A DNA stretch of 64,000 bases from contig KL197745.1 of the NCBI GenBank assembly GCA_000697665.1, forward strand, positions 44,442 to 108,441. Reading direction: 5' to 3'. Shown here piece by piece: positions 1 to 64,000 of the stretch. The notes below the pieces were generated by a model. It saw nothing but the letters and a program-made list of their open reading frames with translations, did no database searches and had not been told where the DNA came from. Every line of letters starts with the position of its first letter. The first letter of the stretch is position 1. This DNA is from Jaapia argillacea MUCL 33604 (lineage: Eukaryota; Basidiomycota; Agaricomycetes; Jaapiales; Jaapiaceae). A program made the translations under genes and the position numbers.

Positions 1-980
1 TGTCGGAGGGGTATCCTAGTATTGGTCAGGGTGTACTTTGAAGTATGGACTGTATAGTCTAACGGAATATGCTGTCGCAGCTGCGATGACGTGGTTGTAT
101 GTTCAAACCATGATGCGTGAAGATTTTTGATTAATTGGAATATCAGCTTGCGTTTCATTGGTTCAAGTTCCAATGATCAAGACTCAAGTAACTAGAAGCT
201 AACCACACACAATCACCCTTTGGCAATCTCTCCGATAACTCTGGTCCACTGGCACTCTGGCAGCTCTGGCACACTGGCGGCCAGCACTCCAGAGCTGTCA
301 GTGCATCAGAGATTTGTGAGAATGCTGATGCGCAGGGACAGGCGGGGACCCATTATCCACTTTCCTGCTTCGGAGGTCAACTTATTGTCATGGTCCTGCA
401 GTCCAACATGGCCAGGAACTTTTGAACCGAAGGGGGTGATACAATCGGGATTATTGTCGTCACCTGTGATGACCGCAGGTAACTTTTTTGCTTAAGAGAT
501 AGGACTGGAAGTGAATGGTACACTCCAAGTCGGTGATTGGATTTCTGTAAACCCTTACTTTTATTCATCCATCAGGCGCATCGCAGTGCTCACGCCGCCC
601 CTGACACTTCACTTCGAATCACTAGCGAGCTGACAAAAACAACCGTGAGCTTGCACGAGGCCGTAATTGTGGTGTACGAGATGGACGAGGGCCTCAGAGC
701 TATCGGTGACACACAAGAGGTGACTCAGGTGAGTGGTTTGTCTTTGTCTCGAAGTGATAACCTCTTTCAAATCTGACCCACTTATCGAGGCGATCACAGC
801 TTCCACCATCATCCGTCGACCTTGCCAACACCCAGATCTCGTGACTCAAATCACATCTTCATTTTGGTCATTCCTCTCCCCTCGACAATCCTGTCCCCTT
901 TGACTCTCTGCGAGTCTCTCAACGTTTGTATCTTCTGTACCCTCACCAAGACGAATCTATCAAAGTTTTTCACCATTATC
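1..980. other. No supportable gene
   Basis: Only short open frames of fewer than about 90 codons are present, and none resembles a known domain or continues across plausible introns. The stretch lies downstream of the decayed transposase on the minus strand and may include its unrecognised terminal sequence. I found no clear terminal inverted repeat or target-site duplication here. Confidence 0.5.
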
Positions 981-986
981 TCATAC

Positions 987-1110
987 AAGCCTGGGCTTGG
1001 GCCTGAGCCTGGCCCGACCAAGCCCTCTTTGGGGCCTGAGGCTTGGGCTCGGGATTTGTGAAGCCTGAGCCTGCCAAAGCCGAGCCCAAGCCCCAGGTAT
1101 TGAGCCGAGC
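987..1110. repeat. GC-rich degenerate short repeat (GGGCTTGGGC-like)
   Basis: The segment is made of imperfect iterations of GGGCTTGGGC / GAGCCTGGCC words, read as AGCCCAAGCC on the other strand. It sits just past the last recognisable transposase codons, so it could be a subterminal repeat of the element or simple low-complexity DNA. The composition differs clearly from both flanks. Confidence 0.55.
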
Positions 1111-1124
1111 CAGGCCCTCAACAT

Positions 1125-4100
1125 CACTACGAGCCACCAGGTACGGTCAATCTTGCACGCATCGAGCACTGTGCGGTCCACAGGGAGAAGAAGAGCTGTT
1201 GAACAAGTTGCAAGATTGATGGGCTGCAGAAAATTGCCTGGGATGCGAACAACGAGAGCGTTCCGTGTGCCATCTTCTGCCGTCGGTGAAGGTAAACCTT
1301 TGAGTGGACTAAACTTGGCAAACCGTCCATCCCAAATCCAGCACAGGGACCGACATGGACTCAATGGGCCCTGGATTTCGGTTTGAGGTATGGGTGGACC
1401 TGCTTCGCTCTCCGAGTCTGAATCTGCGTCTGAGTCGTCGCCCAGTTCCGTGGTGCCTTTTGACGACTCCACAAAACCAAGTATCTGGCGGAGACTGTAC
1501 ACCTGCGCAGTCACCCAGATATCAGCCTTGACAGAATGTAATTCATCCTCGTCCACCTGAGCAACCTGCTTGCCATTCCGGTTAATACTGATCACGTGAA
1601 CAAACCCCATTGCAACCTGATCTTTTGACTGGATTGGGCAAGCGGCAGGATCCCCGACATTGAACATGTGAGTTCCAGTAATCTCCTCATCGTCGAGGGA
1701 TGGCTTCCGAAAATCCATTGAGAAAGTTCGTACTCAGAGAAGTCGCTCTACAGAGAGTGAGGAAAAACCGGAATGGAACAATGCTCCCAATGCGGATGCT
1801 TTGTGAAGCAGCTTCACCTTCCCATGCTTGTTGATGTACCAGATCCAGTCTTGACCAGATTTATCGGAGGTGGTGATCCTTCCTGGTCCAGCTGAATCAT
1901 CAAGAAGGTCGTCAAGTCTGATATCGACAATTTCCTCCGGTGGTAACTGAATCTCAATTTCACCGGAAGAGGTATCGGCGGTCGGTTCCTCTGAGTCCTC
2001 TGTCTCATCATCTGGTGTCAAATCTTCATCAGCAACCAGATTACTTGGATCCAATGCTACACCTGGGTACTTGCCACCACCGTGAGGTTGAAGGAAATCC
2101 ACACCTGGCTTGGAGAGGGCTGTAGAGATATCATATTGAATTCCAGCTAAGGACAACAACTCTGACGCTGCAACTTGGCCTGCTCTCCTCCAAACAGCTG
2201 GGAGGGTGACATGGTGGACAATGAGATCACCCTCGAAAAACCTTGGGTTTGTGTGATCCATGCCTTCGGTGCCCGAGTAGGATATTCTCCGGTGTCCACG
2301 GTTCCAGCTAGGATGTTGGTTGAGGGTTGCGATTGTATCAGCAGCTCTGGCCAAACGATCAACAAGTTCCAGAGTATCGCAGCCTCAGTCATGATTCTGG
2401 GTGCGGACCTCTGCAAACATCTCCTCCAACCGATCGGAGCCAAGCTGGCTGAGAAAGAAAGGCATTGAGGCATCCAGAACCTGCTGCTTAGCAACCGTGA
2501 TGAAGGCACTCTTTACAGCGCCTCCAAGATCGTCGTAAAGCTGGTTGGTTATCGTAGATGACCCATGGAGTCGGTACATAATGAAAAGGAGGTGTTGAAA
2601 TTTGCTGAGGGTGCCTAATTGCTTGGAGAGGCTAAAGTCCGGCTTGGTGTATGCATCAACAAATGATTGCCACATTTGCCCAATGAGAACAATTGTGCGG
2701 AAGGCATCAAGTTGAGGGGTGGGGATTGTTGTCTGATCTGTCATCGCAAGAGAACCTATGGCTTGAACAAGTTTGACTGCTCGAGGGACATTTTGATGGT
2801 CAGCAGGATCTAACAATATTTCCACATCCTTGGGACTCCTTCCAGGAAGGCGGCGAAGGAAAAGAGTCAAGAGTTCCCGAGTGATAGTAACACGCCCAAC
2901 GGTCATGCCATTTCGACTTTGCATCAGCGTGGCGATTCCTGTTGGCTGCAGAGTCAGTTAGGCTGGATACAGTAAATTACACAACGTACGCTTGACAAGA
3001 TGCTTTGGATCAGGATCCATAGTGATGTCATCATCACCAGTTTGCTTGTTGAGACCATTGAGACCCGATATCTTCACTCCGAGCTTGCTGAGAGGCTCAA
3101 TCACTTGCTTCATGAGGACAATGTGGCATGCCCCCCAGAAAACCCCATCACCATCGAGTCCAATCGTGAATAGGGGACCATTGAGAGGTGCACTGTGAAT
3201 CTTGTACTGATCGATTAGCAGCTGCATCACGACAGCGAATTGTTCAGCTGTCTCTGATTTGCAAGTCAGGGAAACCATGACCGGCATCGGATGGTAGTTA
3301 TCAGGCCGATATGGACCAATGGCGGCAACAGTTGCCTCTCTGCCATAATGACAAGTTGGGGATTCACCATGTACAGCCTCAACGACGTGGAGAACGGATG
3401 GCATATCAGTCATACCGAGATCGAGACCAGGTGTATGATCGCGGCAGAGACCAAGAATCTCGTTGAAGACTCTTAACCACCAGGCTCGCTGATTGACGGC
3501 GATTCCATCTATCATCATGGAGTGGCCACAGGGGACAATTGGACTGCCACTCGAATCAGGTCCCAAGAACGAAACAATGTTTTGACCAATCTCAGATGCG
3601 GTGGGGGCTGAGGTCGATGGTAGAAGGACTGCAGGATGACTCCGCCTCGTGACAGTGGATGCCGATGGTAATCCAAGCGCATGCTGGACCATATACAATC
3701 CCTTCCGTCCAGCAAGTCTCTTGATAACTCTGGCCAGGTCGTCGTCAATCTCCTTGAAGCCTCGTACGTGATAGACGTTATTGATAGTCTTTGTCATCCG
3801 ATTGATGATCTCACAGATGCTGACTTTTTGCTTTAATGCGACCTTGATCAGCGCATCGATTCGGTGGACATTGTTCATGGAGATTGCCATGATAAGTCAC
3901 TGGTAGTCAGTTAGGTGCTTGGTTGTTCTCTGCAACTTCTGTGCGATGTTGAGGGACTGATGCCACCACAATTGTGAGTACTTTCGCATTCCACAGAACC
4001 TGAAGGACTCACATCTCTTTTCCAGCGATTCAACTCCTCCTTTGTTCCAGTTAGAAGTTCACACAGTTGTTTGTGTGTCAGGTATTTGTAAGGGGTATGT

Positions 4101-5086
4101 GGCTCAGCTCCCCTTGCTCGATGCTCAAGACTGTTAGCCACCTTCGAGATCAGCAGTGCCAAACATGCATGGCATGCTACCTCATCACCACTCAAAGGCT
4201 GGCTGCAACTATCGGACCGGATCCATAGCTCTGATCCCTGGTTCTTGAATCTGGAAGGATAATAGCCAAGAGATGTTAGACTGTCTTCATGAAGGTTCCA
4301 AGGGTATGTCTTGAATATCGATCCTGTGCTCCATGTCAGCAGGACACCTTGACATTTTACTCCTCGAACAGGCCCCCCAGCATCCAGATAGGTCATATCA
4401 ACATCAGAATTGATGCCCATGTCCTCCTCAGTGAGCGGTAATGACGAGAATCGGTGCGAGGGAGGGTCTGGAAGAGCGCGAGGGAGTCCTCGCAGCTGCT
4501 TATGGATCGAGTGCCCGTTCCCAGAAGTTCGGGAAATGGCCTCGGTCTGATCTCTTGCTGGAGATGGAGGTTCTGATGTGACTCACTGGGCGACATTTGT
4601 AAGTTCTTGACTGGGGAACAAGGTCTGTCGCAAAGCATCGGCTTCAGCCCGGTCGTGCTCAGCCTCAGCCATTCTGATGTGACACTGGACCTTATGACAT
4701 TTCTTTCCGTTCCGATGACAGTGCAATGCATAATCTGATTTCTGTGTGACAGTGATCAACATTCCACACTCTGGGCACTTCACTTGTGGTCGAGGTATAG
4801 CCAAACCTGGCCTTGTTTCGCCACCCTCAGGCTCGGTCTCCCCGTTCCCATCCTCTATTCCATCAAGCTCTCCAAAATCTTCGTCATCTGGGACATGCTC
4901 ATCAAGTATGTCAAACTCATCTCCAATTTTGTTGTCTTCTCCCACACTGCTACAATCTTCACTACCAGACTGGCTGCTGTTGCCATCTTCGGAGCACAGT
5001 CCAGGTCCCCCATGCAGACAAATAAGGAGTGTGTTGTAATCAGGAGGACTAGTTGCAGTGTAGTAGTCCTCAGATGGATGTGACAT
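1125..5086 (-). mobile_element. Decayed P-element/THAP9-like DNA transposon, transposase remnant
   Basis: A multi-exon transposase frame runs leftward from an ATG at 5086. The N-terminal part is acidic and carries a CPEC...HCH zinc-finger-like motif. The core has a GLDGDGVF segment and then DPDPKHLVKR, spliced to IATLMQ after an intron near 2945-2985. A C-terminal QLGSDRLEEMFAEVR segment follows. The D-x-H-x-x-K and late E-containing motifs resemble the RNase H core of P-element/THAP9 transposases, and the whole protein resembles a family I recall as abundant in Agaricomycetes. Further introns are visible, for example GTGAGT after the KRD residues near 4010. The otherwise continuous frame is broken by three in-frame TGA codons at 3897-3899, 2385-2387 and 1734-1736, each where an arginine CGA would fit. 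No terminal inverted repeats were found. Superfamily assignment is inference; that it is an inactive transposase is more secure. Confidence 0.6.
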
Positions 5087-5460
5087 CCGACTGAGTGCAG
5101 GTCCGGCCCACAGGTATTAGGAGAGAACGAGAGTATCTGCCTGGCATATCGTTCCGCCACTTTCGTGTTGTGTGTTGATGTGGACGCATTTGTCGGCTTG
5201 GTGACTTCAGACTGACTACATTGACGAGATGTTATCTCCTTGTTTTGGATGGGATATACACTGCTTCTCATTGTATAAAGTATCACAAGTGCATCGCAAG
5301 GGGCAGCTTTATTTGATTGAGGCTTTAAATGAACTGTTTGAACCCACCAGAGAAAATATCTGCAAAAACTGGAAAAACCGGTGGAGAACAACCCCGAACA
5401 CCTAACCACTCTTCCCTAAGGGGTAGTCGATGTCAGATATTAAGGTTTTGGATGCCCCTT
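5087..5460. other. Intergenic gap, no gene seen
   Basis: This is sequence upstream of the transposase ATG and left of the palindromic element. It may contain the 5' end of the transposon, but no terminal repeat could be matched to the far side. Confidence 0.4.
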
Positions 5461-6195
5461 GACTAAAAGTCAAGAGAAGTCACCACTACCTATTTTTGCG
5501 ACTAAAAGAAGTGCAGAATCAAGTAGAATAGTCAATGAAAGTCACAAAATTTGTCCCGTTACAGAAAGAAAAGAAGGCAGAAGAAAGAGAAAAAGAAGAG
5601 AAAAAAGAAAAAGGACGGTAGCAACAGGGATCGAACGGAAACCTCTGCGATAGCGGCGGTGGGACCCAAGGCAGAAATGGTTGTCTGACGTGATAACACC
5701 TGAGCCATAATGGTATGTAAAGCATAGTGATGCGGTGCTATATGATTATGTTGGCGCCACCACCCCACCACCACACCCCATCACACCCACAGAAAAAACT
5801 ACAAAGATGCAGCCTGGAGGTGTGTACCCCCAAGCAGGAAGTGCAGAATGACAACCAGCTAGTCGATGGGGAGGATGGGGGGTGGTGGTGGGGTGGTGGT
5901 GCCAACATCATCATATAGCGCCGCATCACTATGCTTTACATGCCATTGTGGCTCAGGTGTTATCACGTCTGACAGCCATTTCTGTCTCGGTTCCTGCCGC
6001 CGCTGTCCCAGAGGTTTCTGTTGGCGATTCCCGCCGCTCCCGTCCTTTTTCTTTTCTCTTCTTTTTCTCTTTCTTCTGTCTTCTTTTCTTTCCATAACGG
6101 GACAACTTTTGTGACTTTCGTTGACTATTCTACTTGATTCTGCGCTTCTTTTAGTCGTGAAAATAGGTATTGGTGACTTCTCTTGACTTTTAGTC
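5461..6195. mobile_element. 735-bp palindrome: two inverted SINE-like copies
   Basis: The left arm (about 5461-5775) is the diverged reverse complement of the right arm (about 5878-6195), around a roughly 100-bp centre. The tips begin GACTAAAAGTCAAGAGAAGT and end with its complement. Read outward from the centre, each arm has a CACCACCCC head, TGGCTCAGGTGTTATCACG (pol III A-box-like), then about 60-80 nt later GTTCGATCC (B-box-like, intact in the left arm on the minus strand, eroded in the right), then a long CT-rich tract. A and B boxes suggest tRNA-derived SINEs inserted head to head. A fold-back DNA element or long-TIR MITE is the alternative. No target-site duplication is obvious. The right end lies about 80 bp upstream of the first F-box gene's ATG. 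No second copy was seen in the window. Confidence 0.65.
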
Positions 6196-6274
6196 TCCAT
6201 TTCGCGACTTCGGCTGACTTATCGTTTTTACTGAGCGTCACCGTCCAGGTACCATGCGCCTTCCATAAACCGCC

Positions 6275-7915
6275 ATGTACGCCACGCCAGCAGCCCTTCA
6301 AATCGTAGAGATCTGTCGTGAGATATGTATCCACCTCAAAGATCCTCACGACCAAAAGAAATCGCAGTCGTCACTCCTCTCCCTCGCGCAGTGTTCACGA
6401 GCGTTTTCGCAACCCGCTCTCGACCTTTTGTGGGAAACACTGTATGATATGGAGCCATTGTTAAAGTTGTTATCAGGACTGGTCGTAGAGTCAAGGCTTG
6501 TTGATGACCGAGGTGTCAAGTTTTATGTGAGTTTATCTACCACCTCTCTGTCTATTTTTCAACTGCCTCACGTTGAAGAGGGTTAGACTATTGCGCGAAC
6601 ACTCCGAGATCGGGACTGGACTCGCTATGACAACTATAGCCGGCGTGTTCGAGTGCTAGATTACACCCACACAGGGAAAGTCGACAGCGATATTTACCTC
6701 CAGCTCACCTGATATCGTCAAACCCCCCTCCTTCCCTCTTTACACAAACTATCCTTGAACCACTGAGTTCCCAATGAAAAACTCACCTCGGCCTTAGTCA
6801 ATAAGAAAGTCATCCCTCTCATGAATCCGTCCTTACGCACACTTCATATCAGCAGCAATTGGCATATTCTCCAGATTGACGATGACGATGACGAGCTGGA
6901 AGAATTTTTGAGGAGTTTGCCTAGAAGATGTTCAGCTCTCCGTTCCCTTCTCTTAGGTGGTACGATCCCGCAGGTATCGTTGGAGCATCTATCGAATCTC
7001 CAACAACTCACCTGCCTCAATCTATCATACGTCTACCGCGTTCCCAGCCCTTTCAACTCTACCACAGCCACGGCGTTATCCACTCTACCTTCCCTCACCG
7101 ACCTCCGCATCCCTGATGTCTTCATCGAGTACCTTGGAGACCTAATCTCCACCGATGGTTTCCTCACCCTCGAATCACTCCATATCAAGGGTGGTGACCC
7201 GCCAGGCATCGCTCGCACCTTACGTTGCATATCCAGTCCCGTTCTTCACGAGGTCTACCTCTGGGATGTCAACCGGGCAACTGGGAGGGACCCCGTGGAA
7301 CATCTATGGGCCTTCTTGAAGTTCAGTGAATCTCTCACCAAACTACAGTGGTGTGCTGAGGAGTGGAAAGATGGATTTGAAGAGAGCGATTTTACTTGTG
7401 TGGGTATCGAATTACTTGAACCTTTACTGGTCCTCAAGAACTTGGAGAATCTCGAAGTCTTGTCAGACTCCTTAGCCGACTGCCCTGATTCAACCATTTC
7501 GTGCGAGGATTCTCGGAGAATCGCTCAAGCATGGCCTAATATGAAGAACTTGTCCCTCTACTCGTCACTTTTCCCATTCACCTTACGCTCGCTCATCACG
7601 TCAGTCGACAACCTTGAAACTCTCGAAACTCTATCCATTGAAGAGGTTCATAACGACAACCTTGCGCCTTCCTCCGATCGATTGGTTATGTTTCAAGATG
7701 CGTGCGAAAGCCATGGACCATGCAATACAAAATACCTTTCTGAGCTGCTTATTGCCAATATTCAGGACCGTTGGAGCGATTGTGACGATTTGTTCCTGGC
7801 GGTGTATCTTCACACCGTGTTCCCAAACGTGTGCGACATCACTTGCTCAGAGCGGCCTACAGTTAGTAAACTCATATCCATAAGGAGATCCGGTTCTCCA
7901 GTCGATGATATCTGA
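6275..7915 (+). pseudogene. F-box/LRR-like protein, copy A, with in-frame stops
   Basis: The ATG at 6275 opens an F-box-like N-terminus (LLSLAQCSRAFSQPALDLLW). Exon 1 ends at 6526 with a GTGAGT donor, and exon 2 begins at 6587 in phase 0. The second exon continues through leucine-rich repeats to a stop at 7915, in one frame except for TGA at 6710-6712 and TGA at 6764-6766. Tandem copy B has CGA and CAC at those places, so both stops are secondary. Proteins of this type usually act as substrate adaptors of SCF ubiquitin ligases. Downstream of the stops the frame stays open for more than 360 codons, so decay is recent, or a shorter product starting at ATG 6821 is made. The promoter region is interrupted by the palindromic SINE-like pair. 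Confidence 0.75.
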
Positions 7916-8783
7916 GAGATGATTTCTGAGAGCTGGGACAGATGGATGTACCACACAGGGGGGGGGCAGGTCAACGGAATACTTATTGGTGGGTGGAGGG
8001 GCATGCGGGAATTCGAAAGTGGGCGATATGATCCGTGATAATCGAAATGTGTAGCAAAAATGTGATATCCACTCCTGGCATCGGGGGGTTAGTGTTGTTC
8101 ACGGAACGTCTCACAACAGGGGAGCTTGACCCTTCGAAACAGATGCGAGTTGGTTTGTAATTGACATCGCATCCAACGCGTCGTTCGTCTACTGAGCTGT
8201 CTTGGACGTCGACAAAGCAATGGCAACAGAGACATGTCTACAACGAATGCACTCCTGATGCTCCTAACGCATCGCGCAACCCAGTCACTTCAGTCCCACT
8301 AAGTACCACTCCCATTGACCACTCCCCCTCTTAACCCACCATCCATCCTTCCCACCGCATATAACACCAAGACGCCGTGAATGGGTTGGGTTCAAATGCT
8401 CAATATCAATCAAAATCAATGTATCGCTCGACAAGAGATCTGAAACCCATCAGAGACCAGTAGAGTTGGTGACCCTTCGCTGTCAATCACCTCCTCTCCC
8501 GCCTCGAAAGGAGTCCCCAATGGGTTCCACAACTTAAGGCTCCTTCGTTCAACACTGCGCTCAAGATACTAGGCGTAAGTGTCACAATCCACACAGAATT
8601 GACAGTCGTATTCGACTGAACCCCTTCGAACCAACTGGGAGTCAGGGACTGGCGCTCGCCGCCGCCTACTTACTATGGGTAGCGGCAGCATGTGTAACGA
8701 TTACCGCGTGGATGTGACCATACGCGTGGATTCTGTTCTGTTTTGTTCGTCCTTTGTTCCCCTCCTGCCTTCACTAGTCCGCC
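7916..8783. other. Spacer between tandem F-box copies
   Basis: There is no coding frame of note. The part around 8040-8140 matches the 3' flank of copy B (about 10530-10630), including TCTCAC and CCCTTCGAA words, which shows that the duplicated unit extends beyond the stop codon. The right part is presumably the promoter of copy B. Confidence 0.6.
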
Positions 8784-10408
8784 ATGTACGCCACGCCGGC
8801 AGCCCTTCAAATTGTAGAGATCTGTCGTGAGATATGTATCCACGTCGAGGATCCTTTAAGCCGAAAGAATACGCAGTTATCACTTCTATGCCTCGCGCAA
8901 TGTTCGCGAGCGTTTTCACAACCCGCTCTCGACCTTCTGTGGGAGGAACTACCTGATATGGAGCCACTCTTAAAGCTTATATCTGGGCTGGTTGTTGAGT
9001 CTAGGGTTGTTGATGGTCGAGATGTCAGGTTTTATGTGAGTTTTCTGATGACCTCTCCCCATTAATGTTTCTACTGCCTGATGCCAAAGAGAATTAGACC
9101 ATTGCTCGAGCGCTCCGAGGCCAGGACTGGACTCGCTATGACGAATATAGCCGGCGTGTTCGGACGCTAGATCACGAACACGAAGCAGAAGTCGACTGCG
9201 ACATTTACCTCCAGCTCACCCGACATCGTCAAACCCCTCTCCTTCCCGCTTTACGCTAACTGTACTTGGACCACCACGCTCCGAGTGAACATCTCACCCC
9301 GGCCCTAGTAGTCGCTCTCATGAATCCGTCCTTACGCATACTTCATATCAGTAGCGATTGGGGTCGGGGCAAGATTGACGACAAGGAATTAGAGGAGTTT
9401 CTGAGGAGTTTGCCTGGAAGATGTCCAGCTCTCCACTCCCTTCTCTTAAGTGGCTCAATCCCCCACATATCTCTGGAGCCTCTATCGAATATCCAACACC
9501 TCACCTCCCTCAATTTGCTATACATCTATCGCGTTCCTAGCGCCTTCAACTCTACCACAGCCACGGCGTTATCCACCCTACCTTGTCTCACGGACCTCAG
9601 CATCCCTGATGTCTTCATCGAGCACCTTGGAGACCCAATCTCCTCCGATGGTTTCCTCACCCTCGAATCACTCCATATCAACAATGGTGATCCGCCAGGC
9701 ATCGCTCGCACCTTACGTTGCATATGCAGTCCCGTTCTTTGCTGGGTCTGTATCCAGGAAGTTGACAGGGCAACTGGAAGGGACCTCGTGGAACATCTTT
9801 GGGCCTTCTCGAAGTTCAGTGAATCTCTCGTTAAACTACGGTGGGAAGCTGAGGAGTGGAGTGACGAGTTCAACGAGAGTGATTTTACTTGTATGGGGAT
9901 CGAGTTACTTGAACCTTTACTTGTCCTCAAGAAATTGGACACGCTCAGAATTCGCTTGTGTTCCTCAGCCGACAATCCCGATTCAGCCTTTTCCTGTCAA
10001 GATTCTCGTACGATTGCCGAAACGTGGCCCAACATGAAGGACTTGTCTCTCTCCTCGTCGCTTTTCCCATTCACGTTACGCTCGCTCGTCACGTTGGTCG
10101 ACAACCTTGACAGTCTCGAAACTCTATCCATCGAAGTGGCTTATAACGACAACCTTGATCCTTCCTCCGATCGAATGGTCATCATTCAAGATATGTGCGA
10201 AAGGCATGGACCGTGCGATACAAAGTACCTTTCTGAGCTGCACATCACCGGGATCCGACCCAATGGGCACGGTTGCGATGATCTGTTGCTGGCGGCGTAC
10301 CTTCACACCATGTTCCCAAGGGTGTGGAAGATCGTTTGTTTGGAGCGGCCTACAATTGGTGAAATCATGTCCCTAAGGAGGGAGGGTACTCGAGGCGATG
10401 AACTTTGA
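8784..10408 (+). pseudogene. F-box/LRR-like protein, copy B, single in-frame stop
   Basis: This is a tandem duplicate of copy A with the same exon structure. The ATG at 8784 opens exon 1, which ends at 9035; the intron starts GTGAGT and exon 2 begins at 9098. The frame runs to a stop at 10408 and is interrupted only by TAA at 9257-9259, in the sequence CGC TAA CTG. The rest (leucine-rich repeats, C-terminal ERPTIGEIMSLRR) is open for 380 codons, so this copy could be a very young pseudogene, a sequencing error, or a gene starting downstream of the stop. The role expected from the family is SCF ubiquitin-ligase substrate recognition. Its 3' end converges on the membrane-protein gene at 10702. 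Confidence 0.7.
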
Positions 10409-10701
10409 ACGCTCGGATGGATGTACCACACAGGGGGGCACGTCAACTGGAAATTTATCGGTAGGTGGAGGAACATGCGGGAATCGAAAATGGGTCGTAC
10501 ATTAGACGCTGTAGTGTTACATGGTAACCGATACATGTAACAAAAATGAGATGTCCATCGATCCCTGGAATCCGTAAGTTACTGTTATTCACCGATCGTC
10601 TCACGACAGAGACGCTTTACCCTTCGAAGCCACTATGAGAAAAAACCATTCCAACCATCCCGCCTCCGCCTCATCCAGACTTGCAGGTGAGAATCCTAGT
10701 C

Positions 10702-12632
10702 TCACACAAACCAACCAAACAACTGGAGGACTTGGAAAACAGGCACGGCTGCAAGGAGCAAAGCCAAAACCTGTCCATACGTCCACGCATTTTCCCCAGG
10801 TGCGACAGTGTTCGAATCAATGGTATGCTCGATATCCCATATCGCAACGACAACGAGAGGGAGTGCGATGACGAATCGTTGGAGTTTGGGGGTGCGAATC
10901 ACCAGCCACGCGCGGGAGCGGAAATCGGAAAGACGATGGCGAAGGTAACGCAGGATGAAACGTCTCTTGTTGTGGGACATGGAATAGGATACGGGGCGCG
11001 GGAGACGTTGAGGGGTGAATGTAGTCCTAGCCAGAAGGCGGACTGGACTATCGTCAATGTACCATCGCAAAGGAGCTGCGATGAAGACACCCGCTGAGTT
11101 CGGCGCTGTAGTGTTAAGATACGGCACTGGTGCACGTATAGGATGAGCCCATGCCCTTCTCGCCGACTTCGAGAAAATAGCTTTGAGAGCCATCCCGCAT
11201 CGTCTCCAATCCCAGATGTAACCGAAGATAATCACGGTGGAGATGAGGATGGAATGTGCCATTTGGATTGGGCGAACGTCAGGGCTGACGGCAAGGGCGT
11301 TGTGATTGTACGATGAAACGCGAACGTCGACATTACATTCTGTTTGGCTACCAAAGCAAGGAGCGGTTATCGTGTACCAGAATGTGATGGCTGTGGCAAT
11401 TAGCCACCGATTCCTTGATAAGAGGAAGAGGAAGGGTCCTCTGGAGGGAGGCGAATAGGGTTCGACGAACCCAACGAAGTAGAGTAGTAAATTTTGGAAC
11501 TGGGTGACAAGGATAACGTGATAGAGGGTGATTTGGGACGTGACAGCGGTTACGATGGCGGAGATGTTGAGGGCGAGCGCCGTCGTCGTGAGTGCCCACG
11601 AAGCCGCATTATCGTCATTGTCGGAAAAGACAAGGGTAACAGGGAGCATAAATGCTTGGATATACAGAGCGATCCGTCCCTATACGAGCAGGAGGGCAAG
11701 CAAAGTCAGAGGGAACACAATTGAACAGGGCCACAACTCACCCCAATTCCGGCAATATCTGGGTTAGGAATGATTTCGCAAGGAGTAGGCCCAGGGGCAA
11801 CAACACCACATACACCTTGATCGACGTGAGCTACGATTCGCCGGAGTTTCTCACTAGGACGTAAAGTTATTAGAATCCAAAAGGCAATTGTCCAGATAGT
11901 CCATATCACCCCCAGGAAGCCTATGAGGAGAAACCGACGCCAACTGTATCTCAAGGGTAGGTCACCCTGCTTCCAGTTACATCGCTCCTCCCCAGCCCAT
12001 TTAACGGTCATACAGAAGCTACTGAAGTCGGCAAAGCGATATGACATCGTATTGAGCTTGATCACACCGCGAAGATCGAGAGCCTCGAGGCTGTGACTGA
12101 CTCGATAATGATGGGGCGGTAGAAGGGGATCGGACACTAGATGTAGTGGCCGAGTGGATCGAGTAGAAGGTAGCTCGCCCCGAGCGGTAATGAAAATGGG
12201 CTCGGAGCGAGACTGACGAAGGACCAGTGGTCGAAGGGTTTTCCTTTCGAAAGACGATAACGCCTGATGGACCCGAGGAAAGTGGTCGTGCAGCCCAGAG
12301 ATGTACAGAGGAATATAGACTTCCGGGAGCCTCGGATCGAAAGATCTTGAAGATCCGCCAGGCGGCGGGTATTCCAAAGGCGATATATATACGAGTGGTG
12401 TGTATTCCCTAGGTAGTGGAGGATACGACACGTCAGAAGATACAGGAAGTTGGTAAAGCTCAACCTGGTCTACTGCGCGACGTAATGCGGCAGGGGTGGT
12501 GGCCAGATCGAGGGCAAGGGCATCTCGATAGTAAAACCAGCGCCGCTCGGCGCACCAGACACGAAGAATATCCGAGGGTTCAACCAAGACAGGACGGTGG
12601 TGATCTGGCAATGGTCTGTTGGACTGTGGCAT
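10702..12632 (-). CDS. Polytopic membrane protein, unknown function
   Basis: Two exons, 12632-11742 and 11679-10702, join in phase 0 across a 62-nt intron (GTGAGT...TATAG) to give about 622 residues. The N-terminal ~230 residues are soluble and Pro/Arg-rich. Hydrophobic segments then follow: FLLIGFLGVIWTIWTIAFWI at about residue 235, a pair around the splice junction, three in the middle (including WALTTTALALNISAIVTAV), and two near the C-terminus (FVIALPLVVVAIW and VLALLLAAVPVFQVLQLFGW), about seven in all. The motif NPDIAGIG before the junction recurs, as I recall, in uncharacterised basidiomycete membrane proteins. Start chosen as the first ATG of the open frame. No catalytic motif is visible, and transport or sensing is only a guess. 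Confidence 0.8.
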
Positions 12633-14423
12633 AGATGTGAATTACTGAAGGTGAGGAGATCCGAGAGGATTGTCGACGAGCACGAGAGCTCATCTCGCGC
12701 GACGAAATATGACTGCGAAACGTTGAGGAAAACGATCGAGGTTGCATAGCCTCGAAAGGGGCAGCGGGAAATTGATGATGACTGCCGAAATGTTGCCGAA
12801 AGACGAGACTTGGACGAGACCGAGTACCAAGTCGAGTTCGTTCAGGACAACATGGTATTAGACAACAGGGCCGACGCGGTGTTCACCGTTCGTTGACAAG
12901 AGCTCCCTCGCCGATGCGGTGAGGCCTCCTTTCCTCTCCAACCTCCAACTCTGGCACACTTACTTCAAGTTATATTATCGAAATGGTTGTCGCTGCGTCT
13001 GGATATCACGAAATCTTTCTGCGACGCTCTTTCAGGTTTTCAGAATTTCCGGGAGGATATCGACACTGGACAGTGGACAGGCTAACGACCTCGAGATGAG
13101 ACTCTATTTTGCTTCCATCCCTGAACCACTCGATCGACTCGTCACTCAGGTACTCCGACATCCTCCCGACCGCAAACGCCGCGAGTTTCCAGTAGGATTG
13201 GATGTTCATCCGCCAATTAATACTCTGTGCCCTCTCAGGAGGGATCCTGGATCGAGATCTTGAGAGGTCGAAAGTTTGGGGCGGTAGTATCGGATTCTTT
13301 GCAGTATGGATAGAGACCGCGAATTTGGACTTCCCGGTGTTCTGGTATGTCCTTAGTGCCTCCTTATTGATGTCCAGATCTCATCGATATTGCATCCAAC
13401 GAACCTATACCACCGCTCTAACGATTCTGAATGATCTCCCTGTCTCATAACCTCTCAATTAACACCCCCCACATAAATACACATCCCGCGACGCCAACTT
13501 CCCCTCTTTTCTCCCTCCATCTCTGACAACCGCGCATCGTCATCCTACGATCATTGTCATAGCGGTGAATATAGGGGCAACGACGAGTAGGAGGAGGCAG
13601 TGCCTGTGTGGGCAGAGCGATTTATGGACTGCCCATTCCAGTCCTGTCGCACGCAAAGAAATTTAGTTCCCGCTTTCGATTGTCTTATGCTAAATTGGTG
13701 GGAGGTCGATCGTGTTTTGCTAGCAAGGTGTGAAGGGGTGCAAAATGTAGGAGATGTTCAAATAGAAGGCGTTCGTCGTCAATCTTTCGAGGTTTACTTC
13801 GTGTTGACCGATGGATCTGTGTGTTTCCGACCCTGGATCCACAACCTCTCAACTAACACAAAAACTTCTTGCTCCATGGCATTCACACTGTGGCAGCTAG
13901 CACAAATTTATCGAGTTGTCATGGACTGGAAATCTGTGTAGTTGAGCAAGATATGGCCTCTGATTCGATCCTACAGTTATGCACACTTTGAGCGTGCAGC
14001 TATGATTCAATCACAGGAGATCCGTGCATTATTTCGTGCCTACACCACCGACGAAATCGTTTGAATACAATATCTCAACATCCCGAATCGAATCAACTGG
14101 AGTACTTAGCGACAGTTAACAACGCGGTTGAACCAAGTGAAGGAAATGTCTCCGGCGTGAGATTCGAAGGGGTACGATTGACTCAATTCCTTAGATCACT
14201 AGCTGCGAACAAGAGATCCAGGAGGCAGAAGAACGAGAAAGGGAGAACAAGCCCATCATGTTTAGGCCGCCAGCGCGGATCACCATGAATCAACTGCGTG
14301 AGGTGCAATGCAGACAAATGGAAACGCTCTGGGCGGACATTGATCTGAGCCTACTTTCCTTCTACACTGTTGGCCGGCTGCGGATACATGTCTTTCGAAG
14401 CCGACAAATCTCCACCCGAGATA
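12633..14423. other. Gene-poor stretch, no supportable gene
   Basis: Several plus-strand frames of 60-115 codons exist (for example around 13600-13941 and 14061-14288), but they show no known motif, no consistent splice chain and no paralogue in the window. The left end should hold the promoter of the membrane-protein gene (ATG at 12632). The rest could be a decayed gene. Confidence 0.4.
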
Positions 14424-16019
14424 TCATGGACTGCAGAGGAGACAGTGGTCTGGAGGGCCTCTTCTCCGATTGACAGCTTGGAGCGATGGTGAATAGATGA
14501 AAACTTGTGACATAACTGAGGAAACGCAACGTACGGGTATACGGGCTACAGCTTGAAGAGGAGCAGGCCTCTTAACACGATTCGTTTCCCGGAGTTCCGA
14601 GCGGGAGTTCCTACGAGCAGAAAGAGCTTTGCAACCTAACTCAGTGACGGTTGTTTGGATGATACTCACAATGTGATCATCAACGAAATGGTGTAAAACT
14701 TGCCCAGGATCGCTTGAAAGAGAAAAGACCAATAGTTGCTCGCTCCCTGTTGTTCGGATGGATATATGGAGCAAGGGTCGCGGAAGGTGACTTTACCATT
14801 GCAATGTACAAAACCGCAGCCAGGACCGCACAAATGGCAGGTAAAGCCGCCGCTTCCCAGGATATAAGGATGATACGACGGATAGTCTATAAGGAAACCG
14901 TGAGAGCCTGTTCAACGGGCATCCGTTAAGAACTTACACGGCGGACGCGGCGCGTGAACACATCGGAACGAGACCGCCAGAGGAAAAGAAAAACTGTCGA
15001 CGATATCAGAGAAAGAGTAAAAATTGGTGGAAACGACGCACGAATGGACGTGAGCGTCAAATCCAGTACTAGATCGCATCTGTCAGTTCCGAGAGGATGG
15101 TCCCGTAGGACTTACACACCTGCGGATAGTATGAGGCTCCAAATGACTGAATTACCAGAATCAGGGACAATCATATGAAACCGAGGGATCATACATACAA
15201 GGCGCGTTGAGCTACGCTAATATTAGCACTGTATCAATGTATAGAAGAGGCAAACGGTACCGGAAGTGAGGTGGTTCGACCGTGGTGAGTTAGGGACAGA
15301 CCGAACATAGCAAAGCAGAGATAAACACTCAAACCGATTGTTGACAGGAGCAACGAGGATAGTAATAGCTATTCAGATGTGTTGGGTATCGGTGATACAA
15401 AAGGGAAACAAAAGGACCTACGAGAACCACAAAGTTCTTATTTGTAAGCTTCCATTCCGATCAGCAAGCGGTGTTTGAGCAGGAGAATCATATCAAAAAC
15501 GCACCAACCAACAACGCCGAATCAAGAAGGTTTGAATGGGAGAGGCTAAAGCTGCAGTCTGTGGCAGTACAGGCTGAGTGACAATGACAGTGGGTTGTGA
15601 AGGTGTCTACTCACGACGGCGCTTTGGATCCTATCAGGCCAAGTGAGGACGAGTTGTTCACTCTATTAGAAAAAGGTGAGTCAGGATGTGCTGCGAAGTT
15701 GATAAGAGCCGACCTACCCAGTCTCCAAAATGGATTACGTCGAGTCGCCAGACTGCCGCAAAAGTTGCTATGGTTTGATAACTGTGACAAAACATCTGGA
15801 TCATCTCGACGGGGTCGCATAGACAGGGACGTACACCGCAACTACGGAGGCAAACGCGACCATCACCCTGATCCACTTGTGCTCGCGGTCGGCTCGAGAC
15901 CAAAATGTGATGGAAAGATCGAAGATCAAGCCAGTTTGAAAAGCTTGAACAGTCAAACTAGTGAATGTAGGGGCTAGGTAGGCCACCGGATGTGCTTGCA
16001 TGACGGCAGTGTACGACAT
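14424..16019 (-). CDS. DUF6534-family membrane protein, copy 1
   Basis: A many-exon gene read by alignment with copy 2 at 22936. Exon 1 (16019-15835, phase 2) encodes MSYTAVMQAHPVAYLAP. The next exons read WRLDVIHFGDW, then EQLVLTWPDRIQSAV, then SPIQTFLIRRCWL. A clear membrane helix follows (LLSTIGLSVYLCFAMFGLSL), then VIWSLIL, a long helix ending VFLFLWRSRSDVFTRRVRR, then TIRRIILISWEAAALPAIC. The end is GKFYTISLMITL spliced to NSRSELRE, the signature end of DUF6534 proteins (seven-helix membrane proteins of unknown role, strongly expanded in Agaricomycetes). The C-terminal tail runs to a TGA at 14424. Introns are about 45-60 nt with canonical ends. No disabling change was seen in the exons I could place, but two short middle exons are uncertain. 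Confidence 0.75.
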
Positions 16020-16329
16020 CGTCAAGTCGTGGTCAGAGGTTCTGAGCTTCAAGCAAATGGAGGTCCGGTGGCATTCCTTCCCAATGTACCCCCAGGTTAT
16101 CTTATAAGACCCAATATCCGATCGAGGGGTCTAGCTACAAGGTTTACGGTAGGCCGACAGTTTGTCCAGATGACCGTTGATAGTATGTCAGAAGCTTGAA
16201 GCGATATGTGTGTGGGGCATTGCCGTCCGACAGCTGAGCGATGGGGTTGAACTTCACGGGTAGAATGAATTGGTGGTGGAACTGGAAGCAGAGCACACAT
16301 TGCATCCGTGTCGGCCTCTTGGTCTGAGC

Positions 16330-16700
16330 CTAAAAACTCTAAAATCGTAGTTCGGTTCAAGAATCAAATTTCGATCCAACGCTGGCGTGATCGACTGTCA
16401 GGAGCTGTCAGCCTGTCAGCCTGAGCTCTGAACTTGAAGGCTGGGACCCGAGGTCGCCCTGCTCCCTCCGTTCGATCGCCTTGTACCTCAGCCTGCACCC
16501 TTTCGTCAAGAACAGAAGTTTAATCATCGGACGCCGTATTCAACTTCTCGACCTCTCACTGAGAAATAGTATCTTTCGGCGCCCCTCTACTGTTGGGGCC
16601 GCCAATGTTGAGGGAGAATTTCAACTGTCGACATGCATTGGTTACGCCCCAAACCCTATCGGAAGTGTTCACAGCCCGCTTGTTGCAGCAGATTGATGTA
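16330..16700 (+). repeat. Segment duplicated (inverted) relative to 23130-23760
   Basis: The part around 16590-16700 encodes GYAPNPIG...LVAAD on the plus strand and matches GYTPNPIR...LVAADS on the minus strand near 23500-23600. A shared word GATTTTAGAGTTTTTAGGCTCA-like (about 16330) occurs upstream of both DUF6534 genes. The coding fragment is therefore inverted relative to its neighbour here but not at the second locus. What the fragment belonged to is unknown. Confidence 0.5.
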
Positions 16701-17769
16701 CGTTTCTGCTTTCGTTGGCATCGGCGGAGATGAAGGTGCTTCTGGCAGTGATTCCGATTCTCAGTCGCGCGCGGGAGCCGTGCTTCAATTCGCCCTTTTT
16801 GGCTCGAGTACCTGTCCGGTCCTGACCACTTTCCGCCCTTCTGAAACCTTCAGGCCCCATTTCTAATATCGTTATGCCTTGAATCTTGTATTCATTAACC
16901 GTGCCTAGAACTTCTTCTCGTGGAACGGCTTTCCTCACTAATACTTGCATCCTCTCAATGGCATCTCAAGGTCCACTCGGGCCAATCCATCCCCCTCTCG
17001 AGTCCACGTCGTCGATTGTATCTGTTACCCATGGTCACCATCATTCTCCAAGTACGTGCCTTTTCCCCGATTTTTCGTTCTTCCACAATGACCACGATCC
17101 ACCACATGGCCTCATTGTCCTTCGTCAAGTTTTGGTATCTTCTATCAGTTGACGGAGTGAACTCTCAGCCGAGGTCAATCACTTTCCTCCTTCTTGCTTT
17201 CTCCCTCTGGTTCACACGAGCTCGTCTTTTACATAGACTTCTGCCGCTTCCAATGATGTGGTATGACGCTCACATCCCGCTTTCGACGTTGCGGAAATTA
17301 ATAGCTCGCCTACCAAGCTACAATCCTAACATACACGCTTGTTAACCAACTCAGCCTCTGTATTTCATACATATCATCCTATGAACCTTCCCTCACATAC
17401 AACATCGACCCATTCCGCACCCTGAACCCTTGCTTTCGCAACACCTGACACCCAATCCCAAAAATTCCGCCTATGATATTACTCAATGTCTCCTCTCATA
17501 TCTGAAGTCGGCGAAACCTTGAACCCTCTAGCTTCAACACTCAATCCTCTCCCCATAGATCACGTCATCCCCTTTCTGCCCCTTCCATACCCAGAGAACA
17601 AGCGAAGAATATCTCTGCACTAACCCACCAGCATCTAGACCTCTGTTCCCCCACCTCAATCCTCCGATCTCTATCTACCCCCCAATGACCGCCCAATTCA
17701 ATAAGCACTCCTCCGTCTTACTACGAGTTGCGAGTAAATGAACGTTCGATATGAACATATCTAATGGGC
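16701..17769. other. No supportable gene
   Basis: Pyrimidine-rich plus-strand sequence with frames up to 141 codons that show no recognisable motif. It lies between the duplicated segment and the 3' end of the minus-strand F-box pseudogene. Confidence 0.4.
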
Positions 17770-19384
17770 CTACGTAGAGCCACCCCTCGCAAGAGTTCCC
17801 AGCGTTTCAAGGTTCAGTGAATGGAACTCGTCAAGGTAGGGAAACGCGTCGACGATATACTGAGCGAGTGTCCTGACATCCCCTTCTTCCCACCACACAT
17901 CGTCGACGTTGAGGACCTTGACCGATGACCCAGCATCGGTGGTCTGGCAAAGGAAAAAGTTGAAGCCGATGGATCCTCGGAAGTCAAAACGATTCAGACG
18001 GAACGAGTCCATGTGAGAGGGACCAGAGAGGTCAAATTCAATAGACGGCGAAGTCAAATAAAGTTCCCGCAATCGGGGCCACGCCAAGGCCATCTGTTCC
18101 CTATCATGCGACGTGAGGGCGGTACAGTCCATCGACGACAGCACCCTCGAAGAGAAGATATTAAAGAGAGGTGAACGCGAGAAGCGGTTCAAGTAGTGCC
18201 ATTCCAGAATGGTCTAGTCTTCTGGATGGCGTGTTTCTTGTGTGGCCTGTATCAGGCCGACAGCTGATCCTCTTCAAATCCGGGAACTTTCGGAGTTTTC
18301 GAAAAAGTCGTAGTAGTCGGTTTGTTGCCACGGCCATGCGGGGATGATGGATATATGAATGAGAGAAGTAGAGGATATGAAGTCGAGTAATTGTATTACA
18401 CCCCTGCTATAACCATTGTAGATGTCGAGGGAGGTTGGAGAAAGGAAGCCGGCAAATTTTGTGACGCCGCGGAGTGGGGGTGAAGTGACTGCCTTGACCG
18501 AAAGGCATTCGAGGAAAGGGAGGGATGCCAATGCGTGTAACATCTTTGTGTTAAAGTGAGTTTTAGCATGAGGGCCAAGATCGAAGGTGCGAAGAAACTT
18601 AAGATGGGAGAAGGGCTCCATGAAGAGATCAGCGATAGCGAGCGACATTCTGAAGCTCTCAAGGCATTGACACCGCTCCAGCACCGCCTTGCATAGCGGC
18701 TCCATTCCGTAACCCCAAATCGCATTGTCCCTGCCGCCTGGTCGTTGTATCTCCAGTTCGAGCAATGATGACACCAGGAAAGGATCCATGTCCTCAACGA
18801 TCGCATCATCACGGATGTAACGACAGGTGCACGACCAGAAGAGGGATCGTAGGTAGGGTAGGAGTGGTCCGTCTCGCTGCGCTCCAATAACACGACAAAT
18901 CTCGACCTCTTTTAGATCTCCTTGCTCCATAATTCGTACTCGGGAAGCGAAGATGTTGAAACGAACCCAGTCGTCCGCCAAGAGGGTTGGAAAGGTACGC
19001 TTAAGCACCTACAGAAAGGCAAAATGAGCCCCCCCATCTCGGAGAAAACCCAATTATACTCATTAACTACCCAGCCATTTTGACTATATGACGCATCGTA
19101 CCCCCGATAGTGAGCTGGTATATCAGGATTTGGACTGGTGTCATAGACATATCCTTCACAGACAGGCTCTAAACGTAGAAGGAGATCGAGTAAGGGCTCC
19201 ATGCTCAGTTTCTCCCATAATAGGTCAATCGCAGGCCCTGATAAGGATCGGGAGCACATCGCTAGCCGGAATAAGTCTCTCTATCGTTCGTGAAGGTCGG
19301 GCGACTCAGCGACTCTGTCGTAGATGAGGTGACATATTTCAGCAATGCAGAGAGCGGATTTTGGGGAGTGGGCTGCCTAGTCAT
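17770..19384 (-). pseudogene. Broken F-box/LRR protein gene
   Basis: ATG at 19384 gives MTRQPTPQNPLSALLK. A frameshift then moves the reading to ICHLIYDRVAESPDLHER, where a TAG (19281-19283) precedes RDLFRLAMCSRSLSGPAIDL, a typical basidiomycete F-box start. The first exon ends at 19071, and an intron (GTAGTT...TGTAG) leads to GTG CTT AAG at 19008. The LRR region continues to a TGA at 18274-18276 and a TAG at 18214-18216 before reopening as ILEWHYLNRF and ending at 17770. With one frameshift and three stops this copy is dead, more so than the F-box pair at 6.3-10.4 kb. It lies between the two DUF6534 paralogues. Confidence 0.75.
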
Positions 19385-19503
19385 GATGGTGGAGATTAAT
19401 CTTAAGAACTGAACAGGCGAGGGAAAGTGAGTGCTGAACTTTTCAGGCGACAGCATGTCACCGTCACCACTCTGTCACGATTTGGAGTTCAGCGGCTTCG
19501 ATA

Positions 19504-20906
19504 ATGCGACATAGCAACTTGAAAGCTTGGGTCTGTATTAATGATACATCGCTTGTGGAATATCTCCCTCTCGTCACCACGGTGAGCGGTATCACGCGAT
19601 GCGAGTGCTATATTGCCTCTGAAACCGGGAAAGTGAGTGCGAACTGCGACTTGAGTCTCTCCGATGCCATTCGACTGATGCTGGCCCCTGATGTTTAAGA
19701 CCTTCACTGTCCGATGGAGAGATTTTGATCTTCAAAGGACGGTATATCGAACGATGTCTGTTGATGGCGTGAATGTTGATGGCGGCGGTGGACGCATCTC
19801 CACCAACGCAGGAGCGGGGCCGCCAGCTGTTTCCATTTGGGAAGGGTTTCTGGAAACAGACAGTCGCGCTCGAGCCTTTGTGTTCTCGAATTTACAAATC
19901 AATGGTGTGTACACCGCCTCGTTATCCTGAAATATGCCAAACTGATCAAATATGCTCAGAGGATGGCGAGAACGATCCGAGCAAGGTCGAGGCGAGCGCC
20001 TTGGGGACGATAGAGTTAAATGTGTACAGATTGTTTGGTAAGCCTACAGCACGGCCGGACGCTCCTGCCGTCGTCGCTGCTACAGGTTCGAAGGACGCTA
20101 AAGCCCACGGTAAGGTTGTGGCTTTGCAACAGCATTGCGTGCAGTGAGTTTAACAAAAGTACCCCCGTTTCCGTGGGCTGACCTTGTCAAAACCAGAGCT
20201 GGTGATCCCATCGGCATTCCAAAACTCAACCAACCGGCCATTGGCAACCTTGCGATCGCGAAAGAGCCTTTCCTGACATTCGTTTTCAACTACAAGCCTA
20301 TCGGTTGGATTCTCCTTTCGTCCATAACGCATCATACCTGATATTCAGTTTTCAGACATTTTACGGGCTGAGGCGATAGCTGGGCCATCATCAAATCCAG
20401 TACCCACGAATCCACGACGTGATGTCCCTATCCTTGTGGAACCAGACGACGCGCAGTGACCAACAAACGAGAGCCCTCGGTGGGTGCTATTCCGACGCCA
20501 GTCAAGTCAGAGAGCTCGAATGTCACTCTCCAAGTCCCATCGTCGAGCAAGGTTAAGGTAGAGACAGGACCAACTCCCTCCCTCAAGCGACGTGCCACGT
20601 CGAATGTGGGCGAGCAGACTCACGGAGATACCGATATCAAGCAATTGATGTCTGCGCTGCAGGCAGAGAAGAAGCGTGTGCGGGAGAGCCTGGTTCGCAA
20701 ATTACCCATCCTCCCCGTATTTGCTTCATTCTGACACAACAACTATCTAGGCCAAGGTCGAGAGGCTCGAGCGTGAAGTTTCCGAGTCACTAGGTTCCAA
20801 GAGGCAGAAACGAGAACCTGATATCGAACCCAAGTTTGAACCGAAACGTGAACCTGGGACCCTTCCTGCCAGGATTTTCATCGACTTGACTGACGATGAT
20901 GTATAG
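19504..20906 (+). CDS. DUF7918-family protein with C-terminal coiled coil and SIM-like tail
   Basis: Exons read by splice sites: 19504-19632 (LKAWVCIND...ASETGK), 19700-19904 (TFTVRW...VDGVNVDGGGG), 19960-20143 (LGTIELNVYRLFGK), 20197-about 20303 (FVFNYKPI), then DILRAEAIAGPSSN. This succession matches DUF7918 proteins, abundant in Agaricomycetes and of unknown function, often nuclear. The 3' part encodes a Lys/Ser-rich linker, a short coiled coil (SALQAEKKRVRESL spliced to AKVERLEREV) and the tail RIFIDLTDDDV before TAG at 20904-20906. IDLTDDD fits a SUMO-interacting motif. The join around 20420-20458 is unresolved: a TGA is read through unless a very short intron (about 38 nt) removes it, so a small lesion cannot be excluded. 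Confidence 0.75.
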
Positions 20907-21365
20907 TATAAGTCACCGTAGTCGCCATTTACCTCGAAATCTGTATCATCGCCGAGCTTCCATCGCCCACAAATACTCATCAATTTAAGAATGACCACCT
21001 GGAAGGGAAGTATCGTGCTTTGGCGTTCCCTCCATCCCAAGGCACATGCGGCCGACGATGCTGTCTTCCCTATGATCTAACCCAAAACATCTGCCACACC
21101 CGACACGGACAATGGCCATTCATCTGATTTATATCGAACCCAGGTTAGATGACCTGAGTGTCTACAAGGATTGCACAGTCTCTGAGGTCGGCATGGATTA
21201 ACTTCATCAAATTCAGTACAGGAAGGCAGAGGGGCTTCGATCCGGCATTGAATGTGCCGTTCCCCTAGACCATGTTCGACTCTAGATAGATGTCTTTCGG
21301 AGATGATGGCTCTTCACCCAAGTCATGATGAACGGACGATGAGACGTTAGTCTGTAGACTATCTC
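20907..21365. other. Convergent 3' regions, no gene
   Basis: Sequence between the stop of the DUF7918 gene (plus) and the stop of the second DUF6534 gene (minus). It contains only short frames and presumably both 3' UTRs. Confidence 0.5.
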
Positions 21366-22936
21366 CTATGGAAAACTGAGAGGGATGGTCAGCGCACGGT
21401 AGTGATTTGAGTCGACAACGAAAACAGAGCGTACAGGTGGATTCCCCACTACTCGACGAGGGGTCACAGGTCTCTCGACGCAATGGGACTTCCGAAAATC
21501 GGCTCGAGCATTCCTGTCAAGAATAAAGCGTTCATGATTTTATTCCACAACTGAGATGCGGATGAATCCTCACAACGTGATTAACAATGAGATGGCGTAG
21601 AACTTGCCCAGATTCGCATGAAAAAATAGCGACCAATAATTGCTACGTCCCTACAGACCCACACATGAATACGCAGAAATGGGAGCGATGGGGGTCTGTA
21701 TACCATTGTTATATAGAGCAGCGCTGACAACACCGCACAGATAGCCGGTATGGCTGCGGCTTCCCAGGAAATAAGCATGATACGACGGATCGTCTGCAAA
21801 CCGACCGTCGGCATGCAGTTCGAGAGGTGACACCATCCGGAGACTTACACGACGAACACGGCGGGTGAAAACATCTGAGCGAGAGTGCCAAAGGAAAATG
21901 AAAACTGTTCCCGATATCAGCGAGGGAATCGCGAAGGGACAAGACTGAGCGCACGAATGCTTGTGAGAGCGAAATCGAGCACTGAATTCAATGGATGTTC
22001 AATTCTGAGCTGATGGTCAACATGAGGGGTTTTTCATACCTGCGGTTAATATCAGACTCCAGTTGTCTATATGACCGCCATTAGTTAGAGTGCGACCTCG
22101 TCGAGACAAGACACTCTACGCACAAGGTTGGTCGATCTACAACGCCGTGAGCATGTGGTCAAAATCATAAACGAAAATCATACCGGAAGTGTGGATCTTG
22201 GACCGTGAGATAGAGAGAGACTGAACATTGCAAAGCAGAGATAGATGTTCAAGCCAATCGTTGACGACAACAAGGAGGATAGCAAGTCCTGTCAATGAAT
22301 GAAATCAACGTCGTGAACAAATGCGTAGGGGTTTGACATACAAGGACTAGGGAGTTCTTGTTGGTGAGCTTTGAACATAGTCAGTGCTCGGTACTATCAT
22401 GGGAATTTCACACAACATATACCAGCCAACATCGCCGGATCAAGAAAACTTGGATCGGAGAAGACAACGCCGCCGTCTTGAGGGGAAGATACTGGGCATC
22501 AAAGACGTAAAACCGTTGGGGAGATCACTCACAACCGCACTTTGCAACCTATCAGGCCACGTAAGAACAAATTGCTCCGTCTACAAAACAACATCAACGA
22601 GGATCCCGACTTCTAGTCGGAAGACCTACCCAGTCTCCAAAATGAACTACGTCAAGGCGCCAGAGCGAGGTAAACGTTGCTATCGTTTGGTACCTATGAG
22701 AAACGGTGAGTGACGAGTCGAAAAACGACACTTAGGAAGTCAAGAATGTACGTTGCAATGACAAAGACAAAAATGACCATCATGTTGATCAACTTGTGTT
22801 CCATATGAGATCGAGACCAAAACTTGATGGAAAGGTCGAATACCAAGCCCGATTGAAAAGCTTGAACCGTCAAACTCGTCAAGGTGGGGGCGAGGTAAGC
22901 AACCGGATGTGCTTGTAATATGGAGGTGGAGGCCAT
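21366..22936 (-). CDS. DUF6534-family membrane protein, copy 2
   Basis: A paralogue of the gene at 14424-16019 with matching exon boundaries. Exon 1 is 22936-22752, the same 185 nt as copy 1, and begins MASTSILQAHPVAYLAPTLT. Later exons give WRLDVVHFGDW, EQFVLTWPDRLQSAV, SPIQVFLIRRCWL, STIGLNIYLCFAMFSLSLS, NWSLILTAG, TIRRIMLISWEAAAIPAICA and LGKFYAISLLITL spliced to NARADFRK. The tail ends at a TAG near 21366. The conserved phases and residues support both models and suggest purifying selection. The family is expected to form a seven-helix membrane protein of unknown role. One exon between the SLSHGPRSTLP helix and NWSLIL is poorly conserved and its limits are uncertain. Confidence 0.75.
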
Positions 22937-22999
22937 CGTCGAGGATTGACAAGGGGGGCGCTGGTGGTACTCGAGCCTCTTAGCAATAACCGTCAGTTT

Positions 23000-24051
23000 A
23001 TACTATCCAACTTGATGGGGATGGTGCCAAATCCTGACACGAAATTCGGACGGCAGCATTGGTGTCGAAGGCGGGCCCAACTTCATCGGTGCGAGGATGA
23101 ATTGGAGGCTGGAACTCTTCGACATCCCCGGCCATATGGCAGCCCATTGCACCCGCGCGATCGTTTATTGAGGCTAAAAACTCTAAAAATCGTGGGGATC
23201 GTCTGCTCCCGGTACCGATCAGCATTTACTTTGTACATACTGTCAGGGAAGCTGGATACCTACCACATGCCCACATTCAGTTGAACATATTCTCGGAGAG
23301 GGGGCCCGGGGCCTGAGGCCTGAGGCAACAGAAGAGGGGAACGGAGTGACTGGAGACAGACCTGAGGTAAAAGGACATCGGCGTATGGGCTCTACCATGC
23401 TGAAGGGCGGCTATTGTTCTTGACCGAAAAGAGTCTGATGAAGTGCCCATAATCGGAACTACTGCCAGATAGGACGTGAAAGTGATCACCACAAATAAAG
23501 GCAGAAACGTACGGGAGTCTGCTGCAACCAAGCAGGCTGTGATGGTTGAGAAGTTAATCCTGATAGGGTTTGGGGTGTAGCCAATGAATGTCATCGAAGG
23601 TTGATGAAATTTCCCCTGTCGGCGGCCTCTGGAAAGGGGTCGAATGGAGGATACTTTGTAGCTTGCTATACAAGGTGTTGAGAATTTGAATACGGCGTCC
23701 GTTGTTGGTGCAGGCGCAAGGTAATCGAGCCGAGCTTCTTTGACCATGATCCAGGGTCTGGCTGTGCACGTGGCCGAAATTTCGACGATCGCCAGAACTC
23801 TGAATCGTCACCGTGATGGCCGCAGCATACAATCCCGAGCATAACTCAACAACGTCAAGGGGAAACATGAAGTGATAGAAACCCTCGCAGTCGCGGTAGC
23901 ACGTTGTAGCGACACGCTTGTTTCCTCACACTCGTCCTCCCCGCCCCACTGACAAGTCACAACGCGAATAGACGTCGATCATGTACAATTGATCATTTAC
24001 GAGCCACTAACCAAACACAATACTAGTACAACTCCCTACCACTTATCAATT
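23000..24051. other. Upstream flank of DUF6534 copy 2 with duplicated fragment
   Basis: The minus strand carries GYTPNPIR...LVAADS (about 23500-23600) inside a 156-codon frame (23277-23747). It is homologous to the plus-strand fragment at 16590-16700. No complete gene could be assembled. The right end includes the 3' flank of the GST gene. Confidence 0.4.
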
Positions 24052-25097
24052 CTACTTCGCAGCAGCAGCCTTCTCAGCAAACACCTTCGCAACAGCGGGC
24101 CTAGCCTGGATCTTCTTCGCCCAAGCATCAACATGGGGAGCCTCCTTCGAAATATCATAATTTTCGAGTAGAGCGTTCACTGCGCCTACATGCCAGGTGA
24201 TGAAGGACTGTCGCCAGAGTTAATACAACTGAAAGTGAGTGAAAGTGAGTGTAAGAGAGGAGGGAGATGGGACGTACCAAATCGGCAATGGTGTACTTGT
24301 CGCCGACGAGCCACTCTGATTTGCTCAAGACGCCTTCGAGGACGCTGATGACGCGCTTTGCCTCGTTCTGATATCGCTCGACAGCGGAGGGGATCCTATC
24401 AGAAAAATATACTTTGATGAGTTCATTATTGCGGTTTGAGGTTGTTTCGAACTACGAACTTCTCGGAGTGGAACAACTTGAACCAGAAACCCTACACACC
24501 GCCAGTCAGAATCCAACGCTCCCAAGTGACGAAGAAACCGTAAGACAAACCTGTCCGAAATACGGGCCTTGACCAGAAGCTTGGAAGAAGAGCCACTGGA
24601 GTTGTTGATACTACGTCGCAACCAAGCCTCCGTCAGTAACCACAACAGGCTAGGCGCACAAAAAGGGACATACCTTCTCAAGACCAGAGCTGAACGAGAA
24701 CTTCCCCTCTTTATCATACGTCTCCGCGAGATAAGTCAAGATCGCATTCGATTCCCAAATCACAAAATCTCCATTCCTTCCAAACATCCAAACTTCAACT
24801 CCAACGCCGGTGGATCAGAGAGGGTGGAGACGTACTTGTGATCGATAAGAGTAGGGATCCTTCCGTTCGGGTTAAACTTGGTATGTTCCGGAGCCTTCTG
24901 TTCTCCTTTTTGGAAATCGAGAAAGATGGTTTCGTACGAGAGACCGAGCTCCTCAAGGAAGGCAGCGACTTTCCAGCCGTTGGGTCCGCTCTGTTCGCGT
25001 TCAATGGGTCATCAGCTCAATCCCTACAAAACATTGAGACGAGACATTCAAAGCGCACCTTGTGGCTGTATAAAGTGAATTGCTTTCCGTCCGACAT
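24052..25097 (-). CDS. Glutathione S-transferase, Ure2p-like
   Basis: Seven exons give about 219 residues. Exon 1 (25097-25059) is MSDGKQFTLYSHK. The next holds SGPNGWKVAAFLEELGLSYE and NPNGRIPTLIDH, the glutathione-binding thioredoxin-fold half. It splices to NGDFVIWESNAILTYLAETY, whose E-S pair contacts the glutathione gamma-glutamyl group in GSTs. The helical C-terminal half follows: YQQLQWLFFQASGQGPYFGQ, GFWFKLFHSEK, IPSAVERYQNEAKRV, LVGDKYTIADL, SFITWHVGAVNALLE. The stop is at 24052. All introns are 45-70 nt with canonical ends. The layout matches fungal Ure2p-like cytosolic transferases that conjugate or reduce electrophiles with glutathione; substrates vary and cannot be inferred. No lesions seen. 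Confidence 0.92.
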
Positions 25098-25182
25098 GGT
25101 TTGAAAAGTGATTGTTGATGCAGGTAGGAAAGAGTAGGTTTGGAGGAGGCGATTTTGTTGTATCCATGGTCGTTGCTACAAC

Positions 25183-25190
25183 CCTTTATA
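25183..25190 (-). promoter_or_regulatory. TATA box of the GST gene
   Basis: TATAAAGG on the minus strand lies about 90 bp upstream of the GST ATG at 25097, a normal position given a short 5' UTR. Confidence 0.6.
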
Positions 25191-26238
25191 CCCCCAGCAT
25201 ACAGCGCTGACGTGCTAGAGGTACGTGTTGCAGGTCAAAGCATGAGTCAGCCGATAATCGATGGCAAGCCAGCAGGACGAAATAAACGCTGGAGAAGACG
25301 ATGAAAGTAAGCAGAAAAGGGATGACAAAGGTATGACAGGAACAGAATTACTCAGCAAACCAACATGATGCAGTTGGTTACGGAACTCTGGCTGCAAGCA
25401 ATTCATGATGGTAGAAGTTCCTGGAACTTTCCAACGGTGGTGGGCGACCCTATGACTGAAAAAAATCCGTCATCAGCACTGGCAGCTCGAAATGGCCATT
25501 CGGGGTCAGAATGATGTGGTCAGGAGGTCGCTATGCACAGCGAGAATTGAGATGTTTTGGCTGCGTCCAAGCACATGCAGGGCAAGTATCGCACGGCGAA
25601 CGATATTGAGTTTGGGTTAGAAGGTTGGGCACGATGATGATCGGCGAGCGGCCGGTGGGGGTGGCAGTGCATCACTTTAACGTGGGTGTCATCAGGATTA
25701 CTCATATCATTCCTGGTAGTGGATGACGAAAGTTTCGAAACAGAGGGCAGACACCATATCGTAGATAAAACTAGGCAAGAGTATATGTCTAAGTGAAGTG
25801 ATTAGGGCTCTGACGGACGAACACCATACGCCTTCCAGGTGGGCGATGGCGGTTGGATGAGCGTCGGGCGACCTGATTCTGTCGATTGTTGGGTGTCATT
25901 CGAAGAGCTGAAGTTTATGACTTCGTGATCCAAGCCAGCGAGAGACCGTTTGGTTGGTAGATTGATGGGCTTGGATAGGTCTGCGATGAGGGTGGAGGTA
26001 CTGTAGCTATGAACATAAGTACGGAAAGATTCACGACGACCTCACGACGTACCATAGGCTGTGTGGCGCGTTAGAGGCCGTTCGTGGAATAGACCATGAT
26101 TTGTACAAGCATAGCGTGTTCATCTATGTGATGAAGGGAGGAGGAGGCGAGTTAGGAACAACTGTACAAGGGGCATACAATGAAACAATCAACGAAACTC
26201 ACAAGAAATAGGGTGTATATACATCGTCCCTTCGACAC
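25191..26238. other. Intergenic, no gene seen
   Basis: Frames here are shorter than about 70 codons and lack recognisable motifs. The left end is the GST promoter and the right end the 3' flank of the small membrane-protein gene. Confidence 0.45.
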
Positions 26239-26726
26239 TCAACCTTTGCCGGGCCCAATGACAGCACCCACAGCTCCAGCGCCTCCGTTTCCCATGTATT
26301 TTTGCATGGCATGGGGGTGAGACCGTTGTAAGCCCATCCTACCAAGCAGTCCAGGACTCGCGCTCCGGTCCGTGTATTTGGGAAGAGGGGATGACGAAGA
26401 AGTCACGTTGAAAGTGCAGAGGAGCATGATCAGGACCAACACTGCAAGAACTGGAGAAGAGGGGGAGATGTCATTGTTTGAGGATCTGAGCGCGACATTG
26501 AAGAGGTAATAAACTGACCGACGCTGACACCTGCAATCGCAACTCCGGATATTGACATGGCATGAATATTGATTAGGCTGGGATTGAGGATGTTGGACGA
26601 CGGAGTAACGGCGAGTTCGCCGAGTTCAACATTCGGATTCACGGAATCCAGCGCCACGTGGTCTCGGGGGACCTCGGACGTTTCGAACGTCTCGCGGGTG
26701 TACTCACTGTACTCGAACACCAGCAC
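26239..26726 (-). CDS. Small single-pass membrane protein, hypothetical (5' end open)
   Basis: Two minus-strand frames join across an intron. NPSLINIHAMSISGVAIAG is followed by a donor GTGTCA and an acceptor GCAG near 26440, then LVLIMLLCTFNVTSSSSPL, which creates one continuous hydrophobic helix across the junction. That reconstruction is the main support for the gene. After the helix comes a short Ser/Thr-rich stretch and a glycine-rich end (GNGGAGAVGAVIGPGKG) before the stop at 26239. Further exons probably lie upstream, toward 27045, where a 73-codon frame occurs, but I could not chain them. I do not recognise the family. A type II or tail-region membrane anchor is plausible. Confidence 0.45.
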
Positions 26727-27045
26727 TCTCCCATTCTAACGCAGGCTTTCTGGTCCATGGAATTCGCCGCATGACCAAATCTTCGCCGTCGAATGATGCA
26801 AAGGTTTCTCCTATGCACTTCCACTAACCCATTGCTACTTGAGAACGACTCGCACTGCTCCACCTGCGCGACGAAAACACAAACTCATTCACTCTCAAGC
26901 CCTCACTCAACACGATCACCGCTATAGACAAATCATTCACGTTGACCAAGGAACGATAAACCGCACCGCAACAAGAGTACCTGGCAAACATTCGCCAATC
27001 ATGAAAATGTACTAACATACAAGGGGGAGTTACATCCCACGTCAA

Positions 27046-27619
27046 AAAGGGTGAGGGGAGGGCATAAACAAAAAGGAAACGGGAGGGGGCAGCCGGGTAT
27101 ATTAGCTGAAACGTAGAAGGCTAAGAAAAATCACCCCGCAATCAACGCGACGGTGGAGGATACAGGTCGTTCGGCCCATCAGGCAACAATCAACGATGAG
27201 AAGAAAAATCATGAGGTGATAGAAACCTCGGTGTGGAGACACAAAGTGACTCGAAAGGGAATATAAAAGTGGATAAAAAAATCGTCAATGACAACAAAAG
27301 GCCGGCTGTGGTAAAGATATGGAAGACGTGGGATGTGGTGGATGGAAGTTGGGGGGCAAAAATATTCAAACAGGGGGAGGTATAATCGAGGCACTTTAAG
27401 AGAATAATAAAACAATTATTGTTCAAACGGGAAAAGTGAATCGCACCAGCCTCGCTCTGTTCTCCTCCGGTTCGAGGAAGAGTATATAAAACGAATCAAA
27501 AGAATAAAGGGGAGGGGGGAAAGAGATCTGGTAGGAAGAACAAGTAGGGAAAGCGGAAGGGATGGGTGGGTTTGGGCAAGAAGGTGCGCATACCACGTGA
27601 GGAAAACCCGAGTCCCAGT
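27046..27619. other. Intergenic, no gene seen
   Basis: Purine-rich on the plus strand with short frames only. It is likely the 3' UTR of the surface-protein gene that ends at 27620 and the upstream flank of the small membrane protein. Confidence 0.45.
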
Positions 27620-29798
27620 CTAGTTGGCAGTGCCCACATACGCATCCTCCTCGTCCTCCTCCTCATGCTCCTCCTCATGCCCATTCTCTGCACCTTCCGC
27701 ACTAATCGTAACCGCCATACTCTTCCTGAACGGGTTATTACTGCCCGTATCGTTCCTCATCAAAGGAGTAGCAGTGTTGGGAGTGAACGGCGTAACGGGT
27801 GTAGGAGGTGTGGGCGTATAGAGGACTCGCATCCCATTGCCGTTATAACTCGCGGCAGGAACCGAGGGTCCACCCATATTCATGCTCATACCCATAGGGG
27901 GCGAGGCGACTCCGTTCTTCCTCGATTCGGCGTATGCACGGAGCATATCGTCAGGCGACATGAACGCGGCTGGCATGGGCTGCATAGGCATAGCTCCCAT
28001 GATTGGCGACTTGGGGATTTGGTGGGTGGGCGTGGGAGGTACGGGAAGAGCAGCGGTAGAGATGGGGGAGGTGGCGGTGGTAGGACTCAAGAGGTAATCG
28101 TTGTCCGAAGTCGGTCCGTCCACACCTGTGCGCATCACTGAAACAACACCAAGGTTAGCGTCGTGTCCGGGGTTGATAAAATGAGACAAGCGAGATAGGT
28201 TGAAGAAGGAAGAAAAGCAAGATGGTTGAGAGGGGAAGGAAGAAAAGTAAGAGAGGCGAGAATGAAACAAACGGCGGTGCGCAGAACGAAGCAGTCGCAC
28301 CCGAGTTCGAGCAGCGAAGAAACCCACGCCCTCACGCCTGGCCTCGAATAACGAAAAGAACAGTCGAGATCGAAAAACAAGGGAAAGGGTAGCCCAAGTC
28401 CAAGGAACAGAGAAAACAATAGGCCGTAGGGGAAGGATGGAGGAGGACCCGAGAAGCAAGACAGAAGGAAAAGGACGTACTGCTCAAAGCCGGCAGATAC
28501 TCATCCATGCTCGGTCTAACCACACTAACCCTAGCCTGGATGTCCTCAGGACTAAGGCTCAGAGCTCCTTCCTTCTGAGTCGGGGACATCAACCCTACTT
28601 CTCCATCTCCCGAATCCGACGATGACGAAGAGGACGCCGGAACTTCAGGAACGGGTGGTATGAAACTTGAATGGAAAGCTCTGCTAACGCCCGCCATGGA
28701 TCGACGGGAACCGTCACCTGCCATGGAACGACGCCCAAATTCAGAGCCTGCAAATGATCGACGGGAACCTTCTCCGACAGCCATACTGCGACGTGATTCA
28801 GCGGAGGGACGAGGGTCGGCTGCGAATGAGACTCGGGATACGCGTTGGGTGGTGATAGTCGAAGTGCGAACACCAGGTCGGAGTTGAGACATCTGTGCTA
28901 CGCCAAACTCGTCCACCTGCGCGCCATCGTGCATATACAACCCTCCAGCCGTACCGACACCTGCATTCCCTCCTTCACCTCCCATACTCGCCGTACTAAG
29001 GGGACGGATGGCCATGCTATGTCGAATAGCAGCTTGAGCGCCAGCGGCAGAGATCGACTTCCAGTCGGTGGAGATTGTCGACATGCGTTTATCCACGGCT
29101 TCGCTCCATCTCTTCCTCTTCTCCCTACCCCGAGCACGACTCCATCGAAGGTAGGCGTAAACGAGTCCGCCGACGATGAGGAGAGGGAATATGACTGCCG
29201 CTGCGATACCACCCTTGGTCGGACCTTTGTGAGGGACGGGTAGGTTGTTGACGGATTCGACTGCAGAGTCCGGGATGGCGGTGTTGGCGTCTGCCGGTGT
29301 GCCACCTGAAGTGGGAGCGGTGTAGGTAGCAGTGAAGATCGGGCCGGCAGGTAAAGTCGAAAGGAAAGGAGGGGAACCAGCTCCAACGATGTTAAGCTGA
29401 AGGCTAACGGACGACGTCGCGTTCCACCATTTTGGCTTCAGAGTGGTTTGGTAGGAACCTAGGGAGTAGTCCACTGTTTCCCAGAGATGAATGCGAGACT
29501 GGGCGGCGCCTGGTTGGTAGAGGTAGATGTCGACTGCCGTGGTGGACAGACAGGTTGTGTCCCACGTAATGTTGAAAGGGAGAGTACTGTTGACGGATTG
29601 ACCAGCTGTTGGGGATTTGTAGAATCCACCAGTCGCGCATGCTAACACCCGTCGGGTTTAAGATACCGCAAATCGCCTCAAGCAAAGAAAACAGAGAAGG
29701 AACTCACTACTGTCGTCTCGTTTGGTCTGATGAGCAAGACCGTGAACGGCTCCAAACCCAATCCTCGCGTGTGAGATGCCGCCTCTTTTGATCGTCAT
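27620..29798 (-). CDS. Single-pass surface protein with Kre9/Knh1-like ectodomain
   Basis: Three exons (29798-29708, 29641-28481, 28137-27620) join in consistent phases to give about 589 residues. After a short N-terminus containing a KR pair (possible Kex2 site), the ectodomain begins GFYKSPTAGQSVNSTLPFN and continues with NITWDTTC, resembling the N-terminal domain of Kre9/Knh1-like and Ser/Thr-rich GPI-anchored fungal surface proteins. One membrane helix follows (AAAVIFPLLIVGGLVYAYL, about residue 190). The cytoplasmic tail is long and disordered, with repeated GSRRSMAG / RRSFAG units, proline-rich tracts and an acidic end (EEEHEEEDEEDAY). A role as a cell-wall-linked membrane sensor or anchor is inference from layout. 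The weak signal sequence is odd and leaves the start slightly uncertain. Confidence 0.8.
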
Positions 29799-29899
29799 GG
29801 TTTGAATTTTTTTGTGATATAGAGATGGGTGTTGTTGATATGGATTTTGTGATACAAATATCTTGTTTCGTTCAGCCAAAGACGCAGCGAAACGAAGGG

Positions 29900-31556
29900 A
29901 AGAAGAAATGAAAGTGGCCCGCGATTGACCCGGCGGGCGGGGATGTGGAGAGAAAGGGAGCGTAGGGCTTTCGTGGTTGAGGGAGACGACGACAAGCGGT
30001 TCGTGGGGGACTGCCAAGACCAACGTCGTCGTTCAAACTCCGATGGCACCTCGACAACACGACATCTCGACATTCATCGTGCCTTGTAATACCTCGCGCA
30101 CAGCGACAGGACCGACGAACGTTCTCCAGTGCCTTTGGCCCCTTGTTTCTCCTTGACCACACCCTGCAGGCAACCCTCTCCTGGTTACAACACAAACTTG
30201 TGGCTGAGATAACTGAAGTATCCAATGTATGCTTGTTCTCCACATCCACACCAGAAAACCTTGGTGTTGTGGGCTTTCATTTTCTGAAAAAAGAAATTCA
30301 CAAATCCTGAATTGCACCTGATGTGGCTGAGTCTGATATGACAACCATGTGATTTGAGAAATGTACCAAGGGATTGGGCCACCATGGCTCAAAAATTGCA
30401 ATGATGTCCAACACATCTATTCCCCATGCCATTTCACTCTGAGCCGGCAGCAATGAGCCCCAACAATCCACCTCCTTTGCATGGCCTTGGGGTGGATGAC
30501 CTCCAATACTTCCCTAGCAATGAAGCTGTTCTGAGATTTGAGAGGTCTCCAAGCCTTGAAATGCTTGAATTTGAAGCATTCAATACCTGAATACTTCAGC
30601 ACCTTGTTGACTAGCTTCTCACACATGGGACTCAGGCTTCTTGATCAATACATGGCAACCACTTCCTCTAGATTTGAGCACTGAGCTTGAGGAGCTTGTT
30701 ACTGCCCTCCCACAGGCTTCCACTCTTAATCCTGTTGTTTTCGAGGACTCAGCTCCCACTTCCCACATCATCCTTGATGGCTTAACTCTGACTCTGGCCA
30801 AGAAGAAGTGTGGTCACCCTCTAAAGTCCAAACCCTTGATTATGTCCTCACCATCTCCTGCTAATGTTGATGCAGTCTCTTGTCCTTTACACACATTTGA
30901 TCTCTATGCTGACCTCATCCCACCACTCAAGACCTCCAAAACTAAGGAGAAGACACAGGTTTGGCAAAGAGAGATGGTCTGAAATCTGTGTTGCAGGATG
31001 TTACCTGGGTCCAGCTGGTGAGATGCAGAACATTGATGTTCAGTGCCTTGACATGGCTTCAGTAGTACTGCACCATTTTGACCAAAGTGGCAGTCACACA
31101 TCACAGAAGATTTTTGCCTGCTCTCAAAATAAAATTTTCTCAATTTTTCAGAATTTCTGAGCCTCTGAAAAGTCACAAAAATTCCACAATTGTGCTGCTT
31201 TGGTCAAAATGGTACAGTATGGAGATCTTCAACTCCAAAGAATTCACCCAATTTCCCTCTTAAGAACAAGGATGGTTTTGCATCTCTTCTCAAGTGTGTG
31301 TTTCAAAAAGCCTCTGAATGTCCCAACTGTGAGTGGCTCTGCCTTGGGTCTTAGCATTAATGAGGATCACTTTTTCTTGAATGAAGATGACATAAGGGTG
31401 TTTACCAACATATATGTGCTTTGATTGTCATATGTCTTCCAACTACTGGCAAACTATAAATATTTATATTCACAGCAGTACTTGTTGTTATACTTATACA
31501 ATGTAAAAACAAAACAAAACAAAACAAAAAAAGAAATAATTCCTGAAAGAACTTTC
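29900..31556. other. Left part of AT-rich island, decayed frames only
   Basis: From about 30180 the sequence becomes clearly AT-rich and uses different codons from the flanks. The plus strand has a 113-codon frame (30641-30982) and the minus strand frames of 66-127 codons near 30033-30626. None resembles a known domain, and neighbouring frames are separated by stops. These may be remnants of genes or of a mobile element that came with the island. Confidence 0.4.
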
Positions 31557-31750
31557 ATACAAACTAATATAATAACAGATTGAAGAATTCTGTGTTGAAC
31601 AGAAAATTAAAAATATGAGCACATCTCTGTGTTGAACAGTAAATTCTAGGGTCTATACAAACTACCATGACAACAAATTGAAGAATTCTGTGTTGAACAG
31701 AAAATACAATGTGAGAACACCTCTGTGTTGAACAGTAATTCTTAGGATCT
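31557..31750. repeat. Tandem repeat, two ~95-bp units with CTGTGTTGAACAG core
   Basis: Two imperfect units lie side by side just downstream of the TPR-CHAT stop codon. Each contains the word CTGTGTTGAACAG twice, so the core appears four times. The longer shared word is GAAGAATTCTGTGTTGAACA. The position is the 3' flank of the large gene, inside the AT-rich island. Confidence 0.75.
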
Positions 31751-31762
31751 AGGCTATCAACT

Positions 31763-34700
31763 TCAACAACCTATGTGAATAAATGGAACCCAGCGCTCTA
31801 AGGAGAGACCTCTTTGACGGAGATCTAGCACACTATAATGTAATGCCTCTGCAGCCTTTGATCCATCTGGGTATTTTCCACCACTAAGCAGATATGTATA
31901 AACTGACTCTGAAATCACAGGGCCATCATTATCCTGGATTGACCATAATGTGGCAATTATTGATTTGAACCCTGCAAGTAACAGTCCACCAGCAAGATGT
32001 GTTGCCTCATCATATAAATTTGAATCACCTTTAGCAGTCTCACAAGCTGAGAGAAATGCAAATTCAGCATGCTTGAGGTTTCTCTGAATAATGTCTGATA
32101 AATAGAGGGGTCCATCTTGAAGTTGAAAGGCACTTTTGAGAGGTGAAACTACATTTTGTGTTCCATGACAAGCAAAATGACACCAACAAGCATGATCAAG
32201 ATACTTCAAACTCTGCTCAATAGTAGCTGCAGAGCCCTCTAAAAATCTACCAAGTGGTGGTGGTGCAAGTTGTTTGATAATTGCCACCTCTTTGGTTGTG
32301 CCTGGTAGATAAGGGAAGTGAGGGGTTTGTGCCTGGCCAATAGCCAAAATCTCAAATGGAACAGACAGGTTTGTCTTATTCTGACTTTCTATAAGTCCTT
32401 CCAGACTTGTAGTGTAGGAAGAAATCACAGAGTCCATGATGCTTATGCTACTGCTTTGGTCATAAACTCCAGCAGCATGAAAAGGAAGGCCTATAAATGG
32501 CCCTGTTGGGCACCACCACATGTGTATTAATTTGCTTAGCCCCTTAAGTGGTTTATTAGTGTATATCTCTGGATAAACAAGATAAAAACCTACTAGAAGC
32601 TCAAGTTCTAACAGAATTGGTTTTACAACATAATGCCAAAGTTGTGATAGACATTCCTTTAGAGGATCTGAACTTCTTGCAATACTTGGTCTGAAGTGTC
32701 TATAGCTCTTTGTTGTATCACTTTGAACATCACTTTTATCACTCAATAATACATGAAGGTCCTGGACTCTTTGAAATTTTATCAACGGCAAAGGAATATG
32801 CTTGATAGTACTAGAGTTGGGTATGATAATCAATGCATCACATTGATATTGACTAGCAATAGGAATGACAATAGGCCCATTATTGGCAGCTAATATAAGC
32901 TTTGAGAATGATGGTACAGTGAGAAAATCCTCAAAATTTGGTAAAGACCGAATATTACTAAGAAGCTTTTCCCACTTAATAGCTGCTGCTCTATAGTCTT
33001 GAGTGAGCATTTCTGCAGATTTGTGTGTATTGTCAAGTGCTCGCTCAGCTCTATACCATTCAAGCTGTTGTGAAACTTCTCTGAATTGTTTGGCCAAGTT
33101 AGGATATTGACTCTCAAGCTCAGAGGCTGAGTACCGTAAATGAAGCATTTGTTTCCATACCAGTAAACGGCCTTGCTCTAGCCATCTGACCGCAAGTTGA
33201 TAGTCTCCTACTTTAATTGCACAAGCTGCAGCATCACTTGACACTAATGGCAGATCTTTTAGCTCATCAAGTTGATGAGAAAGCTCATGACCAATCCATG
33301 CTACACTTGGTAGTAAATTAAGAGCAGTTGAACATGCTTCAATCAAAGTTGATTGTACAACAATTGATGGTGTGTAGTATGCTAAGTTCATCCACTTTAT
33401 AGCACTTCGATAAAGAACATTTGGAGAGCCTGTTGGTGATAAAGCTGCAGTTGAATACCAATGACTTGCAGTGATCATGTCATTGATATCAAGCCTCACT
33501 TCACATTTTTTGTAATATGCATCTCCAAGATTGAAACACATAGCTGCTCTTGTAGGATGTCCACTTGAAATCAACTGAACAGCCTTCAATTGATTCCGAA
33601 TAGCTTCATCTATCTGAAGACTGTCTTTATTGATTTCAAACTTGCTACATAGAGTACTAGCAAGATTACTCAAGAGCATAGGCTTGTATGGATTGTCATC
33701 TGGGATAAGTGTAACAGCAGCTGAATGGTGGACTATTGCAGCATCAATGTCCTCTTCCTTCTTTTCAATGTTAAATCTACAATGCAAAGCAATCCCTAGG
33801 TTGCTAAGTCTTCCTGCCTTGTCTGAATGATCATCTGGGGTTAAATTGACTGCTTGAGTCTTATATAAAATTGCTGTATTAAGATCATCAATATCTTGCA
33901 ATTTTGTATATCTACTTTGAAATGAATTTCCCAAGCTACTTAACAGTGTAGATCTTTCAGCATGCTCATTTGGTAATTTATGAAGGGCATCAAGCTGGTT
34001 TTGAATGGCAACACTAATATCAATATGGTTACCCAACCTTATAAACCTGGCTCTCTGAGTATTGCCAAGACTGTTGAGCATTAGTGGTTTATCGGGATGT
34101 CCATCCTCAATACTATCAATAGCATGTGACTTATACCGTACTGCAGCATCAACATCAACAATTTCTCCAAGCCTTTCAAATCTTCTTAGAAAACATTCAC
34201 CAAGTTCATTAAGCATTGTACCCTTTTGAGAGTATGTCTCAGCCACTGAGTCAACAGCAGTACTTTGATTTGAGATTGCCATATTAAGATCACAGATATT
34301 TCCCAATCTCTCATATCTTCTTTGGTAGGCACTACCAAGATTACTAATCCATAGTGGCTTATCAAGCTGCTGATCAGGAGCCAAGTCAACTGCTGTTGAC
34401 AGATAGCCAATTGCAGATTCAAGATCAGCCAAGTCTCCAAATCTGTCAAATCTACTTTGAAGTGCACTTCCTAAATTACTCAAAAATACTGGTTTGTTAA
34501 TGTGCTCATTGGATTCCAGATTGACTGCAGAGAGAATGTACAATATTGCATTATTTAGATCCTCAATATTCCCAAGTTGGCCAAACTTAATAAGATATGT
34601 ACTTCCAAGACTACTCAAAAAGCTAGGTTTCTTATGATTACCATCTTGAGTTGTATTGATAGACATGACCTGATTCTCAATAGCAGTATCTAGATCAGCT

Positions 34701-36125
34701 ATGGCTCCTAAACTTTGAAACCTGATCAATAGAGCATTTCCCAGGCTGTTATAGAACGAAGGCTTCTCTGAATTCTCATTTAAAGTTAAATCAACTGCTT
34801 GAGATTTCAACAATATAGCATTTTGAATATCATCAATATCTCCTTGAATTTCAAATCTAGATTGAAGAGAGACTCCAAGATTATTAAGCCTCCCAGGCTT
34901 ATCTAAGTCACCATCAGATGTTAGCTGAACAGCTTTAGTCTTATTCACAATGGCAGCATTTAAATCAGCCAAATTTCCCAATCTACGAAACTTTGATTGA
35001 AACATATTCCCAAGGTTTGTAAGTAGTGAAGGCATAGTTTTATCATCCTCAAAAGTATTCTTCACTGCATGCAGTTGGTGTATGATTGCAGCCTCAAGGT
35101 CCACTAGATTTCCCAACATCTCAAACCGCTCCTTTAAAGCAAGCCCAAGATTATTCTCTCTCCCAACAAAATTTGAATCAGAAATAGATGACAACATGAG
35201 ACCCATGCCAAGCAAAGCAATTGACTTCTCCAATGGAAGAAGCTTTCCGTTAGTATGAAAATGATCCAAGTGCTGTAATCCTAACCCACAACACATCTCA
35301 ATATCTACAGGTGCAATCTCAAGATGATAGACCAGGTTGTCATCATCAACAATAACAGCACAACGGTGGGGCATCAATGCATTGAATACATTAAGAATCT
35401 GAGCCTCCTTATCCTTCACCTGGATTGCAGATGAAGCGAAGTTGCTGTGTGTAGCATCGAGAATAGACTCCTCCCAAAGAGGGTCAAGCCAGTCAAACAT
35501 TGTGGACCTTACTTGCTGAAAGAAGATTCCTTTCAACACACCATTAACATCACCATATCGCTTCCCATCGAGAACCTGAAGTGTGAGCAGATTCACCAGG
35601 AGAAAGAGGTGGTGAAATGGGGTGGAGGCGACCGATGACATATCAAGAGCTTCGGCGCGAACAGAGCCTGGCAAGCGCATTTGCAGAACAGCTTCCTGTC
35701 CTGCAAGCTGCTCGGAGGGCGGAGATTGGCCTGAAAACACACATCTGTCAACGTTCGTCCCGTGTCTAGCTGGAATACATACCGGAACCCAACTGATCAG
35801 GCTCGCGTTCACCAGGGCCTGTCGCAGCATCATGGTGAACCGCAGGAGTCGGAGGCCTCTGCTGGTCCGGATCGCCGCGATCTGAGTGGATATTAGGGAT
35901 GAAGTACACATGGACGAGTAGCAGACACGCACCGTTTTCCATTATATCCAGATCTTTCAAATCGCTCGGATTGAATATGAGATGTGCAAGTTCGGTGGTG
36001 GTGGATGCAAGAGAAGTGGTGATGCGCAACTTGCCGAAGTGGCGTTTGTCCCAGCGACGCACCAACGCTGGGCATGACTTGGAGGTTCTGATCTCTTGCA
36101 CCTGTTCGCCTGGATATTGAGCCAC
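31763..36125 (-). CDS. TPR-CHAT protein (caspase-like protease with TPR array)
   Basis: Exons 36125-35933, 35881-35783 and 35730-31763 join in frame (1,420 codons including the stop). After a poorly conserved N-terminus come about 13 tetratricopeptide-like units of roughly 50 residues with a repeated LG..L..RF..LG pattern. The C-terminal CHAT domain carries both expected catalytic residues: the histidine in FACHG (about residue 1286) and the cysteine in FLSACET (about 1327), followed by GGLLLAGFKSIIATLW. CHAT domains are caspase-fold (clan CD) cysteine peptidases; TPR-CHAT proteins are expanded in basidiomycetes and in bacteria include the protease partner of type III-E CRISPR effectors. A role in fungal self/non-self or stress-induced death is inference. 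No ATG starts the 36125 frame. The first in-frame ATG is at 35942 (about 1,358 residues), so the start is unresolved. Codon use is AT-rich downstream of about 35450 but not in the 5' exons. Confidence 0.88.
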
Positions 36126-36129
36126 TCAT

Positions 36130-38233
36130 ATCACCGGTCGCGATCCACTAAGCCTCGCCGTTGATCTCGCCAAGGGACACACGACATTCACCATCGCGCT
36201 CTGACCCAACCTCACTTGGAGCTTCTCCGCCATTCACCACACTTAGTTTTGGACGAAATCCAGCCATAGATCCATTATTCGAGTCTTACAACTCCCGGCC
36301 TTCGGTCGAGGATTCTAGAAATTGCAGCATGGGAGGCGGTCCATGGATTCTCTGAAGGTGGAGATGTCGTTGACGAATCAGCCGGAGTTGCAAGGGTAGC
36401 AACTGTCGCATTCTGGTGAGTGTGGCCGACTTTTCTACGTCTGCATACCGAACCCTCCCTTTTCTTCAGTTCTTCTAGGCGGTCTCGCGAGAGCGCCAAA
36501 GGCTTTGACATCCACGTACGCTCATCCATCCTCGAATCGTTTCGACAGCCTCTTTCTAGCGCGCTCACACTTCCCCTTCGTACTCTTTTCACCTGGCCGA
36601 CAGGCGCTGTTGGTGGGAGTCCGGAAAACCTCTCGATGTCGCAAGGCGAATTCAATCGTGCTAACCCAACAACATACCCCGACCACCAGTTCAACACAAC
36701 AAGAACAACAATGAATCGAAACAACGGGGAACCCCACAATACGTCCTACCTCAAGTCTACGTCGAGATTGGACATCGGGATGGTGTAGTTGAACACGGGC
36801 GGTAGGGAGGTAGATTCAATATTCTGATGCTGATGCGACGGTTGTATATGCGCATCTCTCAGTGGTGGTTCCGTCAGGCAGGTGGGAGGCGATGAAGGGC
36901 AAACGGTAGTAGAGCACAAACATTGTAGTGGGTTCGAGGAAATACAAATGGTGGCGGGCTATACTTGACTGCCTTGCGTTGATTTCCGTTGGCAAAATGA
37001 ACAGGATTCGCCGCCCAGTTGACCCAGCAGCGACACCATCGCTTTCTCTCCAGTCGATCGAGCCCATGAGATTTCAGGGTTTAACTAAACGTTTGCTAGT
37101 TCAGATATGAATGGTAACGAGGAACGGAGACTGAGGGAACCACTTACGCTTCGATTCGCTTGGGAGTGGTGATGCTAAACCAGAAGATTTTACCACAGAC
37201 ATCGGCGGGACATATGATAACGAGGACATGTGAACAAGATATCCCGAAGGAAACGGACCTTCATTCCCGACCAACTCCCAAACCTGATAGCTGGTCACCA
37301 AGGCGAACCAAATGACCTCCTCCAGACCGCAGCTCCTGTGGCTGTAGATGACGAAGATGATATCTCCCTGGCTCGCTTGGCCTCATCCATATCCTCCATA
37401 CGGATGGCATTGAGGAAGGACTTGACACCATTTATCTCCGCGCAGCTCTGCGAATGGGTTCGCAGCGATGTTCACTTCGACGTAGGACGTCCTGGGTGAG
37501 GGAGTGGGTCCGACATTCTGCGCGTAATCGCCCTAAATCTGCACAATAAGTCGACGTGGGCTGATAGGGATTCAGGAAAAGTCGGCCCCCTGTACCTACC
37601 TGGCTGAAGAGCCCAACAAAGGTTTTCGCAGCCGAGGCTGCGAAGCACTTCGCTCATAATCACCAGTCGCGGGGGGGTTGGTGGGGAGTACGACAATTGA
37701 CTGAATCATTGGTTGATGGTGATACCGTCCCGTATTTCATCCCGGCATTGTCGTGGAAGAGGATGTCGGAGTTAAACCCAGAGTAAACGAAACAAACCAG
37801 ATGCGACATCCGAGTTCTGGAAGGCGGGAGACAAACGGGAGATGCAGGCGAGCCACACTATTAATCTGTTGTCCGTTGTCTTCGAGGTGCCCAAGAGATG
37901 CCCTGGAGATAGAAAGTCGCAATATCGAAAGTACCAGAGAAAAGCAAATTGGAGAATATTATCAAGTTCGTTGAATGGATTTCGATGGTCCTGGCGTATA
38001 TTCACTGGGGTAGCTGCCTCGTGACGGACACCAACGTAGTACATCCTGAACGCGACGACGACGAATGATGCTATCGATCCATGACGTCGTACACTGGCAC
38101 CAAGATGGCAGAAGGAGAAATGAACTTCATCGCGACTTGACTCGCGGCGCCGAGGCCCGACGTTCGCAGGTCTCCCTCTCTCCACGCCATCAAGTTCCAC
38201 AATTCACGATTGTTCATCCTCATCACCTACAGT
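36130..38233. other. Gene-poor stretch, possible decayed genes
   Basis: Frames of 60-154 codons occur on both strands (for example minus 36275-36739 with a hydrophobic start, and minus 37772-38200), but no domain, splice chain or paralogue supports any of them. The left end contains the upstream region of the TPR-CHAT gene and the right end the promoter of the F-box gene. Confidence 0.4.
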
Positions 38234-39286
38234 ATGGACGACCCTCTCTCCGCTGTGTCCCGTTGTCCTCCAGAGCTTTGGTGCAAGATCATCTCCTTCG
38301 TTTACAAGAACCGGTCATTTCTCAATACTGCCGCCCTTTCCCTTGTCTCCAAGTCTTTTAAAGAGTTATCCGAGCCAATTCGTATGCAAACTATCCACTT
38401 GTCTCTTCCGGTTACCTCTCGCGATCGACTCGATCAGTTCTTGATGGCGCTCCAAGGAGGAACTCGACCAACGACGACCAATAACTACCGCAGCGTTCAG
38501 AATCTTTTCTTGCATCTCCATAACCCAAGTGACCCCACAACCCGATTCCACTCTGATGGTTTTGCAGAAGGGTTTGAAGATGGAGTAGTCGATATGCTGA
38601 ACCTCCTATCGCCAGCCCTGACCAAGCTAGCAATCTTCCTTGGCCCCAATACATCTCTCCCGCGTTTACGCCACCCACACACCACAGGATTCTACGCTTC
38701 GATCAATCCAAACCCCAGGACAAATGTAAATCTGGCGCACTTGCAAGATCTGTCATTCCACATTTCGGTCGCAAATCCCGCGTCGCAAACTCACCCTTAC
38801 ATGCCCATCTTCCCCTCTCTCCGTCGTCTCACACTGTCCTACGGTGACACAATCCAGGAAGAATTTCTAGCCAATGCCATATTATACGACATATTCGAAT
38901 TTGCTCCGCTACTCGTGCGCCTGCGCTTGATAGCCAGGAAGGGATCGTTACCGCAGCCCGACGTGTTGGCAAAGGTCTTAGGTCTAGAAGACCCGTCGGA
39001 GGATGTGGGATCGACGGATCGTGTGAGAGACGATGAGTTAGTCCTTCCGGAGACCCTGGAGGAGCTCTATCTCGGCTGGATAGACTCGGAGCCCCAGTGG
39101 TTTCTGGGCCTTGCTATCACAGATCCAGTGTCAGCTGACGGTTGGACGTTTGAAGACCTTCTCAATCCAGAAAGTCACGGAACCGGGAAGATAAAGGTAG
39201 TCGTTGAGCACCTCAGACACCTCCGAAACTCGCGTGGAGCACCGTTCTCGTTGAAGCAAGCGCTCAATGAGTTTTTGGGTGAGTAG
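38234..39286 (+). CDS. F-box domain protein
   Basis: A single uninterrupted exon of 350 codons. The N-terminus CPPELWCKIISFVYKNRSFL, followed by NTAALSLVSKSFKEL, is a canonical F-box, expected to bind Skp1 in an SCF ubiquitin ligase. The rest contains leucine-rich segments (LTKLAIFLG, LRRLTLSYG, LEELYLGW) suggestive of an irregular LRR-type substrate-binding region. The ATG at 38234 is chosen because it immediately precedes the F-box; the frame extends eight codons further upstream without changing the protein meaningfully. It is not closely related to the broken F-box genes at 6.3-10.4 and 17.8-19.4 kb. It lies between the TPR-CHAT region and the X array. No lesion is visible. Confidence 0.88.
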   Translation: MDDPLSAVSRCPPELWCKIISFVYKNRSFLNTAALSLVSKSFKELSEPIRMQTIHLSLPVTSRDRLDQFLMALQGGTRPTTTNNYRSVQNLFLHLHNPSDPTTRFHSDGFAEGFEDGVVDMLNLLSPALTKLAIFLGPNTSLPRLRHPHTTGFYASINPNPRTNVNLAHLQDLSFHISVANPASQTHPYMPIFPSLRRLTLSYGDTIQEEFLANAILYDIFEFAPLLVRLRLIARKGSLPQPDVLAKVLGLEDPSEDVGSTDRVRDDELVLPETLEELYLGWIDSEPQWFLGLAITDPVSADGWTFEDLLNPESHGTGKIKVVVEHLRHLRNSRGAPFSLKQALNEFLGE

Positions 39287-39918
39287 GTTGATGTCGGGAA
39301 GGAACTGGTTTGTCGTCGAGTCATCCGGTGAGTTGTTCACGTCAACGACGTGGCTCGACCCACTAATCTTCCCTTCCCCCTCTTGCTCTTCCAGCCCCGT
39401 TATAGTCATTCAGCAATCAGCTTTTCATCTCTCTGTCGTCGACCGGTTTATTCCTCGGTTTTCAGTATTCTCAGCGACAAAAACCGGTCTGTATGCTCGC
39501 TTTTGAGGTTGAAGGACATGTTCTCCGTTTCAGGTAACCCCTGAACATTACTCTTCGAAAGTATATTCCGTGTAAAGAAGTTTTGTAGCACTTGAAGTTC
39601 ATTTAATCGTACATTTGCCATATGCGGAGGCGGCAGGGCGAGGACCGTCCAAGGTGCATCCGGAATCTGCTCGCAAACACCCATAGTCTCGCTAAAGGCG
39701 GATCAACATATACGCCAGCGTTGGTAATGGTACATGTCGGTATTCGACTGAGGAGGACCAAGCAGTGACATTCCGCGACGTCCACGTCGGCGGTTAAGGG
39801 TCTAGGAAAGGAGGCTTGATTGAAGTAGGTATAAGGTAGTGTCGGGTACAAGATTCGGTAGCCCAGAGCATGTTAAAAAGCATAGTAGCAAAGAAATGGT
39901 AAACGGCGCCACTTGAGA
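39287..39918. other. 3' flank of X1, partly shared with other units
   Basis: No gene was seen. Around 39690-39780 the sequence (CTCGCTAAAGG..ATCAACATATA) resembles the 3' flanks of X2 and X5 near 43820 and 54930, which shows that the duplicated unit extends past the stop codon. Confidence 0.5.
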
Positions 39919-41451
39919 TTATCGTTGTTGCACTACAAGTGGAAGATGCTTCGACTTTCGTCGAGTCAAACCCAACGCCGACTGGATTCTCTGTTGAACC
40001 TTCGTCATGAATCGACCAGGTCCATGTGGCGTCTGCCCAACTAATTCCAAAGCACTTAGCAACTGAGGGTAAAAAAGAAGGAAGGGCGTACGAAGTGTTT
40101 CGGGAGCGATGCCTTCAGACCGGGGAAGCGAGCAGGAGCTCGACGTCGGCGTCGAGAGGGAGAGTTTGTTGACAATAGGGCGCAGCCGCTCTCGAGTATA
40201 AGTAAAAGCTCGCAAAAGGTTGAAAACTAACAAACGGGTTCGGGGATTAGAAGATATGTAAGGTAGACAGGAGCATAACGTACGATTTCTCTTCGGCGAC
40301 GGCTTCCGGTCTGAAAATACATAAGTTTGTCTTTCTCGACGCACCTAGCATGCGAAGAACATACTGAGTTCCGGGGGTGAATGAACGGCAGGGTGTGAGT
40401 TAGCAGCAAGCATTCGCTCCTGCTCTTCCTTCATTTCCCGTGCCCAAACGGCCTCCTCCTCAGCTTCCAGAGCTTCCTTGCGTTCCACGAATCCTTGAGC
40501 CAGCCTAATGAAGGAGAATCATCGACTATAGACACGATGCGAAAGGGAAGAATGGAAATCACTTTCGGAGTGCTTTCTCCTCTTCAAAGAACTCTAGAGG
40601 ATCAAGGAGAGAAGATACCTCGGACAGGTCATAAGTCATATCGACAATGACAGAGTCAGAAGGTTCAGCACACATGGTACCCAGAAGAAAGTTTGTGAAC
40701 TCCTCGTGACTTCCTTGACTTGATGCGACATCTTCGATATCCTCGCACTCAGCCTGTCCATGAACGAGAGTGGGATCCAGAAGATCGCGCTCTCCATCAG
40801 CCACCGGGTTTTCTTCTACCAACATCCTAGCTTGATCTTCATTCCGAAATTCTCTGTGGCGTGCAACTTCAGGAAATAGCATGACACCGCGGATCTTCGC
40901 ATCTTCGAATTCTGCAGGTAGGACTCGTACGTCGACGTACGACGTGGAGTGCAAGTAGCAGTTCTCCCAGGGAAGTGGCTCTCGTAGCCTGATGGGTTTC
41001 CGACCAGAGGGGTGTTCAGTAGTTGGCCAAAGAGGAGTACACATGCTCGACTCGCGACCATTTTTAATGCATGGCGAGGGGAGATCTTGAGCGATAAAAT
41101 ATATCCGACATTTCGTGAAAGGGTTGTTGTCTGATGGTAGACTATATGTCTACCAAATGCAATGTGAATCTATTCGTCAAGTAGAAATGCTATTGATCGT
41201 ACCCGCTCGACGAAGCCTACAAAAAACCTCCGTGGGAGACTGTCTGTGTTGAGCGCGTCGCTCACATCTTGTCCGAACAGATAGTCAACGGTTGCGGTGG
41301 GATTGGTAGAGAACACCACAATAGAGTGCATGCGTGGACTGTCGGTGACACAGTCCCATACCTCATCCGGATGCCTGTCGTCGATGGAGGAGATGTCCGA
41401 GTCGGAGAATGCACCAGCAGAAACAACCGAAGCTCGGTCAGATTCAGGCAT
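39919..41451 (-). CDS. Family X copy 1, unknown function
   Basis: Six exons by comparison with the other copies. Exon 1 starts MPESDRASVVS, contains RHPDEVWD and ends near GFVERV. Exon 2 holds the best conserved core (PSGRKPIRLREPLPWENCYL and DVRVLPAEF) and ends FFEEEKALRK. Exon 3 encodes an acidic predicted helix (EALEAEEEAVWAREMKEEQE). A 27-nt microexon and a Ser-rich exon with ITYTRERL-like sequence follow. The last exon ends with a basic tail (SALGLTRRKSKHLPLVVQQR). All junctions have canonical splice motifs. I do not recognise the family. The helix suggests protein-protein contacts, and the basic tail suggests a membrane- or nucleus-directing signal; both are inference. The copy appears intact. 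A remnant of a Y-type promoter lies upstream at 42190-42421. Confidence 0.75.
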
Positions 41452-41576
41452 TGCAAGTAGGAAGGAGGAAATGCTGTTGGAAAAGTTGAGGGGAGATGGG
41501 AAATGGTATCAAGTGCCACTGAGAGAAGGGCATCTTATCCTGGTGGTTGTTATCGAAATGGGCAGAGAATAAGAGT

Positions 41577-41599
41577 AGAGAATAAGAGCAGAACAATTG
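41577..41599 (-). promoter_or_regulatory. Conserved X upstream element, copy 1
   Basis: GAGAATAAGAGCAGAACAAT-type motif (plus-strand reading) 126 bp upstream of the X1 ATG. It is the best conserved block upstream of all six X genes and is immediately preceded here by a partial second GAGAATAAGAG. Confidence 0.6.
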
Positions 41600-42421
41600 T
41601 ACTTCCCCGACTCAAAGGAGGGTTCTGGCGAAGGGAAATGAACACGTTCAATACAAAAGAGCAGACATTGTGACAGTCACCTCGCGTCATAGTTTCCTCA
41701 TTGGCTTGAGAGTGTTTTTTTGAGTCGTCGAAGCTGGTCAGCGTCGTGCAGTAACCGACAGTCGACGTCGAGACACTGGATGTGCCAAACAATACTTTTC
41801 ACTTCTTGCTGGTCAGCCCAGAGTGTGTGATGAGAATGTTTGTCGTCTGCACTTACTTCGTCACTCTCTGTCACCCTCGGACCGGCTTTGGCGCTACTTC
41901 ACGTCATCACTCATCTTTCCCTGGATCGTCCTGCCCCATCTTTCGTCCGACCATTGAAACCACAACTCGTTATTTCCGCAAGCAATGGCCGCGCCGCCAT
42001 CCGCCGACGAATTGCAAACAGACTTTGTAGCGATCGTCGACTGACAGCTGTGAGGGTACATACATCTTCGCTTGTTCGTGTATAATAACACTGTGAACTA
42101 CTCATTTTCTTTCGCAATCCAACCCCTTGAAACCGTGATAACACCACACGAACTCGCCATGAGTCGGGGATGGGTGCTCGCCGCCGCTACGATAATGGCG
42201 AAGGGCGTGAGAGGGGCGTTGCAGGTCCACGCATTTGTGACTGCCAGTCACTTCGCGTTCGCAGGGGAGCACAAGGAGAGCATCTTCCGTTCGTCCCTAC
42301 AAAACTCAACAAAGGGTGAATATGTCTCCCTTGTTCTCCCTACTTATTGTCTGGACCGTAGTGATTTGCATATTATTCCCTGGACGGACTCGACAAGAAG
42401 CCGAGTTTTCGACCCATTTGT
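41600..42421. other. Upstream of X1 with remnant of a Y promoter
   Basis: No gene was seen. Sequence at 42190-42421 (including CTACAAAACTCAACAA and GAGTTTTCGACC words) aligns with the region upstream of Y1 (49380-49600) and Y2. An X-Y divergent pair therefore probably once existed here, and the Y gene has been replaced by the psi-DUF455 block that starts at about 42422. Confidence 0.55.
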
Positions 42422-43800
42422 TTCTGTGTCATGTACGATCCTGGGAGTGTTATGAACTGTCTTTCCCTGCTCTAATCGGATGACCAGACTGTGGAGCTGA
42501 GGCCGGTGTCGGAGGGTCCGTCGCGCCCTTCCATTTTTTAGTCGATCTATTCAATCTTGCTGCATTGGCAGATTTTACTGACCCCCACCATCTCCAACGC
42601 AACCGTTGCTACTTCGAAAAGTACCCATGATACTTAGAATGGATGAGTAACCCATATCCCCCTTGAAGCACCCGCATTGGTTGAGCGGGCGGTTCTGATC
42701 CTCAGCACCGATCCACCTCTCAAGGTATGCCCTCCAGACTTTATCTCGCACACATTCTCAACCTCCGTCTCCTTGTTCTTTCTTGATTCTGATGCACCAT
42801 TCTCAGGCGTCCCGAACGCGTTTCGCAGTCCACCACTTCCGTACCACCCAACTCTCCTCGATTGGATAATACGCAAAGAACGTACCTGATACACCGCATC
42901 GACATGAGTTGTGTATGACGAATGTCGTTGAGTTTGGAGCGGCAATGTTGGTGAGGTCGGTGAGGATGTATGCGGAGAGGCGAGGGTGAATGTAATTGAT
43001 GAGGCGAAATCGAATGTTAATGGAGAGGTGAGGCTGAAAGGAAAGCGAGACGAGAAGGCGATTGGGAAGAATCGTAGTAAAGTTCTCCCTCAAGGGAAGG
43101 GGGCCAAAGTATTTGAAAGGAGGTGTTATGATGCTCCGTGCAGTAGCGAGCATCGAACAATGGGCGTAAGTCCCTATCTTCATCTTTGTCTCACCACTTA
43201 CCCATTGCCCTCCATCTTGATAAGATCCGCCTCGCATACTTCCCCTTTTCAATTACCACATCCTGATCTCACGTCGTTGGGACATAACGGCACGATTTGG
43301 ACTTTGCCACCCAACACTCCCTCTAGCCATCTATTTCGATCTCACCAAAGCCGCTTTGGACGAAACTGGACATTTTTCGTTGCTGCGAGCGAGGTTACGC
43401 TGGGTGTATGGAAATTTGGCCCTGCATGTAGTGTCGTGGGAGAGTGCGTGGGTTACTCGGGACTCATTGGTGAGTAGGTTCGCACTGTTGCTGGTGGCTA
43501 CACCCACTGTCGGTCGAATGATGATATTGACCGATCTCTGACAGTTGCGCATTTAGTACACGAAGCCACAGTGCACATCAACTCGAAGAATTATCGACGG
43601 GTGTTTGAAGTCGTCCTCGACCAAACAAAAGCCTTATTAGCATCGAACGAAGACATCCAGAAAGCCATCGAAACAATAACGTATGACCTCGGAAAGCCAG
43701 GCTCGTCCGTGGAGCCTCTTTTCCTCCTAAACTACCTTCCGGCAGCTTCGCCCAATGGTCAGCATGGACACGTCTCCTAGAGTTTGCTCGCAAATTTCAC
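42422..43800 (+). pseudogene. Broken DUF455 copy 1
   Basis: Nearly identical to 53529-54920 and clearly derived from the DUF455 half of the gene at 60800-62896. Recognisable pieces are VARTRFAVHHF-type sequence near 42810, LPQGKG near 43090, SIEQWA near 43160, the remains of the 12-nt microexon near 43210, WDITARFG-like sequence and HFSLLRARLRWVYG near 43380, and WESAWVT. After LVHEA (about 43560) it diverges into an unrelated frame (VHINSKNYRRVFEVV). Exons lie in inconsistent frames, the microexon's 3' donor reads AT instead of GT, and the C-terminal third of DUF455 is absent, so no ferritin-like protein can be made. The left breakpoint at about 42422 is shared with the second copy. Confidence 0.8.
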
Positions 43801-44074
43801 GTCACCAAGCCTACAGTCTCCCTAAAGGGTATCAACGTATATGTCAACGTTGATGATTGTACAGTTGGTATTTGACTGCGGGAGGTGTAAGGAGTAACAT
43901 CTGGAAGTGTTAATGTTGGCGATTGGCGATTGTTTGGGTCGAGGAGCCCATGATTAAGGTCGGTATCAGTGAGTGTAGGGTACTTGGTCTGGGATCCGGA
44001 GTACAGAGCAAATACAGTACAAATAGTAGATAACTGATGAAGGGCGGACAACGATGTGGATGTGCCACCCGAGA

Positions 44075-45067
44075 TTATCGTTGTTCCACTCCAAGCGGAA
44101 CACACTTCGAATTCCGGGGAATCAGACCCAATGCGGATCGCATCTTCTGTTGCACCGTCGACATGAATCGCGTAGGCCCACGCGGCCCAGCTAAATCCTA
44201 AGGGTTAGCACTTGGAGATGGAAGAGAAGGAAAGACGCACATTTTGTGTTGGGAGTGATAACTTCCGACTGGGGGAGTGAGCTAGAGCTGGACGTCGATG
44301 GCGACAGGGAAAATTTGTTGAACATAGACCCCGGCCGCTCTCGAGTACGAGTATAAACTCGCAAAACATTGAAACCTGCCAAAGGAATTCGGTGATCAGA
44401 AGGCATTCAGGGAAGACACTGCAAGAAATAACGTACGATTTCCCTTCGGTAGCGATTTTCGCCCTTGAGATACAATAGTATATCTCCATAGGCGAAAAGA
44501 GCATGCAAAGAACGTACCTAGCTCCGTGGGTGTATCGGGGGAATGCTGTGAGTTCGCAGCAAGCATTTGCTCCTGCTCTTCCTTCATTTCCCTTGCCCAG
44601 CCGGCCTCCTCCTCAGCTTCCAGAACTGCCTTGCGTTCAATGAACTCTTGGGCCAGGCTAATCAAGGGATCGTCAACAGCTGATACAACATGAAGGGAGC
44701 GGAGGAAATCACTTTCGGATGAAAATAAATTCGACAATCCGTGTAAAAATCGTCGTGCAATGACAGACTGAAATGCTACCATTTGGACATAAATCCAAGA
44801 GCCAAGGAAAAATGTGATCCACTTTACCTCCTGGACGAATCCTACATAAGGCCTGCAGGGAAGGCTTCCCGGATTGAGCGATGCGCTCACATGTTCCCCG
44901 AGGAGAGAGTCAAGGGTGGAGGTCGGGTTAATGGAGAACACCACAATGGAGTAGATGCGTGGGCTGCGAATGACTCGGTCCCACACCTCATCCGGGTGCC
45001 TGTAGTCGATGGAGATATCAGAGTATGTTTGAGCAGAAAGAACCGAAACTCGGTCAGATTCAGACAT
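44075..45067 (-). pseudogene. Family X copy 2, internally deleted
   Basis: Exon 1 (MSESDRVSVLSAQTYSDIS...) and the 3' exons (EAEEEAGWAREMKEEQEQ; Ser-rich exon; basic end SKCVPLGVEQR) are present and very similar to copy 5. About 600 bp covering nearly all of exon 2 are missing. The junction near 44720 joins TCACTTTCGGAT to GAAAATAAATTCGAC. The deletion removes the conserved PSGRKP core, so the product, if any, would lack the central domain. The promoter element is retained. The deletion is secondary because copy 5, in the sister block, still has the segment. Confidence 0.75.
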
Positions 45068-45176
45068 TGCAAGCAGTGGCAAGGAGGAATGGTAGTTGAT
45101 GAGGTGGGAGAGAGATTGGTGATGTGATCAGCGAGAGTAAAAAATCTCATACTGCATGTTCTTATTGAAACCAGAA

Positions 45177-45198
45177 GAGAATAAGAGCAAAACAATTG
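45177..45198 (-). promoter_or_regulatory. Conserved X upstream element, copy 2
   Basis: GAGAATAAGAGCAAAACAAT lies 110 bp upstream of the X2 ATG, one mismatch from the commonest form. Confidence 0.55.
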
Positions 45199-45660
45199 AG
45201 GAAAGGCTCGGGAGCGGGAACGTTGTAAGCCAGCAGCAACTTGATCATGAACGACAGCGCTCGTCTTAGTCACAGTCACCACTGTAACGTTCCGTCATCA
45301 TTACTTACTCCAGAGAAGACCCAACTTGTGTTAATCAGATCGTCCTACTCGATTATCTCCTGGGACTAGGTTGTCTTATAAGCTCCCTAGCCTCGCTACA
45401 AGTGGATCGAGATACATGCCAAATCCGAGAATTGTAAAATTTTGGCATTCGACACCGCCGGAGTATCACGCAGTAGGCCGCCCAGTCCGTGATAATAATA
45501 TTCATGTTGGCGATTGAGGCTCGTTTGGATCGAGAAAATGTGTTGATTAAAATATGTAGAAGTTAGCTTAGAGCACATCGTTCGAAAGTCCAGAGGGTGT
45601 TAGAAGACATAGCAATCAACAAATGGTGGAAGGTCGACAAGAATGTGTACAACCGCTCAA

Positions 45661-47242
45661 TTATTGTTGTCCCACTGCGAGTGGAAGACTCTTCGACCTC
45701 GGTCGAGTCAAGCCCAATGCGGACCGGATCTTTTGTTGCACAGTCGTCCTGAATCGACTGGGCCCATGAAGTGTCCGCCCAACTAAAGCCGAAACCATTA
45801 GCACTGCCAGTGGGAAAGTTGAAGAGAAGTAACACCGCACTTTTTGACTTTGGGGTGATGATTTCAGTCTGGGGATGGGCACTCGCGCTAGACCTCGATG
45901 TGGACAAGGAAAGTCTGTTGAACATAAGGCGCAGCCACTCTCGAGTACGAGTAAAGGCTTCCAAAAGGTTGAAACCTGAGAAATGAATTCGGGGATTAGA
46001 AGTCGTCTAGACCCGTGGACAGTAATATAACATACACTTTCTCTTCGGCAAGGGCTTTCGCTCTGAAGATACAACAATTCGTCTCCGTCGGAAAACAAGG
46101 ATGCAAAGGACGTACCTGGTTCCGAACATGTATCGGCGGAAGGTTGTGAGTTAGCAGCAAGCATCCGGTCCTGCTCTTCCCTCATTTCTCGCACCCAAAC
46201 AGTCTCCTCCTCAGCTTCTAGAACTGCCTTGCGTTCCATGAAATCTCGGGCCAGCCTAATCAAGGAGAATCGTCAACAATAGAAACCATCGGAAGTGACG
46301 AGAGGAAGTCACTTTCGGATAGCCTTTTCCTCTTCAAAGAACTCTTGAGGATCGGGAAGCGAGGTTACCTCGGACAGGTCGTAAGTCGCATCGACTGTGA
46401 CATGATCAGTAGGTTCGGCACACATGATACCCAGAAGGAGATTTCCGATCTCCTCGCGACTTCCTTGCTGTGATGTAGTATCTTCGATATCCTTGCACTC
46501 GGCCTCCCCGTGAAATAGAATGGGATCCGGCAGGGTGTGGTCTGCATCGGGTTTCCGCGCAGATTCCAGCTTTCCTTCGACCAACGGTGTTGCTGGCATC
46601 CGTTCTTTCCATAAAGCCGACTTCCGAGCTTGATCTTCATTCCGCAACTCCCTGTGACGTGCCCCCTCGGGAAAGAACATGACGCCCTTGATCTTCGCAT
46701 CATCGAAATCTGCGGACAAGACTCGCACGTCGACGTACAACGTTGAGTGTAAGTAGCAGTTGTCCCATGGTAGGGGCTCCCGTAACTTGATGGGTTTCCG
46801 ACCAGAGGGGTGCTCGGTGGTTGGCCAAAGAGGGACACACATGCTAGAATCGCGAACGCCATCGGCAGAGGGCGAGGGGAGACCTTGTGTGAGGAAATAA
46901 ATTCGACATTCCGTGTATGGATCGTCACGTAACGGCAGGCCGTGCATCTGACCAATGGATGTGAATCCTCCTGCCAAGTATGAAAGTGATCCACCTCACC
47001 TCCTGAACAAAGCCGGCATAAGTTCTGCGGGGAAGGCTGTCCGGATCGAGCGCTTCACTCACGTCTTCTCCGAACAGGGAGTCAATGGTCGCAGTGGGAT
47101 TGATAGAGAATACAACCATGGAGTGGATGCGTGGACTGTTGGCGACACCATCCCACACCTCATCTGGATGCCTATGATCGATGGAGGAGATGTCAGAGAA
47201 TGCATCAGCAGAAACAACTGAAGCGTGGTCAGACTCAGGCAT
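45661..47242 (-). CDS. Family X copy 3, unknown function
   Basis: All six exons are present with canonical junctions. Exon 1 runs from MPESDHASVVSADAFSDISS to GFVQEV. Exon 2 reads HGLPLRDDPYTECRIYFLTQ, then PSGRKPIKLREPLPWDNCYL, and ends FFEEEKAIRK. Exon 2 is longer than in copies 1 and 4, with an insert around SALWKERMPATPLVEGKLE that copy 5 shares. Exon 3 is the acidic helix (AVLEAEEETVWVREMREEQD). The last exon ends SALGLTRPRSKSLPLAVGQQ. No internal stop or frame break was seen in the exons. It lies head-to-tail with X2 and X4. Function unknown. Confidence 0.75.
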
Positions 47243-47351
47243 TGCGCCGAGTGGCAAGGTGGCAGGGTCGTTGATGAGGTTGAAGAGAGATGAGTGATGT
47301 TATGAAGCGAGGGCGATACATCTTTTCCTGCTCGTTGATATCGAAACCAGA

Positions 47352-47374
47352 AGAGAATAAGAGCAGAACAATTG
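47352..47374 (-). promoter_or_regulatory. Conserved X upstream element, copy 3
   Basis: GAGAATAAGAGCAGAACAAT followed by TG, 110 bp upstream of the X3 ATG. This is the consensus form. Confidence 0.6.
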
Positions 47375-47700
47375 AGAAAAGGCAGAGCATTGGGAGCCTT
47401 GTAAGTAGGAAGTAAGTTAGGTACTAGGTAGGCGTTCTCTCGTTTTTGTTCCACTTCCAGTTCCGAAGAGATATAATCACCGTTACGTAATACCAGAACG
47501 TTCTGTCCAGTGGGCCAAGCAGGAACGTTTCGCGGTAAACTTCCTGTCATATTGTTGGTGATCGAGGATCGAGGACAGGAGACCTTGATTGATGTACACA
47601 GCGGTCGGGTAGGGTACATGATTGGGTAGTCCAGAGGGTGTCAGAAAGCATGGAAGTAAGTAAAGGTGAGGGGGGGACAACAATGTGTACGCCACTCGAG

Positions 47701-49208
47701 CTATTCCACTACGAGTGGAAGAGGCTTCGACTTCCGTTTGGTCAAACCCAACGCGGACCGGATCTTCTGCTGTACCGTCGACCTGAATCGACTAGGCCCA
47801 TGGTGTGTCCGCCCAACTAAATCTTGAGCAGTTAGCACTTGACGGCGGAACAGAAGGTAGGACACACATTTTGACTCGGAGGTGATAACTTCAGCTTGGG
47901 GAAGTGAGCTAGAGCTGGACACCGATGTCGACACGGGAAATTTATTGAGGACAGGTCCCAGCCACTCTCGAGTACGAGTCAAAAGTTGCAAAAGCTTGCA
48001 ACCTACCAAAGGAATTCGGCGATCAGAGGAACTCGGTGACGATAAGAAAAGAACACACGATTTCTCTTCGGCGAGGGTTTTTGGTCTTGAAATAAAACAG
48101 TTTGTCTCCGTCGGCGAAATGAGCATGGGAAGAACGTACCGAGTTCTGGAGGTATATCAGCGGAAGGCTGTGAGTTAGCAGCAAGCATCCGTTCCTGCTC
48201 TTCTTTCATTTCCAGTGCCCAACCAGCCTCCTCCTCAGCTTCCAGAGCAATCTTGCGTTCCACGAACTCTTGGGCCAGCCTAATGAAGGAGAATCATCAA
48301 CAACAGACACAATGTGAAAGGGAAGAGTGGAAATCACTTTCGGAGTGCTTTCTCCTCTTCAAAGAACTCCAGAGGATCAGGAAGAGAAGATACCTCGGAC
48401 AGGTCATAAGTTGCATCGACAATGACATGGTCAGAAGGTCCAGCACACATGATACCCAGAAGCAGGTTTCCGAACTCCTCGCGACCTCCTTGACTTAATG
48501 CGATATCCTCGCACTCAGCCTCCCCATGAGCGAGAGGGGGATCCGGGAGATCGCGCTCTCCATCGGCCACCATGTTTCCTTCTACCAACATCCTAGCTTG
48601 ATCTTCATTCCGAAATTCTCTGTGGTACGCAACCTCGGGACATAACATGACACCGCGGATCTTTGCATCGTCGAAGTCTGCAGACAAGACTCGCACGTCA
48701 ATGTACAACGTGGAGTGCAAGTAGCAGTTCTCCCAGGGCAGCGGCTCTCGTAGCCTGATGGGTTTCCGGCCAGAGGGGTGTTCGGTAGTCGGCCAAAGAG
48801 GAGTACACATGCTAGACTCGCGACCATCTTTAACGCATGGCGAGGGAAGACCTTGAGCGATAAAATATATCCGACAATCCGTGTATGGATCGTCGTATGA
48901 TGGCAGGCCATAAGTCTACCAAAAGACACGTGAATCTATTCGTCAAGAAGAAATGATATTCACCGTACCTTCTCGATAAAGCCGACAAAAGCCCTCCGTA
49001 GAAGATTGTCTGTGTTGAGCGCTTCGCTCGCATCTTCTCCGAACAAAGAGTCAATGGTTGCGGTGGGGTTGATAGAAAATGCCACGATAGAGTGGATGCG
49101 TGGGCTGCGGGTGACACAGTCCCATACCTCATCCGGGTGACGATCATCAAAGGAGATATCGGAGAACGTTTGAAGAGAAGCGACTGAAGCCCTGTCAGAT
49201 TCTGGCAT
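47701..49208 (-). CDS. Family X copy 4, unknown function (reference model)
   Basis: The best resolved copy. Exons are 49208-48969, 48915-48338, 48279-48140, 48085-48059 (27 nt), 48002-47868 and 47816-47701, giving 411 residues with phases 0, 2, 1, 1, 1. Order: N-terminal region (SFDDRHPDEVWD, SINPTATIDSLFGEDAS); core (YGLPSYDDPYTDCRIYFIAQ, PSGRKPIRLREPLPWENCYL); acidic linker; helix (ALEAEEEAGWALEMKEEQER); microexon DQKPSPKRNR; Ser-rich region; basic tail SALGLTKRKSKPLPLVVE. I do not recognise the family. The ATG is chosen because AMPESDR is common to the copies. A Y gene starts 495 bp away on the other strand, so the two share one intergenic promoter region. Confidence 0.8.
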
Positions 49209-49703
49209 TGCAAGCAGCAAGGTGGAATTATCGTTGGTAAGGTCGAGGCGAGATGGACGATGTTTTCAAGTGAGAGAGGGGCATCTTGTCCTGGTGATTG
49301 ATATCGAAATGGGCGGAGAATAAGGACAGAACAATTAGCGAAAGGGGAGAGGCGCCTTGTAGGTCCACGTATTTGTGACTGTCTGATGTCTTGTGCCCGA
49401 TTTGGTGATTGACGCCACCTTGAAACAATCTTGTTGCGTTCCATCACCAGGAGTGACCCATATTCCGTTCAGCTCGACAAAACTCAACAACGGCTGGATA
49501 TTTCTCCCTTGTTCTCCTTACATTTTTGTCTGGCCCGTTATTGCGTCCTATTGTCTGGATGAACTCAACAAGAACCCGAGTTTTCGACCTATTTGTCTCT
49601 AGATGTCATGGATGATCCTGTGAGGGTTATAAGTTGTCCTGAGCTGGTCTAATCGCAATAGAATATCTCCCATCACACGTTGACCTGCCAATCTTACTCA
49701 TCC
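49209..49703. promoter_or_regulatory. Divergent promoter region X4 / Y1
   Basis: A 495-bp space between X4 (minus) and Y1 (plus). The X-side block at 49316-49336 (GAGAATAAGGACAGAACAAT) lies 108 bp from the X4 ATG. The Y-side block around 49400-49600 is shared with the X6/Y2 spacer and with the orphan sequence at 42190-42421. Confidence 0.6.
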
Positions 49704-50890
49704 ATGAACCCTTGCGCCCACCCTCCTCGCGACTCTTCACCACATTTCAGGGCATTGCCCCTGAACGTCGGTGATGTCTGCCTTACCTTCGGTTCAATCA
49801 AGTTACCCATTGTCAAGCTGATCAATGGAAGTCGATCTACTGTGACACAAATCACTCGCCGAACTCAAAGAGATCTTGAACAGGACTTCACTCGAAACAA
49901 GCTGCGTCCCAGCATCGTTGGCGAAACCCGGCCTAAGAGCGCTGGGCTGGACTGGCAGCCCTCTGTATGGTATATGGCAACCTTCGGAAACGATCCTTTA
50001 ACCTCCCTTCCAAAGCTGTACCAGCATTTTCTTATGGCCGTGAATTTGCCTGCAAAGGTGGATCACATCCATACGACTCCTGAGTGGCAGTGCGCTTCGC
50101 AGCAGTGGGTTTTGGCGTTATGTTACCAGCCTCCAAAACATTTCCCATTGAGCGAAAGGTTTACCACGAAGGGAAACGCCGAGGGCACCTCTAGCACTGA
50201 GTATCGGGTTGACCCCGACATGATGTCTTTGCTGGAAGCTTTCAGTGAATCGAGGAGCCTTCAATGGCATCGTCTGGGAAGGCCGAAGCAAGCTCAGTTC
50301 ATAGCTCAATTTAATGTGGGCGTTTCTGTCAGTACCTTGTCGAACTTAACTTAACCAATGCGGCGCAGAGACATGTCGTTAACCGGACCGACGAGGTAAC
50401 TATCTCTACCTCCCATGAACTCTCGTCCTAACACTCAAAACTTCAGCTCGCCAACTCTGTCGGAAGACCTCCCAATTTCCAGTCGCATACTCGAGCAGTA
50501 GTCACACGTTCGGTAAGCTGTTGATCCATCTGCAGTTTGTTCTGCCCCTGAAGTACTGCAAACTAGCCTGATCAGAGCAGATGCAGCCCATCTTCTATCC
50601 GTTCGAAGATGTCGAACCTCTTGCGCGAATTTCCCCTCCCGCGGTTCCAACAAAGCCGCACCGACCTCAATTCTTTGGCCAATGTCAGTCGGACTTCGTC
50701 CAGTACAACACATACAGCTGCAAAGCCATCGACGACTCGTCACCGACCTACACCCGTCGATGTCGCCGCTGCAAAGCGGCCTCACGCTTGCCGTTCTTCG
50801 CACCCTAGTGTCGCGGATCATAACCCATACGCTCTGCTCGCTTCCCTCCCACCAACCCCTCCATCGTCTCCCCCGATCTTAGCTTGCTGA
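49704..50890 (+). CDS. Family Y copy 1, unknown function
   Basis: Four exons. 49704-50315 encodes 204 residues including YGDVCLTFG-type sequence (here NVGDVCLTFGSIKLPIVKLI), VWYMATFGNDPL, LPKLYQHFLMAVNLP and TPEWQCASQQWVLAL. A 27-nt microexon, 50369-50395, encodes RHVVNRTDE. 50447-50512 encodes LANSVGRPPNFQ. A last exon starts near 50576. In the last exon two frames stay open in both Y copies (one ending SSPPILAC, one LHRLPRS), and I cannot decide between them, so the C-terminus is uncertain (about 335-340 residues). Start: the ATG at 49704 is conserved in copy 2. I recognise no domain. The gene is divergent from X4 and co-duplicated with it. Confidence 0.7.
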
Positions 50891-51084
50891 TCCTACTTGT
50901 TGATATGATCATGATCCCCATCCGTCTATAATGGGGCAACTTCCCCAGACCTGGAGTCCACGATTCCGCTGTTATTTATTCAAGATACTCTATACACTCC
51001 ATTTTTCTGTTTCCGATTATTCGAATGTACGCTTAATATTCTCAGGTGAGATCATTATCACCTCCGAAGCTATTGTGATGTCAT

Positions 51085-52200
51085 GTGTCCTGCCGATGGA
51101 ATGACGTTAACCAGGAGCAGGAATGAAGGCGTTGTCGCCAAGTTTGTGAAGTACCGTTGTCCATCGGAGAGCCACGGCTGTTTCTCCAACCTTCCTTTCT
51201 GTGGACGCACCCTCATCTGAAATTGGGATAACCGGACTTCGAGCAACGCGTGCGCGTCTAGGAATGGCCGGGAGAGACAAGACTGAAAATGCGACAAAGA
51301 CACAGCCGGGCAAGGTAGACGTCGAGAGCGAGTTGTGCTTGAGACTTTCGGCTGGCGGGCGCTGTGACAGAGGTACTGGAGGAAGGAAGGCTGCCGGGTC
51401 AGCCTGAGGGAGTCGGTAGAAACTTCCTTGACGTCATCCTCGACGAAGCGGTGGATGGAGAAAGGGATATAACACCTGGTATCAGAAAGAGGAGTCTCTT
51501 CGACGCGGGTTCGACACTCACCAGAGCCACCCGGCTAAGCTCGGAGACGACCTTGCTCTCCTTGCGGGGAAACCAAATGAGGTCCTTGGATTCCGGAATG
51601 ACTTTCGGGATGGATGCGTCGAAATTTTTAACCGAAGAATGGGACCCGTCAGGATGGCTTGAAATCGAAGGTATAGGACGGGGGAACTTGAAGTAACCAC
51701 ACCGAAGATTGTTTTACATCGTGATCACGAACATTGGCTTGCTCGAGCCTCGGAAAGGTATAGTCGATGTCATAAGTATTTTCTGTACAGGTTGACGTTA
51801 GCAAGGAGCGAAAATTGAGTATATTGTTGCCAAGGTGAGACGTACCACACCCCTTGGGGACGAAGGATTCCTCTCCAACGTCACTCTCTGTGGGTCATGA
51901 TCCGAAGTTGGGTTCACGGACTTCAAGCGATGCGTAGACATATAGGAACGGTGATACCATGAAGACATCCCTTTTAGCTTCTGAAACCAGGCCTGAATCG
52001 TTGGCGAATGGAGCAATCGTTGAGGTCTGGCGAGGCAAGACGGAAAATATGGACCAAGACATGGCCGGCCAAGGCAGACGTCGGGTGCGAGCTCTACTTG
52101 AGACTTTCCACTGGCGGGCATTCTGACGGAAGTACAGGAGGAAGGCCGCCTCAACAAGGCTGCCAAGGATCCGAGATTTCGTAGGGCCTTCGCTGGCACC
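51085..52200. repeat. Two diverged copies of an unrecognised ~350-bp segment
   Basis: Segments about 51100-51420 and 51800-52160 are alignable, sharing words such as GACGTTA, GAGACTTTC and AGGAGGAAGG. Read on the minus strand they give similar residues (FQSCLSRPF / FPSCLARPQ; RPQKGRLEK / DPQRVTLER), but frames are broken and differ between copies. They look like remains of a duplicated minus-strand gene placed 3' of Y1. The start of the same segment is recognisable downstream of Y2 near 60640. Confidence 0.45.
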
Positions 52201-52697
52201 ATCCTTGACAAAACTGTGAACGGGGAATGGCATTTAACACCTGGAACGTATCAGCAAGGGAGTATCTTCTACATGGATTCGGCACTCACCAGATCTACTG
52301 GTAAGATTGGAGGCGACCGTGTAAACCGTGTTTCGAGGGAGGAGCAGCGTAGATAAGCTAGTTCGGTGGAGTAACACAGTGTATCATTGGTAAGGAATGA
52401 GTTCAAATTATTGGAAGACACCCAGGGTCCTCTCTGGTGGCAGAGATGCGGTACCTTGAAGGAACGACACCGAGGACTCAGATGTGTTGCCCTCAATTAA
52501 GCGTGTCGTTGAGCATTCATTATCCCAAGGACTCATTCGAAGTACTATCAGCGGAAGCGCCAGGCATACAGTACAATCAGCAAGAATGAATACAGGGCTA
52601 AGTCTGTGGAGGGTGCTGAGGGTGCTATTTGTCGAAGCTGGGTTTGACTTTGTGAAATTTCAGATTCGTCGTTGACATCTCTCTCTTCTTCCTCAAG
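52201..52697. other. No gene seen
   Basis: Short frames only, between the duplicated fragments and the broken Rieske remnant. Confidence 0.4.
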
Positions 52698-53330
52698 ATG
52701 GAATTCGTCGAGCACGCATCTCCAGTCTTGAAGATGGCGCTCTACACCAACAAAACCACAGAATCGCATCCTATTCACAACTCCTGCCCACTCTCCGATC
52801 GTCAAGGCCAACATATACACCAATTCTTCGTTTCTGTTCCGACTTTCATCACACCTGCGGTTATACCACGTCTAGGAATTATGAAGACCCAGCGAATCAA
52901 ATCTTGTGATGGTGGATACTTGTCCTCACCTGGGAGTTGATATGGTGCCATATGCTGAGATTGAGAAGTACGAGTCGTCCCGATCGCTATCTACCCTTAC
53001 TGGTGAGCATCTACGAGGGCAATTTATTCCTTCCCTCCGACTTAAATTCACTATAGCTATTCTGTTTGACCTGACCTGGGATGGTAGAGAGTGAAACGGG
53101 ATCGAGTGCGCGCACTTTGTTTGTCTGCAGCAACGGTGAGCATCTGTGAGGCTGTCTCCTCCTTCACTTATTCAACCTGAATTCGTCGTAGTTATCACCT
53201 CCGATGTCTAAGTTTGCTCGAGTACAGGGAGAGATACATGTACGTCGAGACGACGAGAGAAGGAACGCATTGGAGCCTTTTGGAACTGTCCCCGGTTTTC
53301 GAAGGTCAGCCACACCTGTCCGTCCTTTAT
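52698..53330 (+). pseudogene. Remnant of the Rieske half of the Rieske-DUF455 gene
   Basis: Starts ATGGAATTCGTCGAGCACGC, matching the presumed start of the intact gene at 60800. It keeps the first half of the Rieske cluster site (CPHLGVDMVPYAEIEK near 52925-52970), but the second half has eroded: LSTLTG stands where the intact gene has VCPWHR. The following exon (ESETGSSARTLF and later EYRERYMYVETTREGTHWSL) is in broken frames. The DUF455 half does not follow directly; instead the psi-DUF455 block begins about 200 bp further on at 53529. It could not bind a [2Fe-2S] cluster. Confidence 0.7.
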
Positions 53331-53528
53331 TTGCAGATTTTGATTGGTCGACCCATACTTATTGGTAGCAGTGCTAACCTTCTTCACTGTGCATGATTCC
53401 CGGTTCGAGTACAGGTCACTCGCCGTCCTTTACTGCTCGTCCATTGTCATGCCCATCCGTTGGAACGATGAGACTCTCCATACACCATCAACTGAAGCTG
53501 CTGCTTTTTCGCCCTCACGTGTTTCAAA

Positions 53529-54920
53529 TTCTGTGTCATGTACGATCCTGGGAGTGCTATGAACTGTCCTTTCCTGCTCTAATCGGATGACCAGACTGTG
53601 GAGCTGAGGCCGGTGTTGGAAGGTCCGTCGCGCCCTTCCATTTTTTGGTCGTTTTATTCAATCTTGCTGCATTGGCAGATTTTACTGACCCCCACCATCT
53701 CCAACGCAACCGTTGCTACTTCGAAAAGTACGACGACCCATGATAGAATGGATGAGTAACCCATATTCCCCTTGAAGCACCCGCATTGGCTGAGCGGGCG
53801 GTTCTGATCCTCAGCACCGATCCATCTCTCAAGGTATGCCCTCCAGACTTTATCTCGCACTCATCGTCAACCTCCGTCTCCTTGTTCTTTCTTGATTCTG
53901 ATGCACCATTCCCAGGGTCCCGAACGCGTCTCGCAGTCCACCACTTCCGTTCCACCCAACTCTCCTCGATTGGATAATACGCAAAGAACGTACCTGATAC
54001 ACCGCATCGACATGAGTTGTGTATGACGAATGTCGTTGAGTTTGGAGCGGCAAGGTTGGTGAGGTCGGTGAGGATGTATGCGGAGAGGCGAGGGTGAATG
54101 TAGTTGATGAGGCAAAATCAAACGTTAACGGAGAGGTGAGGCTGAAAGGGAAGCGAGATGAGAAGGCGATTGGGAAGAATTGTAGTAAAGTTCTCCCTCA
54201 AGGGAAGGGGACCAAAGTATTTGAAAGGAAGTGTTATGATGCTCCGTGCAGTAGCGAGCATCGAACAATGGGCGTAAGTCCCTATCTTCATCTTTGTCTC
54301 ACCACTTACCCATTGCCCTCCATCTTGATAGGATCCGCCTCGCGTACGTCCCCTTTTTCAATTACCACATCCTGATCTCACATAGATGGGACATAACAGC
54401 ACGATTTGGACTTTGCCACCCAACACTCCCTCTAGCCATCTATTTCGATCTCACCAAAGCCGCTTTGGACGAAAATGGACATTTTTCGTTGCTGCGAGCG
54501 AGGTTACGCTGGTTGTATGGAAGTTTGGCCCTGCATGTAGTTTCGTGGGAGAGTGCGTGGGTTACTCAGGACTCATTGCTGAGTAGGTTCGCACTGTTGC
54601 TGGTGGCTACACCCACTGTCGGTCGAATGATGATATTGACCGATCTCTGACAATTGCGCATTTAGTACACGAAGCCAGAGTGCACATCAACTCGAAGAAT
54701 TATCGACGGGTGTTTGAAGTCGTCCTCGACCGAACAAAAGTCCTATTAGCATCGAACGAAGACATCCAGAAAGCCATCGAAACAATAACGTATGACCTCG
54801 GAAAGCCAGGCTCGTCCGTGGAGCCTCTTTTCCTCCTAAATTACCTTCCGGCAGCTTCGCCCAATGGTCAGCATGGACACGTCTCGAGTTTGCTCGCAAA
54901 TTTCACGTCACCAAGCCTAT
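53529..54920 (+). pseudogene. Broken DUF455 copy 2
   Basis: Sister of 42422-43800, differing at only a few percent of positions by eye over about 1.3 kb. It retains LPQGKG (about 54200), SIEQWA (about 54265), the 12-nt microexon with intact GT donor (about 54332-54343), HFSLLRARLRWLYG (about 54490) and LTIAHLVHEA (about 54650-54675). It then passes into the same unrelated VHINSKNYRRVFEVV frame as copy 1. The C-terminal metal-ligand region of DUF455 is missing in both, so the lesion predates the block duplication. Small differences (GT versus AT at the microexon donor) show later independent decay. Confidence 0.8.
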
Positions 54921-55188
54921 AGTCTCCCTAAAGGGTATCAACGTATATGTCAACGTTGATGATTGTACAGTTGGTATTTGACTGCGGGAGGTGTAAGGAG
55001 TAACATCTGGAAATGTCAATGTTGGCGATTGGCGATTGTTTGGGTCGAAGAGCCCATGATTAAGGTCGGTATCAGTGAGTGTAGGGTACTTGGTCCGGGA
55101 TCCGGAGTACAGAGCGTGTTAGAAAATACAGTACAAATAGTAGATAACTGATGAAGGGCGGACAATGATGTGTATGTGCCACCCGAGA

Positions 55189-56735
55189 TTATCGTTGTTC
55201 CACTCCAAGCGGAACACGCTTCGAATTCCGGGGAGTCAGACCCAATGCGGATCGCATCTTCTGTTGCACCGTCGACATGAATCGAGTAGGCCCACGCGGC
55301 CCAGCTAAATCCTAAGGGTTAGCACTTGGAGATGGAAGAGAAGGAAAGACGCACGTTTTGTGTTGGGAGTGAGCTAGAGCTAGACGTCGATGGCGACAGG
55401 GAAAACTTGTTGAAGATAGACCCCAGCCGCTCTCGAGTACGAGTATAAACTTGCAAAAAGTTGAAACCTGCCAAAGGAATTCGGTGATCAGAAGGCATTC
55501 AGGGAAGACACTGCAAGAAAATAACGTACGATTTCTCTTCGGTAGCGATTTTCGCCCTTGAGATACGATAGTTTATCTCCATGGGCGAAAAGAGCATGCG
55601 AAGAACGCACCTAGCTCCGGGGGTGTATCGGGGGAATGCTGTGAGTTTGCAGCAAGCATTCGGTCCTGCTCTTCCTTCATTTCCCTTGCCCAGCCGGCCT
55701 CCTCCTCAGCTTCCAGAACTGCCTTGTGTTCAATGAACTCTTGGGCCAGGCTAATCAAGGGATCGTCAACAGCTGATACAACGTGAAGGGAGCAGAGGAA
55801 ATCACTTTCGGATTGCCTTCTCCTCTTCAAAGAAGTCTTCGGGTTCAGGAAGAGAGATTATTGTGGAGAGGTCGTAAGTCGCATCGACAGTCACATAATC
55901 TGAAGGTTCAGCACCCATGATACCCAGGAACAGGTTTCCGACCTCCTCGCGACCTCCGTGGATTGATGGAGCGTCGTCGATATCCCCGGACTCAGCCGCT
56001 CCAGAAGACGGAGTTGGATCCGGGAGGCTGTCATCTCCGTCAGGCTTCCGGCAAGAGTCCGCGTTCTCTTCTACTAAACCCTGAGGTGTCGCTGGGGCCC
56101 ATTCTTTCCACAACGCAGACTTCCTAATTTGATCTTCATGCTGGAACTCCATATGGTGTCTGGCCTCTGGAAAGAACATGACGCCGCTGATCTTCGCATC
56201 TTCAAAATCTGCAGACAAAACCCGAACGTCGACATACAGCATCGAGTGTAAGTAGACATTCTCCCAAGGTAGTGGCTCTCGTAGCCTGATGGGTTTCCGA
56301 CCAGAGGGATGTTCAGTGGTGGGCCAAATGGGGACACACATGCTCGACTCGCGAAGACCGTCGGCGGAGGGCGAGGGGAGACCTTGCGTGAGAAAATAAA
56401 TTCGACAATCCGTGTAAGGATCGTCGCGCAATGGCAGGCCGAAATGCTACCAGTTGGACATGAATCCAAGCGCCAAGGAAAAAGGCGATCCACTTTACCT
56501 CCTGGATGAATCCTACATAAGGCCTGCGGGGAAAGCTTCCGGGATTGAGCAATATGCTCACATCTTCGCCAAGGAGAGAGTCAAGGGTGGAGGTAGGGTT
56601 AATGGAGAACACCACAATGGAGTAGATGCGTGGGCTGCGAATGACTCGGTCCCACACCTCATCCGAGTGCCTATAGTCGATGGAAATATCAGAGTATGGA
56701 GCAGAAAGAACCGAAACTCGGTCAGATTGAGACAT
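55189..56735 (-). CDS. Family X copy 5, unknown function, altered 3' exon
   Basis: Exons 1-4 are intact and conserved: MSQSDRVSVLSAPYSDISID, then GLPLRDDPYTDCRIYFLTQ, then PSGRKPIRLREPLPWENVYL, ending FFEEEKAIRK, and the helix AVLEAEEEAGWAREMKEEQD. In the Ser-rich fifth exon it lacks 22 bp that its sister copy 2 has, between two copies of GGGAGTGA (near 55370). The loss is not a multiple of three, so the final basic exon would be read in another frame or spliced differently. It is probably expressed with a changed C-terminus, or is a beginning pseudogene. It still has the full central core that copy 2 has lost. Confidence 0.65.
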
Positions 56736-56852
56736 TGCAAGTGACAACTTGAAGGAGGCCCGGGCACGGTTGTTGACGAGGTTGAAGAGAGACGGGTGAT
56801 GTTATGAAGCGAGAGCAAAGCATCTTGTCCTGCTGCTCATATCAAAACCAGA

Positions 56853-56875
56853 AGAGAATAAGAGGAGAACAATTA
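56853..56875 (-). promoter_or_regulatory. Conserved X upstream element, copy 5
   Basis: GAGAATAAGAGGAGAACAAT lies 118 bp upstream of the X5 ATG, with one mismatch to the commonest form. Confidence 0.55.
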
Positions 56876-57183
56876 AGAATAGGCAGAGGTCAGGATTGGG
56901 AGCCTTGTAATTAGAAAGTGGTAAGGTTTATCGGCGTTCTCATGTTTTGTTTCACTTCCGACGAAGTCTGATCACCGTTACGTAATAACATAGCCGTCCA
57001 GTGGGCCAAGCAGCGATGTTCTGCAACATTCATATTGTTAGTGATCGAAGATTGTCTGCAACGAGGACAGGAGGCCTCGATTGACGTACGTAGATGTTTG
57101 GTAGGGTACATGATTTGGTAGTGTTAGAAAGCATGGAAGTAATAAAAGGTGACAGTGGGACAACAATATATACGCCACTCGAG

Positions 57184-58701
57184 CTATTCCACTACGAGTG
57201 GATGACACTTCGACTTTCGTTGGGTCAAACCCAGCGCGGACCGGATCCTCTGTTGCACCCTCGTCCTGAATCGATTAGGTCCATGAGGGGTTCGCCCAAC
57301 TAAAATCCAAAACTGTTAGCATATGAACTTGAAGGTCGAAAGAAAGGGACACTGCACATTTTGAGTTCGGGGTGATGACTTCAGTCTGGGGATGGGTGCT
57401 CGCGCCAGACCGTGATGTCGATAATGAGAGTTTGTTGAACATGAAGCGCAGCCGCTCTTGGGTGCGAGTAAAGACTTGCAAAAGGTTGGAACCTAGTAAT
57501 GAATTTCGGGATGAAAAGACGTCCAGGCGCGCTGACGGGACCATAACATACGATTTCTCTTCGGGAAGCGTTGTTGCTCTGAAATTCGACGGTTTATCTC
57601 CACCAGCGAAACGAGCATGCGAAAGACGTACCTGTTTCCGAAGGCGCATCAGCAGAAGGCTGTGTGTTAGCAGCAAGCATCCGCTCGTGCTCTTCTCTCA
57701 TTTCCCGGGCCCAACCAGCCTCCTCCTCAGCTTCCAGAACTGCCTTGTGTTCCAAGAACTCTCGGGCGAGCCTAATCAAGGAAAATCGTTAACAACAGAA
57801 CCAATGGGAAGTGACGAGAGGAGGTCACTTTCGGATAGCCTTCTCCTCTTCAAAGAAACCTTGAGGGTCGGGAGGAGAAGATATCTCGGACAGGTCGTAA
57901 GTCGCATCGACGGTGACATGATCAGAAGGTTCGGCACACATGATACCCAGGACCAGGTTTCCAATCTCCTCCGGCTCAGCATCCCGATGAACTAGAGTGG
58001 GATCCGGCAGGTTGTGGGCTTCATCAGGTTTCCATGCAGACTCCACACTTCCTTCCGCCAACGGTAGCCGTTCGTTCCGCAAAACTACCCTCCTAGCTTG
58101 ATCTTCGTCCCGGAACTCCCGGTGATGCATTGCTTCGGGAAAGAACATGACACCAGTGATCTTCGCGTGTTCGAAATTTGCTGACAAGACTCGAACGTCA
58201 ACGAATAACGTCGAGTGTAAGTAGCAGTTGTCCCATGGTAGTGGCTCTCGTAACTTGATGGGTTTCCGACCGGAGGGGTGTTCAGTGGCTGGCCAAAGGG
58301 GAACGCACATAGTAGACTGGCGGACACCGTCGGTAGAGGGAAGACCTTGTGTGATAAAGTAAATCCGGCATTCCGTGTATGGGTCGTCATATAAAGGCAA
58401 GCCGTGTTTCTACCGATGAAACGTAAATCCATGCACCAAGCGAAGGGGCTATCCACCTCACCTGCTGGACAAAGCCAACATAGGCCCTGCGGGGAAGGCT
58501 GGCCGGGTTGAGTGATTCGCTCACATCTTCTCCGAAGAGTGAGTCAAGGGTTGCGGTGAGGTTGATAGAGAATGCTACAATAGAGTAGATGCGTGGGCTG
58601 TTGGTGACACGATCCCACACCTCATCCGGATGCCTGTCGTCGATGGAGATATCGGAGAATGTCTGAGCAGAAACAACCGAAACTCGGTCAGATTCAGGCA
58701 T
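57184..58701 (-). CDS. Family X copy 6, unknown function
   Basis: A full set of exons. MPESDRVSVVSAQTFSDISI starts exon 1. Exon 2 begins HGLPLYDDPYTECRIYFITQ, continues PSGRKPIKLREPLPWDNCYL and ends FFEEEKAIRK, but is shorter than in copies 3 and 5 (LPSTDGVRQ instead of LPSPSADGVRD; a reduced linker before AEPEEIGNLVLGIM). The helix exon reads AVLEAEEEAGWAREMREEHE. The last exon ends RSALGLTQRKSKCHPLVVE. No frame break was seen. It is divergent from Y2 with 476 bp between the two ATGs, repeating the X4-Y1 arrangement. Function unknown. Confidence 0.75.
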
Positions 58702-59177
58702 TGCAATTGGCAAAGGGGAATGTCGCTGATAGAGGGAAGACGGGCTATGTTATGGAGCAAAGGCAAAGCATCTTGAGATTGAAACGAGTAGAGAATAAGA
58801 GCACAACAAATCGAGAAAAGCACCGGGGCCTTGTAGGTCCATGTATTTGTCTTGAGGCCTTGTGCGATTTCGGTGGTTTGACGCCACTGATCCGCGAAAC
58901 AATCTTGTTGCTTTTCATCTGTTCCGTTCACCTGCACAAAACTCGACGTCGACTCATTGGCAATATGATTCTCTTGTTCTGCCTATCTTGTTGTTTGGGG
59001 ACTGCCGCTGTTGTCTGGGTCACGCCTTCTTCAAGAAGACACCAAGTTTCGAAGGCCTTTTTGTTCTTGATACAGTATGTCATATGATTCTATGAGGTGG
59101 TCTTAACCTCCTTTTCCCTGCTTCAAACACCGTAGAACATCCCACACCATACTTTGAGCTGCCGATCTTATCCATCC
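58702..59177. promoter_or_regulatory. Divergent promoter region X6 / Y2
   Basis: A 476-bp space. The X-side block at 58790-58812 (GAGAATAAGAGCACAACAAA) lies 89 bp from the X6 ATG. The Y side (about 58865-59110) aligns with the Y1 upstream region (GACGCCAC...GAAACAATCTTGTTGC). Confidence 0.6.
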
Positions 59178-60374
59178 ATGAACCCCTGCCCCCATCCTCT
59201 TCGCGACTCTTCACCACGTTTCAGGATGTCGCCCCTAGACTACGGCGATGTCTGTCTCACCTTTGGATCCATCAAGCTCCCCATTGTCAAGTTAATCAAT
59301 GGAAGCCGATCTACAGTGACACAAAACACTCGCCAAACACAAAGAGATCTTGAGCGCGACTTCACTCGAAACAAGCTACGTCCCAGCATCGTTGCTGAAG
59401 CCCGACCTGAGAATGCCGGGCTGGGCTGGCAACCAGCTGTGTGGTACATGGCAACTTTCGGAAACGATCCTGTTTCTTCTCTTCCGAAACTATACCAGCA
59501 TTTTCTTATGGCTGTGAATTTGCCTGACAAGGCGGATCACATCCGTACAACTCCTGAATGGCAGTGTGCTTCGCAGCAGTGGGTTTTGGCGTTGCAATAC
59601 ACACCCCCGAAACATTTCCCTGCGAGCGAACGATTTATCGAGAAAGGGAACGCCGAAGGAACCTTCAGGACCGAATATTGGGTGGAAGCCGATATGATGC
59701 GTTTGCTCGAAGATTTCAGCGAGTTGAGACGCCAGAAATGGCAGAATCTGGAGAAGCCGAAGCTAGATCGGCTGATAGCTCAATTCAATGTGAGTATTTT
59801 TTTCAATCTCAATGTCTTGTCGGGATTAACACGACGGATGCGCTATACAGAGACATATCGTTGACCAGGCAGACAAGGTCAGCAACTATCTCGATCTCCC
59901 ATAAACCCGTTATAACGCCCAAAAATATTTAGCTCGCCAATTCTGTCGGAGAATCTCCCAGCTTCCAGTCGCATGCTCTAGCCGCAAGGGGTCTTCTAGT
60001 AAGCTGATGATTGTTCTCAAGTTTCCGACGGTCCTGACGTTACAAACCAGCTTGATCAAGGCAGATACAAGCCATCTTCTGTCCGATCAAAGATGTCGAA
60101 CCTCTTGCGTGACTATCCCCTCTCCTGGCGGCAACGAAGCCGCACCAACCTCACTTCTTTGGCCAATGACAGTCGGACTTCGCTCAGCACAACACGTACA
60201 GCTCCAAAGCCGTCGACGACTCGTCACCGGCCCACACCCGTCGATGTCACCGCTGCGAAACGACCTCACGTCTGCCGCCCTTCGCAACCTAGTGTCACGG
60301 ATCATAACCCATACGCTCTGCTCGCTTCCCTCTCACCAACCCCTCCATCGTCTCCCCCGATCTTAGCTTGTTGA
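59178..60374 (+). CDS. Family Y copy 2, unknown function
   Basis: A paralogue of Y1 with the same exon plan. Exon 1 (59178-59789) is the same 612 nt and encodes DVCLTFGSIKLPIVKLINGS, VWYMATFGNDPV, LPKLYQHFLMAVNLPD and TPEWQCASQQWVLALQ. The 27-nt microexon encodes RHIVDQADK, and the third exon LANSVGESPSFQ. A final exon follows in which two frames are open. Differences from Y1 are mostly conservative in exon 1, suggesting both copies are or were under selection. Its last exon acceptor differs from Y1 by a small shift, so the C-terminus is not settled. It lies immediately upstream, on the same strand, of the intact Rieske-DUF455 gene. No known domain recognised. Confidence 0.7.
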
Positions 60375-60799
60375 ACGCGGCTCCCCTCCCTGTCGATAGC
60401 ATCATGATCGTCATCCGTTGACAATGGAGCAACTGCCCTAGTTCTCGAGTTCACTGGTACGATTCTGAAACGACCTCATGTTGGTCCTGTTTTTGCTGTT
60501 TCTCTTATTTATTCAAGCCACTCTACGTACACCCTCTACTTTTCTGTTTCCTATGCGTAATAAATATCCCCAGATGAGATCGTTATATCACCTCTGAAGC
60601 CACCTTATTGAATGCTATGTGAGTATGTGTCCTGTCTATGGACTGGCGTTAACGAGGAGTGGGAAGGAGGGTGTTGAGTAGGTGTCTTAATGCTGGGTCC
60701 TGGCGTTGGAAGCTGAGTTGGTGACTTGGACTTGATGAAATTTCGGGCAAAGAGAAATCGCCGAAGCACGACCTGAGGACTAACGCCATCTGCCTCGCA
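60375..60799. other. Spacer between Y2 and Rieske-DUF455 gene
   Basis: No gene. The part around 60530-60700 aligns with the 3' flank of Y1 (about 51000-51130), including TTTCTGTTTCC and GACTGGCGTTAACGAGGAG-like words. The right end is presumably the promoter of the Rieske-DUF455 gene. Confidence 0.5.
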
Positions 60800-62896
60800 A
60801 TGGAATTCATCGAGTACGCGCCCTCAGTCTCAATCCTGATACTTTACACCAACAAACCCACAGAATCGCACCCTACACACAGCTCCTCTCGCATACCCGC
60901 TTCCTGCTTACCCTCCGATCCCAACAAGCCAAATATCATTCTCTGATTCTCTTTCGTCTCTCATCTGGCAGCACCGACGTTGATTCCTGTAATGACACCA
61001 CCAGTACGAATCATGAAGACTCGATGAAGGGGGCGTACAGTCAGATCTACGCGATGGAGAGTTCTTGTCCCCACCTCGGCGCCGATATGTCTCATGCTGA
61101 GATTGAGGAGTGCGACGACAGTGTGATTGCTGTTTGTCCTTGGCATCGGTGAGCACATTGCAGTCAGTTTCCTTCCTTCATGTCCCTGACTTGGTTTTGC
61201 TAAAGGTATGATTTTGATCTGAAGACGGGAGAGAGCGAAACGGGACTGAGAGCGTGCACGTATACTGTGCAAGTTCGTTCAAGCGCTGGAGGAGACATAG
61301 TATATGTCGAGACGCCGAGAGGGGGAACGGGTTGGAGGCTTGTTGAGTTGAGGCCAGTTTCCGAAGGTCCGTCATATCCTCCATTCATTTACAGTTTTCG
61401 AAGTTTTGTTCAATCCAGCTTAATGTAGAGTTCGCTGACCCCCCACCACCTACGAAGGCCACTTTTTCTCCTTCGGAAGTCACGGCGACCCATACTCAAA
61501 TGGATGAGGACGAACTCATAGTCCCATTGGAGGACCCACCCAAGACGTTGATTCAATGGGCAGTTTTGATCCTCAACACACCCGATCCTTCTCTCAAAGT
61601 ACGTTTCTTTCTCTTTTCATCAATCCCGGTCGGTTTCTCCTTTCGTACCTCTGATACACCAACTCTCAGGTTGCCCGAACGCGTCACGCAGTCCACCTCT
61701 TCCGTACCGCCCAGCTCTCCTCGATTGGCCAACATGTGAAGAACGCACCCAAACCACCTGATACGCCGCCTCGACATGAATTATATGTGAAGAATACCGT
61801 TGAGTTTGGAAAGGCGAAGGTTGGCACGGACCGTGAGGAAGCTCGGGTGAATGGGAATGGAGCTGGGAAGGTGATAGGGAAGAATGGTGGTAAATCTCTA
61901 CCTCAAGGAAAGGGCACCAAAGGGAGGGTCACGATGCTGCATGCCTTAGCGAACATCGAACAATGGGCGTACGTCCCTCCCCCTCCCCATTCTACCTCCT
62001 ACTTATCAATCTCCCTCTCGACAGGATCGATCTCGCGTACGTCCTCCCATACCTCCCATTTTCGCCCACTAATCCCTACGCCCTCACGTAGCTGGGACAT
62101 AATCGCCCGATTCGGCCCTTCCCACCCAACACTTCCCCCATCTTTCTACTCCGATTTCACCAAAGTCGCTTTGGACGAAGCTAAACATTTTTCGTTATTA
62201 CGAGCGAGGTTGGAGGCTTTATCGCCTAGTACGCCGTATGGGAGTTTGCCTGTGCATGCTGGGTTGTGGGAGAGTGCGTGGGTTACGAGGGGGTCGTTGT
62301 TGAGTAGGTTTGTGTGGCTATATGCGTCCTCGATTGTGTGATGATGTTGATTGATCTGTGTGTGGGGACTTGTAGGCTGGCGATTATACATTTGGTGCAT
62401 GAAGCTAGGGGTTTGGACGTTAATCCCAAGACTATCGAGAAATTTAGGAGAGCGGGGGATAGGGAGAGTGTGGATGTGATGGATATCGTACATAGAGACG
62501 AGGTCACACACGTTTGTGCCGGCCATAGGTGGTTCGTATGGTTATGTGAACGGGAACCTTGTCAGTCCCGTCCTTCAGCATCTCCGAATCCAACCGATTG
62601 TTAACTCGATTCCAGCTGTAGAAGGAAAGGAACTATGGACGGGCAAAGGTATCGATCCCGTCAAACGGTTTAGAGAAGAAGTGAGGAGGTATTGGAGGGG
62701 CGAGGTGAAGGGTCCGTTTAATGTTGAGGATAGGGAGAAGGCGGGGTTGGGGAGGGAGTTTTACGAAGAGTTGAGGGGGGAACTTGGGGTGGGGTTGACG
62801 GAGAGGGTGGTGAGGACGAGTAGGGAAGATGGGAATGGGGAAGTGGAGGAGGTTGGTGAGAGGTTGGCTGGTGTGAAGGTTGGGTATGAAGTGTAG
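60800..62896 (+). CDS. Rieske [2Fe-2S]-DUF455 (ferritin-like) fusion protein
   Basis: The 5' end is tentative (ATG at 60800, introns before about 61020 unresolved). The Rieske exon reads QIYAMESSCPHLGADMSHAE, then VCPWH, an intron at about 61149-61205, then YDFDLKTGESETGLRACTY: both C-x-H and C-x-x-H cluster ligand pairs are present. Exons with PLEDPPKTLIQWAVLILNTP (to about 61599) and VARTRHAVHLFRTAQLSSI lead into DUF455: HALANIEQWA, a 12-nt microexon (62025-62036) completing AIDLAWD, then ARFGP, DEAKHFSLLRARLEAL, LWESAWVT, LAIIHLVHEARGLDVNPKTI and RDEVTHV. The helices contribute E, E..H, E and E..H residues expected to bind a metal pair. The stop is at 62896. DUF455 proteins have a ferritin-like fold; a Rieske-diiron pairing suggests a self-contained oxidoreductase (inference). 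It is apparently the only intact member among four relatives here. Confidence 0.82.
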
Positions 62897-63599
62897 TGTT
62901 GGTGAGTGGTGTCTATCTCGGTGGATGAAGGACGTTGTATTGATGACTCGTCGTTTGGGGCTCAGATGATGGTGAAATCCGGACATCTTTATCAACATTT
63001 TGTGAGAGTCACTTGGCGGCGCGAAGTCTGAAGTGGGCTCCGTGAATTGGAATACTGGCCCCAGCCTCTCCGATGTGAGATCGTCATAAAGTCCACGAAG
63101 GGTCTGGTAGCCCGTGCCTTTCGGCGCACTTTTGTCTGTGGTATTCTGGGTGTTACATCCCAGCTACAGTACTTACTGTGGTTTCACTGAGTCCGCTGGA
63201 GAAGGGTGCCCATGGTACTTACCGCCCATCTGTTGGTCAGAGGCTCAGAGCAGGGGGAGGAACACAACTCCGTGTGGTTTCCACGTGGCTCTCCTCGGGT
63301 TCCATGGCTTGTCGTACATTTCGAGTTCCTTTGTTCCATCCGATAATAAAAGCCCTTCAAATCATCCATGTCTATCACTTAGTGGAACTTCGACCTAACT
63401 CCATCCTCTTCTCTTCGGAGAGGTATTTATGCTCAAAAGGGCAAGTTCTCACAGTCTCTCCGTCCTAGTCGATGTACTTATCTGGGCCAACTTGAATGCT
63501 CATCTCAGTTGAGCGGAAGCACTCTCCTTGACCACACAATCCTGTCTCGATAACGTTGAGCCATCAGACCGTGGAGTCCGCTCGTTCTTCATGGAATGC
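62897..63599. other. Intergenic, no gene seen
   Basis: Short frames only (up to 96 codons). The left part is the 3' flank of the Rieske-DUF455 gene and the right part the promoter of the carboxypeptidase gene. Confidence 0.5.
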
Positions 63600-63606
63600 T
63601 ATAAAT
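63600..63606 (+). promoter_or_regulatory. TATA box of the carboxypeptidase gene
   Basis: TATAAAT lies 42-48 bp upstream of the ATG at 63648, within a sequence otherwise free of such a motif. Confidence 0.6.
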
Positions 63607-63647
63607 GAGGCTGCCATTCGTAACTTGTGGTGTGACCACCCCCGGGT

Positions 63648-64000
63648 ATGCTCCCGCAGATTTTGACCTCTTTCCTGGCCTTGACTCTCATCACCGAAGG
63701 ACAAACGCTGGATTCCCCCATACCCAATACCTGGCCTCAAAACTACTCAGGGATCCCCTCTAGCTCGTACAGTCCCGAATGGCAAGCTTGTAAGTGATAT
63801 TGTTGCATTCTACGACGATTCCTCAGGTTAATGACTATTCTGCAGACTACGAGGTAACACGGCCTTTACCCAACGTGACTTTTCCGTTATCCCGAAGTTT
63901 TGCTGGGAATATGGCCGTTAATCGTCCTGGTCACCCGAATGACACGCTATTCTTTTGGGGATTCGAGAAGGACGCAGGATCGCTAACGGCACCTGCTGGT
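63648..64000 (+). CDS. Secreted serine carboxypeptidase (S10-like), 5' part only
   Basis: ATG at 63648 opens a signal peptide (MLPQILTSFLALTLITEGQT). Exon 1 ends at 63789 with GTAAGT. The intron ends TGCAG at 63845, and exon 2 continues in phase with YEVTRPLPNVTFPLSRSFAG, then NMAVNRPGHPNDTLFFWGFE. The S-F-A-G-N....RPGHPNDTLFFW.FE pattern is the conserved start of fungal serine carboxypeptidases of the S10 family, where it precedes the oxyanion-hole NGGPG segment, here beyond the window edge. The expected role is extracellular or vacuolar C-terminal peptide trimming. The gene is cut by the window end; nothing suggests damage. Confidence 0.82.

What the first reader, a model, noticed from the sequence alone, without database searches (positions are those of the whole stretch)
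39919..58701. Six-copy array of an unrecognised six-exon gene family (X)
Six minus-strand paralogues share exon order, phases, a 27-nt microexon, a conserved PSGRKPI(R/K)LREPLPW core, an acidic helix and a basic C-terminal tail (SALGLTxRKSK). I cannot connect the protein to any known family. The C-terminal frame stays open in most copies although alternative frames acquire stops (copies 4 and 6), which argues for real coding selection. Clustered, fast-duplicating families of this kind are candidates for lineage-specific interaction or conflict genes.
Basis: partly seen in the sequence, partly recalled or inferred. Interest (0 to 1): 0.75.

Follow-up and report, generated by a model that had tools for sequence, protein, structure and literature searches.

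The report
Paired unknown fungal gene families
A fungal chromosome end carries a cluster of real but unnamed genes that faces copies of a second unnamed gene, and the same pairing recurs elsewhere in the genome, so the two probably work together.

Summary
The core is in five of six: c2 lost 578 nt of exon 2, and c5 lost its tail by a 22-nt frame-shifting deletion. dN/dS is 0.22-0.38 in 10 of 10 pairs of the five modelled copies, so X codes under purifying selection. I found 19 X loci and 7 Y genes genome-wide (lower bounds). All 7 Y lie divergently beside an X, starts 319-637 bp apart, though X differs by up to 76% between units; one X locus has no Y found and one Y scrap has no X. X and Y distances correlate (r 0.96, 3 of 5040 permutations). 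X is acidic, Y mostly basic. Neither matches Pfam, NCBIfam or PDB significantly. Best reading: a co-expressed two-protein module with one constant partner (Y) and a tandemly diversified one (X). The pairing is shown; the biochemical role is inferred. Structure predictions never returned.

The parts
39919..41451 (-). X copy c1, 419 aa; exons 41451-41203, 41149-40563, 40504-40365, 40310-40284 (27 nt), 40226-40092, 40040-39919
44075..45067 (-). X copy c2; 578 nt of exon 2 missing (junction 44720/44721), core absent
45661..47242 (-). X copy c3, 433 aa; exons 47242-47000, 46947-46313, 46255-46116, 46062-46036 (27 nt), 45975-45841, 45782-45661
47701..49208 (-). X copy c4, 411 aa; exons 49208-48969, 48915-48338, 48279-48140, 48085-48059 (27 nt), 48002-47868, 47816-47701
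55236..56735 (-). X copy c5; 22-nt deletion in exon 5 shifts the frame, tail lost; exons 56735-56499, 56446-55806, 55750-55611, 55556-55530 (27 nt), 55467-55355, 55304-55236
57184..58701 (-). X copy c6, 412 aa; exons 58701-58462, 58409-57829, 57771-57632, 57578-57552 (27 nt), 57492-57358, 57299-57184
49704..50890 (+). Y1, 342 aa, head-to-head with c4; exons 49704-50315, 50369-50395 (27 nt), 50447-50512, 50567-50890
59178..60374 (+). Y2, 342 aa, head-to-head with c6; exons 59178-59789, 59851-59877 (27 nt), 59933-59998, 60051-60374
49209..49703 (.). 495-bp X-Y intergenic region (c4/Y1), presumed shared promoter
58702..59177 (.). 476-bp X-Y intergenic region (c6/Y2), presumed shared promoter
42490..43480 (+). 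Fragment of the neighbouring DUF455 gene carried by duplication
53597..54589 (+). Second fragment of the DUF455 gene

Best explanation
X and Y are the two halves of one gene module. SHOWN: both look like spliced protein genes under purifying selection, and each of the 7 Y genes found in this genome stands in divergent orientation beside an X with start codons 319-637 bp apart. INFERRED: the pair is expressed together from a shared bidirectional promoter, and the two soluble, non-secreted, probably nuclear proteins bind each other, the acidic X (core plus acidic linker and charged helix) to the mostly basic Y (core plus basic, Ser/Pro-rich tail). Y is the constant partner, one per unit; X is the variable partner, present 1-4 times in tandem, mostly near contig or chromosome ends, so that one Y could work with several X versions. 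The biochemical output (chromatin or RNA regulation, or self/non-self recognition) is not determined.
For: Genome searches with X and Y: 7 of 7 Y lie beside an X, all divergent, on C37 (two), C7 (one) and C4 (four); searches started from distant members added one 135-nt Y scrap on C9. In the stretches compared, no other gene family is shared by all units. X and Y distances track each other, r 0.965, 3 of 5040 permutations. Purifying selection: X 0.22-0.38; Y1-Y2 0.32, bootstrap 0.22-0.46, core 0.19; six C4 X pairs 0.19-0.45. Charge: X net -10 to -25 in 18 of 18 models, partial ones included; Y core net positive in 6 of 7; full Y1 and Y2 pI 10.1 and 9.8, window X pI 4.9-5.8, highest 19-residue hydropathy 1.45. 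Top over-represented hexamers in six X-Y gaps (c6 left out) are AGAACA (14, expected 3.65) and GAACAA (14, expected 4.84), each in 6 of 6.
Against: Co-duplication of an ancestral pair also gives adjacency and parallel distances without any interaction. One X locus (C4:1889k) has no Y found and one Y scrap (C9) has no X. Two of seven Y are disturbed: C7 (one stop, one frameshift) and C4:1758 (one in-frame stop). One Y core (C4:1680) is acidic. Y exons 2-4 show dN/dS 0.70, little constraint. The AGAACAAT block also stands upstream of copies c1, c3 and c5, which face no Y, so it may be an X promoter element rather than a sign of pairing. No expression, binding or structure data; both AlphaFold jobs were unfinished at the last polls.
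Confidence: 0.5

Rival explanations
1. Inherited adjacency only: an ancestral X-Y neighbourhood was copied as a block several times and X then multiplied in tandem; the two proteins have separate, ordinary functions.
For: Blocks with X and Y were duplicated together in the window (45504-51134 against 55019-60676, 73%); parallel X and Y distances are what block copying predicts; near chromosome ends such copying is common (recalled).
Against: X and Y are the only genes shared by all units in the stretches compared although X differs by up to 76% between units; divergent orientation is kept in 7 of 7.
Confidence: 0.25
2. A conflict or recognition module: poison-antidote, spore killing or fusion compatibility, with X as the diversified determinant and Y as its partner or antidote.
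For: Tandem X copies of uneven age (94.6% to about 70% DNA identity), decayed copies (c2, c5, C7 Y), position near a telomere, restricted and uncharacterised families.
Against: No sign of positive selection in pairwise dN/dS; no toxin-like match; no phenotype data.
Confidence: 0.14
3. X and Y are the cargo or machinery of an undescribed two-gene mobile element.
For: The same two genes recur at separate places with unrelated flanks.
Against: No inverted repeats bracketing the unit in the three loci scanned; no transposase match in X or Y; units are few, old and mostly on one contig.
Confidence: 0.07
4. X and Y are diverged mating-type homeodomain partners.
For: Divergent pair layout as in Agaricomycete HD loci (PMC8305134, passages).
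Against: No homeodomain in X or Y; the genome's homeobox matches are a divergent pair on C2 and one on C3.
Confidence: 0.02

Closest known systems
Agaricomycete HD1/HD2 mating-type gene pairs
   Same: Divergently transcribed pair with paralogous pairs (PMC8305134, passages seen); heteromeric nuclear proteins (recalled)
   Different: X and Y have no homeodomain match; the genome's homeobox pair lies on C2
wtf killer meiotic drivers of fission yeast
   Same: Clustered, duplicating, multi-exon family with decayed copies (PMC5478261: listing and start of abstract only; otherwise recalled)
   Different: wtf is one gene with two products (recalled); here two separate genes face each other; no sequence comparison with wtf was made
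PemK/MazF toxin family
   Same: Only my by-eye impression of a GDI...RPxII pattern in Y
   Different: PF02452 matches nothing in the genome at E up to 10; Pfam scan of seven Y sequences gives no family
BmrR ligand-binding domain
   Same: Weak profile match of Y, best E 0.013, 64 profile positions
   Different: Not significant and no support from Pfam

Membership tests
HD1/HD2 mating-type pair | homeodomain in each protein | tested here: not met
   No Pfam family in X c3 and c4 or in seven Y sequences; homeobox hits only on C2 and C3
HD1/HD2 mating-type pair | divergent transcription from a short intergenic region | tested here: met
   7 of 7 Y-X pairs, 319-637 bp
HD1/HD2 mating-type pair | flanked by mip1 and beta-fg | not tested
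   Not searched
DNA transposon | terminal inverted repeats around the unit | tested here: not met
   Three loci scanned (C7, C4:1823, C4:1758); five inverted pairs of 14-17 nt, none bracketing the unit
DNA transposon | transposase | tested here: not met
   No such Pfam match in X or Y
PemK/MazF | PF02452 profile match | tested here: not met
PemK/MazF | SH3-like barrel fold | tested here: inconclusive
Killer meiotic driver | kills progeny that lack it | not testable with these tools
   Needs crosses
Real protein-coding family | purifying selection and frame-keeping indels | tested here: met
   dN/dS 0.22-0.38 in 10 of 10 pairs; exon 1 and 2 length differences are multiples of three in 5 of 5 modelled copies; exceptions are exon 5 of c5 (22 nt) and exon 2 of c2 (578 nt)

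The most novel reading that the evidence does not exclude
X-Y is an undescribed two-gene recognition or selfish module of basidiomycete-like fungi: a constant Y and a tandemly diversified X set, mostly near chromosome ends, comparable in logic to HD mating pairs or poison-antidote drivers but built from two unrelated, unnamed protein families.
Probability: 0.17. Interest if true: 0.85.

Novelty: new variant of a known kind. Interest (0 to 1): 0.52.

Why it matters
A fixed head-to-head pairing kept while both proteins diverge to about a quarter identity is a testable lead to function for two families that sequence search could not name. If confirmed it gives a constant-partner/variable-partner system in fungi whose specificity can be tested directly, and it shows that unknown tandem arrays should be read together with the gene facing them.

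Tried and rejected
Naming by homology: Pfam (c3 and c4, none; eight X members, best E 0.095; seven Y members, none), NCBIfam (five proteins, one chance-level match, E 0.26) and PDB (none for X; Y profile, 19 sequences up to E 10, best BmrR at 0.013, set aside as not significant). A PemK/MazF idea for Y failed by sequence. Viral contigs gave no X relative. No Rfam family at gathering score and no tRNA in the window. A 5.8S rRNA search to place the organism found nothing. Paper searches: 11, 9, 0, 0 and 8 of 50 papers listed; nothing in those titles and abstract starts describes this pair. No collection of fungal genomes or proteins was on hand, so absence elsewhere is not claimed.

Dropped rows: the weak X match C1:345867 (E 0.77) was modelled (score 54) and dropped. 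c2 was left out of trees, dN/dS and charge counts; C4:1889 was left out of the distance comparison because it has no Y; the pair C4:1824/C4:1889 has saturated dS and no ratio. Models of C4 copies cover mainly exons 1-3; C4:1754 needed doubtful extra introns (probable decay), C4:1708 contains a run of N, and the starts of C4:1756 and C4:1689 are uncertain, so the 319-bp gap of the C4:1756 pair is approximate. The Y tree left all four inner branches open, so distances were used instead of topology.

Full report
SETTING. The window is bases 44442-108441 of contig C37 (286,819 bases) in a 43.7-Mb, 95-contig genome. Short GT-AG introns of 50-62 nt and a divergent homeobox pair on C2 suggest a basidiomycete-like fungus; this is my inference, no taxon name was available. 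C37 begins with an irregular telomere repeat, so the array lies about 84-103 kb from a chromosome end. Twelve further X loci lie within about 217 kb of the end of contig C4 (1,898,765 bases), whose last 150 bases hold only two TTAGGG units, so that this end is a telomere is not shown. One X lies well inside C7.

THE ARRAY. Five copies were modelled with six exons each and a 27-nt microexon. Four are full length (c1, c3, c4, c6; 411-433 aa). c5 has lost 22 nt in exon 5, which shifts the frame and removes the basic tail. Self-comparison shows how the array grew: an older block (45504-51134 against 55019-60676, 73%) and a recent one (42422-44720 against 53529-55813, 94.6%). The duplications carried fragments of the neighbouring DUF455 gene (61.6-62.9 kb, PF04305 E 1.7e-28 and 7.4e-9) to 42.5-43.5 and 53.6-54.6 kb (66%).

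CODING. NG86 dN/dS is 0.22-0.38 in 10 of 10 pairs of c1, c3, c4, c5 and c6, with bootstrap upper limits at or below 0.52. By region it is 0.14 (N-terminus), 0.19 (core), 0.39 (acidic linker), 0.26 (end of exon 2), 0.38 (exon 3) and 0.48 (exons 4-6). Introns are 65-78% identical on average. X is therefore very probably a real gene family, and its tail is the least constrained part.

THE PARTNER. A plus-strand frame beside c4 and its twin beside c6 give Y1 and Y2: both 342 aa with exon lengths 612/27/66/324. Y1-Y2 dN/dS is 0.32 (bootstrap 0.22-0.46); 0.19 in the core but 0.70 in exons 2-4. A closing motif like NPYALL...PPSPP can be read in Y1, Y2, C7, C4:1758 and C4:1707.

GENOME-WIDE. I found 19 X loci: C37 6, C7 1, C4 12; the tool gives lower bounds. 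Y has 7 plus a 135-nt scrap on C9 without X in the 9.5 kb fetched. Each of the 7 Y is the divergent neighbour of an X. Start-to-start gaps for c4, c6, C7, C4:1681, C4:1708, C4:1756 and C4:1824 are 495, 476, 555, 637, 448, about 319 and 522 bp, and these units hold 4, 2, 1, 4, 4, 2 and 1 X. The one X locus without a detected Y is C4:1889k. A translated comparison of the unit stretches found 14 cross-unit hits outside X and Y, none shared by all units; they include a 24% F-box-like pair (C37, C4:1823) and a 38% pair (C4:1758, C4:1823). In the nucleotide comparison the matches between C37 and C7, C37 and C4, and C4 and C9 fall on X and Y. Between-unit protein distance reaches 0.76 for X and 0.80 for Y, and the two matrices correlate at r 0.965 (3 of 5040 permutations reach it; c2 and C4:1889 left out).

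PROTEIN CHARACTER. X is acidic in 18 of 18 models (net -10 to -25; partial models included); Y cores are net positive in 6 of 7, the C4:1680 core being acidic. No X or Y of the window has a long hydrophobic stretch (highest 19-residue mean 1.45). Basic clusters that look like nuclear signals by eye occur in tails of both families, for example in C4:1680-group X and the Y beside it.

PROMOTER LEAD. In six X-Y gaps (c6 left out as paralogous to c4) AGAACA and GAACAA rank first and second among hexamers against a second-order Markov expectation. AGAACAA resembles HMG-box sites (recalled). The same block stands upstream of c1, c3 and c5, which face no Y, so it does not prove a shared promoter.

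MECHANISM. The simplest account of fixed divergent adjacency, parallel divergence, purifying selection on both genes and mostly opposite charge is a co-expressed two-protein module with constant Y and diversified X (0.5). Interaction and shared promoter are inferences. Co-duplication without coupling is the main rival (0.25).

KNOWN OR NEW. No significant match in Pfam, NCBIfam or PDB. The layout resembles Agaricomycete HD pairs (PMC8305134, passages), but no homeodomain was found in X or Y and the genome's own homeobox pair is elsewhere. Fungal sequence collections could not be searched, so homologues may well exist under 'hypothetical protein' names.

Noticed in passing
window 31766-35941 (-): Single open frame of 1392 aa ending in a CHAT domain (PF12770, E 2.5e-32), in a stretch of markedly low GC (0.39-0.42 against about 0.50); a 98-bp tandem repeat lies next to it at 31557-31751.
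   Followed up: partly
window 61000-62900 (+): DUF455 (PF04305) gene at the edge of the array; a CPWHRYDFDLKTG stretch upstream looks like a Rieske motif by eye. Another DNA relative lies at C37:219783-220533.
   Followed up: partly
window 5461-6195: A 735-bp stretch matches its own reverse complement at 83.6%, a long palindrome.
   Followed up: no
window 6258-8138 and 8767-10628: Tandem pair (78%) of genes with weak LRR matches below cut-off; a second old duplication at 14657-16026 / 21560-22943 (66%).
   Followed up: no
window 984-3896 (-): Four long open stretches in one frame separated by single stop codons; no significant Pfam family in them; perhaps a decayed gene.
   Followed up: no
window 44399-45100 (-): In core-deleted copy c2 the unspliced frame stays open from exon 1 through both former introns into exon 3 (234 codons); may be chance.
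   Followed up: no
L050 1-80: Telomere repeat of C37 is irregular, mixing CCCTAA and CCTAA units.
   Followed up: no
window 38141-39283 (+): F-box-like gene (Pfam F-box E 0.16, below cut-off) beside c1 has a 24% relative beside the C4:1823 X-Y unit.
   Followed up: no
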